A stretch of 60,842 nucleotides of DNA, taken from a virus. The position numbers were made by a program, and so were the translations under genes. Location: positions 1-60,842 of IMG/VR virus record IMGVR_UViG_3300002835_000194, one strand, 5' to 3'. The notes below the pieces were generated by a model that did no database searches, was not told the DNA's origin, and worked only from the letters and a program-made list of their open reading frames with translations. This document shows positions 1-60,842 of the stretch, in pieces; the first letter of the stretch is position 1, and each line of letters starts with the position of its first letter.

Positions 1-1416
1 AGAGAAAAAGCGACCAAAGCAAAAGAAGGTGGAATCCCTGACAAATATGAAATTGTATTTCCTACTGATGCCAGCGACAAAGTAGGATTAGAACCAACAC
101 AAAATATCACTATTGACAAAGCATCTGCCCCACCGACGATTATTAGCGAACAAAATATAGGATCTAAATCTCAAGAGCCTTCAAATTATGGCTTCGGGCC
201 GTTAGGGGACAGTAAAAACTCAATGGGATTTCAACCTACGTCTGGCGGCAATTATGTTAGTAAATTAGAAGGCGATGTTCGAGACGAAAAGACCGGATTA
301 GTGCAACGAAACAAAATGACCATTGATCCTAAGATCCGAGAATTTAGATTTGCTCAAGGACAAACACTAACAGAAATCATAACCCAATGCGTGTTGAGTA
401 GTGATTATGCCAAGCGTGCCATAGATGCAAAATATCTTGATGAAACAGGACACATTAATTGGTTTAGGATAGATGCTCAGATACAGTTGTTAGATTTTGA
501 TATTAAAAGAAATGATTATGCCAAGAGAATAATTTATAGATTAATACCATTTAAAGTACATAGTAGCATATTTAAAAGCCCTACTGCGGCTCCTCCAGGA
601 TTTCAAGAACTTCAAAAAATTATCGCCAAACAATACAATTACATCTATACTGGATTGAACAACGATCTATTAAAATTTGATATTGATATTGATAATATGT
701 TTTACACAGGAAGACCGATTTCTCCTCCGAGTGAAACAGCTAATAATCAAAATAGAGATCTGAATGATGCTTCTAAAGATCCTAAAAAAACAACAGAGCT
801 ACAGGAAGGTGCTGCGCCCGGAGGCGTATCTAATACCGCCGGTGCTAAACCAGTTAAGCCTGACCCCGATGCTGGCCTGCCTCCGGCTGTTGGCGGATCT
901 AATGATATATCTACCGAGCGACGAGTAGCGGATGCTTTTCAAAATGCTTTCTTAAAAAACAGCGCAGACTTAATAAATTTAAACATAGAAATATTAGGAG
1001 ATCCTTATTGGTTAGTGGATACAGGATTGGGAAATTATATCGCAGACAAAGGACCAAATAGTCAAACTAATTCTGATTTAACGATGAATTATGAAGGCAG
1101 CGATGTATATGTATACATAACTTTTAGAACACCTATAGAACCTAATTTAGGAACAACTGGACAGGGCGGTCTTTATAATTTTCCTAAAGGAGAAATAGTC
1201 AGTCCGTTCAGTGGAATCTATAAAGTCACTAAATGCGACAACAAATTCAGCGGTGGAATTTTCACACAAACTATAAGATGTATTAGAATGACAGGACAAC
1301 CTCAAGATTACGTTGGTAAAGAAAGTATTGTTAAAACACAGACTCTGTTGTACAAAGAACCAGAGACTGAGAAAAAAGATCCCACTACATTTATATATGG
1401 ATCGGAAGGTGAATAA
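1..1416 (+). CDS. Virion structural protein, probable baseplate component (5'-truncated)
   Basis: The reading frame is open from the first base of the window. The 74 codons before the first ATG at 223 contain no stop and read as ordinary protein, so the true start lies upstream and at least 471 residues are visible. The middle (roughly residues 230-310) is a low-complexity Pro/Ala/Gly/Asp linker between two folded parts. The C-terminal part has the pattern SPFSGIYKVTKCDNKFSGG followed by a beta-strand, of a kind common in tail and baseplate proteins. The stop overlaps the ATG of the gp5-like hub by one base, so the two are translationally coupled. No enzyme motif was seen. The function is inferred from position next to the hub; it could equally be called a tail or hub-associated protein. 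Confidence 0.8.
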   Translation, partial: REKATKAKEGGIPDKYEIVFPTDASDKVGLEPTQNITIDKASAPPTIISEQNIGSKSQEPSNYGFGPLGDSKNSMGFQPTSGGNYVSKLEGDVRDEKTGLVQRNKMTIDPKIREFRFAQGQTLTEIITQCVLSSDYAKRAIDAKYLDETGHINWFRIDAQIQLLDFDIKRNDYAKRIIYRLIPFKVHSSIFKSPTAAPPGFQELQKIIAKQYNYIYTGLNNDLLKFDIDIDNMFYTGRPISPPSETANNQNRDLNDASKDPKKTTELQEGAAPGGVSNTAGAKPVKPDPDAGLPPAVGGSNDISTERRVADAFQNAFLKNSADLINLNIEILGDPYWLVDTGLGNYIADKGPNSQTNSDLTMNYEGSDVYVYITFRTPIEPNLGTTGQGGLYNFPKGEIVSPFSGIYKVTKCDNKFSGGIFTQTIRCIRMTGQPQDYVGKESIVKTQTLLYKEPETEKKDPTTFIYGSEGE

Positions 1417-3683
1417 TGCCTAGAGAAACTAGACAGTCAGCTGCACCAGCAGCAAGAAAAAACATAGGCCCTGGACCTTTTTTAGCCAAGGTAGTAGGAC
1501 ATCTCGATCCTTCGTTTATGGGAGGATTGCAAGTTACTCTTTTAAGAAGAGACGGTAACTTAATAGGTGATGCTAACCAAACATATTCAGTACATTTTGC
1601 TACTCCGTTTTACGGAAGCACCGCCTACGAATTTATGGGAGCAAATAAAACCGATTTTAATGACACACAAAAATCATACGGAATGTGGTTTGTTCCTCCA
1701 GACGTTGGAGTAACTGTAATTTGTTTCTTCATTAACGGAGATCCTGCACAGGGGTATTGGATGGGTTGTATTCCTAGCAGATTCATGAACCATATGGTTC
1801 CTGCTATCGGAGCATCCACTGACGTTGAACTTACTGATGCAGATAAAGCAAGATTTAATACTACCCAACCTTTGCCTGTAGGCGAAGTTAATCGATTGGC
1901 TAATACGTTAGATACCAATATGCAAATCGATAAGGTTAAAAAACCAGTGCATCCAATAGTTGAACGATTCTTAGAACAGGGATTATTAGAAGATGATGTG
2001 AGAGGTCCTGCGCAGAGTACTCCTAGAAGAAATGTTCCTAACATGGTTTTTGGAATTTCCACTCCCGGACCATTAGATCGCAGAGACGGAGCGATAAGAA
2101 AATCTATAGGTTTAAAACAGAGCCAAACACCTAGTCCTGTTCCGGTAAGTAGATTAGGTGGCACCCAATTAGTTTTCGATGATGGAGACGACCAATTACA
2201 AAGGAAAAAACCCGCTGGGCAAGGCCCTAGAGAATATGCGGACACACTGGCAGGAGAAAAAGGAGATCCCACGATCCCTGCTAATGAATATTTTCGAGTC
2301 AGAACAAGAACTGGGCATCAGATCCTTTTACACAATACTGAAGACTTAATCTATATTGCTAATTCAAAAGGAACGACTTGGGTAGAACTTACTAGCAATG
2401 GCAAAATAGATATCTATGCTGAAGACAGTGTAAGTGTTCATACAAAAAACGATTTTAATTTTTATGCCGATAGAGATTTTAATTTAGAGTGTGGAAGGAA
2501 TGTTAATATAAAAGCCAAAGGTCGCTTTAACGGAGATTTTTTACAAAATATACATTTAAGATCTGGACTGGACATGAAGGTATTTGTAGCTGAATCGTTA
2601 GACTATAAAATTGGTACAGACACAAAATTCACCACAGGAAATAATTTTGATCTAGCTGTTGGAGGTAGTGCAAAATTAACTGCGCTAGGCACCACTGACA
2701 TATATTCTTCTTCAAGTCTTAAAGTTACCTCTGGAGCTACTATAGATGTTGGGGCATCGGGAAAAATCGTTATTTCTGGTTCTAGAGTAGATATTAATGG
2801 ACCTAAAGCTGCTACCGCTGCCCAAGCAACATCAGCAGCTACAGCCCCACCACTTAGTACCCACGACAATATTGCTACTGCGGTCGGTGATTGGGCAAAA
2901 ACAAAATATCAATCAGGAAAGATCCCTAGCATTATGAAAAGGATACCTATGCACGAACCTTGGGCACTGCACGAAAGTAATGCGCCCGAACAGGTTAATC
3001 CGCCTGCCACTGATAGAGACGACGGCGGAGATTTACCTACCGAGCATCAGTCTACTACAGCAGCCAGCCAAGTATCTGCTTCCGCTGCTCACGTAGCAGA
3101 AATTAATGATTACGATGCAGTTAAACCAGATCCAACTACTGGCAAAGCTTCATTCCCTGACAAGATCGATATCCCTCCAGGCGGTGTAAATCTAACTGCT
3201 GATTTCTTTGCCCCTAGCAAATACGGAAAACGTACAGCTGATAATCTAAATACTCTAGACCCCACAGTGAGGGTAGTATTTGCCAAAGCAATAAAAGCAT
3301 TCATACAGCAATATTTTAAAGATGGCTGGGATATGAGTGTATCAGAATGTCTTCGTCCTTTAGAAAGAAGTAAGGCACTATATGAAGCATTTAAAGCGGG
3401 TACCGGTCCTCAAGCAGCAAGTCCGGGTAATAGCTGGCACAATTACGGAGCAGCAGCAGATATCTTAATTTACAAGGATGGTAAGTGGGATTCGTTGAAT
3501 AAACTTGGTGCCTATACTGGTTTCGCCCAACAGTTTTTACGACAACAAGGTATTCATAATAATGCTGGCGCTAACGATAGCGGTCACTTTGTCCCAGTTC
3601 AAATGCCTGTGGGTGTACCGTCCGCTGTTAAAAACGGATCGATTAAAATTTCGCAAATTATGTCCGGCGAAAAGAAAGTTTAA
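1416..3683 (+). CDS. gp5: Baseplate hub / tail spike (gp5-like) with C-terminal M15-type peptidase domain
   Basis: 755 residues. The N-terminus (about 15-130) is the OB-fold of the gp5/VgrG family: AKVVGHLDPSFMGGLQVTLL, and later the glycine-rich GVTVICFFINGDPAQGYWMG. Residues about 295-465 are a run of short alternating repeats (for example NGKIDIYAEDSVSVHTKNDF) typical of the trimeric beta-helix needle. After a Pro/Ala linker the C-terminal 150 residues contain SWHNYGAAADI (His675, Asp682) and SGHF (His724). This matches the HxxGxAxD plus HF zinc-ligand signature of M15 D,D-/L,D-peptidases. T4 gp5 (575 residues) carries a lysozyme between OB fold and helix; nothing like that is visible here. 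The likely role is membrane puncture and local peptidoglycan cleavage by peptide hydrolysis rather than glycan cleavage. Confidence 0.9.
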   Translation: MPRETRQSAAPAARKNIGPGPFLAKVVGHLDPSFMGGLQVTLLRRDGNLIGDANQTYSVHFATPFYGSTAYEFMGANKTDFNDTQKSYGMWFVPPDVGVTVICFFINGDPAQGYWMGCIPSRFMNHMVPAIGASTDVELTDADKARFNTTQPLPVGEVNRLANTLDTNMQIDKVKKPVHPIVERFLEQGLLEDDVRGPAQSTPRRNVPNMVFGISTPGPLDRRDGAIRKSIGLKQSQTPSPVPVSRLGGTQLVFDDGDDQLQRKKPAGQGPREYADTLAGEKGDPTIPANEYFRVRTRTGHQILLHNTEDLIYIANSKGTTWVELTSNGKIDIYAEDSVSVHTKNDFNFYADRDFNLECGRNVNIKAKGRFNGDFLQNIHLRSGLDMKVFVAESLDYKIGTDTKFTTGNNFDLAVGGSAKLTALGTTDIYSSSSLKVTSGATIDVGASGKIVISGSRVDINGPKAATAAQATSAATAPPLSTHDNIATAVGDWAKTKYQSGKIPSIMKRIPMHEPWALHESNAPEQVNPPATDRDDGGDLPTEHQSTTAASQVSASAAHVAEINDYDAVKPDPTTGKASFPDKIDIPPGGVNLTADFFAPSKYGKRTADNLNTLDPTVRVVFAKAIKAFIQQYFKDGWDMSVSECLRPLERSKALYEAFKAGTGPQAASPGNSWHNYGAAADILIYKDGKWDSLNKLGAYTGFAQQFLRQQGIHNNAGANDSGHFVPVQMPVGVPSAVKNGSIKISQIMSGEKKV

Positions 3684-3697
3684 GAGAGAGATAAAAA

Positions 3698-4135
3698 ATG
3701 GCAAAATTATATAACAATCAAACAGTGGCCAAAAATAAGGCCAGTGTAGGGGATCAAAATACTGGTTCTTTTACCTATAAAGGATTCAGCTCTCTTGAAT
3801 CAAAACGAGGATTTAAACTATACGACATAGATTTAGTAAAACAAGATATCATTAATCACTTTTATATAAGAAAAGGCGAGAAATTAGAAAACCCAGAATT
3901 TGGTACCATAATCTGGGATATGTTGTTTGAAAATTTTACAGATGAAGTTAAACGATTAATTTCTGAAGATGTAGAAACTATTATAAATTATGACCCAAGG
4001 ATAGCTATTAATTCTATTCTAGTAGACACTACAGATCAGGGAATAAGGATAGAAGCAGATATTGTTTATATTCCTTTTAACATCAATGAAAGAATGACTT
4101 TTGAGTTTGATAAAAACAATTCTATCATTAACTGA
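3698..4135 (+). CDS. gp25: Baseplate wedge subunit gp25
   Basis: 145 residues, against 132 in T4 gp25. The gp25/GPW family core is clear: FYIRKGEKLENPEFGTIIWD, then a helix (EDVETII) and NYDPRIAINSILV, ending in amphipathic strands. Family members form the wedge core that connects sheath start to baseplate; the old label of lysozyme for this family is not supported by catalytic residues here. An AGAGAGA ribosome site lies about 7 bases before the ATG. It sits between the hub and gp6, the usual neighbourhood in T4-like marine phages. Confidence 0.92.
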   Translation: MAKLYNNQTVAKNKASVGDQNTGSFTYKGFSSLESKRGFKLYDIDLVKQDIINHFYIRKGEKLENPEFGTIIWDMLFENFTDEVKRLISEDVETIINYDPRIAINSILVDTTDQGIRIEADIVYIPFNINERMTFEFDKNNSIIN

Positions 4136-4151
4136 CTAGTTAACTTTTTCG

Positions 4152-4159
4152 GGTAAATA
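4152..4159 (+). promoter_or_regulatory. Weak candidate T4-type late promoter
   Basis: GGTAAATA lies about 20 bases before the gp6 start in the only sizeable gap of the baseplate block (44 bases). It matches the T4 late consensus TATAAATA at six of eight positions. In AT-rich DNA such a match is common by chance, so this is tentative and rests mainly on position. Confidence 0.25.
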
Positions 4160-4179
4160 TTGATATATGGGACTTTAAG

Positions 4180-7100
4180 ATGTCAGTTACGCTAAGACAA
4201 ACAAATTTAATTTTAAATCAAGACTGGAAAACTATCTATCAGACTTTTCAAAATGCTGATTTTACCAGCTATGATTTTGAAAATCTGAGAAGGGTAATGA
4301 TTACCTATCTAAGGGAAAACTACCCCGAAGATTTCAATGACTATATCGAAAGTTCCGAATATCTTGCGCTAATAGATGCAATAGCATTTATAGGCCAAAG
4401 TCTAGCGTTTCGTATAGATTTAGCAAGCAGAGAAAATTTTTTAGAATTAGCCGAGAAAAAAGAAAGTGTTCTTCGACTAGCTAGAATGTTGAGCTATAAT
4501 GCTAAAAGAAATGTTCCTGCGCAAGGATTATTGAAATTTGACACAGTAAGCACAACAGAAGATCTATTAGACAGCAACGGAAGAAATCTACAATCTCAAA
4601 CGATTATATGGAATGACCCGACGAATATTAATTGGCTAGAACAGTTTATTTTAGTATTAAATTCTGCGATGAGCGACAACACAGAATTTGGCCGAAGCCA
4701 AGGACAGGCCACTATACAGAATATCCCGACTGAGCAGTATAGATTTAGAACCACTTCAGCTGATGTACCTATCTTTACATTCTCTAAAACTGTAGCCGGT
4801 CGTTCAATGGCCTTTGAGATTCTAAGTACTTCTTTCGCAAACAGCGAATCTATATATGAAGAAGCCCCGGTTCCTGGTAATCAGTTTGGTTTTGTATATA
4901 GAAATGATAGTAGAGGTGCAGCTAGTCCTAATACAGGATTCTTCGCATTGTTTAAACAGGGTAGTTTAGAATTAGCTGATTTTTCAATCACCGCACCCAC
5001 TACTAATGAAAAAATCAGTGTGGACAGCGAAAACGTAAACAACGACGATGTATGGTTGTTTAAATTAAACAGCGATGGTACTCCCTTGGAACAATGGACA
5101 AAAGTATCTTCTCTTTCCGGAAGTAATATAGCTTATAATAGTGCAGTAAATGATGTAAGAAATATATTTTCGATCGTAACAAAAAATAATGATCAGATTG
5201 ATTTAATTTTTGGCGACGGTGTATACGGAAATTTACCGAAAGGTACATTTAGAATTTTTTATAGAATCAGTAACGGGTTAACTTACGCAATAACTCCTCC
5301 AGAAATGCGAGGGATAAATGTATCAATTCCTTATAGAAATAAGCAAGGAGTCGAGCATACCTTAACAGTATCGATGAGTTTAAAATCTACAGTAAGCTCT
5401 GCCTCAGCGGCCGAAGATGTAGATACCATAAGAAATAATGCACCGGCGTTGTACTACACTCAAAATAGAATGATAACCGGAGAAGATTACAACTTAGCAC
5501 CGTTAAGCGCATCACAGGACATCATAAAAGTCAAAGCAGTTAATAGAACTTCTAGCGGAGTTTCTAGAAATTTTGATATCATCGACGCCAGCGGAAAGTA
5601 TAGCTCTGTTAATGTATTTGCTAGTGACGGATACATTTATAAACAAGATATCGAAAGGACTTTAACTTTTAAATTTTCTAATAGATTAGAAGTAGTTAAT
5701 TTTATAAGAAACAGTATTGAACCAATTTTTAATGATACAGATGTCTATAATTTTTATTTTTCAAAATTTACAAAAATCACTTTTTCAGATACCTTAACTG
5801 AATGGACGCAGCTAACCAGTGATATAAACAATAGCACAGGTTACTTTAAAAATAAAGAAGACGGTACTAAATTTAAGATAGGATCTTATACTAGCAATAC
5901 TTTAAAATATGCCAAAGTAGATAGTTTAATAAAATTTGTTGTGCCAGCATCTACAGTAGTAGGAAAGAAATACGTGTTTTTTGAGAACAAGATGGTGCTT
6001 GTTGATAACGAAGCTGAAGACACAGATTATAAAAGTTATATTTGGACCAAAATAATTAAAGCAGCAGGCGACGGTACAAATGCTGATCGCGGAGCGTTAC
6101 CGAACGGCAGAGGTCCAATAGAATTCAACGATATAATTCCAACTGGTGCGATTGCTTCTAGAATAATTCCTAGATTTGTAACCAATCTTTCCTCTCCGTT
6201 AGAAAATGAAATCGTAAATCTAATGACTAACGGATTAAATTTTGGATTGAGATACGATCAAATAGAATCAGCATGGAAAATTATTTCTGCAGCTAATCTT
6301 AATACTTTATCTGAATTTTCTTTAGGTAAAGCAGGAGACACTACTAGCAGTTCTCTAGATGCATCGTGGATTATGTCTTTCGTAAAAGAAGGCAGCACAT
6401 ACATCATTACTATCAGAGGCTTAGATTATATTTTTGGTTCTAGAAGCCAGAACAGATTCTATTTAGATACTAATCAAAAGACTTTTGATAGTACTACCGG
6501 AAAGACAATCAAAGACAAAGTGGTAGTTTTAAGCATCAATACAGACAGTACAGGTATTACTTCGTTGAAAAGAGACATAGACCTCGAGGTGTCGGATACT
6601 ATTCGATACGACGACGGATACCAAGCCCCTGATCAAATTAAAATTAAATTCTCAGACAACGACGACGATGGAGTAATAGATGATCCTGATTCTTTTGAAG
6701 CGATTGCAGGAGAAAATTCAGATAATTTCTTATTTTTCAAAGAAGTAGTAGACGAGTCAGGAAATCAAGTTTTTCAGTTTATAGACACAACGGAAGAATC
6801 AATACTGGTAAGATCCAATGAAGCGAACGAAAACCCAGATGATTATGATGTCGGGCAACTGGTATATTTTTCATCTAGCAGCGAGAATGTAGTAAAAAGA
6901 GTAGTAAGCACTAGTTCAAACAGCAGAATTTGGCAAGTAGAACCTTCTTATATAGGAGTAGTCGGAGTCGACCATCTTAAGTTTCAGTATATACACAATG
7001 CAAATGTTGATAGAAGAATAGACCCAAGCGCCAGTAATATTATAGACGTCTATCTATTAACTAGATCATACGATACTGATTTCAGAAATTATCTAGCAGG

Positions 7101-7611
7101 TGCTGTTTCTAAACCAGAACCTCCATCGAGTGAAAGTCTTAGAATTAGTTTTGGATCTAACCTAAATGCAATTAAGTCAATCAGTGACGAGATAATATAT
7201 CATCCTGTTAATTACAAAGTTTTATTTGGTTCAACTGCTGATACAAAGTTTCAGGCGATATTTAAAGTAGTTAAAAATGATGTACGATCGGTCAATGACA
7301 ATGATTTGAAAGTTAGAATTATAAGTGCTATTAATGAATTTTTTGATGTTAATAATTGGGATTTCGGTGATAGATTTTATCTGGGAGAATTGATAACATA
7401 CATAACAAATACTGTAGCACCGGACGTTAGTAATTTGGTCATATTACCTAAACAGTCTACACAGGTGTTTGGAAGTTTGTTTGAAATACAAAGTAGATCA
7501 GATGAAATTTTTGTCAGCGGCGCAACAGTTGATGATATAGAAATAGTATCCAGTATCAATGCAGTAGAATTAAGAGCATCGCCGAATGCAATTGTTAATA
7601 ATACAAATTAA
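4180..7611 (+). CDS. gp6: Baseplate wedge subunit gp6, enlarged
   Basis: 1143 residues, against 660 in T4 gp6. The N-terminal region contains YLRENYPEDFNDYIESSEYLA and the helix-rich LASRENFLELAEKKESVLRLARMLSYNAKRNVPAQG segment typical of marine T4-like gp6. The middle has NDQIDLIFGDGVYGNLPKGT, the FGDGxxG signature of the Baseplate_J/gp6 fold, followed by NAPALYYTQNRMITGEDY. The C-terminal part (INEFFDVNNWDFGDRFYLGEL) matches the usual end of the J-like fold. The extra length lies between about residues 480 and 960. It includes an acidic Asp-rich stretch (FSDNDDDGVIDDPDSF, residues about 825-840) that resembles a calcium-binding loop. The product forms the dimeric wedge ring of the baseplate. 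Confidence 0.9.
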   Translation: MSVTLRQTNLILNQDWKTIYQTFQNADFTSYDFENLRRVMITYLRENYPEDFNDYIESSEYLALIDAIAFIGQSLAFRIDLASRENFLELAEKKESVLRLARMLSYNAKRNVPAQGLLKFDTVSTTEDLLDSNGRNLQSQTIIWNDPTNINWLEQFILVLNSAMSDNTEFGRSQGQATIQNIPTEQYRFRTTSADVPIFTFSKTVAGRSMAFEILSTSFANSESIYEEAPVPGNQFGFVYRNDSRGAASPNTGFFALFKQGSLELADFSITAPTTNEKISVDSENVNNDDVWLFKLNSDGTPLEQWTKVSSLSGSNIAYNSAVNDVRNIFSIVTKNNDQIDLIFGDGVYGNLPKGTFRIFYRISNGLTYAITPPEMRGINVSIPYRNKQGVEHTLTVSMSLKSTVSSASAAEDVDTIRNNAPALYYTQNRMITGEDYNLAPLSASQDIIKVKAVNRTSSGVSRNFDIIDASGKYSSVNVFASDGYIYKQDIERTLTFKFSNRLEVVNFIRNSIEPIFNDTDVYNFYFSKFTKITFSDTLTEWTQLTSDINNSTGYFKNKEDGTKFKIGSYTSNTLKYAKVDSLIKFVVPASTVVGKKYVFFENKMVLVDNEAEDTDYKSYIWTKIIKAAGDGTNADRGALPNGRGPIEFNDIIPTGAIASRIIPRFVTNLSSPLENEIVNLMTNGLNFGLRYDQIESAWKIISAANLNTLSEFSLGKAGDTTSSSLDASWIMSFVKEGSTYIITIRGLDYIFGSRSQNRFYLDTNQKTFDSTTGKTIKDKVVVLSINTDSTGITSLKRDIDLEVSDTIRYDDGYQAPDQIKIKFSDNDDDGVIDDPDSFEAIAGENSDNFLFFKEVVDESGNQVFQFIDTTEESILVRSNEANENPDDYDVGQLVYFSSSSENVVKRVVSTSSNSRIWQVEPSYIGVVGVDHLKFQYIHNANVDRRIDPSASNIIDVYLLTRSYDTDFRNYLAGAVSKPEPPSSESLRISFGSNLNAIKSISDEIIYHPVNYKVLFGSTADTKFQAIFKVVKNDVRSVNDNDLKVRIISAINEFFDVNNWDFGDRFYLGELITYITNTVAPDVSNLVILPKQSTQVFGSLFEIQSRSDEIFVSGATVDDIEIVSSINAVELRASPNAIVNNTN

Positions 7612-7622
7612 GGTAGAATTTA

Positions 7623-10600
7623 ATGAGTAAAAATGTTTTTCCCGATAGCCAGTTACCTATCAGAAGATCTGTAGAACTTTTACCGACGGTATTTCAAACC
7701 GACTCGAATGCAAAGTTTTTAGGTGCAGTTTTAGATCCTCTAATTCAGCCAGGAACTTTACAAAAAACAGTGGGTTACGTAGGCAGAAGGTTTGGAAAAA
7801 CTTATAACGGTAAGGACATATATTTAGACAGTGATCAAACTCTAAGATCTAGATATCAGCTAGAACCGGGCGTAGTCATAAGAAAAAATTCTACTATTGA
7901 GAAATTTTACGATTATATTGATTTAAAAAATCAAATCAAGTTTTTTAATAACAATGTTGAGAAAGATAATTTAATTACTGAATCAGATCATTATTCTTGG
8001 AACCCTCCGATCGACTGGGACAAGTTTATAAATTACAGAGAATATTACTGGGTACCAAGTGGCCCTCCTAGTTTAAAGATACTAGGACAATCTCAAAATA
8101 TTGTTAGTACATACAAAGTAAAACAAGGATTAGGTGAAAATTGGGTATTTACACCTGACGGCTTGACAAATAATCCAACCATCGCTCTATATAGGGGCCA
8201 AACCTACAATTTTAATGTTTCCTTGCCCGGCGAAGGATTTTCTATAAGAACTAATTATGATACCGGTTCATTAATTTACAATCCCACGCTTTCATACAAT
8301 GCTAATCAATTAGCTGTATATGATGGAAAACTTTGGAAGGCTAAAACTTTTATATCTCCTGCTGACGGTAGCAGTATAACTTTTGAATCTCAAGATTGGG
8401 AATACATAGAAGATGTATCAAACGACAGTATATTTGATTACAATGATGGAGTTACCAATAACAATACAGAAATAGGCACAGTTACATTTACTGTACCCCT
8501 TAATGCTCCGGATGTTTTGTTCTATCAAAGCACAGTTCACCCTAACAGATTCGGAAGATTTATAATATCAAATGCAGATACCGCAACAAAAATTAATGTT
8601 ACTAAAGAAATAATAGGTAAAAAAACCTACAAAAGCAGTAACGGAATTGAATTTTCCAATGGCATGGTTGTTGAATTTATCGGACAAGTTGTGCCTGAAA
8701 AATATTCAAGAGACACATGGTTAGTTGAGGGAGTAGGGTCAGCTATTACTTTGACAAAGTTTACTGATTTAATAGTACCGGTATTGTCGACCAAAGTTCC
8801 TGAAGTTCTTTTTGATAATTCCGGATTTGATGCAGATCCTTTTGATGATGCCAGCGAATATCCAGGAGATAAAGATTATATTACTATTAATCGATCTAGT
8901 CCTGACCTTAATCCGTGGAGCAGATATAACAGATGGTTTCACAGATCAGTATTAGACTATTCTCACAAAGCTAACGGATCTGATTTTGATTCAGTGGAAA
9001 CATTTAGAGCTAAAAGACCGATTATTGAGTTTCACGCAGGATTGCAATTAATTAATCATGGTAAAATAGCAAAACAAACAGTAGATTACATTGATACATT
9101 TACTGATGATATTTTTTCAAAAATCGAAGGCAGCAAAGGTTACAACATCGATGGTGAAGACCTTTTCGAAGGAGCTCGAATTTTAGTCATTGCTGACAAA
9201 GATTCTCTAGCTAACAATAAAATTTATAAAGTTGAATTTATTCAACACCCAGATCCACTAACAGGACAAAGAAGAAAACAAATTAGTCTAAGAGAAACCG
9301 AAGATACGATTTCTAATTTCGGAGAATCGATTCTTGTAAGTCGCGGTACCGAAAATAAAGGAAAAATGTTCTTTTATAACGGAACTGCTTGGAAGAGTTG
9401 TCAAGATAAAATTTCTGTTCAGCAGGCTCCGTTATTTGATATCTTCAATGAAAATGAAGAAAGTCTTTCTGATCAAACAGTCTACGAAACTTCGTCTTTC
9501 ACAGGATCGAAAATTTTAAGTTATGCAGCAGGAAACGGCCCAACTGATACAGAATTGGGATTTTCTATTTCTTATTTGAATATCAATAATGTGGGAGATA
9601 TAGAATTTGATTTCAATTGGGATCTGGAAAATTTCTCATACTATATTCAAAGAGAAAAATTTACAAAAAATATTAATACCGGATTTTTAAGAAATAATTT
9701 AACCGGAGAATATCATAACTGTTGGATAAAAACTGATAAAGATATTTTACAACCAATTATTGATAGTAAAGTTGTCGAAGAAAATTCAAACAACATTACC
9801 TTTAACACAGTAAACTGGTCTGATCTAGATACCAAAAATTACAAAATAATTTTTTATATAAACGGAAAAAAAGTTTCTAAAGATAAGGTTAACACATCTT
9901 CTGGAATTTCTAATAACGGTAAATTTGTTTTTGTAGACACATTAAATCAAAATGATGTTGTAAGTTTAAAATTATACAGTAATATAGTTCCGGAAGAAGG
10001 ATACTATGAAATTCCTATAGGTCTAGAAAAAAATCCGTTAAATCAAGATCTTAAAAAATTTACATTGGGGCAGGCAGTTGATCATTTATCAACAGCCATA
10101 GAAGTAGATGAAAGAGTAGTTGGAGATTATCCCGGAGCAAATAATTTAAGAGATCTAAATGATTTTCAAAACAAAGCAAGAAGATTTGTTAAACACTCGG
10201 GAATCGCACCTTTATCTATAGCACTATTATGCGATAAAAAACTTAATCTTATTAAATCTATAGAATATTGTCAGCAATCTTATTCGGAATTTAAAAATAA
10301 ATTTATTGAATTCATATCCGATAATGTTTATAATGATGATCCTGCCGAATTCGTAGATCAGATAATTTCTGATATGGGTAGAACTAAGACGTCAAATAGT
10401 CCGTTCGTAGAATCGGATATGATAGGATCGGGCGCATATACAGAAATTAGATATACAGTAGATGATCCTGGTATAAAAACCTACACACTGTCAACACCTT
10501 TTGATTTAGAAACTGCTAGTAGAAAGGCAGTGTATGTGTACATAAATGGTCAACAAAAAGTTGTAGAGAAAGATTATTATTTTAATAAATCTTTTTCTTT

Positions 10601-13600
10601 TGTTACAATAAAAGTAGATCTTCAAGAAAACGACTTAATACAAATAAGAGAATATAATTCTACAAGTTATAATTTTGTTCCTGCAACGCCTACAAGTCTT
10701 GGACTCTATAAAAAATATCTTCCAAGAAAATTTTTAGATAACACATATGTTGACCCAGTATATGTTATCCAGGGTCACGATGGTAGCATCACTCGAGCAT
10801 ACAACGATTATAGAGATGATGTTATTTTAGAACTTGAATTGAGAATTTATAATAATATAAAAGTTCGATACGATGCTTCTTTGTTTGATATTGATTTAGC
10901 TTTTTCTAGTTACTATGGCGGCGGAGTTTTCACTAAAGATGAATTAGATCCTTTATTGATACAAGATTTTCTAAAATGGGTATCGGGTACTAATATTGAT
11001 TATACCAATAATAATTACTTTGATTCAGAAAATAGTTTTACATATACCTATAGTAACATGGCCGATAAGCAAGGTAAACAATCGTTACCGGGCTATTGGA
11101 GAGGTGTTTACAATTGGTTCTATGATTCTTATAGACCTCATGTATGTCCTTGGGAACTTCTAGGATTCACAGAACAACCAGACTGGTGGGAATCCCAGTA
11201 CGGAGCGGCCCCGTATACCAACGGTAATTTACTGTTGTGGGAGGATTTAGAAAATGGTGTTATTAGACAAGGCACTAGACAAGGAATATACGATAGATAC
11301 AAAAGACCAGGTTTAACCAAGCAGATACCAGTAGATAATAACGGAAATTTACTAAGTCCCTTAGATTCTTCCTTGGCCAGTAATTTTGCTTTAATCAATA
11401 ATCAGGGACCGTTTGTTCTTGGCGACGTAGGCCCGGTCGAATATGCCTGGAGATCTAGTTCCGAATTTCCGTTTTCTGTAGTAAAGGCTCTGTGCTTACT
11501 AAGACCTTTTGAATATATTAACACTTCTTTAGATTTTACAAGAGTTAAGAAAAATAAGATCGATCAATATGTTCACTCGAGCACAGATACTTTTGTAAAA
11601 TTAGAAAACGTTGTTGTGCCTACAGTAGGGGAAGATCAGGCCTACGGTCTTATTTCCATATTAATGGATTACGTAAGAAGCCTTGCATTAACTGATTCTG
11701 CGCTTCAAGAAATAATTGACAATATCGATGTAAACCTTAGTACAAGATTATCAGGATTCGTTGACAAGGCACAACAAAAATATTTGTTAGATAGTAAATC
11801 TCCTAGCTCGACGTCGAGCAGTATTTTTATTCCTCAAGAAAATTACGAAATTATTTTTAATACAAGCACTCCTATCTTCACACTATCTTATAGCGGTGTG
11901 TTAGTAGAAAAAGTAAATCGTGGTTGGAAAATTACAGGCTACGATAATCAGTTTCCTTATTTTAACTATTACGAAGTTTTAAATTCTAACAACGATCCTA
12001 CGTTATCAGTAGGAGGTGTTAGTGAAGATGTTCTTCGATGGGAACAAGAAAAATTTTATGGAAATGGTGTCTGCATAAGTTATCAAAACAATTTTTATCG
12101 ATCGATAAAAAGTTTTAGAAGTGGCTTAGATTTTAGTAACGAGAATTTAAAACAGATAGCCGGCCCTGCTACAGTAGGATCAATAACAGCATTATACAGA
12201 AGAAATTTTAATCGATTACGCAAAAAAACACTTACCTACGGAACAATTTTACCTACTATACAGGCTGTAGTTGATTTTCTGTTCGGTTACGGCGAATTCT
12301 TAAAATCCATCGGTTTTGTTTTTGACGCATATGATAAAGAAAATAAAACAGCACAAGATTGGGTTACATCTTCCAAAGAGTTTATGTTCTGGACAAAGCA
12401 TAATTGGGAAGAAGGTGCTATTTTAAGTTTGAGTCCTTCTGCTGCTAAGATTGATATAAATTTAGATTTAGGAGTAGCAGACAGTCTTTTTGATAGTTTC
12501 TATCCTTATCAAATTTTGCGAGCCGACGGCAAAGTCTTGCAACCTTCTTTTATCGATATCAAGAGAGATTTTCAGAATATCACTGTTTCTACAAATAATA
12601 CCACTGACGGAATTTATTTTTTAAAAGCTTATTTTGTTCTTAAAGAACACGTAACTATTTTTTCTGACCGAACAGTATTCAATGATGTAATTTATGACAA
12701 GCCAACTGGCTATAGACAAGAAAGAATAAAATCTAGAGGATTCCGAACGATTGATTGGGACGGCGACTACACTAGTCCCGGATTCCTATTTGACAATGTT
12801 AATATTGAATCTTGGCAACCTTTTGTCGATTATCGATTAGGCGATATTGTTGCTTATAAATCTTTTAATTGGACCAGTAAAGAAAATCAACGAGGTTCTG
12901 AGCTGTTTGATGACAGTAAGTGGACGAAATTAGATTCGACACCTCAGAAACAGTTGGTTTCGAATTTTGATTACAGGATTAACCTATTTGAAGATTATTA
13001 TAATCTTGACGGAGAAGGTCTAGGAACAGCACAAAGAGAATTAGGTCGTCATTCGATTGGTTACCAATCTAGAAATTATTTACAAAATATATCAGAAGAC
13101 GAGATTACACAATTCCAGTTGTATCAAGGATTTATTAGAGAAAAAGGCACAGCTAATTCTATAACTAAAATTTTTGATAAGCTCAGTAAAACAGACGAGG
13201 ATAGTATAGAGCTGTATGAAGAGTGGGCTATCAGAACTGGAAGATTCGGCGGAATCAATGAGTTGTTAGAAACCGAAATAAGAATTAATAAAATAAATTT
13301 TGAACTAAATCCTCAGCCTATTCTAATAGTCGACGAACAAATTAGTGATGTAAAAATAGATCAAAAGTATAGAATAAATTCCAATGATATAATAAAATCT
13401 GTTGACGGAGTTTTTACCACTAATATTAATCCTACAAAATATTACGAATTAAATTCTCGAATTTCGGGTTATGTTAGATCTGATCAAGTTGATTTTATTG
13501 TTAAAGATAAAACAGAAATTTTAGATCTGGATATAAATCTTGTTAAAGAAAATAATTATATATGGATTACCTACGATAATCAAAGCTGGAATGTCTTACG

Positions 13601-16600
13601 TTTTGAGAATCAACCCTTGCTTATTATTGAATCTGTAACAGAATTAATTGATCTTGAAGTTGAAATAAGATTTAATAGAGTCCACGAGATACAAGAAAAT
13701 GATGTAGTAGGATTAAGGAATATAATCGATTTAGAAGGATTTTTCTTTGTAAAATCGACGACGGCTAGAACTATAATAGTTGAGAAACGAGAAGATGCCG
13801 ATGCACCCGCTATAGACGACAGCGCAATACAAACAATTAATTTGTTAGTCCCTGCTAGAATCGATAGTTACAACACCTTAGATCTTGCCGAAGTCGCTGC
13901 GCTGAAAAAAGATACTAAGCTATGGATCGATTCGGATCAAAATAATCGATGGGAAGTAATTCAGAAACAAAAATCGTATTCATATAAAAATCTAATAGAA
14001 TACGGTGTTCAAGAACCAGTCGGTAGCGGTACATCGGTACTGTATATTAACAGTTTGAAACAGATAATCAGTAGTATGCCTAGTACTGGCTATCTCTATT
14101 CTTATGTAGAGACAGGTAGAGGTTTAGAGCTTTATCAGGTAATTCCCCCACCTAGCGAATTTAGAAGTCAGTTATCTCGAGTATTTGGATCGGCAGTAGC
14201 AGCGACCCCAGATGGTCAATTTTTGATTGTAGGTTCTCCTAATGCTAGCTACATTAAGAGTAAGTTTATGGGAGAATTTGATCCACGAGCAGATTATTTC
14301 GCTAGCGAAATAGTAATATACAACGGTAAATTATGGAAGGCAGTAAATGATGTTCCAGGAAATCCGTCTGCTCCAACTATCGAACAGATAAAAAATGGAG
14401 AAGTACCGGTAGATTCTTCTTATATAGATATCTATTCCGTTGACTGGGAACCTGTAACAATCGTTGAGGCTAATTCAACCGGTAGATTACCAGGATACAA
14501 TAACCAAGGAATGGTTACAATTTATAAATTTGAATCTAATAGATGGGTTGAATTTATATCAATAGTAAGTCCTAGACCTTCTGCTGATGAATTATTTGGA
14601 AGTGCAATCTCTGTAGGACAGAACGGAGACAAGTATTACCTAGCTGTTTCTGCGCCCGGAGCTTTAGAAAGCAGAGGTAGAGTTTATCTTTATCTGTACG
14701 ATAACGACACAGTACAAGAAGTTGATAGTGCTTCGATTGTTACTGGAGGATCCGGATATTCAGTATATGAAGTAGCAGATGTTGAAATAATTTCTTCTGG
14801 ATCTAATTATAATACAGATTCGGCAGGACTGGTTTTAACTATAAATTATTTAGGACAAACAGCAACATTTACAGCCACAGTTGATACTGAAACAACAGTA
14901 CCGGGAGAAAACGATTTATTATTTCCAATTAAGACAGTTACTCCTCTTGATAGGGGGCTTTGGAATGTATTACCGACCGCACCTTTAATTGCTGTTTCAG
15001 AACCTACATTTAGTTCAGATGGCTCTACCTTAAGTGGTGGATGTGTTTTAAGATTAACCTTTAGAGAAGTAAACGTTGGATCATCAGTACTAACAGTAAA
15101 TTATGAAGGTCAAATAGCCACGTTCTCTGCTGCAATCTCTGCAGGAGAAGTAATCTCAGTAGAACCGATTGTTAGAGGAAGATTTACCACAATTAGAACA
15201 GCCCCAGTAGCGACTTCGGTTGAACCTTCATACGGGTCAGGAGCTACTTTATCGATTGTATACAGAGAAAAAATAACCAAAGGTTGGAGACATTTAGAAG
15301 ACTCAAACTACAGCGGAATTTTTAATCCATTCGGAGGTTATAATCCGTATACCGGGTCGTTCGATACATCTGCCGCTGTAAGATTTTATCCTGCTGGAAG
15401 TGTTATATGGTGGGATAATAAGTTATGGAAGGCCCTTGTTGACACAAATTTAAGCGACGACGGAAGTTCTTTTTATCTAGGATTAAGTGATTGGATTGAG
15501 CTAGATCCTATTTCCACCCAATGCTCTCTACCGACAAATGTAGCTCTTGGCGACGACGGATCTACTTTAGCAGCAGGATTATTGGATAAAAATCAGATAG
15601 CAGAATTAGTTAAAGCAGGAGATCTGTTTGGATCTAGCCTAGCTATGAACAAAGATGGCAGTATTCTAGTTGTAGGTTCTCCTAACAGCGACGGGCAGTT
15701 TTTTGTAAATTATAGGGGAGTATGGAGTCAGTTTCAGGAATACACAGAATCGGATGTAGTACAGTATGACGGCAACTATTATAGGCTCATGGATACTTCA
15801 ACCCCTGGACCGGTCGATTCTTCTATAGTCAGTAAAGGAGATATTCCTGTTCCTGGGATAACAGAATTGACGTTATCAGATTCGACACCCTGGCTACCTG
15901 TAGGAAATCTCAGCACAGTTAGTTCTGGAAAAATTCACATTTATAAAAAAGATAGCAACGATGTTTATAATTTAATACAGGTTGTTACTTCTGAAAATAT
16001 AGATAGTTATAATAACACAGATTCGGGATTAGATATAGGAATTTATTCTGGAGACAAGTTTGGATTTAGTTTAGATCTAGATCAAACTGGATCTACTTTG
16101 GTTGTTTCTAGTCCGGATGCAGATACTAATTTGCAAAATCAAGGTTCTGTATATGTGTTTACAACTACAGATTTAGATTCTCCTATATACAATCTTGAAC
16201 AGAAAATTTCTAGCTACGAATCTTATAACAATGAACAATTTGGTTTTTCTGTAAGTGTTGATTATAACTCCGAGAAAATTGTTGTAGGTGCAAAAAACGC
16301 TCCTTATAAAATTCCTGTGAGATTTGACATTTCTGCAGGAACAACTTTTGATGGAAATGCTACTAGTTTCAGCGAACCTCAAGGATATACTGGTCAGGTG
16401 TATGTGTTCGAAAAGAAATCTAATATCTATTTGTTAGCAGAAAAATTAGAAGCTGATTTACAAAATGCTGAATCTTTTGGATATAGCATCGATACTTTTG
16501 GCTCAGTCATAGTCACTGGATCTCCTAATTATAGAGCACCTCTTGAAACAGAGGCCCAGGCGTTAAGTTCACATCCGATAGGAATAACAAGATTATTCAA

Positions 16601-19600
16601 GAAAGATTCTAATGTTAATTCCTGGAATACGTTGGCTCAGCAAACACAGAAAGTAGACATTGATTTAATTACCTCGATAGAAGTCTATGACGAAGTTACT
16701 AATCTTAAGCTGGCCGATGTTGATATAATAGATCATGCAAAGTTGAAAATTTTAGGAATAGCTGAACAAGAGATTAGTTACAAAACTGTATATGATCCTG
16801 CAGTCTATACTAACGGAACAGATGAACAAGTAGTAGATGAAACTACTGCCTGGTTTGAAAAAAATGTAGGCAAGCTATGGTGGAATCTATCTACAGTAAA
16901 ATGGATAGATTACGAACAAGGCGACGATGTTTATAGATCTGGAAACTGGAACGGATTAGCTTTCGGGTCATCCATTGACATCTATGAATGGGTAGAATCG
17001 TCGCTGTTGCCTTCGGATTGGAGCATACTTGCTGATACAAATGAGGGACTGGCCGAAGGAATATCTGGACAGCCATTATATTCAGATAATACAGTGTACA
17101 GTGTAAAAGAAATATACAATGTAAACACAGGTCAATTAACCGGAACTAGATATTATTTCTGGGTTAAAAATAAAGCAATATTACCAACAAACACTGTAGG
17201 AAGAAGATTGCCTTCTTCGGACGTGGCATCGCTTATAATTAATCCTGCTTCTTCTGGTTTACCGATAATAGCTTTATTAGATTCTAATAAATTCTTGGCT
17301 TACAATTTTAATTCTTTATTAGAAAATGATACTGCTTATTTGAATATACAGTATAAGAAAAACAAAAAATCAAATAATTTAAGTCATAATGAATATTTGT
17401 TATTGTCTGAAAATTTAATAGGTAGTATTCCTAACCAAGACATTGAAACTAAATGGATAGATAGCTTGGTTGGTTTCGACCAAGCAGGTAACTCAGTTCC
17501 AGATCCTAAAATACCTGAAAAGCAAAGATACGGAATATCTTTCAGACCAAGACAAGGTATGTTCGAAGACAATAATAAAATATTAGGTATTTTAATTGAT
17601 AGAATAAACGAGCATTTATTATTAAGACCTTTTGCAGATACTTTAAATTACGAAAATTTAAACTTAGTCGATCCTAAACCAGAACAAAGTTCAAATGAGT
17701 TCGATGATGAAGTAGATAATTTTATCGATTTACAAAATATTAATACTGTTAGACTCAAACAGGCAGTATTAACTGTGAATATAGTTGATGCAGAAATTGA
17801 TACAATTGATATTGTAGATCCTGGATTCGGTTACAAAATACCTCCTCCTATAGAAATAGAAGGTGACGGATCAGGAGCCAAGGCCGAATTAATCATCGAT
17901 AACCAAGGAAGGGTATCATCGGTAACCGTAATCGCTAAAGGAAAAAAATATACTTCAGCAATAGCTAAAGTAAGAAGTTATGCAGTGTTGGTAAATGTAG
18001 ATGAAACAGCTAACGATTTCTGGAGTGTTTATTCTTATGACACTGTGAGAAAAGATTTTTTCAGAAGTAAGTCGCAGGGTTTTGATACGACAAAGTATTG
18101 GTTGAAGATTGACTGGTATGCGACAGGCTACTCTAAAACTTCCAGGATCAGTAAAGAAGTAGGATCTCTCTATGAAGAAAGCTCATTAGCTATACAAGAA
18201 GGAGATCTATTAAAAGTTAAAGAATTTGGATCCGGTGGTTGGGCATTACTTAATAAAGTAAAAGAAGGTGCTGGAGATGTTCTCAACAACTATGAATTGG
18301 TCGGTCGACAAAACGGAACGATTCAGTTATCTACAAAATTGTATAGTAAGAGTTCTCAAATACTAGGCTTTGATGCAACTAGCTCTTACGATACCAGTGA
18401 GTATGATTTATTGCCGTCATTAGAATTAAGAAATATCTTAAATGCAGTTAAGCAAGATATTTTTATAGAAGATCTAAGAAACGAATGGAATAATTTATTT
18501 TTAATTTCTTTAAGATATGCTTTCTCAGAACAAGAATATATTGATTGGGCATTTAAAACAAGTTTCTTAAATGCAACACATAATGTTGGCTCTTTAGAAC
18601 AGAAAATAAATTATAAGAATGATAATCTTGACAGCTTCAGAAGTTATGTAGAAGAAGTTAAACCTTATCGAACCACAATAAGACAATATAAGAGTAGGTA
18701 CACAGGATTAGAAATAACAAATTCTGTAATCAGTGATTTTGATTTACCTCCAGCGTACTCTAGCGCCAGCGGAAAAATTTTACCGATTAATAGTTCTTTT
18801 GATCTAACAGATCAGTATCCTTGGAAAAATTGGAAAGATAATTTAGGATTTGAAATAAAAGAAATCTTAGTTTCTAATAGCGGAGATGGATACACCTCTG
18901 CGCCAACGGTATTAATAGAAGGCGATGGTTCGGGTGCAGAAGCGATAGCTTTTATAACTAATAAAAAACTAAGATCTATTAAATTAATATCCGGAGGAAC
19001 AGGATATACAAAAGCACCTACCGTATCGTTAGTCGGTGGAAACGGATTCAATTCTAACGTAGCTAAGGCAGTGGCAATTTTAGGAGAGTCACCGATTCGA
19101 ACTTTCGACGTCAAATTAAAATTTGATAGAATAAGCAAAACTGGAACTTTATCGGAATTTAATTTTTCACAATCATTTACAGCTAGTGCATCGTCCGCTG
19201 TATTTGACTTAAAATATGCGCCTAGCAAAGATAGAAGTAAGATTTCAGTCACACGAAATGAACAGATTGTTTTCAACAATGAATATGAAATTATCTACTA
19301 TACTTCAACAGTTGACACATATTCCTTAACTAAGGCAAAAATAAAGTTTTTAATTCAACTCGAGCAGGGAGACTTAATAACTGTTGCCTATGAGAAATTT
19401 AACGAAATTTACGATAGCGTTGATAGAATAAATTCTTATTATAATCCTGTCGAGGGAATGAAAGGCAAAGTAGTGAGTCAATTAATGACTGGTATCGACT
19501 ACGGCGGTATTCAAATTCAAGGCACAACTTTTGATGTTAGCGGCGGCTGGGATGCGTTGCCTTGGTTTACTGATGCCTGGGATAGTGTTGAATCAAATAA

Positions 19601-22229
19601 TGATTACCATTATGTAGTTTCTAGCGCAGACGACGGTAGTACTATAACAGTTTTATTACCAAAAGCTCCTGCGGCTAATCAGCGAGTGTCGATCTATTTG
19701 AAACGTGCTGGATCTAAAGAACTAAGAACTATAGAAACTTTGGATGCAAACGGTAATCCTGTTGTGGTTTACGACGAAGCTGTTGCTGAGCCTCCAGTTA
19801 TAAGAATCGATGATCCTTATTTTGGAATGTACGACGGTAGTACAGTTATGCCTAACGGCAGAACAACCGCACCAGAAAATGCATTAATGCCTACGTTTGT
19901 CGGCGATGGAGAAAACAGAACAGTAGTTTTTGATGAATACGGAGTTCAAACTTTCCCTGGTGATACATTAATTTTTAGAAATTTTGAAAGCGACGGAACT
20001 GTTTCTATTAAAGATCCTAATCTTTTAGACACTGAACTCAGCGGAGGATCTTTTGCAGGTACTTGGAGTAATAATCTAATAGGACCTAACGCTGTTGCAG
20101 GATCTTACACTACCGCACAAGGAACGTTAGCTCAAGATATTTCGATTGATGGCGGAAAATTAATAAGTCCCGATCAAGTACCAGCTCCAGAAGAAAATAT
20201 ACCTGGACAAGTATTAGAAAGTTTAAGTATTAAAGTTTTTAACTCAACTTTTTCGGGAGGATCTCCTGTTAATTTAAGATTATACTTTGCTGACGGTATA
20301 CAAAAGAATTACGATATAGGTTTACATATTCTAGAAGGTAAATCTCTTGTTGTGTATATCGATAAAATAAAACAAGAATTTATTGAAGGAAGTAATTTAA
20401 TATACACAATAAATTATTCAACTAATCAAGTAGAATTTGTTGATACTCCTGTTGCGGGATCATTGATAGAAATAATTTCGATAGGAGTTGGCGGAGTATC
20501 GATATTAGATTATACCGAATTTGTAACAGACGGTGAGACTTCTCATTTCCTAACAAAGGCAAATTACTCAGATACCCAATCAGTGTTAGTCACTGTAGAC
20601 GGAATAGAAGTAGACATAGGTTTTGTTGAAAGTTCGACAGTGACGGAAACTACAGGAAAAACTCTAATTGAGTTTAGCACCCAACCAGAACGAAATCAAG
20701 TAGTAAAAATTGTTGTTCTGGGAGCATCGTTAGATACAGACAGTACCCAGCAGTCTATTATCAGATCCAATCAACAGACTTTTATATATGACGGAAGTAC
20801 TAGAAAATACGATTTAGATAAATTTGTTAATTTAACTAGAAACAGTTCAAAGTCTGCCATGTTAGTAGAAGTTAACAATGCACATTTACAAGGCGTCGAT
20901 GCCGTAGTTCAGGTATACGATGGTACAAATAATACAGTAGCATTAGGAATAGATCCAATTGAAGTTTCAGGAACTATTACTTCAAATAACATTAAAGTTT
21001 TTGTTAATAATGTTGAGCAATCATTCTTAGTCGTATGGACTTATAATGGAACTACTAGTATAGTAACAGTTTCTACTACGTATCTCCAAGTAGGAGATAT
21101 TATAAAAGTTGAAAACGATGTAAGAAGCCAATACAATATTGTCAGCAATGATATATTAATAAACGATTTGGTAGATTTAACAGCTGGAGATTTGATAACT
21201 GTAACTTGGTTCAGCGAATACCCAACTTTCGATATCGTTAGTGACGAATACACAGGAGGAAAATCAATTTATAGATTGTCATCTACTCCTATAAATTCAA
21301 GTTATGTTTGGGTATACAAAAATGGTATACGTTTAACAGGAAACAAAGATTATTCTGTGTCTCTTCCGAGATCTGTATTATATCTCAATGATGAAACTAC
21401 ATCATCGGATAAAATTAAAATCTTCCAATTTGGTAATAGGATTTACAAAAAATCATCTGCATATCAAATATTCAAAGATATGTTAAATGTTTATCATTAT
21501 AAACGTTATTCTATTGATAGAAATGTAAAATTAGCTCAAGATTTAAATTATTATGATCAAGTTATTAAGGTAACTGATGCATCCAATCTTTCAATTCCTA
21601 TAACTTCTAGAAATATTCCAGGAATTATTGAAATCAATGGAGAAAAGATCGAATACTTAGTATTAAGTGGAAACACATTGTCTCAATTGAGAAGAGGAAG
21701 TTTCGGCACAGCAATAGCAACGGTGCATGAGCAAGGAAGTCATATAGTTAATTTAGGATCTTCTGAGAACATTCCTTACGTTGAAGAACAAGATAAAAAT
21801 AATTTCATTAGCGACGGTAGTACGTTGTTGGTAGGTCCGTTACCTTATGTGCCTAACAAATCAACTAGAAATTCTTGGTATAGAACAGATATACCTTCTG
21901 AATATGGACCTTGTGATCAAATAGAAGTATTTGTTGGCGGTGTTAGACTAAGAAAAGATCATATCACGATTTATAAAGAAGAATTAGGACCATCTAGCCC
22001 GTTAGCAGATACTACATTACAAGCAGAATTTAGCGTTGACGGAGATTCAAATTACGTAAGACTTTCCGAACCGGTAAAAGCTGGAACTAGAATAACTATA
22101 GTTCGTCGAACTGGTAGATCTTGGTACGAAAGAGGAGAAACAACGGCAACATCGGGCTTAAGTTTATTGGATAACAATACTCCGATTGCAGTATTCTTGT
22201 CGCAAAAGACTACGGAGTTGCCCGAATAA
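7623..22229 (+). CDS. Giant multidomain virion structural protein (4868 residues)
   Basis: One uninterrupted frame of 14.6 kb. The N-terminus (LPTVFQTDSNAKFLGAVLDP, then YYWVPSGPP near residue 145) is of a type found in large baseplate/tail proteins of marine myoviruses and lies where T4 has gp7/gp8. Modules seen: carbohydrate-binding-like units with a YDGKLWKA core near residues 230, 1733, 2225, 2588 and 2710; FG-GAP-like propeller repeats at about 2186-2975; glycine-rich GDGSGA units near 3400 and 3755; and a C-terminal series of VxVNGxxxxxxxDY-type beta-sandwich modules from about 4240 to the end. No signal peptide, membrane segment or catalytic motif was recognised. The likely role is a baseplate-rim or fibre scaffold that contacts surface glycans. 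Assignment to a named T4 gene is not safe. Confidence 0.9.
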   Translation: MSKNVFPDSQLPIRRSVELLPTVFQTDSNAKFLGAVLDPLIQPGTLQKTVGYVGRRFGKTYNGKDIYLDSDQTLRSRYQLEPGVVIRKNSTIEKFYDYIDLKNQIKFFNNNVEKDNLITESDHYSWNPPIDWDKFINYREYYWVPSGPPSLKILGQSQNIVSTYKVKQGLGENWVFTPDGLTNNPTIALYRGQTYNFNVSLPGEGFSIRTNYDTGSLIYNPTLSYNANQLAVYDGKLWKAKTFISPADGSSITFESQDWEYIEDVSNDSIFDYNDGVTNNNTEIGTVTFTVPLNAPDVLFYQSTVHPNRFGRFIISNADTATKINVTKEIIGKKTYKSSNGIEFSNGMVVEFIGQVVPEKYSRDTWLVEGVGSAITLTKFTDLIVPVLSTKVPEVLFDNSGFDADPFDDASEYPGDKDYITINRSSPDLNPWSRYNRWFHRSVLDYSHKANGSDFDSVETFRAKRPIIEFHAGLQLINHGKIAKQTVDYIDTFTDDIFSKIEGSKGYNIDGEDLFEGARILVIADKDSLANNKIYKVEFIQHPDPLTGQRRKQISLRETEDTISNFGESILVSRGTENKGKMFFYNGTAWKSCQDKISVQQAPLFDIFNENEESLSDQTVYETSSFTGSKILSYAAGNGPTDTELGFSISYLNINNVGDIEFDFNWDLENFSYYIQREKFTKNINTGFLRNNLTGEYHNCWIKTDKDILQPIIDSKVVEENSNNITFNTVNWSDLDTKNYKIIFYINGKKVSKDKVNTSSGISNNGKFVFVDTLNQNDVVSLKLYSNIVPEEGYYEIPIGLEKNPLNQDLKKFTLGQAVDHLSTAIEVDERVVGDYPGANNLRDLNDFQNKARRFVKHSGIAPLSIALLCDKKLNLIKSIEYCQQSYSEFKNKFIEFISDNVYNDDPAEFVDQIISDMGRTKTSNSPFVESDMIGSGAYTEIRYTVDDPGIKTYTLSTPFDLETASRKAVYVYINGQQKVVEKDYYFNKSFSFVTIKVDLQENDLIQIREYNSTSYNFVPATPTSLGLYKKYLPRKFLDNTYVDPVYVIQGHDGSITRAYNDYRDDVILELELRIYNNIKVRYDASLFDIDLAFSSYYGGGVFTKDELDPLLIQDFLKWVSGTNIDYTNNNYFDSENSFTYTYSNMADKQGKQSLPGYWRGVYNWFYDSYRPHVCPWELLGFTEQPDWWESQYGAAPYTNGNLLLWEDLENGVIRQGTRQGIYDRYKRPGLTKQIPVDNNGNLLSPLDSSLASNFALINNQGPFVLGDVGPVEYAWRSSSEFPFSVVKALCLLRPFEYINTSLDFTRVKKNKIDQYVHSSTDTFVKLENVVVPTVGEDQAYGLISILMDYVRSLALTDSALQEIIDNIDVNLSTRLSGFVDKAQQKYLLDSKSPSSTSSSIFIPQENYEIIFNTSTPIFTLSYSGVLVEKVNRGWKITGYDNQFPYFNYYEVLNSNNDPTLSVGGVSEDVLRWEQEKFYGNGVCISYQNNFYRSIKSFRSGLDFSNENLKQIAGPATVGSITALYRRNFNRLRKKTLTYGTILPTIQAVVDFLFGYGEFLKSIGFVFDAYDKENKTAQDWVTSSKEFMFWTKHNWEEGAILSLSPSAAKIDINLDLGVADSLFDSFYPYQILRADGKVLQPSFIDIKRDFQNITVSTNNTTDGIYFLKAYFVLKEHVTIFSDRTVFNDVIYDKPTGYRQERIKSRGFRTIDWDGDYTSPGFLFDNVNIESWQPFVDYRLGDIVAYKSFNWTSKENQRGSELFDDSKWTKLDSTPQKQLVSNFDYRINLFEDYYNLDGEGLGTAQRELGRHSIGYQSRNYLQNISEDEITQFQLYQGFIREKGTANSITKIFDKLSKTDEDSIELYEEWAIRTGRFGGINELLETEIRINKINFELNPQPILIVDEQISDVKIDQKYRINSNDIIKSVDGVFTTNINPTKYYELNSRISGYVRSDQVDFIVKDKTEILDLDINLVKENNYIWITYDNQSWNVLRFENQPLLIIESVTELIDLEVEIRFNRVHEIQENDVVGLRNIIDLEGFFFVKSTTARTIIVEKREDADAPAIDDSAIQTINLLVPARIDSYNTLDLAEVAALKKDTKLWIDSDQNNRWEVIQKQKSYSYKNLIEYGVQEPVGSGTSVLYINSLKQIISSMPSTGYLYSYVETGRGLELYQVIPPPSEFRSQLSRVFGSAVAATPDGQFLIVGSPNASYIKSKFMGEFDPRADYFASEIVIYNGKLWKAVNDVPGNPSAPTIEQIKNGEVPVDSSYIDIYSVDWEPVTIVEANSTGRLPGYNNQGMVTIYKFESNRWVEFISIVSPRPSADELFGSAISVGQNGDKYYLAVSAPGALESRGRVYLYLYDNDTVQEVDSASIVTGGSGYSVYEVADVEIISSGSNYNTDSAGLVLTINYLGQTATFTATVDTETTVPGENDLLFPIKTVTPLDRGLWNVLPTAPLIAVSEPTFSSDGSTLSGGCVLRLTFREVNVGSSVLTVNYEGQIATFSAAISAGEVISVEPIVRGRFTTIRTAPVATSVEPSYGSGATLSIVYREKITKGWRHLEDSNYSGIFNPFGGYNPYTGSFDTSAAVRFYPAGSVIWWDNKLWKALVDTNLSDDGSSFYLGLSDWIELDPISTQCSLPTNVALGDDGSTLAAGLLDKNQIAELVKAGDLFGSSLAMNKDGSILVVGSPNSDGQFFVNYRGVWSQFQEYTESDVVQYDGNYYRLMDTSTPGPVDSSIVSKGDIPVPGITELTLSDSTPWLPVGNLSTVSSGKIHIYKKDSNDVYNLIQVVTSENIDSYNNTDSGLDIGIYSGDKFGFSLDLDQTGSTLVVSSPDADTNLQNQGSVYVFTTTDLDSPIYNLEQKISSYESYNNEQFGFSVSVDYNSEKIVVGAKNAPYKIPVRFDISAGTTFDGNATSFSEPQGYTGQVYVFEKKSNIYLLAEKLEADLQNAESFGYSIDTFGSVIVTGSPNYRAPLETEAQALSSHPIGITRLFKKDSNVNSWNTLAQQTQKVDIDLITSIEVYDEVTNLKLADVDIIDHAKLKILGIAEQEISYKTVYDPAVYTNGTDEQVVDETTAWFEKNVGKLWWNLSTVKWIDYEQGDDVYRSGNWNGLAFGSSIDIYEWVESSLLPSDWSILADTNEGLAEGISGQPLYSDNTVYSVKEIYNVNTGQLTGTRYYFWVKNKAILPTNTVGRRLPSSDVASLIINPASSGLPIIALLDSNKFLAYNFNSLLENDTAYLNIQYKKNKKSNNLSHNEYLLLSENLIGSIPNQDIETKWIDSLVGFDQAGNSVPDPKIPEKQRYGISFRPRQGMFEDNNKILGILIDRINEHLLLRPFADTLNYENLNLVDPKPEQSSNEFDDEVDNFIDLQNINTVRLKQAVLTVNIVDAEIDTIDIVDPGFGYKIPPPIEIEGDGSGAKAELIIDNQGRVSSVTVIAKGKKYTSAIAKVRSYAVLVNVDETANDFWSVYSYDTVRKDFFRSKSQGFDTTKYWLKIDWYATGYSKTSRISKEVGSLYEESSLAIQEGDLLKVKEFGSGGWALLNKVKEGAGDVLNNYELVGRQNGTIQLSTKLYSKSSQILGFDATSSYDTSEYDLLPSLELRNILNAVKQDIFIEDLRNEWNNLFLISLRYAFSEQEYIDWAFKTSFLNATHNVGSLEQKINYKNDNLDSFRSYVEEVKPYRTTIRQYKSRYTGLEITNSVISDFDLPPAYSSASGKILPINSSFDLTDQYPWKNWKDNLGFEIKEILVSNSGDGYTSAPTVLIEGDGSGAEAIAFITNKKLRSIKLISGGTGYTKAPTVSLVGGNGFNSNVAKAVAILGESPIRTFDVKLKFDRISKTGTLSEFNFSQSFTASASSAVFDLKYAPSKDRSKISVTRNEQIVFNNEYEIIYYTSTVDTYSLTKAKIKFLIQLEQGDLITVAYEKFNEIYDSVDRINSYYNPVEGMKGKVVSQLMTGIDYGGIQIQGTTFDVSGGWDALPWFTDAWDSVESNNDYHYVVSSADDGSTITVLLPKAPAANQRVSIYLKRAGSKELRTIETLDANGNPVVVYDEAVAEPPVIRIDDPYFGMYDGSTVMPNGRTTAPENALMPTFVGDGENRTVVFDEYGVQTFPGDTLIFRNFESDGTVSIKDPNLLDTELSGGSFAGTWSNNLIGPNAVAGSYTTAQGTLAQDISIDGGKLISPDQVPAPEENIPGQVLESLSIKVFNSTFSGGSPVNLRLYFADGIQKNYDIGLHILEGKSLVVYIDKIKQEFIEGSNLIYTINYSTNQVEFVDTPVAGSLIEIISIGVGGVSILDYTEFVTDGETSHFLTKANYSDTQSVLVTVDGIEVDIGFVESSTVTETTGKTLIEFSTQPERNQVVKIVVLGASLDTDSTQQSIIRSNQQTFIYDGSTRKYDLDKFVNLTRNSSKSAMLVEVNNAHLQGVDAVVQVYDGTNNTVALGIDPIEVSGTITSNNIKVFVNNVEQSFLVVWTYNGTTSIVTVSTTYLQVGDIIKVENDVRSQYNIVSNDILINDLVDLTAGDLITVTWFSEYPTFDIVSDEYTGGKSIYRLSSTPINSSYVWVYKNGIRLTGNKDYSVSLPRSVLYLNDETTSSDKIKIFQFGNRIYKKSSAYQIFKDMLNVYHYKRYSIDRNVKLAQDLNYYDQVIKVTDASNLSIPITSRNIPGIIEINGEKIEYLVLSGNTLSQLRRGSFGTAIATVHEQGSHIVNLGSSENIPYVEEQDKNNFISDGSTLLVGPLPYVPNKSTRNSWYRTDIPSEYGPCDQIEVFVGGVRLRKDHITIYKEELGPSSPLADTTLQAEFSVDGDSNYVRLSEPVKAGTRITIVRRTGRSWYERGETTATSGLSLLDNNTPIAVFLSQKTTELPE
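14178..16540 (+). repeat. FG-GAP / integrin-alpha-like beta-propeller repeats inside the giant gene
   Basis: Protein-level repeats of the form [F]GxSxxxxxDGxxLVVGSPN begin near residues 2186 (VFGSAVAATPDGQFLIVGSP), 2324 (LFGSAISVGQNGDKYYLAVS), 2668 (LFGSSLAMNKDGSILVVGSP), 2812 (KFGFSLDLDQTGSTLVVSSP), 2872 (QFGFSVSVDYNSEKIVVGAK) and 2951 (SFGYSIDTFGSVIVTGSP). A weaker copy (VALGDDGSTLAAGL) lies near 2633. Most are followed by GxVYVF/YLY strands, as in FG-GAP blades. Six to seven blades would suffice to close a propeller. Blades are interrupted by carbohydrate-binding-like inserts. DNA-level identity between copies is low, so these are old repeats. Confidence 0.7.
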
Positions 22230-22232
22230 ATA
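22225..22232 (+). promoter_or_regulatory. Candidate T4-type late promoter
   Basis: AATAAATA straddles the stop codon of the giant gene and matches TATAAATA at seven of eight positions. Transcription would begin about six bases downstream, close to the in-frame ATG at 22237. That leaves the ATG at 22258 as the first usable start, with a short leader that contains AGAAGAGA. This is the expected place for a promoter that raises fibre-gene expression independently of the giant gene. Confidence 0.45.
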
Positions 22233-22257
22233 CACTATGGATTTAGAAGAGAACAAT

Positions 22258-22908
22258 ATGGAACAGCAGCCAACGCCAGAAAACATCCAAATTCCTGAAA
22301 AAAAGCCCAATGAAGTCGGTGGATTTCATTACGAGGGGCATATTAAAATTTGGGATCCGGAAAGTAAAGAAATATTCATTGATAAAAGAAACGCTATTCA
22401 TTATGAAAATATGAGTGTAGCTATGGTCAACAGTATTAGTAATCAGGGTAAAGGTTGGATTTATCAAATGGTGTTTGGCTCAGGCGGCACAACTGTAGAT
22501 CCTACCGGACTTATTTCGTACTTGACTCCGAACACTATAGGTACTAATACCGGGTTATATAACCAAACCTATAGTAAAATAGTAGATCAAAATGCCACTG
22601 CTAACACAGATCCTATTCGAAATAAGATGGAAGTCAGACACATCAGCGGAGCCACATATTCAGATGTTATCATAACTTGTCTACTAGATTACGGCGAACC
22701 CGACGGTCAAGAAGCATTTGATAACAGTCAGACATTATCTGGAGATTTCGTATTTGACGAACTAGGGTTGAAATCATATGATCCTTCTGGTTCGGGAAAA
22801 TTGCTAACACACGTGGTATTCCATCCCGTACAGAAAAGCTTAAACAGATTATTACAGATTGACTATACAATCAGAATACAAAGTTTAACCGGTTTTAATG
22901 AGGTATAA
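22258..22908 (+). CDS. Virion structural protein, probable baseplate/fibre-attachment protein
   Basis: 216 residues from the ATG at 22258. That start follows an AGAAGAGA ribosome site; the in-frame ATG at 22237 has none and sits at the predicted promoter start site. The sequence is mostly beta: GFHYEGHIKIWDPESKEIFI, then YENMSVAMVNSISNQG with a glycine-rich MVFGSGGTTVD loop, ending in strands VVFHPVQKSLNRLLQIDYTI. I know this as a protein class conserved between the large baseplate proteins and the fibre genes of marine T4-like phages, but not with an assigned function. No catalytic motif was seen. Confidence 0.8.
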   Translation: MEQQPTPENIQIPEKKPNEVGGFHYEGHIKIWDPESKEIFIDKRNAIHYENMSVAMVNSISNQGKGWIYQMVFGSGGTTVDPTGLISYLTPNTIGTNTGLYNQTYSKIVDQNATANTDPIRNKMEVRHISGATYSDVIITCLLDYGEPDGQEAFDNSQTLSGDFVFDELGLKSYDPSGSGKLLTHVVFHPVQKSLNRLLQIDYTIRIQSLTGFNEV

Positions 22909-22910
22909 AG

Positions 22911-25028
22911 ATGCCATATAATGTAAATTTTACTGACAGTGCAAAATTACCCATTACCGTTAACGACAGCACTAATAACACAGAAACAAGTTTAATATTT
23001 CCAGGTAGGAATACTACAGGATATGGTCAGAATATTGCAGAAAATTTTTTACATCTTTTAGAAAATTTTGCAAGTGCAAGCAGACCCCAAGGCCCTGTAG
23101 AAGGACAACTATATTTTAATACCAATAATAAAAGTTTAGAAATATACGACGGAACAAATTGGAAAGCAGCAAGTAATATTAGAGTAGACAACAATGAACC
23201 TAGTCTTGAATTAGCTGAAGCAGGAGAATTATGGGTTGATACTAATAATCAACAACTTTATATTTTCAGCGGCGAACGTTGGATTCTTGTAGGACCAAAT
23301 TTTTCTACCGGGCTCAGAAGCGGACCGTTGGTTGAGCAAATAGTTGATAGTACTAACCAAAATAAAGTAATCGTTACTTTTTATGTCGAAGACGAGCCAG
23401 TCATAATTGTTTCTAAAGATAGTTTTACACCTAAAATAGCTATTACTGGTTTTACAACTATTAAATCCGGCGTAAACATATCTTCAGTCAACGATTTAGG
23501 CGTTGGCGGATTTTCTCCTAAATTTTACGGAGCAGCATTAAATTCTGATTCTTTAAATGTATCAGGATCTGAGATTCCTGCTACAAGATTTTTGAGATCT
23601 GATGTTCTTAATACAACAGAACAAGGTTTTAACATTAAGAACAATCAAGGATTAACTTTAGGAGTTGACAGTACATTTAGTTTAAGTGTCTCATCCGGTG
23701 CTGGAAAAATTTACAATTCATCGGCTGGTAGTAGTATTGACATACAAACAAATCAAGATAACAGACCAGTCACAGTACTTAGAGTAATTGATAATAAGAT
23801 AGCTATTAATAAAAATGTTCCAGATGAAGCATTAGATGTCAGCGGCAATTTTAAATTAGACGGTTCTATAATTCTTACTTCAACTACAGAAAGTACAAAT
23901 TTTAACAATGGAACTTTTAGAACAGCTGGTGGAATCGCTGTTTCGAAAAATGTTTTAATCGGAACAACACTAAATGTAACTGGTACAGCTACAACTAGTA
24001 ATGTAAGACCATCAGCAACTGATACTTACAATCTTGGGCAAAGCAGCGAATTGCGATATAATGCAGTATATACAAAAAATCTATATGCACAAAACTTGTT
24101 CGGAATACTTACAGGAAATATCACAGGAAACGCTACCACTGCCACCAATTTAAAATTTCCTACACTGTTTAAAACCACAGGTGCAGTAACTTCTACAGTA
24201 GAAACATTTACTGGAACAGAAGGATCTATCACTCTTGAAACTTCGTTAACCAGTGAAATTATTAGCGGACAGACAAGAGCTCCTCTCGAAAGATTCCCTT
24301 CGGACAAAAACGACGACTTATTAATATTTAGATCATCGGCATCAATCCCCGGCGGATCGACTGGTCTATTTAAGGTTAGCAAACAAGAATTTTTACAAGA
24401 TGCTGTAATACCAATTGGAGGTGTTATTCCTTTTGCAGGTGATACTGTTCCCAGCGGATATTTGTTGTGCGATGGTAGAGAAGTTGAAATATCAAAATAT
24501 AGAACTTTATATAATGTAATTGGAAATGCTTACGGAACTCCAACCATAGGATTTGAAACTTTTAAACTTCCCGATCTAAGAGGAAGATTTCCTCTTGGTA
24601 GAGACGATATGGACAACAAAGATGACGGTGTGATAGCTGGCTTAGTTCAAGCAGCTCCCCCAGCGACTGGACAGATCGCGGGCAAAGTTTCAGGGCCTGC
24701 AGGACGAGTTGAGGGTGTTGAAGCTCAAACAGTTGGCGGAACAGGCGGCTCTTCCGACCAAATTCTCACAGTAGCTAATCTACCTGATCACGAACACGAT
24801 ATGATTGGATCAACAGGTGAACAATATTATTCATCACGGGCCGATAGTGCTGTTCCAACCGATATTGGTTCTTTCTCTGGAAGAGGTGGTACAACACCGT
24901 CGCAGACACAATATCTTCCTACTAGTGGAAGTATCAAAACAAGTGAAACTTTGTCAACTGCGTTTTCCACGATGAATCCGTTTTTAACATTGAATTTTAT
25001 TATAAGATCAGGACCAACAGAATTCTAA
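22911..25028 (+). CDS. Tail fibre protein with C-terminal tail-collar domain
   Basis: 705 residues and the first of four tandem paralogues. The N-terminal module (about 1-195) is shared with the next three: GxNxxGYGQNIAENFLHLLENFA, a GQLYFNT..K.LEIYDGTNWK unit, then a second GELWVDTNNQQLYIFSGERW unit ending in LVGP. The middle is beta-rich, with TGNATTATNLKFP-type trimeric-fibre repeats. Residues about 498-590 carry a phage Collar domain (GGVIPFAGDTVPSGYLLCDG, then FKLPDLRGRFPLG). Near residue 620 is LPDHEHDM, a His-containing loop like the receptor-binding tips of some long or short fibres. It starts two bases after the previous stop. It is likely a receptor-binding fibre; receptor unknown. 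Confidence 0.88.
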   Translation: MPYNVNFTDSAKLPITVNDSTNNTETSLIFPGRNTTGYGQNIAENFLHLLENFASASRPQGPVEGQLYFNTNNKSLEIYDGTNWKAASNIRVDNNEPSLELAEAGELWVDTNNQQLYIFSGERWILVGPNFSTGLRSGPLVEQIVDSTNQNKVIVTFYVEDEPVIIVSKDSFTPKIAITGFTTIKSGVNISSVNDLGVGGFSPKFYGAALNSDSLNVSGSEIPATRFLRSDVLNTTEQGFNIKNNQGLTLGVDSTFSLSVSSGAGKIYNSSAGSSIDIQTNQDNRPVTVLRVIDNKIAINKNVPDEALDVSGNFKLDGSIILTSTTESTNFNNGTFRTAGGIAVSKNVLIGTTLNVTGTATTSNVRPSATDTYNLGQSSELRYNAVYTKNLYAQNLFGILTGNITGNATTATNLKFPTLFKTTGAVTSTVETFTGTEGSITLETSLTSEIISGQTRAPLERFPSDKNDDLLIFRSSASIPGGSTGLFKVSKQEFLQDAVIPIGGVIPFAGDTVPSGYLLCDGREVEISKYRTLYNVIGNAYGTPTIGFETFKLPDLRGRFPLGRDDMDNKDDGVIAGLVQAAPPATGQIAGKVSGPAGRVEGVEAQTVGGTGGSSDQILTVANLPDHEHDMIGSTGEQYYSSRADSAVPTDIGSFSGRGGTTPSQTQYLPTSGSIKTSETLSTAFSTMNPFLTLNFIIRSGPTEF

Positions 25029-25038
25029 GGTAAAAAAA

Positions 25039-27057
25039 ATGGCTTATACAATTAATAAAACTGACGGGACTATTCTAACTACTTTAGCTGATGGACAGCT
25101 AGATAATGTTACTACTGACCTTACTCTTATTGGAAAAAATTACAGCGGATTTGGTGATGCATTAAATGAAAATTTTGTAAAACTGTTAGAAAATTTTGCC
25201 GGATCGGCGATCCCAACAAATGCTATTCGGGGTCAAATATGGTTCGATACTTCTGAATCTAAGTTAAAAGTTTACAATGGTTCGTCTTTCCAACCAGTTT
25301 CTAGTGCTACTATTGCCGAATCTCTTCCTACAGATATAGCGATTGGTGATTTATTTTTTAATAGCACTGACAAACAACTTTATTTTTATGATGGTACCAG
25401 TCCTATTTTGTTAGGTCCTGATTATTCACAAAGTCAGGGTTTGAGTGGGTTGAAGGTAGTTAATGTTTTAGATGATAGAAATCAAACTAGAATTGTTACT
25501 CTTTTATATGTAAATGCTGTATTGCTCGGTATTTTTTCAAAAGATACCTTTACGCCTAAAGCAGATATATCTGGATTTGGCAGAACAGAAATTATACCAG
25601 GATTTAATCAAGCTACTGCTGCAGGAATAAAATTTTCAGTGACTGCAACTAATTCTGATCGATTAGGCAATCAGCCAGCATCATCATATGTTAGAAGTGA
25701 TACCAGCGGTTCAATTGAAGGAAATCTCAGTGTTCGAGATAATTTACTTGTAGGTAACGATGATCAATTTCAGTTAGTAGTAGAGAATTCAAATGTCCAG
25801 TTAGCAAATATTTCTAACAATAAAATATTTAAGGTATCAGTTAAGAAAGATCTAGAATCTGAGGACGCAATAATAATCAATCCTATTACAAGAACTATTG
25901 GATTGTATGACGATAACAGTTACATCTCTAGCCAGATTAATATCGGCGGATCTGTATCTATAGCAGGTAACATAACAGTAAATGGAACACTTACAGTAAA
26001 TGACGGCGATGTAACTATTGTTAAGACCACAGAATTAAATGTCGAAGATAAATTAATTGTCTTGGCCCAAACAGGGGATAGTAGTCTTAATAGAGACGAA
26101 TATGCAGACGAAGGTGGTGTCGTTTTAAAAGGAGCATATTTTGACGAAGACGTAGCTAGCCCTACATATAATACCTGGGTCTTGAAAGACCATATATTTC
26201 AATGGAGCAATGGAAATAAAGCAGTCTCAGGAACAAGAATGGCCCTGGCAGACGACGCCTGGAATAGTTCCGAACATATAAATTTAGAAGCAGGTAAGGC
26301 ATTTAAAATTAATGGAACTACAGTTATTGATGGTAGTAGCTTAGGACCTGGAATTACCAGTATTCCCGGAGTAACAAGTTTTGGTCCTCAGATATTCGTT
26401 CAAATTGGTCCTTCTGCAGGATCCCCAGTATTAAGATTAGAACAAAATAGATTATCGGCTGTTGCTGTTAATTCTGATATCCAGATCACTCCTAATGGTA
26501 CCGGAAATGTTCAATTAAGACAGGTTACAGGATCGACATATGGAACGCAGACTAATGTAGGATTTCCGTTATTAAGGGGAGTAGCTACAACATCGCAGGC
26601 TTCTCCTAGTCAAACTGGCGAGTCGAAGATATTATTATCTTCTACAGAACTAACAGAAGCAACTAACAAACAATATGTTTTAAATTTTGTCAGAACTAGA
26701 GCTTTAGTTTTTAGTATAGATACTTCGGACGGTCTAACAAATACAGCTATAGAAGGTATTTTAGCTACGTTAGCACCAATCGATGAATATGAAGTTGGTA
26801 CAGTAGCACGAATATTATGTACCTCACTGACAAATGCTAATACTACAGCAGATGTAGAATCTTCAAAATCAGTATCATTCACGAACTTTTTGACTCCGCC
26901 TAGCGGCTCTCCTGGAACATCGCCCGGACTATCAGCTGTTTCCTTTAGCTCAGTGACAGTACCTGCCCAAACAATTCAAGTTTCTCCAAGAACAGTCAAA
27001 ACATTTCAGATACAGCCGAGCGTTGGATGGAAATATATTAGTGAAACATTTGTATAA
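25039..27057 (+). CDS. Tail fibre protein, paralogue 2
   Basis: 672 residues. The shared N-terminal attachment module is present (FSGFGDALNENFVKLLENFA-type pattern, GQIWFDTSESKLKVYNGSSF, GDLFFNSTDKQLYFYDG). Residues about 315-400 hold a segment also found in paralogue 3 (VNGTLTVNDGDVTIVKTTEL, then VEDKLIVLAQTGDSS). The C-terminus is different from all other copies: it ends in a Pro/Ser-rich stretch and a beta unit (TVKTFQIQPSVGWKYISETF) without Collar or the AEYADLAE domain. GGTAAAAAAAATG at the start gives a modest ribosome site. The role as a fibre or fibre-tip subunit is inferred from paralogy. Confidence 0.85.
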   Translation: MAYTINKTDGTILTTLADGQLDNVTTDLTLIGKNYSGFGDALNENFVKLLENFAGSAIPTNAIRGQIWFDTSESKLKVYNGSSFQPVSSATIAESLPTDIAIGDLFFNSTDKQLYFYDGTSPILLGPDYSQSQGLSGLKVVNVLDDRNQTRIVTLLYVNAVLLGIFSKDTFTPKADISGFGRTEIIPGFNQATAAGIKFSVTATNSDRLGNQPASSYVRSDTSGSIEGNLSVRDNLLVGNDDQFQLVVENSNVQLANISNNKIFKVSVKKDLESEDAIIINPITRTIGLYDDNSYISSQINIGGSVSIAGNITVNGTLTVNDGDVTIVKTTELNVEDKLIVLAQTGDSSLNRDEYADEGGVVLKGAYFDEDVASPTYNTWVLKDHIFQWSNGNKAVSGTRMALADDAWNSSEHINLEAGKAFKINGTTVIDGSSLGPGITSIPGVTSFGPQIFVQIGPSAGSPVLRLEQNRLSAVAVNSDIQITPNGTGNVQLRQVTGSTYGTQTNVGFPLLRGVATTSQASPSQTGESKILLSSTELTEATNKQYVLNFVRTRALVFSIDTSDGLTNTAIEGILATLAPIDEYEVGTVARILCTSLTNANTTADVESSKSVSFTNFLTPPSGSPGTSPGLSAVSFSSVTVPAQTIQVSPRTVKTFQIQPSVGWKYISETFV

Positions 27058-27068
27058 CGGAGCGTTAA

Positions 27069-29201
27069 ATGGCCTATGTAATTAACAAATTTAATGGTGA
27101 TAGACTTACCATACTAGAAGATGGTACAAAGAACGAATCAACAAGTTTAGGCCTTGTTGGTAGAAATTATGTCGGCTACGGAGAAATACAAAATGAAAAT
27201 TTTGTTTTCCTATTAGAAAATTTTGCAAATTCTACAGCTCCGTCAAAACCTCTTGCTGGTCAAACCTGGTATAATACTTCAACAAAAACTCTTAATGTGT
27301 ATAGCGGAACCGGATGGGCTCCGGCAGGAGGAGCCGCTGTTTCTAACACGGCACCTAACACAGCTATAGATGCAGCTTCAACAAATCCCATTCCGGGAGC
27401 TTTGTGGTTTAAAAACGATACTAATCAACTGTATGTGTCAGACGGTACAGAGTGGAATCTTATAGGACCGGATGCTATAGAAAATTTTGGCATAACAAAA
27501 TTAGTTAGTAGACCCATATCAGATGTAAACGGAGTACAACACCCAGCAGCTCTTCTTTATAGTAACGATGAGCCTATAGCAATTTACACCAGCGATTCTT
27601 TTACGATTAATACTTCGGAAAATTTAGTAGGATACACATCGCTGGTTAGGGGAATAAATTTAAAATCCGGAACAAATTTAAACGGAAGCGTATTAGGTAA
27701 TTCTACCAGCGCCACTAGGTTAGAAAATTATGTAAACATTAATGGAATTCCTTTTAACGGTACACAGAGTATTAACATAAAATCTTCAACTACTAATACT
27801 CTTTCTCGAGGAACGTATCTTATAGGGAACAATTTTGACGGCAGTTCCGCTACCACATGGTCAGTAGATGCATCGTCAACGAATGTAATAGGAAAGGTAG
27901 TGGTTAGAGACAGTTCCGGAAATTTCAGTGCGGGCACTGTTACTGCTGATTTAATAGGAGATGTCACAGGTAATGTTACATCTATTTCGGGAACCAGTAG
28001 ATTTGATGTAATAGAGGCGAATACATTCGTCGGAAACACTTTAACAGGTAATGCTAGAACTGCATCTAGATTGGCTACCCCAGTCACAATTAACGGCGTT
28101 TCTTTTGACGGTAGTGCGAATATCACAGTTCCTGCTTCCGCTAATACATTAACAGGAAATACAATACCTTCAAATGTTACACAATCGAGTTTAACTTCTA
28201 TAGGAACTTTGGCCGATTTAAATGTGGGAGAATTTGGGGTAAAAATTGGTAGCGGTCAACAACTAAAATTATACCTAGACAGTAATAATCCAACCATCGA
28301 GTCTACAGTAGCTAATGGTAGCTTGAGTTTAGAAATAAACGATTCTCCAAAGAGTCAGAATAATCCTGCTATTTCTTTCGTGAGCTCGGCTCAAGCAGTT
28401 ATATTGGGCGGAGATAATAATCCTGCATTTACTAAAACTAAAAGTGGTGCTATAAATCTTGGCTTGCCAGATTTTAAGTGGAATACGGTTTATGCCACAG
28501 AATATCAAGGTAGTGTATCTAGGGTAAGTTCTTTATATCCTACAGTAGGTGGAACTACAATTACTGCTAATGCAGACGTTATTATAACAGGTAATCTTAC
28601 TATTCAAGGTACAACATTATCAGTTAATTCAACTGTCGTAAATGTAGCGGATAAAACATTAACTTTAGCTTCAGGTTCTCCTAGCTCAGCAGCAGCAGAT
28701 CAGTCCGGATTATTGATAGACGGATCATTCGCTGAGTTTTATTATAGAGCAACTGGTGATAAGTGGGTTTCAAATAAAGACATAGATGTAGGATCTAACA
28801 AATTTCGAGGTAGAGCAACATCGGCTGAATATGCAGATTTAGCTGAAAATTATGTAGCAGATAACTTGTATGAACCAGGAACTGTATTGGCATTTGGCGG
28901 CGAGTTTGAAGTTACGCTAGCAGAAGATGAAACTAGAGCAGTAGCTGGAATAGTTTCAACTAATCCTGCATATCTAATGAATTCTGAATGTAAGGGAAAA
29001 TATGTCACGGCCCTGGCACTAGAGGGCAGGGTTCCGTGTAAAGTTAGGGGAAAAATACGCAAAGGTGATTTACTAACCAGTGGCGGTAACGGATATGCTA
29101 GACCATCTATGGATCCAAAAATTGGAACTATTGTAGGAAAAGCCCTTGAAGATTTTGACGGTACAGAAGGAATTATAGAGGTTGTTGTTTCTAAATTATA
29201 A
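27069..29201 (+). CDS. Tail fibre protein, paralogue 3, with AEYADLAE C-terminal domain
   Basis: 710 residues. N-terminal module as in its neighbours (GYGEIQNENFVFLLENFA, GQTWYNTSTKTLNVYSG). The central part has TGNARTASRLATPVTINGVS repeats, typical of trimeric beta-structured fibres. The last about 125 residues, from AEYADLAENYVADNLYEPGT, form a compact domain shared with paralogue 4. It has GGEFEVT, NPAYLMNSECKG and LEGRVPCKVRGKIRKGDLL. This resembles the C-terminal domains related to Peptidase_G2-type self-cleaving regions in phage fibres; whether it cleaves is unknown. The CGGAGC ribosome site lies six bases before the ATG. Confidence 0.86.
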   Translation: MAYVINKFNGDRLTILEDGTKNESTSLGLVGRNYVGYGEIQNENFVFLLENFANSTAPSKPLAGQTWYNTSTKTLNVYSGTGWAPAGGAAVSNTAPNTAIDAASTNPIPGALWFKNDTNQLYVSDGTEWNLIGPDAIENFGITKLVSRPISDVNGVQHPAALLYSNDEPIAIYTSDSFTINTSENLVGYTSLVRGINLKSGTNLNGSVLGNSTSATRLENYVNINGIPFNGTQSINIKSSTTNTLSRGTYLIGNNFDGSSATTWSVDASSTNVIGKVVVRDSSGNFSAGTVTADLIGDVTGNVTSISGTSRFDVIEANTFVGNTLTGNARTASRLATPVTINGVSFDGSANITVPASANTLTGNTIPSNVTQSSLTSIGTLADLNVGEFGVKIGSGQQLKLYLDSNNPTIESTVANGSLSLEINDSPKSQNNPAISFVSSAQAVILGGDNNPAFTKTKSGAINLGLPDFKWNTVYATEYQGSVSRVSSLYPTVGGTTITANADVIITGNLTIQGTTLSVNSTVVNVADKTLTLASGSPSSAAADQSGLLIDGSFAEFYYRATGDKWVSNKDIDVGSNKFRGRATSAEYADLAENYVADNLYEPGTVLAFGGEFEVTLAEDETRAVAGIVSTNPAYLMNSECKGKYVTALALEGRVPCKVRGKIRKGDLLTSGGNGYARPSMDPKIGTIVGKALEDFDGTEGIIEVVVSKL

Positions 29202-29214
29202 GAATAGTTTAACG

Positions 29215-29222
29215 CATAAATA
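29215..29222 (+). promoter_or_regulatory. Candidate T4-type late promoter
   Basis: CATAAATA in a 41-base gap between fibre paralogues 3 and 4 matches TATAAATA at seven of eight positions and lies 21 bases before the ATG. This leaves room for a short leader that contains TGGAG. The match, spacing and intergenic position together make it the best plus-strand late promoter in the window. Confidence 0.5.
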
Positions 29223-29242
29223 CTGAATAATGGAGTTTATAG

Positions 29243-30991
29243 ATGGCATATCAAGTTGATAAATTTAACGGCACTTTTTTAGTATCTGTTGACGATGGTA
29301 CTATTGATACAACCACAGATCTAAGATTTGTTGGTAAAAATTATGCTGGTTATGGCGAAGTGCAAAATGAAAATTTTCTTCACTTGCTAGAGAATTTTGC
29401 CAATACGACAGCTCCTCCAAAAAGAATTACAGGTCAAATTTGGTTTGATACTGGTAGTAAAAAGCTTAAGTTTTTTGACGGTACTAGATTCAGAACTGCT
29501 AGTGGTGCAGAGATTGGAGTTGAACCCCCTCCAGGATTACAACCAGGAGATATGTGGTTTGACACAAGTGCAGAACAGCTTTATACCTGGAACGGAACAG
29601 AATACATATTAATTGGTCCCATAGCCAGTCCTACCACGGGCGAATCTGCGGCAGTTCAGGATACAGTAAAAGATGATGTTAATAACAATCATTCTATTTT
29701 AAAATTAGTTTCTGAAGGCGAAGTTGTTGCGATTTTGAGTGCAGATTCTTTTAGACTTAACACATCCAACTCAATTACCGGTTTCCAAGATATTAAGAAA
29801 GGTATCACTCTTGTAAACACTAATGGAACTACGGGTGTAACAAGTACCGATCATTATTTTTGGGGTACTGCTGCTAATGCAGTTAAGTTGGGAGGTTTTT
29901 CTGCATCGGATTTTGTTAGATCCGGAGCAGCAACGTTTTCTACGGGATTATCAGTAGCTGATTCGGGATTGACAATTGGCGATCAGAATGATCTTAGAAT
30001 ATGGGTTGAAGATGGTAACAATGTTTTATTAGAAAATCAACTAGGCGATAATATTACCTTTAGAATTAAAACATCTACTAACACCGATGTTTTGAGAATT
30101 TCTTCTACAGGAGTATTTCCTCCTACAGATTCAACATTTAATTTAGGAACTTCTGGTAGTGCTTGGTTACAAGTAACTGCTAATACCTTCAATGGTTCAT
30201 TAGTAGGAAATGTAACAGGAAATACCACAGGTGTACACAAAGGAAACGTACTAGCTAGCGATAATTCAGTAGCTTATAATGCAACAACAAAAGTTTATAC
30301 CGGTAGTTTTACCGGAAATCTAACAGGAAACGTTACAGGTAGTGTTACAGGTACAGCGTCTTCGGCATCTACATTGGGTGGTATTTCTGCTTCAGAGTCC
30401 GTTTCTAATAGTACGATTCCAATTAGAACATCTTCGGGTAACATTCTAGCTAATCAATTTGTAGGAACATCTGATAAGACCGACAGATTAAAAATTAATG
30501 ATGCTGCCTCCGATACAGATCCAAATTATCGTTCAGCCAAAACTACGGCTACAGCCAGTACTATAGCTGCTAGAGACTCGTCCGGAGATATATATGCTGT
30601 TAAGTTCAGAGGAACTGCAACAGCAGCAGAATATGGCGATTTAGCAGAAAAATATCTACCAGATCAAGATTATGAAGTGGGAACAGTTGTATCTGTAGGC
30701 GGCGAAAAAGAAATTACAGCATCAAAATTTGGAGACAGAGCGATAGGTGTTGTTTCAGAGTTTCCTGCATATCTTATGAATAACAATTTATCTGGTGGTG
30801 TAGCGGTAGCACTTAAAGGAAGAGTTCCTGTTAAAGTTGTTGGAGCAGTTAAAAAAGGCGATCGATTGATTGCAGTTGATAATGGAACTGCACAAAAAGC
30901 TGCATTTCACTCTCATGCCGATGTGTTTGCTATAGCTTTAGAAACCAATGATGAAGTACAGCAAAAACTTGTTGAATGTATCGTAATATAA
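29243..30991 (+). CDS. Tail fibre protein, paralogue 4, with AEYGDLAE C-terminal domain
   Basis: 582 residues, the shortest of the four. The N-terminal module is closest to paralogue 3 (GKNYAGYGEVQNENFLHLLE, GQIWFDTGSKKLKFFDGTRF, GDMWFDTSAEQLYTWNG). The centre has LTGNVTGSVTGTASSASTLG-type repeats. From residue about 462 the C-terminal domain AEYGDLAEKYLPDQDYEVGT, FPAYLMNNNLSGG and LKGRVPVKVVGAVKKGDRLI matches that of paralogue 3, but lacks its two Cys residues. A late promoter precedes it, so it may be expressed more strongly than the others. The likely role is a host-recognition fibre subunit. Confidence 0.86.
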   Translation: MAYQVDKFNGTFLVSVDDGTIDTTTDLRFVGKNYAGYGEVQNENFLHLLENFANTTAPPKRITGQIWFDTGSKKLKFFDGTRFRTASGAEIGVEPPPGLQPGDMWFDTSAEQLYTWNGTEYILIGPIASPTTGESAAVQDTVKDDVNNNHSILKLVSEGEVVAILSADSFRLNTSNSITGFQDIKKGITLVNTNGTTGVTSTDHYFWGTAANAVKLGGFSASDFVRSGAATFSTGLSVADSGLTIGDQNDLRIWVEDGNNVLLENQLGDNITFRIKTSTNTDVLRISSTGVFPPTDSTFNLGTSGSAWLQVTANTFNGSLVGNVTGNTTGVHKGNVLASDNSVAYNATTKVYTGSFTGNLTGNVTGSVTGTASSASTLGGISASESVSNSTIPIRTSSGNILANQFVGTSDKTDRLKINDAASDTDPNYRSAKTTATASTIAARDSSGDIYAVKFRGTATAAEYGDLAEKYLPDQDYEVGTVVSVGGEKEITASKFGDRAIGVVSEFPAYLMNNNLSGGVAVALKGRVPVKVVGAVKKGDRLIAVDNGTAQKAAFHSHADVFAIALETNDEVQQKLVECIVI

Positions 30992-31003
30992 GGAAGAATA
31001 AAA

Positions 31004-32023
31004 ATGGCATCAGTCGGATCACAAATATCAGCAGCGGACTATAACGCTATTAGAAATAAAATCATAGCTGTTATGGGAACAGGTACAACAAATCCTACCA
31101 CCGGAGTGACTGATTATACATTTGGCTATGGACAACAATTAATGAGTTCGGCTGTGTCAGAAGGACAAACGATTACTAGAGCACAGTTTGAAAATTTAAA
31201 AAATGACATATTAAATGCTAGACTACACCAAGATGGAACAACTCCTACTATTACCACAGTTAACGTTGGCGATGTTGTAAGATATGGAGCCACCCATCCA
31301 ATAACACAATACGATACATTAACTTCTACAGCTATTACTAATAAATTTAATCTAGGAACAGGGTACTTTAGTACAGTAGCAGTTAAAGATAACGTAGGTA
31401 CAGATCTTGTTATGCCTATTACGAGAACTACTAGCTGGAGCTCTAGTGTTTCTTGTAACGTTACAGCTACTTTTGCTAGTGTAAATGCAATGCGTTACTT
31501 CTTCAATAGCGGCGGCCGAATCAATTTTAATAGTAGCAGAACAGGCGGTGCTTCAACTTCTCAAAACAACATATGGTCTTCGACTTTAACCTCGGCAGGT
31601 ACACAGGGGCTAGGTTCAATCAGTAGCGGAAACCAAGGTGTTAATTTTTATAATCTCACAACGACTGATCAAATTTGGTATTCGATTACATCTTCGGCTC
31701 CTTATGCTTCGAATACGTGGAGATTACGAGCTAGATTAGGAAGTGGGGCAGTGGGTACTTCTACGTTTACGGCAACATCTATTATTTTTACAATTACTTG
31801 GACCGACGGATATACAGATCCTGATACAAATGCTGGAAACCCAGCACTAACCAATCCACCAGCTGACGTGGTAGATGGAACATTGAATTTAACAGTTACC
31901 CAAACTTATGCCGGTAGCACATCTGGAATTAATTTATTACCTGTAGTAACACCTCCTGCAGTTCAGCCAGTATGGACAATTACATTGCCTACATATAGTA
32001 ATACTGCAATCTCTGGTTCATAA
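31004..32023 (+). CDS. Fibre-like virion structural protein
   Basis: 339 residues. The N-terminus (ISAADYNAIRNKIIAVMGTG) and the beta-rich middle (NAMRYFFNSGGRINFNSSRT, then ASNTWRLRARLG and TSIIFTITWTDGYTD) are of a type found in fibre-associated proteins of marine myoviruses. The C-terminus is Thr/Pro-rich with a low-complexity beta segment. A strong AAGGAAG ribosome site precedes the ATG. It closes the structural operon: a hairpin follows within 20-45 bases. No enzyme motif was seen. It may be a small tip or head fibre; the exact location is unknown. Confidence 0.8.
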   Translation: MASVGSQISAADYNAIRNKIIAVMGTGTTNPTTGVTDYTFGYGQQLMSSAVSEGQTITRAQFENLKNDILNARLHQDGTTPTITTVNVGDVVRYGATHPITQYDTLTSTAITNKFNLGTGYFSTVAVKDNVGTDLVMPITRTTSWSSSVSCNVTATFASVNAMRYFFNSGGRINFNSSRTGGASTSQNNIWSSTLTSAGTQGLGSISSGNQGVNFYNLTTTDQIWYSITSSAPYASNTWRLRARLGSGAVGTSTFTATSIIFTITWTDGYTDPDTNAGNPALTNPPADVVDGTLNLTVTQTYAGSTSGINLLPVVTPPAVQPVWTITLPTYSNTAISGS

Positions 32024-32040
32024 TCTCATATCCCTAATTT

Positions 32041-32066
32041 AAGTAGCACTAAATAATATGCTACTT
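32041..32066 (+). terminator. Hairpin after the fibre operon, candidate terminator
   Basis: A perfect 8-bp stem (AAGTAGCA / TGCTACTT) with a 10-base loop, followed by TAATTAA, lies between the last structural gene and the accessory cassette. The T-run after the stem is short, so intrinsic termination may be weak. The loop contains CTAAATAA, a poor late-promoter match. An attenuator or RNA-processing site is an alternative. Confidence 0.45.
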
Positions 32067-32083
32067 TAATTAAGGGGATATAA

Positions 32084-32434
32084 ATGGATGAACGTCTTCG
32101 AAAAGCCTTAGATTTTTCCAATTTTAGGCATACTTTTTCAATTCAAAGAAAAATTTTAAAAGAAAAAAACGAAGCCCGCCTGACCTACGGCCATGCCGGT
32201 GGTATATTTAAAATTGATATGTCGCTGATCACTTTTGTTGATATGCTTATTAACAATGGTCGGAAAAACGATGTACCTTTATTAGACTCGAATGACAATC
32301 CTATTTTAATTAATGATTTAGAAGAATTTAAAAACGAAATATTAGATAGATATTTTACTTCTACTTTAGAGTATTATAAAGAATACGAAAAAGTAAAAAA
32401 GACAAGGTCATTAGAAAAACTGTTAGAACTATGA
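32084..32434 (+). CDS. Conserved phage hypothetical protein
   Basis: 116 residues, mostly helical and charged (DERLRKALDFSNFRHTFSIQ, then EYYKEYEKVKKTRSLEKLLE at the C-terminus). It begins after an AAGGGG ribosome site seven bases upstream, the strongest start signal at the head of the cassette. Its stop overlaps the next ATG (ATGA), which couples it to the first glycosyltransferase-like gene. I recognise similar proteins after the fibre genes of other marine T4-like phages but know no function. It may belong with the structural block rather than with the cassette. Confidence 0.78.
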   Translation: MDERLRKALDFSNFRHTFSIQRKILKEKNEARLTYGHAGGIFKIDMSLITFVDMLINNGRKNDVPLLDSNDNPILINDLEEFKNEILDRYFTSTLEYYKEYEKVKKTRSLEKLLEL

Positions 32435-33291
32435 AAAAAGGAGTAATAGTTTTTGCACATAATAGCCCTTTTATAGATTATGGATTGTTAGCAATTATAT
32501 CTGGGGGGTTAGCTAAGAAAAATCTCGGAGTACCAGTGTCCTTAGTAACAGACACTGGCACATTGGCGTGGTTGAACTCTTCTGGGATGGAAAAAAAGTT
32601 AAGCGATGTTTTTGAAAATATTATAGAAGTCGAATATCCGTATACAGAAAATAAAAGAAAATTGCACGATGGATTTTATCATCAAACGGTTCCTTTTATA
32701 AATTCCAATAGATGTGATGCTTATTCATTATCGCCGTATGATAATACTTTATTAATAGACAGTGATTTTTTAATTTTCACTGATAGATTGAACGAGTATT
32801 GGAATGTTGAATCTAATGTTATGATCGGAAGTTATATTAATGATATTTTAGATGATCGTCCGGGATATTTAGATAAGAGAATTTCGGAATCGAGTATTCC
32901 CTTATTATGGGCAACTACAGTGATGTTTAAAAAAAATAAAGAAAGCGAATTTTTCTTTAAACTAGTAGAATTTATAAAAGTAAATTACGTTTATTTTGCT
33001 GATCTTTTTAGATTCAACCCATTACAATTTAGAAATGATATTGCATTCAGTATAGCTAAACATATACTCAGTGGATACGAAGTTGAAAATATTTATAATC
33101 TTCCCTGTTTAACGTCTACCCTTGATAAAGATGTTATATTGGAAATTGATAAAAATGGTAAGATGATAATTTTAATGAATCCTAATGATGACGGAAATTA
33201 CAAGGCTGCGAAAATTATAAACACTGATATTCATGTGATGAACAAGCAAAGTATTATTAGAAATAAAGACGTCCTAATGGAATTAATATGA
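32431..33291 (+). CDS. Glycosyltransferase-like protein (GT-A fold, DSD motif)
   Basis: 286 residues. The N-terminus is a Rossmann-like beta-strand (KKGVIVFAHNSPFIDYGLLA) and residues 105-116 read YDNTLLIDSDFLIF, placing a DxD-type metal/nucleotide-sugar site at Asp110-Asp112. The length and the DxD after about 110 residues fit a GT8/GT-A-like enzyme. Later segments (WATTVMFKKNKESEFFFKL, NDIAFSIAKHI) resemble the acceptor half of such enzymes. Start and stop both overlap neighbours by ATGA. It is probably cytoplasmic; there is no signal peptide. Donor and acceptor are unknown. Confidence 0.75.
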   Translation: MKKGVIVFAHNSPFIDYGLLAIISGGLAKKNLGVPVSLVTDTGTLAWLNSSGMEKKLSDVFENIIEVEYPYTENKRKLHDGFYHQTVPFINSNRCDAYSLSPYDNTLLIDSDFLIFTDRLNEYWNVESNVMIGSYINDILDDRPGYLDKRISESSIPLLWATTVMFKKNKESEFFFKLVEFIKVNYVYFADLFRFNPLQFRNDIAFSIAKHILSGYEVENIYNLPCLTSTLDKDVILEIDKNGKMIILMNPNDDGNYKAAKIINTDIHVMNKQSIIRNKDVLMELI

Positions 33292-34130
33292 AATTTGGTT
33301 ATTTAATATTCGCTTCTAACGAAAATATAGATTATCTTAGAATGGCCTATTGCTTGGCTATGAGTATTAAAAATACTCAGAAAGAAGGATACGACCAAGT
33401 AGCATTAGTTATAGATGATAAGTCAAAAGTTGATACTCTTAGTTCTCCTTGGGTCTTTGATAATATCATTGAATGGAATCAAAAGAAGGGTTGGGACGGA
33501 AGATCTTGGATGGACGAATTAACTCCTTTTGATTATACAGTATGTTTAGATGCCGATATGCTGTTCATGAGAGATTATAGTCATTGGATAGATTATTTTG
33601 TTGATAACAACACAGAACTCTTTATAACAAATAAGAGTTATACTTTTAGAAATGACATTGTCACAGACAATTTTTATAGAAAAACTTTCGAAAAGAACGA
33701 CCTTCCGAATTTGTATAGCTTTTACACTTTTTTTAAGAAAGATTCTCAATTATCAAAAGAATTCTTTTCTTTAGGAAGATTCATTATTGAGAATCCTGTT
33801 GAATTTTCAAATCTATTTTTAAGTAAACACGTACCAAAAGTTTTAGGAACTGATGAAGCGTTTGCCTTGAGTGCAAAAATATTAGATATTTCAGATGATA
33901 TTAGTTACGATTTAAGTTTTCCTTGTGTAACACATTTAAAACCTAGAATACAAGATTGGTCGTTCTCGTCTGATAAAGTTACAGATCATGTAGGGTTTTA
34001 TTTAAACGATCAAGGAAATTTAAAAATTGGTAATTTCCAACAAACAAACATAATTCATTATGTTGAAAAAGATTTAATCACTAACGAGTATGTGAGTTTA
34101 TTAGAGGATATTTTATGGTCGAAGAAATAA
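33288..34130 (+). CDS. Glycosyltransferase-like protein (GT-A fold, DAD motif)
   Basis: 280 residues and similar in layout to the preceding gene: N-terminal strand KFGYLIFASNENIDYLRMAY, then FDYTVCLDADMLFMRDYSHW with a DxD at Asp88-Asp90. LGTDEAFALSAKILDISDD near residue 190 corresponds to NDIAFSIAKH of its neighbour, so the two are probably diverged paralogues. It lacks membrane segments. It overlaps the previous gene by ATGA and the next by 16 bases. Likely a nucleotide-sugar dependent transferase; substrates cannot be told. Confidence 0.78.
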   Translation: MKFGYLIFASNENIDYLRMAYCLAMSIKNTQKEGYDQVALVIDDKSKVDTLSSPWVFDNIIEWNQKKGWDGRSWMDELTPFDYTVCLDADMLFMRDYSHWIDYFVDNNTELFITNKSYTFRNDIVTDNFYRKTFEKNDLPNLYSFYTFFKKDSQLSKEFFSLGRFIIENPVEFSNLFLSKHVPKVLGTDEAFALSAKILDISDDISYDLSFPCVTHLKPRIQDWSFSSDKVTDHVGFYLNDQGNLKIGNFQQTNIIHYVEKDLITNEYVSLLEDILWSKK

Positions 34131-34711
34131 TAATCGAAGATTATTTTGATTTAAAAATTGATATACCTGTAATAAAATACTATGTTCGATTTGACAGAGA
34201 TTCCGGAAGAGTCACAGAAGTTTTTCCTAGTCATAATAATATAGAAGAAAAAAGTTGTCTAGCAGTTGATTCTGATTTAGCTGTCGATCTGTTGACCGGA
34301 ATTAAACCACTAACGTCGGTTAGAGTAGATATTAGTCAACCGCCATTTAAAATTGTAGAACACTCAAATCAAGATTTTGTTTTAAGTAAAATTGATAATG
34401 TTCTACATAGAGTGATTGAAAAAAAATGGTCGAAAATATCTAGACCAGATGTTCAAATAATTTATAATAGAAAAGAAGAAGAGCTTATTTTTAAAATAAA
34501 TCCCTCTATAAAAGAAATGTCGTGGCCGGGTGAAAAAGAAATGATATTTTTGATTACAGGATATAATGATCCTAATAATTTAAAAGAGATGATCAAGTTT
34601 TCTATAGATGAATTATCGGCCTATCCTCAGAAATTTAAACTTAAATTGCGAAGTAAATTTAGTATTTTTACTAGACGATTGTTTTCTAATTACACTTTGG
34701 AAATTAAATGA
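34115..34711 (+). CDS. Hypothetical protein of the glycosyltransferase cassette
   Basis: 198 residues with no recognised enzyme motif. It is beta-rich in the first half (IPVIKYYVRFDRDSGRVTEV, then KSCLAVDSDLAVDLLTG) and has charged strands later (PDVQIIYNRKEEELIFKINP). The C-terminal KFKLKLRSKFSIFTRRLF is basic and could bind nucleic acid or a membrane surface, though this is only a guess. Both ends overlap neighbouring glycosyltransferase-like genes, so it is likely co-translated with them and may be an accessory subunit. Confidence 0.7.
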   Translation: MVEEIIIEDYFDLKIDIPVIKYYVRFDRDSGRVTEVFPSHNNIEEKSCLAVDSDLAVDLLTGIKPLTSVRVDISQPPFKIVEHSNQDFVLSKIDNVLHRVIEKKWSKISRPDVQIIYNRKEEELIFKINPSIKEMSWPGEKEMIFLITGYNDPNNLKEMIKFSIDELSAYPQKFKLKLRSKFSIFTRRLFSNYTLEIK

Positions 34712-35622
34712 AAGTTATTGAATTTGATGTAATTTTTCTTAGCTACGATGAACCTAATGCAGATTTGCATTATGCAGACTTGTGCAATAAAGTGCCCTGG
34801 GCTAAAAGGGTTCACGGAGTTAAAGGCAGCGATCACGCACATAAAGCAGCAGCCGAAAAATCAGAAACCGAATGGTTCGTTACTGTTGATGCAGACAATA
34901 TTGTAGATACTAGATTTTTTAATATTGATCTTGATATGAAAGATCCTAAGGTACAAGTCTACGGCTGGTGCGGCCGCAACGTGATTAATGGACTTCGTTA
35001 CGGTAACGGCGGATTAAAAATTTGGAAGAAAGATTTTGTTCTCAATATGCGCACACATGAAAACAGTGACAGTGATCGAGGACAGGTTGATTTTTGTTGG
35101 GAAGACGGATATAAAAATTTTCCTTTGAGTTTTAGTGATAGTATAATAACAGGTAGTCCTTTTCAGGCCTGGAGAGCTGGTTTCCGAGAAGGAGTTAAAA
35201 TGACCCTTCTAGACGGCGTAAAAGTTCCTCCGCAGGAAATACAAGAGAGAATATGGTGGCATAATATTCATAGGCTTCGTATGTGGTCAACGGTTGGTGC
35301 CCATGAAGATAATGGTTTGTTCGCTGTTATGGGATCTAGACTAGGAACCTGGATGACTAATTGTACTGATTGGAATTATGTAGATGTTCGAGATTTTGAA
35401 ATTTTACGTAATATTTACAATGAAAACGTAAAACGTTATGAAACAGATTTTAACGGATTGATAGAAGCTACAAAGGATCTTGGAGATAAGATTAAAGTGC
35501 AATTAGGTTTGCATTGGCCTTATTTAGATCCTGATCAAAGCAAATATACATTAGATTTATATAATGAAACTATGAATCTGAATGACACTTATTTTAGAAT
35601 GCCTGTCCCTGCAAATGTATGA
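34708..35622 (+). CDS. Glycosyltransferase-like phage protein (LSYDEPNA family)
   Basis: 304 residues. The start FDVIFLSYDEPNADLHYADL and RVHGVKGSDHAHKAAAEKSE, followed by EWFVTVDADNIVDTRFF (DxD at Asp61-Asp63), form a GT2-like nucleotide-binding half. I know this family from marine phages without an assigned substrate. YGWCGRNVINGLRYGNGGLK and the Trp-rich WRAGFREGVKM segment match the C-terminal module of the next gene, so the two are paralogues. The overlap with the previous gene is ATGA. The DxD and overall plan support transferase activity, but it has not been shown for the family as far as I know. Confidence 0.72.
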   Translation: MKVIEFDVIFLSYDEPNADLHYADLCNKVPWAKRVHGVKGSDHAHKAAAEKSETEWFVTVDADNIVDTRFFNIDLDMKDPKVQVYGWCGRNVINGLRYGNGGLKIWKKDFVLNMRTHENSDSDRGQVDFCWEDGYKNFPLSFSDSIITGSPFQAWRAGFREGVKMTLLDGVKVPPQEIQERIWWHNIHRLRMWSTVGAHEDNGLFAVMGSRLGTWMTNCTDWNYVDVRDFEILRNIYNENVKRYETDFNGLIEATKDLGDKIKVQLGLHWPYLDPDQSKYTLDLYNETMNLNDTYFRMPVPANV

Positions 35623-36955
35623 TATTTTTTACGTTTCTCGAGACGAAGGTTTTGAGGATAATTGGAAAAAAATTAAATCCAAATATCCTATTGCACAACG
35701 ACTGTCTAACATTGAGACTTATGATAGCATTCGATCTCGAGCATTTACAAAAATGTTCTGGGTCATATGGGACGATTTAGAAATCGGCAATGCTGTTGAT
35801 TTATTAGAATATAAAGCTACCAAATGGGACGACAAATATGTTCACGTTTTTAAAAATGGAGAACATCATGATGGCATCTGTTTATTTCCTAAATCAGAGA
35901 ATATTTCTCAAAGAGAATTTGATTATAGATTTTTTAACAATAAAAAAGAAATAGACATTGTTGCCAGTCTTCCTAGAAGATATAAAATTTATAGTCCGTC
36001 TACATTTGAAGAGTATCAAACAATTCGAGACGATATTTTTTGGTTAAAATGGCCAGAAATCGAAGTCATTAATGACAGTGTGTTAGATTTATATTTTAGT
36101 CATCACAATGTCTATGATCGAAAAGAAAACCATATTTTTAAAAACTCTTGTAATAATACTCTTTCTTATATTAACGGACTGATTCTGTGTAGCAAATACA
36201 AACCTTTATCTAAGAGAGAGTTCAATTTAAGATATGCAGTAGATAAAAAAGAATATGATATCGTAGCTACAAAAAGTTCAGACTATGATATTGTGTTTAT
36301 AAGTTACGATGAGCCAAATGCCGAAGAGAATTATAAAAAGTTAATAAAAAAATTCCCTAATGTTAAACGGATTCATGGAGTAAAAGGAATCCATCAAGCA
36401 CATATCAAAGCTGCCGAATCGGCTACAACTTTTATGTTTTGGGTTGTTGACGGCGATGCAGTCATAGAGGAAGATTTTAATTTTGACTTTAGAGTTTCTA
36501 GATGGGAAAAAGACATAGTTCACGTTTGGCGTAGTAAAAATCCTATCAATGATTTAGTCTATGGATATGGTGGAGTAAAATTACTGCCTCGAGACCTTAC
36601 AAAAAATATGGATGTAACGAAACCAGATATGACTACATCAATTAGCAGTGAATTTAAAGCTATGGAAGCTATTTCTAATATCACTGCTTTTAATACCGAT
36701 CCGTTTAATACATGGAAATCTGCTTTTAGAGAATGTGTAAAATTAGCAAGTCGAACTATCGATAGACAATTCGAAGAAGAAACTGCAAATCGTTTAGAAA
36801 CATGGTGTACTAAAGGAAAAGATAAAAAGTTTGGTGAGTATGCTATAAAGGGAGCATTAGAAGGAAAAAAGTTTGGTGAAGAGCACAAAAATAATCCTTT
36901 GATGCTTGCAAAAATTAACGACTTTGATTGGCTCAGGCAGCAGTATGGAATATAA
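35615..36955 (+). CDS. Three-module glycosyltransferase-like protein, only the last module with DxD
   Basis: 446 residues from the ATG at 35615, which overlaps the previous stop by eight bases; upstream in-frame starts lie inside the previous gene. The last about 220 residues repeat the preceding protein: YDIVFISYDEPNAEENYKKL, RIHGVKGIHQAH, FMFWVVDGDAVIEEDF (DxD at Asp279-Asp281) and VYGYGGVKLLPRDL. The first 220 residues contain two degenerate copies of its core: KMFWVIWDDLEIGNAVDLLE and IFWLKWPEIEVINDSVLDLY. Each runs on to an HxFKN element and a SxREFxxR...KKExDIVA tail. Neither has a DxD. The degenerate modules may act in acceptor binding or oligomerisation. Confidence 0.75.
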   Translation: MYDIFYVSRDEGFEDNWKKIKSKYPIAQRLSNIETYDSIRSRAFTKMFWVIWDDLEIGNAVDLLEYKATKWDDKYVHVFKNGEHHDGICLFPKSENISQREFDYRFFNNKKEIDIVASLPRRYKIYSPSTFEEYQTIRDDIFWLKWPEIEVINDSVLDLYFSHHNVYDRKENHIFKNSCNNTLSYINGLILCSKYKPLSKREFNLRYAVDKKEYDIVATKSSDYDIVFISYDEPNAEENYKKLIKKFPNVKRIHGVKGIHQAHIKAAESATTFMFWVVDGDAVIEEDFNFDFRVSRWEKDIVHVWRSKNPINDLVYGYGGVKLLPRDLTKNMDVTKPDMTTSISSEFKAMEAISNITAFNTDPFNTWKSAFRECVKLASRTIDRQFEEETANRLETWCTKGKDKKFGEYAIKGALEGKKFGEEHKNNPLMLAKINDFDWLRQQYGI

Positions 36956-38375
36956 TAGAAATATTAAAGGCAATGAATTAAGAAAGATTGATGGAAAATA
37001 TCAATCAAGGTATCTTCTTGATGCAGAATATGTACATCAAGAATTGAACAAAATTAGTAATAGTTTTTGTTTAGCCAAATGGTTTAATGTTAGTATACAT
37101 ATTCCTACAGGACGCACTCACAGTTGTTATCATCCTAGAAGTCACGCTATTCCTCTTGAAGAGATTAAAATTGATGTAAGTGCATTACATAATACAAAAT
37201 ATAAAAAAGGCCAACGACAATTAATGTTAAGTGGCACTAGACCTAAAGAATGCGAATTTTGTTGGCAAATAGAAGACAGCGGCTCTCAACTCAGTGATCG
37301 AGCATATAGAAGTAAAGATGTTTGGGAACCCGGCCTCATCGATGAAGCACTAATTGTCAGCGCAGAAGGAAATGCAAATCCTAGATATGTTGAGGTAAAT
37401 TTTAATCAGGCCTGTAATTTTAAATGTAGTTATTGCAGTGCTCATTTAAGTACTGCATGGTTTGACGAAGTTAAAAAGCACGGCCCTTATAAATTATCTG
37501 ATAGAATCCATAACGATATAAGATGGATTGAAAATGAAATGCCTATCAATAATGGTCCTGATAATCCTTACCTTTTGGCTTTTTGGGAGTGGTTACCTAA
37601 AATTTATCCTACTCTACAAACATTTCGGATGACCGGTGGCGAGCCGTTGATGGATAAAAATACTTTTAGAATGTTTGATTACGTAAAAAATAATCCTAAA
37701 AAAGATTTACATCTAAGTATTACCAGTAACTGTTGCCCTCCGGGTAATCAGTGGTCGAAATTTATGAGTAGCCTTAAAGAAATTACTGACGCCGATGCCA
37801 TTGATCATTTTATGTTGTTCTGTAGTTTAGACAGTTGGGGAAAACAGGCCGAATACATACGTAATGGAATGAATTTTGATCTACTTTATAAAAATGTATG
37901 CGATTATTTACAAAATGCAGATAAGCACAGTCTTACATTTATAATTACTTTTAATGCTTTGAGCTATACAGGTTTTTATAATTATATTGAAAATATTTTA
38001 AATTTAAGAAAACAATACAACACTAATCGTCAATTAGTGTGGTTCGATGTCCCTCAACTTATAGATCCTGATTTTTTAAATCCTAAATTGATTCCTGAAT
38101 TGGTTACAGAGTTAGAACGTACAATAGAGTTTATGAAAAATAATCCGGAAACTAGATGGAATGAATTTAAAGGATTCAGTGATTTTGAAATCAGCAAAGT
38201 CCAAAGATTAATTGACTGGATAAAGTCGGATACAGGATTTAATAAAAATTTAGCAATGGAAAATTTTTATATGTTCTTTAGTCAACACGATGAACGTAGA
38301 AATACAGATTTTTTAGAAACATTTCCAGAATTAGAAAAATTTTATAACGAATGCAAAGGAATTAACAGTGTCTAA
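36945..38375 (+). CDS. Radical SAM protein with N-terminal twitch module, copy 1
   Basis: 476 residues from the ATG at 36945, which overlaps the previous stop. The radical SAM cluster motif is CNFKCSYC (Cys157, Cys161, Cys164), with FRMTGGEPLMD as the GGE motif. Before it lies a Cys-bearing module (GRTHSCYHPRSHAIPLEEIK, then RPKECEFCWQIED) that looks like the auxiliary-cluster half of a SPASM/twitch domain placed N-terminally. Families with this layout are annotated as twitch-domain radical SAM proteins; substrates are unknown. The whole N-terminal block is shared with copy 2. It begins a run of four such genes. Confidence 0.85.
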   Translation: MEYNRNIKGNELRKIDGKYQSRYLLDAEYVHQELNKISNSFCLAKWFNVSIHIPTGRTHSCYHPRSHAIPLEEIKIDVSALHNTKYKKGQRQLMLSGTRPKECEFCWQIEDSGSQLSDRAYRSKDVWEPGLIDEALIVSAEGNANPRYVEVNFNQACNFKCSYCSAHLSTAWFDEVKKHGPYKLSDRIHNDIRWIENEMPINNGPDNPYLLAFWEWLPKIYPTLQTFRMTGGEPLMDKNTFRMFDYVKNNPKKDLHLSITSNCCPPGNQWSKFMSSLKEITDADAIDHFMLFCSLDSWGKQAEYIRNGMNFDLLYKNVCDYLQNADKHSLTFIITFNALSYTGFYNYIENILNLRKQYNTNRQLVWFDVPQLIDPDFLNPKLIPELVTELERTIEFMKNNPETRWNEFKGFSDFEISKVQRLIDWIKSDTGFNKNLAMENFYMFFSQHDERRNTDFLETFPELEKFYNECKGINSV

Positions 38376-39768
38376 TAGTTATATGGATAGGGTTAGAAAA
38401 ACCAGGGATACACTAAATTCGGTGGGACCGGGATTCTGTTTAATGAAATGGAGGAACGAAACTCTGTATCTTCATATGGGTGATAACCATAGTTGTTATC
38501 ATCCGAGACCGCAGAAGATTCCACTTGAAGAAATAAAAATTGATGTTAGTGCATTACATAACACTAAGTGGAAAAAAGAACAGCGTAAAACTATGCTCGA
38601 GGGAGGCCGACCAGATGAATGTTATTACTGTTGGAACATAGAAGATCTTCCTGGAGAACATTACAGTGACAGAATGTTTCATAGCGCAAGTAAGTGGTTA
38701 GATGCCCAAAAAGAAACAGCATATATTAAATCTATTCCTTGGGATACAAATGTTAATCCTATGTTTTTAGAAGTTAGTTTTGGTAACGGTTGTAATTTTA
38801 AATGCGGTTACTGTTGCCCTCAAGCTAGCAGTTTATGGATCGACGAGATTAAAAAACACGGAAATTATGATATAAGTTACAATCAATACGGAATTGAATT
38901 TCTAGATCAAATGAAAGTCTATTCTGATGACGAACCTAACCCGTATGTCAATGCTTTCTGGGAATGGTGGCCAAATCTTAAAAATGATTTAAGAGTATTT
39001 CGAATCACTGGAGGGGAACCTCTAATGAATTCTAATACCTGGAAATTGTTAGATATGATAGATAAGGACCCTTGTCCAGACTTAGAACTTAATATGAACA
39101 GCAATCTCGGAGTCAGCAACGAAAAGATTAAAAGAATGAGTGAAACTATGAATAATTTGCTGACTACAAATAAAGTCAAATCGTTCTTTTTATATACTTC
39201 AATTGACGCCTGGGGTTCGCAAGCAGAATATATGCGCCGAGGTTTAGATGTCGAACTTTGGGAAAAGAATTTAGAAACATATTTGAATACTAATCCTAAT
39301 TTTCAAGTATCTTTTATGATTACATATAATGTTTTATCTGTAGCATATTTTCGTCCCCTATTAGAAAAAATATTAGAATTAAGGAAAAAATTTAATAAAG
39401 GACAAAATAGAATACATTTTGACACACCATATCTGAAAGAACCCCCACACTGGATGATAAACATTTTACCAAAAGAGTTTGGAAAGTTCATTGACGATGA
39501 TTTGAAATTCATAAGAGAACACATACCCAATGTGCATAATTTTAATAAGTTCAGTGAACACGAATATGAAAAATTAAAAAGGGTAAGAGATTATTTTTAC
39601 GAAGGCGGTCAAAAAATCACAGAAGAGTTAATCAAAAATGGTCGAATTGATTTTTATAAATTCTTCACAGAATACGATAAGAGAAGTAATTTAAATTTCA
39701 ACAACACATTCCCGGAGTACATAGAATTTTTAAATAACTGTAAGCAATTGTATGAATTATCAAGATAA
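38368..39768 (+). CDS. Radical SAM protein with N-terminal twitch module, copy 2 (GTG start)
   Basis: 466 residues. The GTG at 38368 follows AAAGGA with a seven-base spacer; the ATG at 38383 has no such site, so GTG is preferred. Cluster motif CNFKCGYCC (Cys142, Cys146, Cys149), GGE motif FRITGGEPLMN. The N-terminal module repeats copy 1 nearly word for word: HSCYHPRPQKIPLEEIKIDV, SALHNTKWKK, RPDECYYCWNIED. The C-terminal halves also match (FFLYTSIDAWGSQAEYMRRG versus FMLFCSLDSWGKQAEYIRNG). This indicates recent tandem duplication with the pair probably acting on related substrates or as a heteromer. Confidence 0.85.
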   Translation: MSNSYMDRVRKTRDTLNSVGPGFCLMKWRNETLYLHMGDNHSCYHPRPQKIPLEEIKIDVSALHNTKWKKEQRKTMLEGGRPDECYYCWNIEDLPGEHYSDRMFHSASKWLDAQKETAYIKSIPWDTNVNPMFLEVSFGNGCNFKCGYCCPQASSLWIDEIKKHGNYDISYNQYGIEFLDQMKVYSDDEPNPYVNAFWEWWPNLKNDLRVFRITGGEPLMNSNTWKLLDMIDKDPCPDLELNMNSNLGVSNEKIKRMSETMNNLLTTNKVKSFFLYTSIDAWGSQAEYMRRGLDVELWEKNLETYLNTNPNFQVSFMITYNVLSVAYFRPLLEKILELRKKFNKGQNRIHFDTPYLKEPPHWMINILPKEFGKFIDDDLKFIREHIPNVHNFNKFSEHEYEKLKRVRDYFYEGGQKITEELIKNGRIDFYKFFTEYDKRSNLNFNNTFPEYIEFLNNCKQLYELSR

Positions 39769-40954
39769 GCCCTATTTTTGCATCTTACCCTGGATGCATT
39801 TATATATTAATCCAAAAGGTAAATTATTACCTTGCTGTGTTGCGAATGACAAAAAACCTTTTCCGATGGTTACTGATGGTTCGTTCGAAGAAATTTATAA
39901 TTCGGAATCGATGAATAAACTGAGACAGAATATGTTAAATGATATACCGTCATCAGTATGCGAGTATTGTTATAAATTAGAAAAATACGGAAGCCATTCT
40001 CATAGAAAACACAGCAACTACAGATATTTAGAACTCTTAGAACCACAACTAAAAAATGTAGTTGACAACACCAAAGAAGACGGATCATTATCAGAAATAA
40101 ATGTTTTGTATTTTGATATACGATTTAGCAATGTCTGTAATTATAAATGTAGAATGTGCGGTCCTTTATACAGCACCAAGTGGTACGAGGATGCTGATTT
40201 ACTAGGCTGGAGAATCAAACCAACTGACAATTTTGTAAGTATTGATAATATTAAAAATTTTTGTCAGGTTAATTCTCAGTATTTAAAATCAATAAAATAT
40301 ATCTATTTTGCAGGCGGTGAGCCATTGGTTCAACAACAGCATTATGAATTTCTAGAATGGTGCATTGAAAATCAAGTCGATGCTGAGCTTTATTATCAAA
40401 GTAACGGTAGTGTTGTTAAGTATGGAAAATACGAAATTTTTGACCTGTGGAAAAAATTTAAAAAAGTCACCTTTAGTGTATCAGTTGACGGTCTAGGTTA
40501 TATGGGAGAATATATTAGATCTGGATTTAAAACAGATACAGTTGATAATAATCTTACTAAGATATGTCAGTTTATGGGTAACAATAAAGAAATAACTGTG
40601 AATTGTACATTCATGGCCTATAATGCTTTTTTCGCCACCGAATTTTTTGATGAAATGTCAACCAAAGATTGGGTATTGATTTCTAATGTATATACTCAAT
40701 TATTGATAGGTCCTGAATATTTACAACCTAAAGTATTGCCTAAAGAAATAAAGGAAGCAGCAATAGAAAAAATTAAAACTTCTAAATGGTTTAGTTTATA
40801 TCCTAAGAAGTTTGAGCAATTAATATCGAATCTTCAAGAAGATTCAAATGATATGTTATGGAAACAATTTGTAGAGTATACTAAAAAATCAGATGATCGT
40901 AGAGATCAAAATATCTTAAATTTTTTCCCCGAACTAAAAAAATATTATGACTAA
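39752..40954 (+). CDS. Radical SAM protein with N-terminal twitch module, copy 3
   Basis: 400 residues. The N-terminus FCILPWMHLYINPKGKLLPC with CC, then SVCEYCYKLEKYG, is a clear SPASM/twitch-type auxiliary-cluster pattern ahead of the core. The core cluster is CNYKCRMC (Cys129, Cys133, Cys136), with YIYFAGGEPLVQ and VTFSVSVDGLGYMGEYIRSG. It is shorter than copies 1-2 and closer to the family usual for this architecture. It overlaps both neighbours (17 and 8 bases). The substrate is unknown. Confidence 0.87.
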   Translation: MNYQDKPYFCILPWMHLYINPKGKLLPCCVANDKKPFPMVTDGSFEEIYNSESMNKLRQNMLNDIPSSVCEYCYKLEKYGSHSHRKHSNYRYLELLEPQLKNVVDNTKEDGSLSEINVLYFDIRFSNVCNYKCRMCGPLYSTKWYEDADLLGWRIKPTDNFVSIDNIKNFCQVNSQYLKSIKYIYFAGGEPLVQQQHYEFLEWCIENQVDAELYYQSNGSVVKYGKYEIFDLWKKFKKVTFSVSVDGLGYMGEYIRSGFKTDTVDNNLTKICQFMGNNKEITVNCTFMAYNAFFATEFFDEMSTKDWVLISNVYTQLLIGPEYLQPKVLPKEIKEAAIEKIKTSKWFSLYPKKFEQLISNLQEDSNDMLWKQFVEYTKKSDDRRDQNILNFFPELKKYYD

Positions 40955-42149
40955 ATGTGTAAATGCTTTATATGGTTTAAGAATCAATAATGACGGTAGT
41001 TGCAGTCATTGTTGTATGCAGAAAGGTCATTTTAAAAACCAGGAAAAGAAATTAAATGTCCGTACAGATTCTTTTCAAGGTATAGTTAACAGCGAAGATT
41101 CTAAAAAAATCAGAGATGATTTAAAAAACGGAATTAAAAATACGGCCTGTCAATATTGTTGGAAAGAAGAAGCAGCCGGAAAAATCAGCAAAAGGTTGCG
41201 TGACAATAAAACATATAATCATTTGTTAGAAATTGATCAAGATGGTCCACGATTATTTGATATTAGTATGGGTACTACCTGTAATATTAAATGTAGAACT
41301 TGCGGCCCTTTTAACAGTAGTTTCTGGAACGACGAATGGAAAGCTGCCGGATATTTTAAAGGCTCTGACGAGAAATATAAAACTTTTATATTAGAACATA
41401 ATCATTCATTTGATGATGATAGCCTATTTTGGAAAGAGTTTCAAAACAATTTACACAATGTAGATCATATTGATTTTTATGGTGGCGAACCTTTCTTAGT
41501 TAAGAAACAATGGGAAATAATGGAATTTGCCATTGATAAAGGATTTGCAAAAAATATCACAGTTCATTATAACACGAACGGAACTTTATGGGACGATAAA
41601 AAATTCGAAGTCCTTAACAAATTTAAAAAAGTGTATATTGATTTTAGTATAGATGGAATCAATGATCAGTTAACATACATTAGGTATCCTGCAGATTGGA
41701 ATACTGTTCTACAAAACTTTTTAAAAGTTTTAGAAATTTCTAAAAAAGACGATAGGTTTCATTGTTCAATTTGTTGTACAGTAAGTACTTTAAATGTTTA
41801 TTACATTGACGAGATTATGAAATTTTTTGATAATTACACAAAAAATTTATATCTTAATCTAGTTCATGGCCCTACTCATCTTTGCATTGTAAATATTCCC
41901 ACTGATATTAAAAAGATCATCACCGAAAAAATTTTACGGTCAGTGAATCCTTCTCTTTCTGGATATTATTTTGTGAATGGTGTATTAGAGTTTATGAATA
42001 ATTCTGATTGCGATGTAAAATATTGGAACGAATTTTTAAGAACAACGGCGTGGCACGATGACTATAGAAAACAAAATTTTAAAGAAACTTTCAACGAATT
42101 TTATAAGATTGTTAAGGAAAACGGATATGACATATCAATGGAAAAATAA
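40947..42149 (+). CDS. Radical SAM protein with N-terminal twitch module, copy 4
   Basis: 400 residues. The N-terminal auxiliary module has GSCSHCCMQKGHF and TACQYCWKEEAAG; the core cluster is CNIKCRTC (Cys112, Cys116, Cys119) with HIDFYGGEPFLV as the GGE motif and YIDFSIDGINDQLTYIRYP. It starts eight bases inside the previous gene. It is clearly related to copy 3 in length and layout but with divergent sequence, so the pair is an older duplication than copies 1-2. No tethered carrier or leader-binding domain is visible. Confidence 0.87.
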   Translation: MTKCVNALYGLRINNDGSCSHCCMQKGHFKNQEKKLNVRTDSFQGIVNSEDSKKIRDDLKNGIKNTACQYCWKEEAAGKISKRLRDNKTYNHLLEIDQDGPRLFDISMGTTCNIKCRTCGPFNSSFWNDEWKAAGYFKGSDEKYKTFILEHNHSFDDDSLFWKEFQNNLHNVDHIDFYGGEPFLVKKQWEIMEFAIDKGFAKNITVHYNTNGTLWDDKKFEVLNKFKKVYIDFSIDGINDQLTYIRYPADWNTVLQNFLKVLEISKKDDRFHCSICCTVSTLNVYYIDEIMKFFDNYTKNLYLNLVHGPTHLCIVNIPTDIKKIITEKILRSVNPSLSGYYFVNGVLEFMNNSDCDVKYWNEFLRTTAWHDDYRKQNFKETFNEFYKIVKENGYDISMEK

Positions 42150-43335
42150 CAGAGTATCTTTGATGCATTTAGAGCTTACAAATTATTGTAATGCTGCCTG
42201 TCCCTTTTGTCCTAGATTTGTCGATTCGACAGATATAGTAAGACCTGATTTAAAATTAGATCAGATAACTTTAGAAAAGTTTATGAAATATTTTCCTGTT
42301 GATGTTTTGCAAGATTTAAAGAGAATACTATTTTGCGGAACACACGGTGATCCGATGATGGCCAAGGATCTAATAGAAATTGTAAAATATATAAGATCTT
42401 CTAGTCCGGAAACAATGTTGATATTTCATTCCAATGGCGGATTAAGAAAACCAGAATTTTGGGAAGAATTAGGTAATTTATTAAAAAATAATGGTAGAGT
42501 TACTTTTAGCATAGACGGTCTTGAAGATACAAACCATTTGTACAGAAGAAATGTCAAATGGTCAGTGTTAATGGAAAATGTCAAAGCATATACTTCAACA
42601 GGTGCTCAAGCATATTGGGATTACTTGACCTTTAAACATAACGAACATCAAATTGAAGAAGCAAGAAATTTGTCTAAATCATTAAACTTTAAAAATTTTT
42701 TAGTGAAGAGAGCTTTAGGTTTTGAGGACAGTAAAGGCGGTTATAAAGATAGAGGAGTGTACGATAAAAATGGAGACTTGGTTTATACTTTGCAACCCCC
42801 CACAGATGAGTCATTGATAAACACTAACGAGTTCAAACCGATTCAAAAAATTATACCACAAAAAATAGATATAGGATATCTTGAAGAAATTAAAAAAACT
42901 AAAATTCATCCTGGTGTAAAAGACAAATTAGAAAAATTTTCTCATGAGGAAATACCAGAGTGGAGTAATTATGTTTTAGAATACAATGATCACGAAATAA
43001 ATTGCAAAAGTAATTGTTCTAATTTATTAGAAAAACAAACAGAAATATATGTTAGTTGTCATGGCGTTGTCTTTCCGTGTTGTTATGTAGGCACAAGAGT
43101 AGATAGTACGATCGACTTGTATGAGGATACTCAACTAAGATACGCAATCAATCAAGAAGGTAAAGATCTATTTGATCTAAACAAACGATCATTAAAAGAA
43201 ATTATAAACGGTGGACATCTTGACAATGTCTATACAGAAAGTTGGAAAAAGAAAACAGTACAAGAAGGAAAATTAGCGTATTGTGCAATGACCTGCGGTC
43301 AGAAAAGTCAGATAGATAAGATTTTTGTGAAATAA
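42127..43335 (+). CDS. SPASM-type radical SAM protein
   Basis: 402 residues from the ATG at 42127, which has AAGGA eight bases upstream; in-frame codons before it lie inside the previous gene. Here the radical SAM core is N-terminal: LELTNYCNAACPFCPR (Cys21, Cys25, Cys28), then FCGTHGDPMM in place of GGE and VTFSIDGLEDTNHLYRRN. The C-terminal part has EINCKSNCSN, YVSCHGVVFPCCYVG and CAMTCGQK, a SPASM-like set for extra iron-sulfur clusters. This is the canonical order, opposite to the four preceding genes. Relatives modify peptides, sugars or cofactors; this one cannot be narrowed further. Confidence 0.87.
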   Translation: MTYQWKNNRVSLMHLELTNYCNAACPFCPRFVDSTDIVRPDLKLDQITLEKFMKYFPVDVLQDLKRILFCGTHGDPMMAKDLIEIVKYIRSSSPETMLIFHSNGGLRKPEFWEELGNLLKNNGRVTFSIDGLEDTNHLYRRNVKWSVLMENVKAYTSTGAQAYWDYLTFKHNEHQIEEARNLSKSLNFKNFLVKRALGFEDSKGGYKDRGVYDKNGDLVYTLQPPTDESLINTNEFKPIQKIIPQKIDIGYLEEIKKTKIHPGVKDKLEKFSHEEIPEWSNYVLEYNDHEINCKSNCSNLLEKQTEIYVSCHGVVFPCCYVGTRVDSTIDLYEDTQLRYAINQEGKDLFDLNKRSLKEIINGGHLDNVYTESWKKKTVQEGKLAYCAMTCGQKSQIDKIFVK

Positions 43336-43338
43336 AAA

Positions 43339-44130
43339 ATGCAAAAAATAAAAAAAGATTCATTTGACCGTATTGTATTTTACGGATGTAGTTGGACAGA
43401 AGGTCAAGAAATAATTGATCATGAAGTGTTTGATATGACATTTGAAAAATGTAATGAATGGAAAAAACAGTTTAAATCATATGTTGAATGGAATAACTCT
43501 TATCATGGAAAACATATTGTTAAAGACATAGTCAAACAGAATATTAATTTATATCATCGGGCTTCCTGGGGAGGCCAATTAGCATCTAAATTAAATAAAA
43601 ATTTTGAAAACAGAAGCAAAGGCGGTACAGGAATAGACGAACATCTGTTTCGGATCATTAAAGATTATCATAATGGAAACATTACAAATAATGATTTAGT
43701 AATTCTAGGACTAACTAAACCAGATAGAACTTTTGTTTTTGATGAAACTGGTAATATAAAAACAAAATTATTTTTAGAATGGCATTGGCCTACCAGAGAT
43801 ATTCGAAACTGGTGTGTTGAAAACATTTTCAACGATTCGTATATGATATGGAACTACAATAAGACATTGTTAGCTTTAAACGATTTACCTATCAATTTAA
43901 AATTTCAACCAGTGGTGCACGGAATTAATCCTAAACATAAAGCATATTCGATAGATCAAATAAGTTTTTATGTGAATGATGTATGGAAAAAATTAGAAGA
44001 TAAATTTTTGCTAGAAGATTGTTATCTAGATAAAACAAAGGAAATGTCGCACTGCGGATTCGGACATCTTCCTAAAGAATCTCACGATGATTTAGCAAAT
44101 AAGATTTTTGAAAATTGTTTTTATGATTAA
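43339..44130 (+). CDS. SGNH/GDSL hydrolase-like protein
   Basis: 263 residues. Residues 12-22 read IVFYGCSWTEG, the block I nucleophile region of SGNH hydrolases (Ser18). Near the C-terminus is SHCGFGHLPKESHDDLANKI, similar to block V with a candidate catalytic His243 but without the usual Asp two or three residues before it. The fold and the usual role (esterase, acetyl- or acyl-hydrolase on glycans) are inferred. In this cassette deacetylation or acetylation of a sugar is a reasonable idea. It starts three bases after the previous gene. Confidence 0.65.
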   Translation: MQKIKKDSFDRIVFYGCSWTEGQEIIDHEVFDMTFEKCNEWKKQFKSYVEWNNSYHGKHIVKDIVKQNINLYHRASWGGQLASKLNKNFENRSKGGTGIDEHLFRIIKDYHNGNITNNDLVILGLTKPDRTFVFDETGNIKTKLFLEWHWPTRDIRNWCVENIFNDSYMIWNYNKTLLALNDLPINLKFQPVVHGINPKHKAYSIDQISFYVNDVWKKLEDKFLLEDCYLDKTKEMSHCGFGHLPKESHDDLANKIFENCFYD

Positions 44131-45304
44131 TTTATTATATCCTGATTCACGATTTGATTATAGTGTATTCAATGAAAAAGAAATTACCTTCTCACGCAGC
44201 GATAGATCTAATGAATGGACATTAGAATGGTTATTAGATACTTGTAAAATAGAATATTCAAAATTAACAACTCCAAGTTCAACTGATGTCAGTTACTATC
44301 TGTTTAACTTAAATTCTCCTACCTCTTATACCGACCTTAATAAATTACCTTTGGAAATTTGGAATAATATCAAGGACAACGACAAAGTTTTTTTATTGTT
44401 GTATCAGGCACCCGAACCTAACACATATTTTTATTATCGTCGACCTTGGTTAAATCTAATTGAATTTTTAAAAAGTAAAAATATATTACCTTATAAAGTT
44501 TATTATATTTCCGGAGACATACGTGTTAACGAAAATCACGAAAATAAAAAAATAGATTTTTTATCTGATATCAAACTGATAGGATTAGGCATTTTTGAAT
44601 TAATTCATAAAAGTCGCCATTTGCGTTTCAGTGGAGAAAATTTTTTAGAAAGTTTTGAACTTTATAAAAAAAATGATAATAAGAAAAAATTTTTAAATCT
44701 TAATAACGTAATGAGACCTAATAAACAGTCTTTATTTTTTTATCTATGTAAGAACAATCTCGTTGAAGATGCATTGGTAAGTAATTTATGGGAAGATTCA
44801 AGAGATACTATATTATCTAAAAAAGAATTTGATGAACTTTATAATTATGACAGTAGCGAATACGAAAGCTTTCAACGAACTGTGATAAAAAGACAGGAAA
44901 TTTATGGCGACAATTATAAGAGTAATCAAGCATCACCTATAAATTTTTATACTGACACACAGTATAGTTTAGTTAGTGAAACTCATGTTGGGTCGAATAT
45001 TTTATGTGTGTCAGAAAAAACTTATAAACCGATACTAATGGGACATCCATTTTTAATTTTTGGAAATACATTTACTCTAAATTATCTTAAAAAATTAGGT
45101 TATGAAACTTTTGATAATAAATTTAATGAAGAATACGATTCTTGTGAAAACATCAAAGACAAGTTACGTATAATTATAGAAAATGCTTCTAGAAATTTTA
45201 TAATTGATTCATTGACCTTAGAAAAATGCGATCACAATCAAAAATTATTTTTAAAACAAACAACAATTAAAATTATTCGAGAGCAATTAGAAAGTTTTTT
45301 ATGA
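44123..45304 (+). CDS. GT10-like putative glycosyltransferase
   Basis: 393 residues from the ATG at 44123, which overlaps the previous stop by eight bases. The C-terminal part has YSLVSETHVGSNILCVSEKT followed by YKPILMGHPFLIFG (Glu286, Glu298, Lys299), then YLKKLGYETFDNKFNEEYDS. The pattern SET...TEKT.KPI..G.PFI..G is shared by fucosyltransferase-like (GT10) and related phage proteins. The N-terminal half is Lys/Asn-rich and not recognisable. It lies between the hydrolase and the B12-type radical SAM gene, and likely transfers a sugar. Exact specificity cannot be read. Confidence 0.65.
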   Translation: MINLLYPDSRFDYSVFNEKEITFSRSDRSNEWTLEWLLDTCKIEYSKLTTPSSTDVSYYLFNLNSPTSYTDLNKLPLEIWNNIKDNDKVFLLLYQAPEPNTYFYYRRPWLNLIEFLKSKNILPYKVYYISGDIRVNENHENKKIDFLSDIKLIGLGIFELIHKSRHLRFSGENFLESFELYKKNDNKKKFLNLNNVMRPNKQSLFFYLCKNNLVEDALVSNLWEDSRDTILSKKEFDELYNYDSSEYESFQRTVIKRQEIYGDNYKSNQASPINFYTDTQYSLVSETHVGSNILCVSEKTYKPILMGHPFLIFGNTFTLNYLKKLGYETFDNKFNEEYDSCENIKDKLRIIIENASRNFIIDSLTLEKCDHNQKLFLKQTTIKIIREQLESFL

Positions 45305-47217
45305 AATTTATTAGTTTGGTTCAGCCTAATTTTAGACAAGGTCCGATAGAAGTAAATGCTTACTATCTTCCTTATACTGTAGGTGTTATCTGGGCCTATG
45401 CAAATAAATTTAATGAAATAAAAAATAATTACCAAATTAACGAAATTATTTTTAAAAGAGATTCTGTTGAAAAAGTAGCAGAACTTCTTAAAAATGATTT
45501 TATTGTTGCATTCAGCGTGTATGTGTGGAACAAGAATTATAGTTTTGAATTAGCAAAACTATTAAAAAAAATAAATCCTAATATTATTTTAATTTTTGGC
45601 GGCCCTGAGATTCCAATAGAGGACAAGAACATATTCGTAAATTATCCGTTTATGGATTATGTTATAAAAAACGAAGGAGAAAAATCATTCAAGGCGTTAT
45701 TAGAAAAAATAATAGAATTAAAAGATAAAGTTTCGATTCCAGGGTTGCTTATTAACGATAATGGACAATTAATTGATACAGGTGTACCGCTAAGAATAGA
45801 TGATTTAAATGAAATTCCTAGCCCGTATATAGAAGGAGTATTTGATAAGATTATAGCAGACAATCCTACAGTAGAATGGAATGCCACATTAGAAACTAAT
45901 AGGGGGTGTCCTTATGCCTGTACTTTTTGCGACTGGGGATCTTTGACTTATAGTAAAGTTAAAAAGTTTGAACTTGAAAGAGTTTTTCAAGAACTTGAAT
46001 GGATCGGAAAGAACAAGTGTGGTTTTGTAACTGTAACAGATGCTAACTTTGGAATTTTTGTAGAAAGAGATAACCAAATAGCAGATAAGTTATTAGAAGT
46101 ACAAGATACATATGGATACCCTTACACATTTAGTGTGACCTGGGCTAAAAATCAAAAAGATGAAGTGATTAATATAGTAAAAAAATTAATCTCGTCAGAA
46201 AAATTTAATCAAGGGTTAACTGTCAGTGTACAGAGTATGAATCTTGATGTGTTGGAAAACATTAAAAGAAAAAACTTAGAACAGCACAGAATTAAAGAAA
46301 TATTAAGATTATGTGAATTAAAAACAGTTCCTACATATACTGAATTAATTCTCGGCCTGCCCGGCGAAACTTTAAGTTCTTGGAAAGAAAATTTTTGGCA
46401 GCTATTTGATTCGGGAGCACACACAGGTATCAATATTTTTCAGGCTCAACTTTTTGTCAATGCTGAAATGAATTTATTACAAAAAAAATTATATGAATTA
46501 AAGTCTCAGACAGTGTACGACTATATGTCGGGTAGTTACGAAGAAGACATAATAAAAGAAGGCGTTGACGTTGTAGTTTCTACTAAACATATGTCTTTTT
46601 TAGAAATGTTAGACGCACAAATATTTTCGTGGTTCCTGAATACATTTCATATTAACGGATATACTAATTTTATTAGTCGTATACTGTATAAATCAAAGAA
46701 TATTTCCTACAAAGATTTTTATGACAATTTTCTTATTTTTTTACAAAATAAAGAATGGTTCTCACAGGAACAAGAAATTATAAAATTTTATTATAGCAAA
46801 TGGATGACAGAAGGAAAAATAGATCATCCTAAAATTGGCGGTATAGAAATACACGGATGGAATTTAATTCATAGAACTATTTTAAAAGTTAATACAGAAC
46901 AGCTATATGATCAAATATTTTCTGATATTGCTGAATATTTACAGCAGTTAGATATTGATAATGATATGATAGAAGACTTAATCGAGTTCCAAAAATCATA
47001 TATCGTTACGTTTGATAAGATAAATCAATATCCTTTTACTAAACAATTTCGTTTAAACGTATTAGACTATCTAAATAACGACACTGAATTATTTAAGAAT
47101 ACAGATTATAGGTTTGATTTTCCTGAGAACAAGCAAATGACCAAGAAAACGTTTTTAGAAAATATCTACTACAGAAGAAGAAGAAATTTTGGAAAAGCAT
47201 TAGTTGAACAGTTGTAA
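45301..47217 (+). CDS. B12-binding-type radical SAM protein
   Basis: 638 residues. The first about 150 residues form a Rossmann-like B12-binding-type domain (LLKNDFIVAFSVYVWNKNYS, IILIFGGPEIP), but no DxHxxG cobalamin-His motif was found, so B12 binding may be base-off or lost. The radical SAM core is TNRGCPYACTFCDWG (Cys203, Cys207, Cys210), with ELILGLPGETLSSW. The C-terminal 230 residues are helical and not recognised. This layout is that of class B methyltransferases and of enzymes building bacteriochlorophyll, hopanoid and antibiotic groups. It overlaps the previous gene by ATGA and converges with the next gene by 18 bases. Confidence 0.85.
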   Translation: MKFISLVQPNFRQGPIEVNAYYLPYTVGVIWAYANKFNEIKNNYQINEIIFKRDSVEKVAELLKNDFIVAFSVYVWNKNYSFELAKLLKKINPNIILIFGGPEIPIEDKNIFVNYPFMDYVIKNEGEKSFKALLEKIIELKDKVSIPGLLINDNGQLIDTGVPLRIDDLNEIPSPYIEGVFDKIIADNPTVEWNATLETNRGCPYACTFCDWGSLTYSKVKKFELERVFQELEWIGKNKCGFVTVTDANFGIFVERDNQIADKLLEVQDTYGYPYTFSVTWAKNQKDEVINIVKKLISSEKFNQGLTVSVQSMNLDVLENIKRKNLEQHRIKEILRLCELKTVPTYTELILGLPGETLSSWKENFWQLFDSGAHTGINIFQAQLFVNAEMNLLQKKLYELKSQTVYDYMSGSYEEDIIKEGVDVVVSTKHMSFLEMLDAQIFSWFLNTFHINGYTNFISRILYKSKNISYKDFYDNFLIFLQNKEWFSQEQEIIKFYYSKWMTEGKIDHPKIGGIEIHGWNLIHRTILKVNTEQLYDQIFSDIAEYLQQLDIDNDMIEDLIEFQKSYIVTFDKINQYPFTKQFRLNVLDYLNNDTELFKNTDYRFDFPENKQMTKKTFLENIYYRRRRNFGKALVEQL

Positions 47218-48039
47218 TTGAAATTCGGTTGAAGATTCGCTCAACATCTTTCTTAAATTAATTTTTACATCTTCGTCTAGTTTAGCTATGGGAATATAAC
47301 CTATAGGACCGCCATAGTTATACCTTTGCAACCAGTCGTTGAAGTCTTTAGATTTCCAAAAATTTCTTATATCATGATCAAGATCAAATAAAAAACTAGG
47401 ATACGTTATCCACGCATTGTTTACATCCCACGAGTTAGCAGTATCTTCATTAAAATATGCAGTCATAAAATCTTTACCAGTGATATGTTTTACTGCAAAT
47501 ATGTCAGCATCTTGAGTTATTAGATCTAGATGATCTGTGCAAACGATGAGATTAGATTTGTTTTGTGGATTAGGGTGAAGTTCGTAAGCACTTATCTTTT
47601 TTGGAAGATAATTCTTTAATGTTTCGTTCATAACTTCCGGTTCTATCATATGACAACTATCATTAATTTGATTGATTAATCCTAAAATTTTTTCAGAAGT
47701 CTCGATTTTTTTATCAAATACAGTCTTTTTTTCTAGTGCTGTTGTAAAAACTCTGTGTAATTTATTCAAATAAAAATTAGTATTATCAAAATTTTTCGGA
47801 GGATTAATTTGATCTTCTGCACCTACAGTTTTCAATAACTGATAATATGCTTCAACCATTTTTTCCCAATGTATTTTTATAAGGCTTTGATTGGGATTAT
47901 ACGGTCTGTGAGGCCACTCTACCGTTTCTCCGTGCCAACTTTCCACAGTGAGAAATTTTTCTGCGAACTCTTGTGTAAACGCATTTTCCAAAATTGGAAA
48001 TTTAGTTTTCAGATCGTTTAATTTAATTTCTATTTCCAT
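47200..48039 (-). CDS. Hypothetical protein, lone minus-strand gene in the cassette
   Basis: 279 residues. No recognised motif. It is acidic and helical at the N-terminus (LNDLKTKFPILENAFTQEFA) with Trp/His-containing segments (ESWHGETVEWPHRPYNPNQS) and a C-terminal FDLDHDIRNFWKSKDFNDWL. The frame is well kept and its start faces the isochorismatase-like gene across only 14 bases, with no room for a usual promoter pair. It converges with the B12-type radical SAM gene. It may have been inserted or inverted within the cassette. Function unknown. Confidence 0.75.
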   Translation of the reverse strand: MEIEIKLNDLKTKFPILENAFTQEFAEKFLTVESWHGETVEWPHRPYNPNQSLIKIHWEKMVEAYYQLLKTVGAEDQINPPKNFDNTNFYLNKLHRVFTTALEKKTVFDKKIETSEKILGLINQINDSCHMIEPEVMNETLKNYLPKKISAYELHPNPQNKSNLIVCTDHLDLITQDADIFAVKHITGKDFMTAYFNEDTANSWDVNNAWITYPSFLFDLDHDIRNFWKSKDFNDWLQRYNYGGPIGYIPIAKLDEDVKINLRKMLSESSTEFQLQLFN

Positions 48040-48053
48040 GATAAGTAGTGTGT

Positions 48054-48512
48054 ATGATCAACAGTAATCAATCTGCAATAGTAGTTATGGATATCGCAAA
48101 CCCAAAATATTCTCACGACTATTATTCCGAATTTGAGATCAATAATAAATTTATTGAGTATTTAAATGAAAGATTAATTGGATTAAAGGAATCTGGGTTT
48201 AAGATTATATTGTCAAATTTTATTGCAGACAGACACGAGTTGTTGTCGCTGGTACCCGATGCCGAGATCGTTGATCTAAATGAATTGATAAAGTATCTCA
48301 CTGATAATGATATTAAGAATGTTGTATATGCAGGGTTTCATTATCCAGTATGCACACATCACGGTAGATCAACAAGCAGTCAATTTCTTAAAAAAGCCCT
48401 ACCTCATCTAACAGTTTATGTTTGCCCATTTTTAAGTAGACCTCCTACATATTTAATTGGAAAAATAACACCTTTAGATAATCTTACAGAAATTAAACAA
48501 ATTATGTTATAA
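48054..48512 (+). CDS. Isochorismatase-like (cysteine hydrolase fold) protein
   Basis: 152 residues from the ATG at 48054; the in-frame GTG two codons earlier has no better ribosome site. SAIVVMDIANP places Asp13 where isochorismatase-like hydrolases have the catalytic Asp of VVIDMQN. VVYAGFHYPVCTHHGRSTSS puts Cys100 in the place of the catalytic cysteine. A lysine between them, expected for the D-K-C triad, could not be placed with confidence. The protein is shorter than usual (about 180-210). It may hydrolyse a small amide, or be a non-catalytic relative. Confidence 0.6.
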   Translation: MINSNQSAIVVMDIANPKYSHDYYSEFEINNKFIEYLNERLIGLKESGFKIILSNFIADRHELLSLVPDAEIVDLNELIKYLTDNDIKNVVYAGFHYPVCTHHGRSTSSQFLKKALPHLTVYVCPFLSRPPTYLIGKITPLDNLTEIKQIML

Positions 48513-48520
48513 GGATAGAA

Positions 48521-49732
48521 ATGAAGATTGGATTTATTGGAATAGGCAAATTAGGTTTGCCCTGTGCCGAAGCGATAGCAAAAAAAGGTCACGATGTAAT
48601 TGGCTATGACTTAATAAAGGTTGAAAGCCAGCATATAAAGATTGCTTTATCGATTCAGGACTGTGTCGAAGACCGAGATATAGTTTTTATCGCTGTACCG
48701 ACTCCCCACGATAGTAACTATGACGGTCGAGCACCAACTGCTCATTTAGAACCAAAAGATTTTCAATATGATATAGTAAAGGATGTACTCCGCGAAGCAA
48801 ATTATCATATGAACAATAATCAATTACTAGTACTGATAAGCACAGTGTTGCCCGGAACTGTTAGAAAAAATCTTATTTCGTACGTTACTAATACAAGATT
48901 TATTTACAACCCTTATCTAATTGCGATGGGAAGTGTCGCCTGGGATATGGTAAATCCTGAAATGGTCATGATAGGGACAGAGGACGGCAAAGAAACTGGA
49001 GATGCCAAGCAACTAGTAGATTTTTATAAAACTATAATGGAAAATAATCCTAGATATGTAATTGGTACTTGGGATGAGTGTGAGTGTATAAAGGTTTTTT
49101 ATAACACTTTTATTTCTGCTAAAATAGGTCTTGTTAATATGATACAAGATGTTGCTATGAAGCAAGGTAACATTGATGTAGATGTTGTTACAGATGCACT
49201 AGCTAAAAGCAACATGAGAATTATGGGACCTCAATACATGAAAGCCGGTATGGGAGACGGTGGTTCTTGTCATCCTAGAGATAATATTGCCTTAAGATAT
49301 CTAGCGACAAATTTAAATCTTGGGTATGACTTATTTGATTCTATAATGAATGCTAGAGAAGTACAATCTAAAAACTTAGCAACTTTTTTAGTCGAGTTGG
49401 CAAAAGAACACTCCTTAGAAATTTTTATTCACGGTAAATCTTATAAACCTAATGTTCCGTACTGTGACGGAAGTTATAGTCTATTAATAGGACATTACTG
49501 TGAAGAGTTAGGTTATAAACCTACTTACATTGATCCTCTAACCGGTGATAATATAAAGGGCTGTTATGGAGTTGTTCTGCTGGCACATAATAAGAGAGTG
49601 ACTTATAACAAAGAAGATCAAAATTTGTATTGTAAAATAGAAAAAGGGTCAATTGTTGTTGACCCTTGGCGCTCATTCACCCATCCTGATTTACAAGTTA
49701 TTCACTACGGTAATACTAGAAAAATTTCTTAG
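48521..49732 (+). CDS. UDP-glucose/GDP-mannose dehydrogenase family protein
   Basis: 403 residues, the usual length. The N-terminal NAD site is IGFIGIGKLGLPCAEAIAKK (GxGxxG), followed by VFIAVPTPHDSNYDGRAP. STVLPGTVRKNL and RFIYNPYLIAMGSVAWDMV are family signatures, and GMGDGGSCHPRDN carries the catalytic Cys250. The usual GGxCxPKD is changed to HPRD at this site, a mild variation. An AAGGATAG ribosome site precedes the ATG. The reaction is the two-step oxidation of a nucleotide sugar to its uronate. It fits with the glycosyltransferase genes upstream. It is the last plus-strand gene. Confidence 0.92.
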   Translation: MKIGFIGIGKLGLPCAEAIAKKGHDVIGYDLIKVESQHIKIALSIQDCVEDRDIVFIAVPTPHDSNYDGRAPTAHLEPKDFQYDIVKDVLREANYHMNNNQLLVLISTVLPGTVRKNLISYVTNTRFIYNPYLIAMGSVAWDMVNPEMVMIGTEDGKETGDAKQLVDFYKTIMENNPRYVIGTWDECECIKVFYNTFISAKIGLVNMIQDVAMKQGNIDVDVVTDALAKSNMRIMGPQYMKAGMGDGGSCHPRDNIALRYLATNLNLGYDLFDSIMNAREVQSKNLATFLVELAKEHSLEIFIHGKSYKPNVPYCDGSYSLLIGHYCEELGYKPTYIDPLTGDNIKGCYGVVLLAHNKRVTYNKEDQNLYCKIEKGSIVVDPWRSFTHPDLQVIHYGNTRKIS

Positions 49733-50021
49733 TTTCTTTTTCAACATCTTTTTTCAGTTTTTCAACATCGATTTTAAAATCAATTTTAGAAATTTCTTCT
49801 TGATATTCTTGAAAGGTATCTACTAGTTTATCTGCGACCAATTGACTATGCGATTCAGACAACTGCTCTTTAATATCGATTTCCCAGATTCTTCCGTTCT
49901 TGAATTCTAATCTTATGACTTCAAGATAGGCCACAGGCATCGTATTCATATATAAATCTTCGAATACCTCTGGCCATTCTTTTACAAGATGGCTGGGTGG
50001 TTTAAACAGTCTCTTCGGCAT
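49716..50021 (-). CDS. Conserved phage hypothetical protein
   Basis: 101 residues. The first part, RLFKPPSHLVKEWPEVFEDL, then YMNTMPVAYLEVIRLEFKNG, is a well-kept block of a kind I know from T4-like marine phages without function. The C-terminal third is a charged helix (IDVEKLKKDVEKETKKFF). It overlaps the end of the sugar dehydrogenase by 17 bases tail to tail and overlaps its own upstream neighbour by 20. Confidence 0.78.
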   Translation of the reverse strand: MPKRLFKPPSHLVKEWPEVFEDLYMNTMPVAYLEVIRLEFKNGRIWEIDIKEQLSESHSQLVADKLVDTFQEYQEEISKIDFKIDVEKLKKDVEKETKKFF

Positions 50022-50640
50022 CTACAGTCTTAGATGTTTTCTTTTTAGGCGGATCTAATTCGTCTGCCTGTTTCCTAAGACGAGCTGCCTCTTTATACAT
50101 AGCATCGGCTTGACTACGATAGGATCTAGCAATATCAGCATCTGTTAAAACTTGATTGTCAGCTGCTTGAGCTTTTTGAGTAGTTTCCTTGACCGGAGTT
50201 TCTTTATTGATTTTTCTAGAATCAACTAATCCTGGGTCATTTGGACCACCTTTAACAAATGTGCAAAGCTCGTCTATAGTGCAATTTTTCTGTTCAGATA
50301 TTAGTACATTTAGTTGAGCTAAACTGATCTCGCTGTTTGGCGTAGGTGTCATAACAACGTTATCCGTTGCAACCTTTTTAAGACGTCCATCAGCTTGCAA
50401 TCCTCGTAACATAGGACGTCCGTCCGGAAACGGTCTGACAAATAACATTTCTCCGAATTCAAATGCATCTTGAGATTGATCACCATCGACTAAATCAATA
50501 AGTGCATTATGATAAGAATCTGGCAGTGTAGCTGTTTCTACTACCAATGCCATATTTGATTCTCCGGGTAATGTTCTAAAAACAACTAGGCATTTATTGC
50601 CTGTGTTTTTAATTTTACCAACGTGTTTTGTGGTTTTCAT
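50002..50640 (-). CDS. Conserved phage hypothetical protein with coiled-coil tail
   Basis: 212 residues. Residues about 1-120 form a mixed alpha/beta domain (VGKIKNTGNKCLVVFRTLPG, then GEMLFVRPFPDGRPMLRG). After a Lys/Thr/Gln linker the C-terminus is a charged helix (SYRSQADAMYKEAARLRKQA) ending in a basic PPKKKTSK tract. No catalytic motif was seen. I recognise it as a type found beside small regulators in marine T4-like phages but know no function. Confidence 0.78.
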   Translation of the reverse strand: MKTTKHVGKIKNTGNKCLVVFRTLPGESNMALVVETATLPDSYHNALIDLVDGDQSQDAFEFGEMLFVRPFPDGRPMLRGLQADGRLKKVATDNVVMTPTPNSEISLAQLNVLISEQKNCTIDELCTFVKGGPNDPGLVDSRKINKETPVKETTQKAQAADNQVLTDADIARSYRSQADAMYKEAARLRKQADELDPPKKKTSKTVDAEETV

Positions 50641-50642
50641 TT

Positions 50643-50867
50643 TTAATCCTTTTTAGTAACTGAATCTAAAAATGTTGATAGTTTGTTATAGATTTTACCA
50701 ACCGGTTCCATCTCAGCTGCCTTAAAGGCACCTCTCGATGAAGCAACGTCGATAATACTTTTCAAAGCAGCAAGATCATTTAGATTTAGATCTGTAACCT
50801 GCTGTCCGTTAGCCTGCTGCTGTGCAGTTTCAGGGGCCGGTTGTTGTTCTTTAATTTCTTCGGTCAT
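50643..50867 (-). CDS. Small conserved phage hypothetical protein
   Basis: 74 residues from the ATG at 50867, which has AAGGAG at 50874-50879 with a six-base spacer; an in-frame ATG eight codons earlier lies inside the previous gene without such a site. The C-terminal block LNDLAALKSIIDVASSRGAF with KAAEMEPVGKIYNKL is well kept in marine phages, after a Gln/Pro-rich head. It overlaps the previous gene by ATGA. Function unknown. Confidence 0.8.
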   Translation of the reverse strand: MTEEIKEQQPAPETAQQQANGQQVTDLNLNDLAALKSIIDVASSRGAFKAAEMEPVGKIYNKLSTFLDSVTKKD

Positions 50868-51139
50868 TGGTTTCTCCTTATAAATGGGCATCCGAGCATA
50901 AAAAATGTTAATTCTTTGTGATCTTCGAACCCAACAAACACACTTACATTCAACTTACCATTTTCGTCAATCTGTGGTAATTTTGAAATTGAATATCGAT
51001 TCTTACATTTTACATCTATCCAATCTTTGATTTCGTTGATTTGAAAATCAATTTTGGATAATCTCATTTTAGCAAAATGAGGAGGGATAAATTTTAAAAA
51101 TCTTTGATTCAAAACGTCTAATGGGTTTAGATCTAACAT
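50864..51139 (-). CDS. Conserved phage hypothetical protein
   Basis: 91 residues. The N-terminus LDLNPLDVLNQRFLKFIPPH is followed by a strand-rich half (NRYSISKLPQIDENGKLNVS, then VFVGFEDHKELTFFMLGCP). I know similar proteins from cyanophage-like genomes without function. A TATAAATA lies only seven bases before the ATG, so a transcript from that promoter would be nearly leaderless or begin inside the gene. The stop overlaps the next ATG. Confidence 0.75.
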   Translation of the reverse strand: MLDLNPLDVLNQRFLKFIPPHFAKMRLSKIDFQINEIKDWIDVKCKNRYSISKLPQIDENGKLNVSVFVGFEDHKELTFFMLGCPFIRRNQ

Positions 51140-51146
51140 TGTGAAA

Positions 51147-51154
51147 TATTTATA
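51147..51154 (-). promoter_or_regulatory. Candidate T4-type late promoter, minus strand
   Basis: TATAAATA is an exact match to the T4 late consensus on the minus strand, in the 23-base gap before the 91-residue gene. The spacing puts the expected start site at or just before the ATG, so it would give a leaderless or downstream transcript. This makes the exact match less convincing than its sequence suggests. Confidence 0.45.
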
Positions 51155-51162
51155 ATATCTAA

Positions 51163-51564
51163 TTATTGTGGAGTTAATTCTTGGTTGAATCGTTTGGCAA
51201 GAGCTTTTGAACTGCCCATTTTTTTAACATCGCCTGAAAACAGGTATAGTTCAAATGCTGCTTTTTCTGTTAGAACTTTGATAAATTTTTTTTCTAAATA
51301 AAAAGGAGATTCTATAAATTGATCTAACCAAATTAGGACTTGGGGTCCTATGATTAGATCTTTAGGAAAGTCGATTTTGTAGGTTTTTATTTTAGCTTGA
51401 TTTTCTATAAAATCAATACAGTTTTCTGTGATTCTTAATCCGCCACTGTTCTTTTCTCGATTGTTCTGCCACCATATCGATCTAAATTTTTTTACGGTCG
51501 AATCGTCGTATGATTCACCGCCTGCTTTTAAAAATACCTGTGTATAGGTATCCTTTCGATCCAT
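51163..51564 (-). CDS. Conserved phage hypothetical protein
   Basis: 133 residues. It has a Trp-containing helix (DSTVKKFRSIWWQNNREKNS), then GGLRITENCIDFIENQAKIK, a beta hairpin and QVLIWLDQFIESPFYLEKKF. The C-terminal FELYLFSGDVKKMGSSKALA is a well-kept block of a family known from marine T4-like phages. The middle resembles a winged-helix DNA-binding outline in order of elements, but no motif proves it. It is tightly packed between neighbours. Confidence 0.75.
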   Translation of the reverse strand: MDRKDTYTQVFLKAGGESYDDSTVKKFRSIWWQNNREKNSGGLRITENCIDFIENQAKIKTYKIDFPKDLIIGPQVLIWLDQFIESPFYLEKKFIKVLTEKAAFELYLFSGDVKKMGSSKALAKRFNQELTPQ

Positions 51565-51565
51565 A

Positions 51566-51850
51566 TTATTTCAGTTCTTCGCCGTCGGTAAGTTTATAAA
51601 CTGAAAAGTCTGCGGTTTTAAAAATTCTATTCAACTTCTTTGCTAAATTGTATGCATGACCAGGATTTGAAAAACTTACCTTTTTATACTTCGGTCCAGG
51701 ATAACTAGAAACGAGACTGCCACTTTTCAGATTAAAAGGTTTGCCTTTGTAGAATACCGCCCAGATAGCTTCACTATCTAGAATTTGTTCTACCTTAAAA
51801 TTTTCTTTGTTTGCATACTCGAGTATTACTCGAGGTTTTGGTCTACTCAT
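51566..51850 (-). CDS. Conserved phage hypothetical protein
   Basis: 94 residues. The pattern AVFYKGKPFNLKSGS, then YPGPKYKKVSFSNPGHAYNL with AKKLNRIF, is strongly conserved in marine T4-like phages. The protein is basic and has one alpha/beta unit. It is the first gene after the best minus-strand late promoter and an 8-bp inverted repeat, so it may be made in quantity late in infection. Function unknown. Confidence 0.78.
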   Translation of the reverse strand: MSRPKPRVILEYANKENFKVEQILDSEAIWAVFYKGKPFNLKSGSLVSSYPGPKYKKVSFSNPGHAYNLAKKLNRIFKTADFSVYKLTDGEELK

Positions 51851-51855
51851 TTTTC

Positions 51856-51885
51856 TATACGTGTCCTAATAATTAAGCACGTATA
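51856..51885. repeat. 8-bp inverted repeat in a late leader
   Basis: TATACGTG and CACGTATA form perfect arms around a 14-base loop (tcctaataattaag). On the minus strand the upstream arm begins directly after the TATAAATA box, and the other arm ends five bases before the ATG of the 94-residue gene. It could be an operator, an mRNA-stabilising hairpin or a site that hides the ribosome start. Confidence 0.5.
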
Positions 51886-51893
51886 TATTTATA
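51886..51893 (-). promoter_or_regulatory. T4-type late promoter, minus strand
   Basis: TATAAATA matches the T4 late consensus exactly. It lies in a 47-base non-coding gap, 35 bases before the next ATG, with AT-rich flanks. This is the best-placed late promoter in the window. It implies a gp55-type late sigma factor outside the window. Confidence 0.6.
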
Positions 51894-51897
51894 TCTT

Positions 51898-52146
51898 TTA
51901 GAAAGACCCGCCGTCAAATTTTACGTCTATCTTAGTAGTGGATTCGCGTACTTCAGACAAAATTTGATGTATTTCTTGAATAGTTTTACCTAATTTAGCT
52001 GTTATTAGTGCAAGTTCGTTAGTTAATTCTCTAGCTTCTTGTATGGTTATTCTAATTTCTTTTTGATTAGACTTTTCTGCTGAATTTACTCGTTGTAGTA
52101 ATTTTTCAACAGACGCTAAATTGGCTGGAATATTATTTAGAGACAT
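51898..52146 (-). CDS. Small helical conserved phage protein
   Basis: 82 residues and nearly all helix. Heptad-like segments (SVEKLLQRVNSAEKSNQKEI, then ELALITAKLGKTIQEIHQIL) suggest a coiled coil. It ends in the conserved IDVKFDGGSF. I recognise it as a protein of marine T4-like phages of unknown role. It overlaps the previous gene by 14 bases. Confidence 0.75.
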   Translation of the reverse strand: MSLNNIPANLASVEKLLQRVNSAEKSNQKEIRITIQEARELTNELALITAKLGKTIQEIHQILSEVRESTTKIDVKFDGGSF

Positions 52147-52609
52147 TTGATAATACCTGTTTCATTTCAATTTCTGTTTTAAAAGGTCCTTGGTATTCGT
52201 ATCTTTGAAGAGTGATTAATTTAGGACAAAAACTTTTTACCCATCCCTTGTCGAATCGAATAACATAGTAACCGGCACAGTATAAACTTTTTGAATCTTC
52301 ACTTTTTGTAAACAAAGGAAGTTTTCTTTTTATATCAAACATAGCATTGTGGGGTGTAGTACTACAGCTATAACCATGAATTTCGTTAGGCTGAGAGCAT
52401 CGAGATTCTTGAACAATTTTAGCAACAAAAAAATCTTTACCAAATTGATCAGTTAAACTTTTTTTATTATCGTAAATTTTAATACCTAATTGATTGCTCA
52501 TAACAAATCTGTTATCTTCATCTTTTCTCAAAGTGGCAACTTTTTCTCCATCTTTTTCTATTATCCAAAACTTATTATCGATAATTGGCTTTGCGTGTAA
52601 GTCTGTCAT
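52133..52609 (-). CDS. Conserved phage hypothetical protein
   Basis: 158 residues from the ATG at 52609, which follows GGGAGGAA (52613-52620). An in-frame ATG at 52696 with a GGAG upstream would add 29 residues (including ACPFDLSCESRTDTC) and overlap the exonuclease by 44 bases; this cannot be excluded. The body is beta-rich: HAKPIIDNKFWIIEKDGEKV, then LPLFTKSEDSKSLYCAGYYV and IRFDKGWVKSFCPKLITLQR. Several cysteines (two near SRCSQPNEIHGYSC) hint at a metal site, but the spacing is not a known motif. Confidence 0.75.
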   Translation of the reverse strand: MTDLHAKPIIDNKFWIIEKDGEKVATLRKDEDNRFVMSNQLGIKIYDNKKSLTDQFGKDFFVAKIVQESRCSQPNEIHGYSCSTTPHNAMFDIKRKLPLFTKSEDSKSLYCAGYYVIRFDKGWVKSFCPKLITLQRYEYQGPFKTEIEMKQVLSNVSK

Positions 52610-52652
52610 TGGTTCCTCCCAACAAGTGTCTGTTCGAGATTCACAACTCAAA

Positions 52653-53663
52653 TCAAACGGACAAGCTGTGATCTTCTTTAATATTGTATCTAGCATTTAA
52701 TGGCTCCGCATAACTTTGTGCCTGTTCAGAAATTTTCTTAAGGTCATAGAGACCGCAAAATTTCATTAACTTCACACCAACCTGGTTAATATTTTTATTA
52801 GAATTAGTAGCTTCTGCAATCGTGGTTGCGATAATTTCTTTAATGTCATCGGGTTGATAGCTAAGATCGATCAACCTGCGATTGCGTTCATAATCTTCTA
52901 AGACTCGATGTTCTTTACCTTCGTGATCGGTCCACCTCTGTAGCATGAGATTATTCCACGCATATCCTTTGGTGCCACGATCCTCGAACGCTTCAGTAAG
53001 ACCCACTTTTTTGCTTGTGCCTTTAGTACGCACACCTGGATATGCCGAGAAGACATTATCACTGGTATCACCACGCATACATTTTTCAAACAAGAGCCAT
53101 TCTGGATTTGGAGCGGCTTTCGCTTCTTTAGTTTTCTTGTCAATGACGGGCTTGCCTTTGTCATCAAAGATTCCTTCGTGTGTGATAACGTGTTCCATTA
53201 CTCCGTTATACTGTTTAACATTGGAGGCGATCAGTTGTACGAAGTCTGTGTCAGTGCTGATGATCACATGGTTATCATTCGGATGGCTCTGTATCCAACC
53301 TGCGATTAGATCGTCCGCTTCTAGCTGAGAATTTTGTAGAACTGTACAGTTGGTCTTTTCTGTTACAAATTCTTTAAATGTATCAAATGCTTCCCAAAAT
53401 ACACGTTCTTCTTCTTGTTCTCTTTCGTTATGAGCAGCACGAGCATCTGCACGATTACGCTTATAGGGAGCATAATAATCTTTGCGCCACGATCTGCCTT
53501 CTAAACAGAAGATAACATGGCTTCCGTTAAACTGCTGCCACGCTTTTCGTATTGAATTTAAGGTAATATGAAAAGCCATACCTAACTTGATATCAGCATC
53601 GCCGTTGATTACGTGGCGAGCACGAAAAAATGTATTTGCTGTATCAACTAAAATATAGGTCAT
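52653..53663 (-). CDS. rnh: RNase H / 5'-3' exonuclease (T4 Rnh-like, FEN family)
   Basis: 336 residues, against 305 in T4 RNase H. YILVDTANTFFRARHVI gives the first metal Asp (Asp7). Then come RRKxYYAPYKRNR-like DYYAPYKRNRADARAA, LEADDLIAGWIQS, VIISTDTDFVQLIA and CMRGDTSDNVFSAYPGVRTK, which are the successive acidic and H3TH elements of the family. T4 Rnh removes RNA primers and flaps during lagging-strand synthesis. Start and stop overlap neighbours (ATGA upstream). It marks the replication and nucleotide part of the minus-strand operon. Confidence 0.92.
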   Translation of the reverse strand: MTYILVDTANTFFRARHVINGDADIKLGMAFHITLNSIRKAWQQFNGSHVIFCLEGRSWRKDYYAPYKRNRADARAAHNEREQEEERVFWEAFDTFKEFVTEKTNCTVLQNSQLEADDLIAGWIQSHPNDNHVIISTDTDFVQLIASNVKQYNGVMEHVITHEGIFDDKGKPVIDKKTKEAKAAPNPEWLLFEKCMRGDTSDNVFSAYPGVRTKGTSKKVGLTEAFEDRGTKGYAWNNLMLQRWTDHEGKEHRVLEDYERNRRLIDLSYQPDDIKEIIATTIAEATNSNKNINQVGVKLMKFCGLYDLKKISEQAQSYAEPLNARYNIKEDHSLSV

Positions 53664-54097
53664 TGATTTTTCTTCTTTACTGATTGTATGTCTATAACAC
53701 CTGTATTAACAGGGCCACCAAAATCACCATCGACAACTACGTTGGCGCAAAGTTCACGAAACCAGCGATCGACAATTTCCTCGTCCTTGTCACCGTCTGC
53801 ACCATAACCGTCTTGCTTTAATTGTAGCACAAAGAACTCATTCCAGTCAAGCTCAAAAAAACCGTTACGAATGTTATCTTTGTTTACGTGAGTATTAATG
53901 ACTCCGACCCAAGGTTCTTTCTTTCGAGTAGCACGATCTTTTGGCGATAATTTGGCTAACTCTTCTTGTTCTTGAGCAAGTTTGGCAGATTCTTCTGCTT
54001 GCTGTTTTCTAATTTCTGCTTCTTCTAGAGCTTTTTGTGCCTGCACTAAACTCTCTTGGATCTTATCAATACCTAATAGTTTTTTGATCAGTTTCAT
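53660..54097 (-). CDS. Conserved phage hypothetical protein with N-terminal coiled coil
   Basis: 145 residues from the ATG at 54097, where the QueE stop and this start overlap as TAATGA and GGGGA lies five bases upstream; the GTG four codons earlier has no better site. Residues about 10-55 are a charged, Ala/Glu/Gln-rich coiled coil (QAQKALEEAEIRKQQAEESA). The C-terminal half is well kept (KKEPWVGVINTHVNKDNIRN, then GFFELDWNEFFVLQLKQDGY) in marine phages. Function unknown. Confidence 0.8.
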   Translation of the reverse strand: MKLIKKLLGIDKIQESLVQAQKALEEAEIRKQQAEESAKLAQEQEELAKLSPKDRATRKKEPWVGVINTHVNKDNIRNGFFELDWNEFFVLQLKQDGYGADGDKDEEIVDRWFRELCANVVVDGDFGGPVNTGVIDIQSVKKKNQ

Positions 54098-54948
54098 TAA
54101 GTTCCCCACTCATTTTTAAACAAAGGCACCTGCAAGCGATCTGAATAGCGTAGACCATTTTTCATTGCCAATTCCGCTACACGGCGATTATTTAATGTAT
54201 AAACACTTTCTACGCCACCCACCGGCATCAAATATACAGGACCAGTAAAGCCTTCTGCACGATAAATGTCTACAGTTTCTAAGGCTTCTTCGGCGTCGTC
54301 TTCTGTGGCTACTACAAATTTTAGATAGGCGTAGCCTACTTCTTGATATTCGCATACAACATCAGGTCGAATAGCTACAGATCTTTCTTCGCCGCTGCAA
54401 CTTAATTTCGCACTAACAGAAAACGTTAATCTAGTGTAACCTCTTTTTTCAATACCCCAATCTAATAGATATTTTTTAAATTCGGGTGTAAGATTTTGAG
54501 TACCATTAGTTTCAAAAGTAATTTCTTTTAAACCTTCCATCTTAGGATGATTTAAAAGTTCCGGATAGATATTTTGCCATTTTAACAAAGGCTCCCCTCC
54601 AGTAATAACTAAATGTTCATCTTCCCATTTACCGTATGGTAGAATCTTCATTATGTTTTCTGCGATCTCGTCCGGGCTATAAAAAGGACTTAGATGTTTA
54701 AAAGCTGGATGCCACGAAGCATAGCTATCACAGCCTGTTGATACTAGAGGTAACTCTTCATAAGTTTTATACAGATGTACATTGTTAGCAATAGGATCAA
54801 CTTCAGTAGTTGATTCTCCTTTAGGCATGCCAAACCCGGCACACTTAAAATTGCAACCAAATGTTCTCATAAACACTGAAGGAACGCCCATAAAACGTCC
54901 TTCTCCCTGTATGCTGTAAAACAGCTCTGCTAATTTAATTTTTTCCAT
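54097..54948 (-). CDS. queE: 7-carboxy-7-deazaguanine synthase QueE with enlarged cluster loop
   Basis: 283 residues, against 223 in E. coli. The hallmark ELFYSIQGEGRFMGVPSVFM is followed by TFGCNFKC (Cys32, Cys36). The third cysteine is not two residues later: that place is Phe39. The next cysteine is Cys73 in TGCDSYASWH, which lines up with the WCDT..W of normal QueE, so about 34 residues are inserted into the cluster loop. VITGGEPLLKW is the GGE motif and FETNGTQ follows. QueE turns 6-carboxy-tetrahydropterin into 7-carboxy-7-deazaguanine, the step after QueD. FolE and a QueD-like gene are in the same operon. NrdG-type activase is excluded by the SIQGEG head. Confidence 0.9.
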   Translation of the reverse strand: MEKIKLAELFYSIQGEGRFMGVPSVFMRTFGCNFKCAGFGMPKGESTTEVDPIANNVHLYKTYEELPLVSTGCDSYASWHPAFKHLSPFYSPDEIAENIMKILPYGKWEDEHLVITGGEPLLKWQNIYPELLNHPKMEGLKEITFETNGTQNLTPEFKKYLLDWGIEKRGYTRLTFSVSAKLSCSGEERSVAIRPDVVCEYQEVGYAYLKFVVATEDDAEEALETVDIYRAEGFTGPVYLMPVGGVESVYTLNNRRVAELAMKNGLRYSDRLQVPLFKNEWGT

Positions 54949-54953
54949 ATTTT

Positions 54954-54982
54954 ATTATACACTCTTTTTTCGTAGTTGCCAA
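54954..54982 (-). promoter_or_regulatory. Candidate sigma70-type promoter before queE
   Basis: On the minus strand TTGGCA, a 17-base spacer and TATAAT lie directly before the queE start. The -35 box differs from consensus at one base and the -10 box is exact. The expected start site falls at the ATG, so the transcript would have almost no leader, and no ribosome site is visible before queE. It lies in the end of the AbrB-like gene, so chance cannot be ruled out. Confidence 0.4.
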
Positions 54983-55119
54983 GAGCCATCACCTAGATCG
55001 AGCCATTCTAGAGTATCACCTTCTTTCCAATCTGCTTCTTTTAACAGGTCGGGAGGAAATGTTAAAATACTATCTCCGGTTTCGGGATCTTCTTCAACTG
55101 TTAATGTCCAACTTTTCAA
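54955..55119 (-). CDS. Small AbrB/MazE-like protein (TTG start)
   Basis: 54 residues, between the dCMP deaminase and queE. The TTG at 55119 follows AGGAG at 55126-55130 with a six-base spacer, and there is no ATG in frame. The sequence has WTLTVEEDPETGDSILTFPP, then DLLKEADWKEGDTLEWLDLG and SWQLRKK. That is the swapped-hairpin pattern (LPxxLLxxAGWKEGDxLEW) of AbrB/SpoVT-type DNA-binding domains and is common in marine phages. It overlaps the end of dCMP deaminase by 26 bases. It may act as a small transcription regulator. Confidence 0.8.
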   Translation of the reverse strand: MKSWTLTVEEDPETGDSILTFPPDLLKEADWKEGDTLEWLDLGDGSWQLRKKSV

Positions 55120-55612
55120 CGTTAACTCCTGATTTGGTTAAAAAATTTATTCCAGTATCGTCTCTGTAATTTTCTTTAAAATATACATTTTTAATACCGG
55201 ATTGATATATCAATTTAGCACAATCTAAACACGGACTATGTGTAACAAATAAATCTGCGTCAAGTCCTGATTCGTTACTGCGAGCTAATTTTGCGATAGC
55301 GTTTGACTCTGCGTGTAGTACTTCTGATTTTGTTTTTAAGCCATATCTGTATTCTTCTTCCGCATCCTCGTTCCATTCAGTATACGGATACATAGCTTCA
55401 AACTCTTCTGGACTTACCCAACCACCTGCGCCGGAATCATATACTTTGTCTTCGCAGTTGTTATCCCAACCAGCCGGCATACCGTTGTAGCCGATAGAGA
55501 TAATTCTATCATCCTTGACTACAATAGCACCAACGTGTAATCTACGTGCGTGACTAAGTTCTGAGAAGATTTCTGCCGTTCTCATAAAGGCGCTTTTCAG
55601 TTTCTGTTTCAT
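55094..55612 (-). CDS. cd: dCMP deaminase
   Basis: 172 residues, against 193 in T4 Cd. The zinc site is HAE (His100, Glu102) with PCLDC (Cys128, Cys131). RRLHVGAIVVKDDRIISIGY and GMPAG are family signatures. An insert around residues 50-90 (DKVYDSGAGGWVSPEEFEAM) matches the longer region of viral dCMP deaminases, and Cys53 may be the partner of a second zinc site. It makes dUMP for thymidylate synthesis. The start overlaps the small membrane protein gene by 59 bases. An ATG nine codons inside has no ribosome site, so 55612 is kept. Confidence 0.92.
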   Translation of the reverse strand: MKQKLKSAFMRTAEIFSELSHARRLHVGAIVVKDDRIISIGYNGMPAGWDNNCEDKVYDSGAGGWVSPEEFEAMYPYTEWNEDAEEEYRYGLKTKSEVLHAESNAIAKLARSNESGLDADLFVTHSPCLDCAKLIYQSGIKNVYFKENYRDDTGINFLTKSGVNVEKLDINS

Positions 55613-55775
55613 TTTTTCTTCGATTTCTACATTCTTCTTTTACCCTAGGTGGGATATCTGGATGCCATTCTGCCATACCACAATCATATATCTTATATTC
55701 TGGTATTTCTACATTGGAGAGAAGAATCACCCATAATACACTAGCCACTATAAAACCAATGATGTACTTTCTCAT
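55554..55775 (-). CDS. Small single-pass membrane protein
   Basis: 73 residues. Residues 4-21 (YIIGFIVASVLWVILLSN) form one hydrophobic segment after MRK, a signal-anchor or signal-peptide pattern with the N-terminus in. The rest is a soluble tail with two cysteines (CGMAEWHPDIPPRVKEEC) that could form a disulfide in the periplasm, then a charged helix. The long overlap with dCMP deaminase (59 bases) is unusual but the hydrophobic segment and the conserved DIPPRVKEEC block support a real gene. Function unknown; a lysis or exclusion role cannot be claimed. Confidence 0.65.
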   Translation of the reverse strand: MRKYIIGFIVASVLWVILLSNVEIPEYKIYDCGMAEWHPDIPPRVKEECRNRRKNETETEKRLYENGRNLLRT

Positions 55776-55792
55776 TGAGCGTTTTCAAAGAA

Positions 55793-55996
55793 TCAGATAT
55801 TGAAATGTTTATCCAACACTTCAAGTTTATCCATATATTCGGCAATGATAGCCATTTCTTTTTCAATAGCACTCATTAAATCAGTATGATCGTGAATGGC
55901 CATAGGGTTACCTAACATAATATCTACATTCATTTTATGTTTTAAAACGTGTGCTGAAAAATGCGCTCTTAGCGCATCAAGAATTTCTTTTCTCAT
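55793..55996 (-). CDS. Small helical hypothetical protein
   Basis: 67 residues from the ATG at 55996, which overlaps the HIT stop (ATGA) and has AGGA six bases upstream; the ATG two codons before sits too close to that site. It is wholly helical (ILDALRAHFSAHVLKHKMNV, then AIEKEMAIIAEYMDKLEVLD) and rich in Met and His. It is a type seen near nucleotide genes in marine phages. Function unknown. Confidence 0.7.
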   Translation of the reverse strand: MRKEILDALRAHFSAHVLKHKMNVDIMLGNPMAIHDHTDLMSAIEKEMAIIAEYMDKLEVLDKHFNI

Positions 55997-56382
55997 TTCC
56001 ATTTCCTATAATTGCCCCGTTCCGGTATGACGTGTCTCACGCCTCCAGTAGGGTCTTCCATATCACCACTACGTCTCGGAATGAGATGTACGTGGGGCCA
56101 ACCTACGGTTTGTCCTGCTGACTTTCCGTAATTAAAACCAATGTTAAAACCGTCACACTGTCCTTCTTCAACCATACGTATACCGTCACGCACAGCATCT
56201 TCAAATGCATCCATTAGTACAGATACTGTGTTATATTTAGGTACAAATAACAGATGCCCTTCTGTAACCGGATATTTGTCTGCAAATACTTTTACGTGAT
56301 AGTCCTCGTCTACAAGATTATCCCAAGGTGCTTGACTATCCTCTATAGACTCAGCTTGATCATTCATTATTTTTTCATTCAT
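55993..56382 (-). CDS. HIT family protein
   Basis: 129 residues from the ATG at 56382, which overlaps the stop of the previous gene as ATGA; an upstream in-frame start lies inside it. The pattern HVKVFADKYPVTEGHLLFVP, then GFNIGFNYGKSAGQTVGWPH and VHLIPRR is that of the histidine-triad fold, with HVH as the core of the active site. Family members hydrolyse nucleotide phosphoramidates or dinucleotides. It sits beside phosphoribosyltransferase, so it likely acts on a nucleotide. Confidence 0.85.
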   Translation of the reverse strand: MNEKIMNDQAESIEDSQAPWDNLVDEDYHVKVFADKYPVTEGHLLFVPKYNTVSVLMDAFEDAVRDGIRMVEEGQCDGFNIGFNYGKSAGQTVGWPHVHLIPRRSGDMEDPTGGVRHVIPERGNYRKWK

Positions 56383-56966
56383 TTTGCCCACCAATCTTCC
56401 CAAGGGAAATCAACCCAAACATCGTTTTCTGCTTTGTTGATTTCTTTTCCAACAAAATCCATTTTAACTTCGCACTTACTAGCTAGATTATCAACTAATA
56501 CTGCAAATTTTACATTATTGTTCCAAACGTGTCCCCAGTCAGGATCGTTAGGCAAACAGCCACTCGGCCAATCATTAATTATCCAATTAAAAGTAGCACC
56601 AGTGTCGTTGATGTCGTCAACAATAAGAATATTCTTAAAGTTTTCACCTTGTTCTAAAAGTGAACCAGCTGCATCTAATACAGCCCCTATATCGTTTTCG
56701 TCGGTTACGAATATTTCTTTTTTAGGATAACCTAAAGCATCTTCGGCCATCCATAAATTACTTTCTCCGCCCTGACCATCTCGTAGGCTTACTCCTAAGG
56801 CATACATCGGAACATTGAGATAATGACTGATCATTACAGCAGGAATCAGCCCACCTCTTGTTAATCCTACAATGTAATCAGGACGCCAGCTGCTGATCAC
56901 AATATCTCTACATATCTTGCTAACAAGACCGTTAAGTTCTTGTTGTTGAAATATGAGCTTGTTCAT
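56379..56966 (-). CDS. Phosphoribosyltransferase
   Basis: 195 residues. The PRPP loop is ILIVDDINDTGAT (residues 113-125), with YIVGLTRGGLIPAVMISHYL as the first loop and YALGVSLRD after it. This is the xanthine/hypoxanthine or general type-I PRTase pattern; the base cannot be told. AAGGAAAGAT precedes the ATG. It might be a salvage enzyme, or one that handles the unusual bases made by the neighbouring pathway, though that is conjecture. It overlaps neighbours at both ends. Confidence 0.85.
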   Translation of the reverse strand: MNKLIFQQQELNGLVSKICRDIVISSWRPDYIVGLTRGGLIPAVMISHYLNVPMYALGVSLRDGQGGESNLWMAEDALGYPKKEIFVTDENDIGAVLDAAGSLLEQGENFKNILIVDDINDTGATFNWIINDWPSGCLPNDPDWGHVWNNNVKFAVLVDNLASKCEVKMDFVGKEINKAENDVWVDFPWEDWWAK

Positions 56967-57408
56967 ATCTTTCCTTTAAATATTGTTCGTGTTGAATCCA
57001 TTTGTTATTAACTAAGAATCCCCAATCACGTTTGTGAGGACCGGGCATAAACAACGTCCACGCTGTTACGCCAGGCTTAAGCTCAATACGATGATAAGAG
57101 TTAGGGCTACATATACGAAAATGGCCGGGTCCTCTCCATTTACGTATTTCACAAGATTTATTGCCCTGTTCGTCAAACTGCGGAACCCATTCATAATAAC
57201 CACCTTTTAAAATTAATGTAGCGTAGGGCCAAGGATGATCGTGAACGTCATCTGGATCTCCTTTTAAGAATTTGTGTAGAAATACATTAAATGGAAAACG
57301 GTTACGCTCTTTAAGAAAGAGATAGTAGCGTTCTAGATAAGGTTCATTGTGTACGCGATCAAAAATAATACGCTTACGACCTAATCGTTCAAGTAGCTTC
57401 AACAACAT
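56932..57408 (-). CDS. Cupin-like protein
   Basis: 158 residues. NVFLHKFLKGDPDDVHDHPW gives a metal-type HxH (His56, His58), then YATLILKGGYYEW and PNSYHRIELKPG with His106, the order of the two cupin motifs. The second motif lacks the usual Gly-rich tail. AGGAAA lies before the ATG. I know this protein from marine phages and bacteria as a cupin without assigned reaction. It overlaps the DNA glycosylase gene by 20 bases. Confidence 0.75.
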   Translation of the reverse strand: MLLKLLERLGRKRIIFDRVHNEPYLERYYLFLKERNRFPFNVFLHKFLKGDPDDVHDHPWPYATLILKGGYYEWVPQFDEQGNKSCEIRKWRGPGHFRICSPNSYHRIELKPGVTAWTLFMPGPHKRDWGFLVNNKWIQHEQYLKERYEQAHISTTRT

Positions 57409-57826
57409 TAAAAATTTCCTCTTCGAGATATCTTTTTAGTTCTTTGTCTGTAGGTTGCACAGAATAATTTTGTTTAAAAAAGATTTCGTAGCTATCGCTT
57501 CCGTATTTGCCGATACCATACAACAGTTTAGCATCATCTCCATCCCAAAGCAAGAAATCAGCAGTCATTCTTTTAAGTCTTTGAAAACGTACATTGTACA
57601 TACCTAACGGCCAAATTACTTCCTTGACCTCGTCGATAGTAGAGAACAAAAATTTATTAGGAGTGGGCCAATGATTGAGAAATATAGGCAGTACATACTT
57701 CACTGCCTTTCTTCCAGTTTGATTTAGCATAATGACAGCGACCATATGCTGCCAAGCACGAACAGTTTGATCGTTAGAAGGTAACTGTTGTTGTACCATC
57801 AATTCATCTAATAACGGTTTAATCAT
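57389..57826 (-). CDS. MBD4-like DNA glycosylase (HhH-GPD)
   Basis: 145 residues, the size of the MBD4 catalytic domain without its methyl-CpG-binding domain. VIMLNQTGRKAVKYVLPIFL matches the LNRTSGKMAIPVLWKFL of MBD4, WPLGMYNVRFQRLKRMTADF its PLGLYDLRAKTIVKFS, and LYGIGKYGSDSYEIF (from 102) is its LHGIGKYGNDSYRIF hairpin. PTDKELKRY places Asp127 at the catalytic Asp of MBD4 (PEDHKLNKY). The comparison is from memory. MBD4 removes T or U mispaired with G; here it may guard against deaminated or modified bases. It lies in one operon with dCMP deaminase and 7-deazaguanine genes. It lacks the iron-sulfur cysteines of endonuclease III. Confidence 0.8.
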   Translation of the reverse strand: MIKPLLDELMVQQQLPSNDQTVRAWQHMVAVIMLNQTGRKAVKYVLPIFLNHWPTPNKFLFSTIDEVKEVIWPLGMYNVRFQRLKRMTADFLLWDGDDAKLLYGIGKYGSDSYEIFFKQNYSVQPTDKELKRYLEEEIFNVVEAT

Positions 57827-58040
57827 GTGTGCCTTCTAACCAGCGATCTACCATTTCTTCCGCTTCCTGTTGACTTACTGCTAATACAGAAAACCAAGCA
57901 TATTCTTGATTGGCCTTTATGTCAAAAGGAACAGGCCCCCTAGTGAAAGATAAAGGGTCGTCTAGAGATCTCTGAACTTGAAAAGTTTTAAGATTTCTAA
58001 CTCGTTGTATAAAAGAACTGGCTAATTCTGCACTATTCAT
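57819..58040 (-). CDS. Small conserved hypothetical protein
   Basis: 73 residues. One alpha/beta unit: SSFIQRVRNLKTFQVQRSLD, a Pro/Gly loop, then EYAWFSVLAVSQQEAEEMVD and RWLEG. The C-terminal EAEEMVDRWLE helix is typical of small phage accessory proteins. The stop overlaps the glycosylase start by eight bases, so it is coupled to that gene. Function unknown. Confidence 0.72.
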   Translation of the reverse strand: MNSAELASSFIQRVRNLKTFQVQRSLDDPLSFTRGPVPFDIKANQEYAWFSVLAVSQQEAEEMVDRWLEGTHD

Positions 58041-58049
58041 TATAGTCTT

Positions 58050-58214
58050 TTATTTTTGTTCTGCTTCTTGATCTTTACGGAACTGTTCTTCTAGCCAGAG
58101 TCTTTTTTGATGTTGATACATATCTTCTGACAGACTGTGCCATCCGATACAATCTCCTGTAGGACTACGACCACAGCCACAGGTTCCTTTTTTTAGTTCA
58201 GTTTGTTGATTCAT
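58050..58214 (-). CDS. Small CDGSH-like cysteine/histidine protein
   Basis: 54 residues, between folE and the 73-residue gene. GTCGCGRSPTGDCIGWHSLS gives C-x-C-x7-C-x3-H (Cys12, Cys14, Cys22, His26). This matches the ligand set of CDGSH [2Fe-2S] proteins (C-x-C-x2-S/T-x3-P-x-C-D-G-S-H), but is one residue shorter between second and third cysteine and has IGW in place of DGS. Zinc binding is the alternative. The C-terminal half is a charged helix. AAGGAAA lies before the ATG, and the gene ends ten bases before the next. Confidence 0.78.
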   Translation of the reverse strand: MNQQTELKKGTCGCGRSPTGDCIGWHSLSEDMYQHQKRLWLEEQFRKDQEAEQK

Positions 58215-58222
58215 AATTTTCC

Positions 58223-59059
58223 TTATCTAGGGGCAAAATCTTGTTGCAATTTGATATTATCAAAGAATTCTTTCTTTGTTCCTTGATCGTCTTTAAATGC
58301 ACCTTTTAGTACAGTAGTCTGCGTTAGACTGCTATGTGCCATAATACCGCGATTCTCACAGCAGCCGTGAATTGCTTGAACATAAACGCCTACGTCTTTG
58401 GCTCCTGTGGCCTTGGCGATCTCGCGAGCAATATCATTAGCAAGTTCCTCCTGGAGAGTTCCGCGCCGGGCGCACCACTGTGCGATGCGTGTGTACTTAC
58501 TAAGTCCAATGAGCTTGGAAGCCGCAATAATACCAATATAGGCAACACCACTAACGGGCTGATGATGATGGCTACACATACTGCGAAGCTCACTGCGAAC
58601 AACCAACATACCTTCGTAGCGGTCTTCCGTATCGTTAGGGAATGCTGTGGCGTCTGGTGCTGGGTCATATCTTCCTGCCATTATTTCGTTAAAATACATT
58701 TTAGCCAATCGACGAGCAGTGCCGTGACTATTAGGATCGTTTTCGCGATCAATTAGCAAACGATCAAGCACTGTTTCAAATGCTTCTGTTGCTTCGTCAA
58801 TAAGTTTCTCTTTATCGCCTTCGTGTAGAAAGTCACTAATGTTATCTCCAGCCCAAAAACGTTTGCCTTCACGTTTCATTTTAAAGCGAAGATGATCGCC
58901 AAGATATGCTTCTTCGTAGCCCTTGTCACTCATCATTTCCCCAGCTTTAACATAAACTTTCTGGGGAAGTGGAACATACTGATCTTTAAATTCGTCTTTT
59001 ACGAATTCTGTGTTTACATTTTCATTTAATACAGGATCTGGTTTAAATTTGTTTGTCAA
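58223..59059 (-). CDS. folE: GTP cyclohydrolase I FolE (TTG start)
   Basis: 278 residues from TTG at 59059, with GGAG (59068-59071) eight bases upstream; the next ATG is 40 codons in. The core has TARRLAKMYFNEIMAGRYDP, RSMCSHHHQPVSGVAYIGII, KLIGLSKYTRIAQWCARRGT, LQEELANDIA and AIHGCCENRGI, with zinc ligands Cys162, His165 and Cys233. It is about 55 residues longer than E. coli FolE because of an N-terminal extension of about 85 residues. It makes dihydroneopterin triphosphate from GTP, the first step to 7-deazaguanine or folate. The QueD-like and QueE genes in the operon point to the former. Confidence 0.93.
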   Translation of the reverse strand: MTNKFKPDPVLNENVNTEFVKDEFKDQYVPLPQKVYVKAGEMMSDKGYEEAYLGDHLRFKMKREGKRFWAGDNISDFLHEGDKEKLIDEATEAFETVLDRLLIDRENDPNSHGTARRLAKMYFNEIMAGRYDPAPDATAFPNDTEDRYEGMLVVRSELRSMCSHHHQPVSGVAYIGIIAASKLIGLSKYTRIAQWCARRGTLQEELANDIAREIAKATGAKDVGVYVQAIHGCCENRGIMAHSSLTQTTVLKGAFKDDQGTKKEFFDNIKLQQDFAPR

Positions 59060-59094
59060 TTATAATTCTCCGAGTTATAGTCGTGGATGACATT

Positions 59095-60195
59095 TTATTT
59101 TAACATCTCTAGCAGTTTATTACAACTAAAGAAGTTTTGTGTTAACGCATCTGCTTGTTTATTTAGACTAGGTAAAAACTGTCTGTAATTTTCCATGTAT
59201 TCAATAATCTGCGCCACAATGTAGTGTCTATTTGTTTTATAAGATTCAAATGATTCCGTCCATTCGCTAGGATATTTGAAATCATCTAACGCCATTTCAC
59301 TGTAGCTCAAACGATCCGGAACCATAGGAATAGCATCTACTAATGCACCTTCATACCAACTGATACCCAGTGTTTCTTGTAAGTTGGCACTAAACACTAA
59401 CTTAGCCTCGCCGAGTAAATTATGATATTCGTTTTTTGATAGCGGATACTCTTGACACACCTTAAAATCATATTGAGGAAGTTGTTGACGCAGATCTTCA
59501 AAAATAGGCAGTTGTTTTTCCGGAGCCATTCGATGCGGAAACAATATAAGATCACGCTTAGGCATATTTTTGTACATCAATAGAGTGTCTTGCATATACT
59601 CCATTGGCCAGCCTGATCTTATTATACCAGAATATTCTCCTCTAAGAGCTTCTTGTATCTGGTCTTCAATCCAAGGATTTTCAAACATTTCGTCATTAAG
59701 AAGATTACGTATAAACATCTCAATATGAAAGTCTGTGGCAAAATAATTATGATCAATAGCGTGAAAGAAACTCTTTTCAGCATTTCTTACCCAAGACTTG
59801 TTCCCGATAAGTCTACCTAAAAAGTCTTGAGGATCATAGCTGCCGGCATGCCATAGGGCATGAATGGTTACAGGAATCTGTAACAGTTCACTCATATACT
59901 TTAGATTTATGATACCCGGGTGCCAAGCATCAGTAAAAATAAAGTGATCGCCGGCATGAACGGCTCCGTTACAAAATAAACGGCCCATCTGTTCAACTTG
60001 GTTAGACTTATAGATATTAGTGCCGCCAAAATTAAGAAAGGCGCCAGGAGTAGTGGCACTAGGAATATCCGCAGGGCCAGCAATAATTTGAACATCGTGT
60101 CCTCTCTTTCGTAGTAACGCAGGCAAGTGGGTTTTCCACTCGCCTGTGTATCGTGTTTCTACTGCTTCTAGATCAACGAGAAAAATTCTGGCCAT
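59095..60195 (-). CDS. GT4-type glycosyltransferase (GT-B fold)
   Basis: 366 residues. The N-terminal half has IFLVDLEAVETRYTGEWKTH and a nucleotide-fold with FIFTDAWHPGIINLKYMSEL; the C-terminal half has LILFPHRMAPEKQLPIFEDL, then FSANLQETLGISWYEGALVD. Glu274 and Glu282 form the E-x7-E motif of GT4 enzymes. No membrane segment. It sits between folE and the QueD-like gene. It may glycosylate DNA or a base, as phage glucosyltransferases do, or a surface glycan. The start overlaps the previous gene by 23 bases. Confidence 0.8.
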   Translation of the reverse strand: MARIFLVDLEAVETRYTGEWKTHLPALLRKRGHDVQIIAGPADIPSATTPGAFLNFGGTNIYKSNQVEQMGRLFCNGAVHAGDHFIFTDAWHPGIINLKYMSELLQIPVTIHALWHAGSYDPQDFLGRLIGNKSWVRNAEKSFFHAIDHNYFATDFHIEMFIRNLLNDEMFENPWIEDQIQEALRGEYSGIIRSGWPMEYMQDTLLMYKNMPKRDLILFPHRMAPEKQLPIFEDLRQQLPQYDFKVCQEYPLSKNEYHNLLGEAKLVFSANLQETLGISWYEGALVDAIPMVPDRLSYSEMALDDFKYPSEWTESFESYKTNRHYIVAQIIEYMENYRQFLPSLNKQADALTQNFFSCNKLLEMLK

Positions 60196-60445
60196 ATGGT
60201 CTGCGGTTTTGTCCGCGATCTCCGTTGTTGTCCCAGCGAGGCTTATTGCCTTGATATGGTCTGCGTGGACGCCTACTATTTAAGTAAGCCTGATAGTTTG
60301 CAGAATCTTTGCGATAAAGATCTGCAGGATTAAAATCGCAGAGTTCAAATCTGCAATAGTCGTGGTAGGCTTCAAGATCCTCCCACACTTTAACAACATC
60401 AGGACGGTTAGTGAAATAAGAATAGTCCTTGTAGTTACGAGCCAT
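60173..60445 (-). CDS. Small basic hypothetical protein
   Basis: 90 residues. The first half is aromatic and acidic (YFTNRPDVVKVWEDLEAYHD, YCRFELCDFNPADLY). The second half is an Arg/Gly/Asn/Pro-rich tail (SRRPRRPYQGNKPRWDNNGD) like RGG-type nucleic-acid-binding tails. It overlaps the glycosyltransferase by 23 bases and follows the QueD-like gene by 20 bases. The AGGAAGAAG ribosome site is clear. Function unknown; nucleic-acid binding is inferred only from composition. Confidence 0.75.
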   Translation of the reverse strand: MARNYKDYSYFTNRPDVVKVWEDLEAYHDYCRFELCDFNPADLYRKDSANYQAYLNSRRPRRPYQGNKPRWDNNGDRGQNRRPYGQNFSR

Positions 60446-60465
60446 TTTAGCTTCTTCCTTTTAGT

Positions 60466-60828
60466 TTAGTACTTGATAAATGAACCATTTTCTCCATCTT
60501 CGGAGACCTCGATCCAAACCTCACGGTCTGGATACTTTGCATGAATCTGAGCATATAAGTCATCGCTCATCATCTCACAACTTTTATAGTCTAGCGACAA
60601 TACACCTTCGTTGCTAGAATACAGTTTTTCGAGCCATCGCTTGAATTGTATAAATTCCACATCTCTGTCATTGTGGGTGACACTAAGATAAACCCTAAAA
60701 TGAAAAATATGGCGATGGGGATTAGCCAAAAACGAAACATCATATTCATCTCCTGTTGCTAAGTTTGGATCAGTTGCGGCTGCGGGATATTTGTGAATAC
60801 CTTCTTTGCGAAAGGTAACCCAAATCAT
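60466..60828 (-). CDS. queD: QueD / 6-pyruvoyl-tetrahydropterin synthase-like protein with changed active site
   Basis: 120 residues, near the E. coli QueD length of 121. NPHRHIFHFRVYLSVTHNDR, VEFIQFKRWLEKLY, SLDYKSCEMMSDDLYAQI and IEVSEDGENGSFI match in order the HGH, DFxxLK, LDHxxLN/PTxEN and VxVxET strands of the T-fold. Candidate zinc ligands are His12, His38 and His40, and Glu110 is the conserved pterin-binding acid. The catalytic cysteine near the second zinc strand was not found and the Asp-His pair is Asp80-Tyr81. The product would be 6-carboxy-tetrahydropterin. Activity may therefore differ from QueD. The gene is complete, with 14 bases after its start at the window end. Confidence 0.78.
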   Translation of the reverse strand: MIWVTFRKEGIHKYPAAATDPNLATGDEYDVSFLANPHRHIFHFRVYLSVTHNDRDVEFIQFKRWLEKLYSSNEGVLSLDYKSCEMMSDDLYAQIHAKYPDREVWIEVSEDGENGSFIKY

Positions 60829-60842
60829 TTTGTTAGGTCGAA

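Follow-up and report, generated by a model that had tools for sequence, protein, structure and literature searches.

T4 gp5 carries its lysozyme between the OB fold and a VgrG-like needle (PMC5259590, in excerpt), and the gene for this hub spike precedes gp25 and gp6. Peptidases placed on the spike tip or close to it are already known in kind, in phages pf16, Cr30, PA5oct, and A-1(L), and in the type VI secretion system (T6SS) protein VgrG2b. The hubs of Pseudomonas phage pf16 and Caulobacter phage Cr30 carry an M15-type domain on the C-terminal side of the needle; in PA5oct, the M15 domain sits on the PAAR protein of the spike apex and is annotated as seen by ESI-MS/MS. The A-1(L) hub gp15 has a peptidase domain at its C-terminus, which in isolation lyses Anabaena, together with domains named lysozyme and endoglucanase, and the phage has a separate central spike (excerpt of PMC10966104). 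VgrG2b is an evolved VgrG with a zinc metallopeptidase fused C-terminal to the spike; it is a bacterial weapon with an immunity protein, and the available excerpt reports no peptidoglycan hydrolase activity for it (PMC6899460). A 2017 review, as excerpted, counts one demonstrated virion endopeptidase for Gram-negative cell walls, that of phage phi6 (PMC5380687); the A-1(L) study postdates it (PMC10966104, in excerpt).

Architecture of the hub locus

The window, by which we mean the whole 60,842-nucleotide stretch analyzed, encodes a gp5-type hub spike. We consider it probable that this is the trimeric spike of an uncultivated phage of the T4 superfamily, with an M15 domain beyond its tip that aids entry, and that needle, tip, and peptidase form a cassette recombining among hub backbones. 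All records are metagenomic fragments. The features are as follows.

1..1416, + strand: gp27-like hub partner (phrog_11190, E 2.8e-16); the frame is open from base 1, the window's left edge, and the listed ORF starts at 223
1416..3683, + strand: gp5-type hub spike with predicted C-terminal M15 peptidase, 755 aa (ORF, Pfam, PHROG)
1473..1820, + strand: OB domain, residues ~20-135, limits approximate (Phage_base_V, phrog_13211)
1821..2285, + strand: conserved non-lysozyme region in the T4 gp5 lysozyme position, residues ~136-290 (34-row hub alignment)
2403..2915, + strand: needle (VgrG/gp5-like shaft), residues 330-500 (DUF2345; phrog_13211/phrog_430)
2421..2421, + strand: inferred cassette junction at codon 336, the change point lying just past residue 335 (informative sites)
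2937..3017, + strand: conserved tip motif, residues 508-534 (KRIPMHEPWALHESNAPE...TDR) (34-row hub alignment)
3021..3182, + strand: flexible linker, residues 536-589 (low pLDDT)
3183..3620, + strand: M15 zinc-peptidase domain, residues ~590-735 (AF2 model, fold and profile matches)
3354..3356, + strand: Arg647, invariant in 28/28 M15 rows
3438..3440, + strand: His675, predicted Zn ligand, invariant in 28/28; aligns with HNYGVAVD of Ply500
3459..3461, + strand: Asp682, predicted Zn ligand, invariant in 28/28
3576..3578, + strand: Asp721, predicted catalytic acid, D in 27/28 and E in 1/28 (by eye); aligns with the D of FKDYPHF in Ply500 and LysB4
3585..3587, + strand: His724, predicted Zn ligand, invariant in 28/28
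3698..4135, + strand: gp25-like baseplate wedge (PF04965, E 1.8e-7), flanking the cassette downstream

The ORF at 1416-3683 had been described as a hub spike without a lysozyme, and both points hold. phrog_13211 ('baseplate hub subunit and tail lysozyme') covers residues 23-483 (E 3.6e-44), and an OB domain and needle encoded next to gp27-like, gp25, and gp6 genes are those of a gp5/VgrG-type hub spike, although the Pfam matches lie below their cut-offs (Phage_base_V, residues 86-119, 20.7 bits versus 23.8; DUF2345, residues 330-464, E 1.4e-4). No Pfam or PHROG lysozyme domain matches the hub, and PF00959 is found in 0 of 19 records; with no lysozyme between OB and needle, the protein is not a gp5 of the T4 type proper. 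The preliminary description was mistaken in taking the lysozyme slot for a short linker, as it holds a conserved stretch of ~150 residues (~136-290) with H179, D193, R196, R204, R205, and P208 among its invariant columns.

Past the needle, the tip motif follows the pattern R-I/V-P-M-H-E-P-W..HE, with R509, P511, H513, E514, P515, W516, H519, E520, P524, T532, D533, and R534 invariant in the hub alignment; its PMHEPW..HE core is perhaps metal-binding. Searched alone against 50,697 phage records, the motif gave no match at E <= 1. None of 19 records, possibly fragmentary ones, has a match to PF05488, the PAAR family of gp5.4-type tips. The linker has pLDDT <50 over residues 536-583 and 585-589 in the full-length AF2 model, and the highest dN of four hub regions when the window is compared with L003 and L004. 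The hub would be a homotrimer with a beta-helical needle; the full-length monomer model (mean pLDDT 56.8) is too poor for geometry or a fold search, and the layout of needle and tip is read from the sequence.

The hub spike shares with T4 its OB fold, needle, and gene order, but differs in the position and nature of the enzyme. The pf16 and Cr30 domains belong to another M15 subgroup (M15_3-like, the type of the Melnitz hub domain that served as query) and lie on other hub backbones; in Cr30, by our reading, a lysozyme-like domain additionally occupies the T4 slot, and PAAR is encoded by a gene of its own. The PA5oct hub resembles ours over residues 8-464 (32% identity), although its peptidase is M15_3-like and lies on the distantly encoded PAAR protein instead of the hub. 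Within the phage collection, the M15 domain has its nearest relative (38.8% identity) on a gp5-type OB protein of the OM43 phage Melnitz; there the hub is split, the M15 domain follows the OB fold in the T4 lysozyme position, and the needle protein has an M15_3-like domain of its own. Compared by description only (PMC6899460, in excerpt), VgrG2b is the nearest mechanical analogue.

Fold and possible specificity of the M15 domain

On the single sequence, Pfam matches to the C-terminal domain are weak (VanY, E 0.0013, 19 bits; M15_4, E 0.065, 14.3 bits; both against a cut-off of 25, a curated threshold and not a biochemical criterion), and identification by NCBIfam was weak too. However, PHROG endolysin families match it (phrog_465, E 1.8e-7), and a 28-row M15 profile searched against the PDB finds LysB4 (5e-19) and Ply500 (2e-18) with E-values ~11 orders of magnitude better than YodJ. 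Structure prediction of the domain, proposed in the preliminary description, gave a confident M15 fold (AF2 pLDDT 92.1), for which the best VIA match is Ply500 (Z 12.9 over 137 residues), followed by LysB4 (Z 11.3), ChiX (10.8), and then VanYB (9.2). With Foldseek, 17 structures matched at E <= 0.001; by title, each is an M15-type enzyme, in agreement with VIA on an M15 (LAS-type) fold. Together, the PHROG, profile, and fold matches place the M15 assignment far beyond chance. The VanX (Z 8.2) and hedgehog (Z <=7) folds match too, as expected for the fold group. Assignment to the M15_3 subgroup was rejected, PF08291 being empty on the window and on 19 records.

The peptidase is accordingly C-terminal to the needle, as had been claimed, but does not follow it directly, since the tip motif (508-534) and linker (536-589) intervene. 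On the question raised there, whether His675, Asp682, and His724 come together in the predicted fold, the evidence in favor is the profile alignment with Ply500 and LysB4, in which the His, Asp, and D-x-x-H segments coincide, together with the fold match.

We propose that the domain most likely would cut the stem peptide of peptidoglycan between L-Ala and D-Glu. It could instead be a D,D- or L,D-carboxypeptidase of the VanY/LdcB type, trimming peptidoglycan or blocking its re-crosslinking and not acting as an entry endopeptidase; VanY is the best Pfam family, and VanYB, VanXY, and LdcB give structural matches with Z of about 7-9. We regard this as the most serious alternative, though an unlikely one, as the top three folds are L-Ala-D-Glu-type or endolysin M15 enzymes, ahead by at least 1.6 Z, and the profile prefers LysB4 and Ply500 over YodJ by the ~11 orders of magnitude given above. 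Nevertheless, the lead of those three over VanY is just 1.6 to 3.7 Z and the T5 L-Ala-D-Glu enzyme ranks under VanY (Z 7.1), so the bond specificity is uncertain.

Probable exchange of the needle cassette

Hubs with and without the enzyme are mosaic at the start of the needle. At informative sites, the window is L012-like (L012 being an enzyme-less hub) at 75/86 positions ahead of the junction and 12/71 past it, and none of 5000 permutations gave a change point as extreme as that after residue 335. A tree of residues 1-330 places six M15 hubs in two starred groups, one of which includes L012 (100/100); a tree of residues 340-535 places all six together (96/91). Identities of the window to L012/L006 are 69/45% in the upstream gene (for which L007 was used), 81/60% in hub residues 1-335, 37/76% in the needle, 87/61% in gp25, and 83/77% in gp6. 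Needle and M15 domain thus appear to have been traded between hub backbones as one cassette.

Two pairs of enzyme-less loci, compared as DNA, show an apparent exchange of the needle only. L049 and L064 are 81-100% identical per 90-base window over ~5.8 kb, drop to 50-71% over ~450 bp of the needle, and then recover; L015 and L075 have the same needle-confined drop. These patterns bear on a rival account, in which the needle is merely fast-evolving and the M15 domain was acquired a single time and lost repeatedly. Although in most of the listed pairs conservation is lower in the needle than in the hub N-terminus, we think this account improbable, as the window and L006 are closer in the needle (76%) than in the hub N-terminus (60%) or gp25 (61%), and the two DNA pairs diverge mainly at the needle. 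We therefore prefer exchange, with needle shaft, tip motif, and peptidase probably inherited as one cassette that would recombine onto different hub backbones. The evolution of this cassette looks to be the new part; the literature searched, available partly in excerpt, yielded no report of a needle cassette or of an M15 hub in this lineage.

Active-site conservation and proposed role of the peptidase

His675 and Asp682 lie within NSWHNYGAAADI and His724 within NDSGHFVP, giving the H-x6-D and distal His of M15 zinc ligands in alignment with Ply500 and LysB4; Asp721, three residues ahead of the last His, is D or E in 28/28 rows. Substitution rates indicate that the domain is under purifying selection, with dN 0.015 versus a saturated dS of 2.06 between the window and L004, and dN 0.003 versus dS 0.12 in the C-terminal 165 aa of L006 and L008. 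Purely structural spike tips exist, and the domain might be a dead enzyme retained as a structural or binding tip; with every predicted catalytic position conserved and the domain under such selection, we give this little credence.

An active domain would place three M15 zinc endopeptidase copies past the needle tip on tethers, instead of a lysozyme behind the needle, and peptide cutting, we infer in the periplasm, would open the cell wall to the tail tube during entry. The preliminary description suggested a changed order of entry; from the geometry, the peptidase likely would enter first, although the three flexibly tethered domains, of ~20 kDa each, might bend back alongside the needle. That the domain acts chiefly at lysis, as an endolysin fused by chance to the hub, is the least credible reading: in other phages (L170, L171), M15 domains akin to this one occur on their own and resemble endolysins, but hub-type proteins carry most relatives of the subtype, and the 97-kb M15-hub record G001 has separate GH19 endolysin-like genes, so that lysis would not have to rely on the hub enzyme. 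If their activity is confirmed, these hubs would represent a family of tail-borne M15 peptidases active on Gram-negative cell walls.

Distribution and the post-tip slot

Among 80 loci with this hub, 67 end directly after the tip motif and 10 bear M15. The M15 subtype was likewise found at 80 viral loci, by our tally 17 on this hub, 47 on the Melnitz-type OB-M15 protein, three on a needle protein, one on a gp27-like protein, and only two stand-alone. L093 was rejected as a chance match, its ORF being unlike an M15 enzyme, and a genome-contig scan for bacterial relatives gave 43 pattern matches with 0 confirmed. In other hubs, among the matches listed, SLT, SLT-like, tail-lysozyme, or lysozyme-like domains follow the tip, and in distant relatives the slot may thus be taken by other cell-wall hydrolases.

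We lean slightly toward a broader reading in which the needle of this lineage is a recombining cartridge, its shafts swapped among near-identical phages whose flanking sequence stays the same, and its post-tip slot accepts interchangeable hydrolases (M15, SLT, tail lysozyme, lysozyme-like), matching the entry enzyme to the host envelope, much in the manner of evolved VgrG spikes with their varied T6SS effectors; if true, the cartridge would be their phage counterpart. Changes in phage host range are usually put down to adsorption proteins. If needles and tip enzymes recombine as cartridges, crossing the outer membrane and cell wall would be a separate, exchangeable step under selection, and L049/L064 and L015/L075, near-identical phages set apart chiefly by the needle, are a natural experiment that makes the idea testable.

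The M15-hub records yielded no identifiable tape measure; one idea is that a tape-measure GH19 might substitute for the hub enzyme in enzyme-less hubs. GH19 matches do occur in long ORFs of G013 (964 aa) and G007 (1524 aa) that are tape-measure-like by our reading.

Architecture of the hub spike and its C-terminal domain

ORF 1416-3683 (+) encodes a 755-aa protein identified as a gp5-type baseplate hub spike by its match to phrog_13211 over residues 23-483 (E 3.6e-44). The preceding gene matches phrog_11190 (E 2.8e-16), which we read as gp27-like, and the genes 3′ of the hub code for a gp25-like protein (PF04965, E 1.8e-7) and a gp6-type baseplate wedge protein (phrog_10646). Next after the wedge gene is a single 4868-aa ORF (7623-22229). 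The hub is organized as follows:

Residues about 20-135, OB domain
Residues about 136-290, conserved non-lysozyme region
Residues 330-500, needle
Residues 508-534, invariant tip motif
Residues 536-589, linker, mostly with pLDDT <50 in AlphaFold2
C-terminal to the linker, M15 domain

The preliminary description had placed an M15-type domain at the hub C-terminus, beyond the needle, and this is borne out by profile and fold matches; the short linker it proposed for the lysozyme slot is wrong in detail, as that slot is filled by the conserved non-lysozyme region. In the tip motif, H513 and H519 are both invariant, which suggests that the apex binds a metal, as in some other spike tips.

Pfam matches to the C-terminal domain are weak and fall under the cut-off. 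We aligned it with 27 relatives from viral contigs (filtering at 93% identity reduced 76 candidate rows to 28, and the final selection is close to that list); R647 and the three residues named earlier, H675, D682, and H724, are all present and invariant, and position 721 is D in all rows except one with E. In the PDB, a profile of this alignment matches LysB4 (5e-19) and Ply500 (2e-18), both of which line up at the HNYG.A.D and D..HF segments, as well as YodJ, DacB, ChiX, LysECD7, and others. The AlphaFold2 model of the domain (pLDDT 92.1, pTM 0.87) has 17 Foldseek matches with E <= 0.001, each an M15-type enzyme judging by title; the best VIA match is Ply500 (Z 12.9, 137 residues, 2.9 A), followed by LysB4 (11.3), ChiX (10.8), VanYB (9.2), LysECD7 (9.2), and the T5 endolysin (7.1). 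It is on these conserved residues, profile matches, and fold matches that we call the domain a predicted M15 peptidase and probably an L-Ala-D-Glu endopeptidase.

The domain is under purifying selection, with dN 0.015 and a saturated dS of 2.06 between the window and locus L004, and dN 0.003 and dS 0.12 for the C-terminal 165 aa of loci L006 and L008; these figures are for pairs with computable dS, several values being not computable. Most likely, the M15 domain would open the cell wall locally as the tail contracts, and we infer the bond specificity, trimer state, and order of entry. On the 97-kb M15-hub record G001, GH19 also matches two separate ORFs, one of 332 aa and one of 291 aa, the latter under the family cut-off. 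GH19-type domains also occur in ORFs of 964 aa (L172, record G013) and 1524 aa (L179, record G007), tape-measure-like in look, and both records have enzyme-less hubs.

Distribution of the peptidase

Among 80 viral hub loci (the top 80 among 599 confirmed stretches), by our own tally 10 carry the M15 domain, several being near-copies, and in 67 the ORF ends directly after the tip motif; two (L005 and L016) are cut before a visible C-terminus, and L079 has another extension, low-complexity and coiled. In the L079 hub (4947-6998), this extension is long and coiled-coil-like and takes the place of an enzyme behind the tip motif; L220 is similar. The 75 hubs that are long enough and complete at both ends reduce to 31 at 90% identity, three of them with M15. 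No M15 match was found in the flanks of enzyme-less hub loci, nor by profile elsewhere on 14 enzyme-less records; the profile matches five of 19 records, precisely those with M15 hubs. Phage lysozyme (PF00959), PAAR (PF05488), and M15_3 (PF08291) each match none of the 19 records (the window and 18 related), which is weak evidence of absence because the records may be fragments.

The same peptidase subtype is joined to several different tail proteins. The counts below are not a census, because the search patterns favor close relatives.

Carriers of the M15 subtype among 80 loci kept out of 123 confirmed (own tally)
This hub: 17
OB-M15 protein like that of OM43 phage Melnitz: 47
Needle protein of 869 aa, or its truncated copy: 3
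gp27-like family protein (L127): 1
Coiled-coil-rich proteins, about 315-609 aa: 4
Within a 983-aa protein: 3
Stand-alone: 2
Truncated fragments: 3

Mosaic origin of the M15 hubs

In trees of residues 1-535 and 1-330, the M15 hubs split into two distinct starred groups, with the window and L003 clustering with the enzyme-less hub L012 (100/100, residues 1-330), whereas in the needle and tip tree (residues 340-535), all six form one group (96/91); four domains of this hub type likewise group together in the M15-domain tree (99/96). The sliding-identity curves of the window against L012 and against L006 cross at the needle start, and a change point lies after residue 335, the window being L012-like at 75/86 informative sites before it and 12/71 after (0/5000 permutations as extreme). 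The L012-like backbone resumes 3′ of the cassette, with gp25 87% identical to L012 and 61% to L006, and gp6 83% and 77%, respectively. Tree conflict, crossover, and backbone return thus point to cassette replacement, in which an enzyme-less needle was apparently swapped for needle, tip, and peptidase, or the reverse.

Needle exchange extends past the M15 hubs. Over residues 1-330, hubs L049 and L064 are 98% identical, against 46% for the needle. At the DNA level, 90-base windows along about 5.8 kb show 81-100% identity between the two, apart from a stretch of about 450 bases covering the needle, where it falls to 50-71%. L015 and L075 behave alike, with less identity overall, and the needle is <60% identical in 8/15 pairs with hub N-terminal identity >=80% (561 pairs compared, not independent). 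Fast divergence could explain part of this dissimilarity, but identity is high again on both sides of the needle and the M15 hubs share a foreign needle, which argue for recombination.

Other domains after the tip motif

Searching with a DNA pattern of the tip motif yielded at least 80 loci, some on contigs seen before, including those of hub loci L001 and L006. Among the matches listed, 71/80 ORFs end <=60 aa from the motif and 9/80 continue, three of these cut by the contig end. Hubs with other post-tip domains are more distant from the window hub (about 33-42% identity for those with a match).

ORFs continuing past the tip motif
L198, L206: M15, contigs shared with L006 and L001
L193: SLT domain, with a Pfam score exceeding the cut-off
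L216: phage tail lysozyme (PF18013, E 1.8e-27)
L221, L236 (alike): SLT-like domain (phrog_4928, phrog_196; no Pfam match)
L233: domain resembling positions 346-494 of phrog_27932, a hub-lysozyme family (E 3.3e-28)
L223: no assigned domain
L220: low-complexity extension

Comparison with known spikes

Like the window hub, those of pf16 and Cr30 have a C-terminal M15-type domain on the needle, and Melnitz, RHph_I1_18, PA5oct, and Vibrio 1.244.A have one on a needle or PAAR protein, that of PA5oct (PAAR-M15) being annotated as detected by mass spectrometry. The peptidase domain at the C-terminus of the A-1(L) hub is reported to be lytic (PMC10966104), and VgrG2b is a T6SS spike reported to end in a zinc metallopeptidase (PMC6899460). 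A peptidase on a spike is therefore already known in kind; what is new, as far as our searches go, is the M15 subgroup, its location on a hub with no other enzyme, and the exchange of the cassette. In Melnitz (L094), the gp5-type hub is apparently split into an OB-M15 protein (7446-8486) and a needle protein (8486-10489) that carries a separate M15_3-like domain.

Elsewhere in the window, three radical-SAM genes are clustered 3′ of tail-fiber-like genes (38368-39768, slightly under the Pfam cut-off; 40947-42149; 45301-47217), one with SPASM and one with B12-binding, together with a UDP-glucose/GDP-mannose dehydrogenase gene (48521-49732). A GTP cyclohydrolase I gene lies at 58223-59059 (-) (PF01227, E 1.3e-38).
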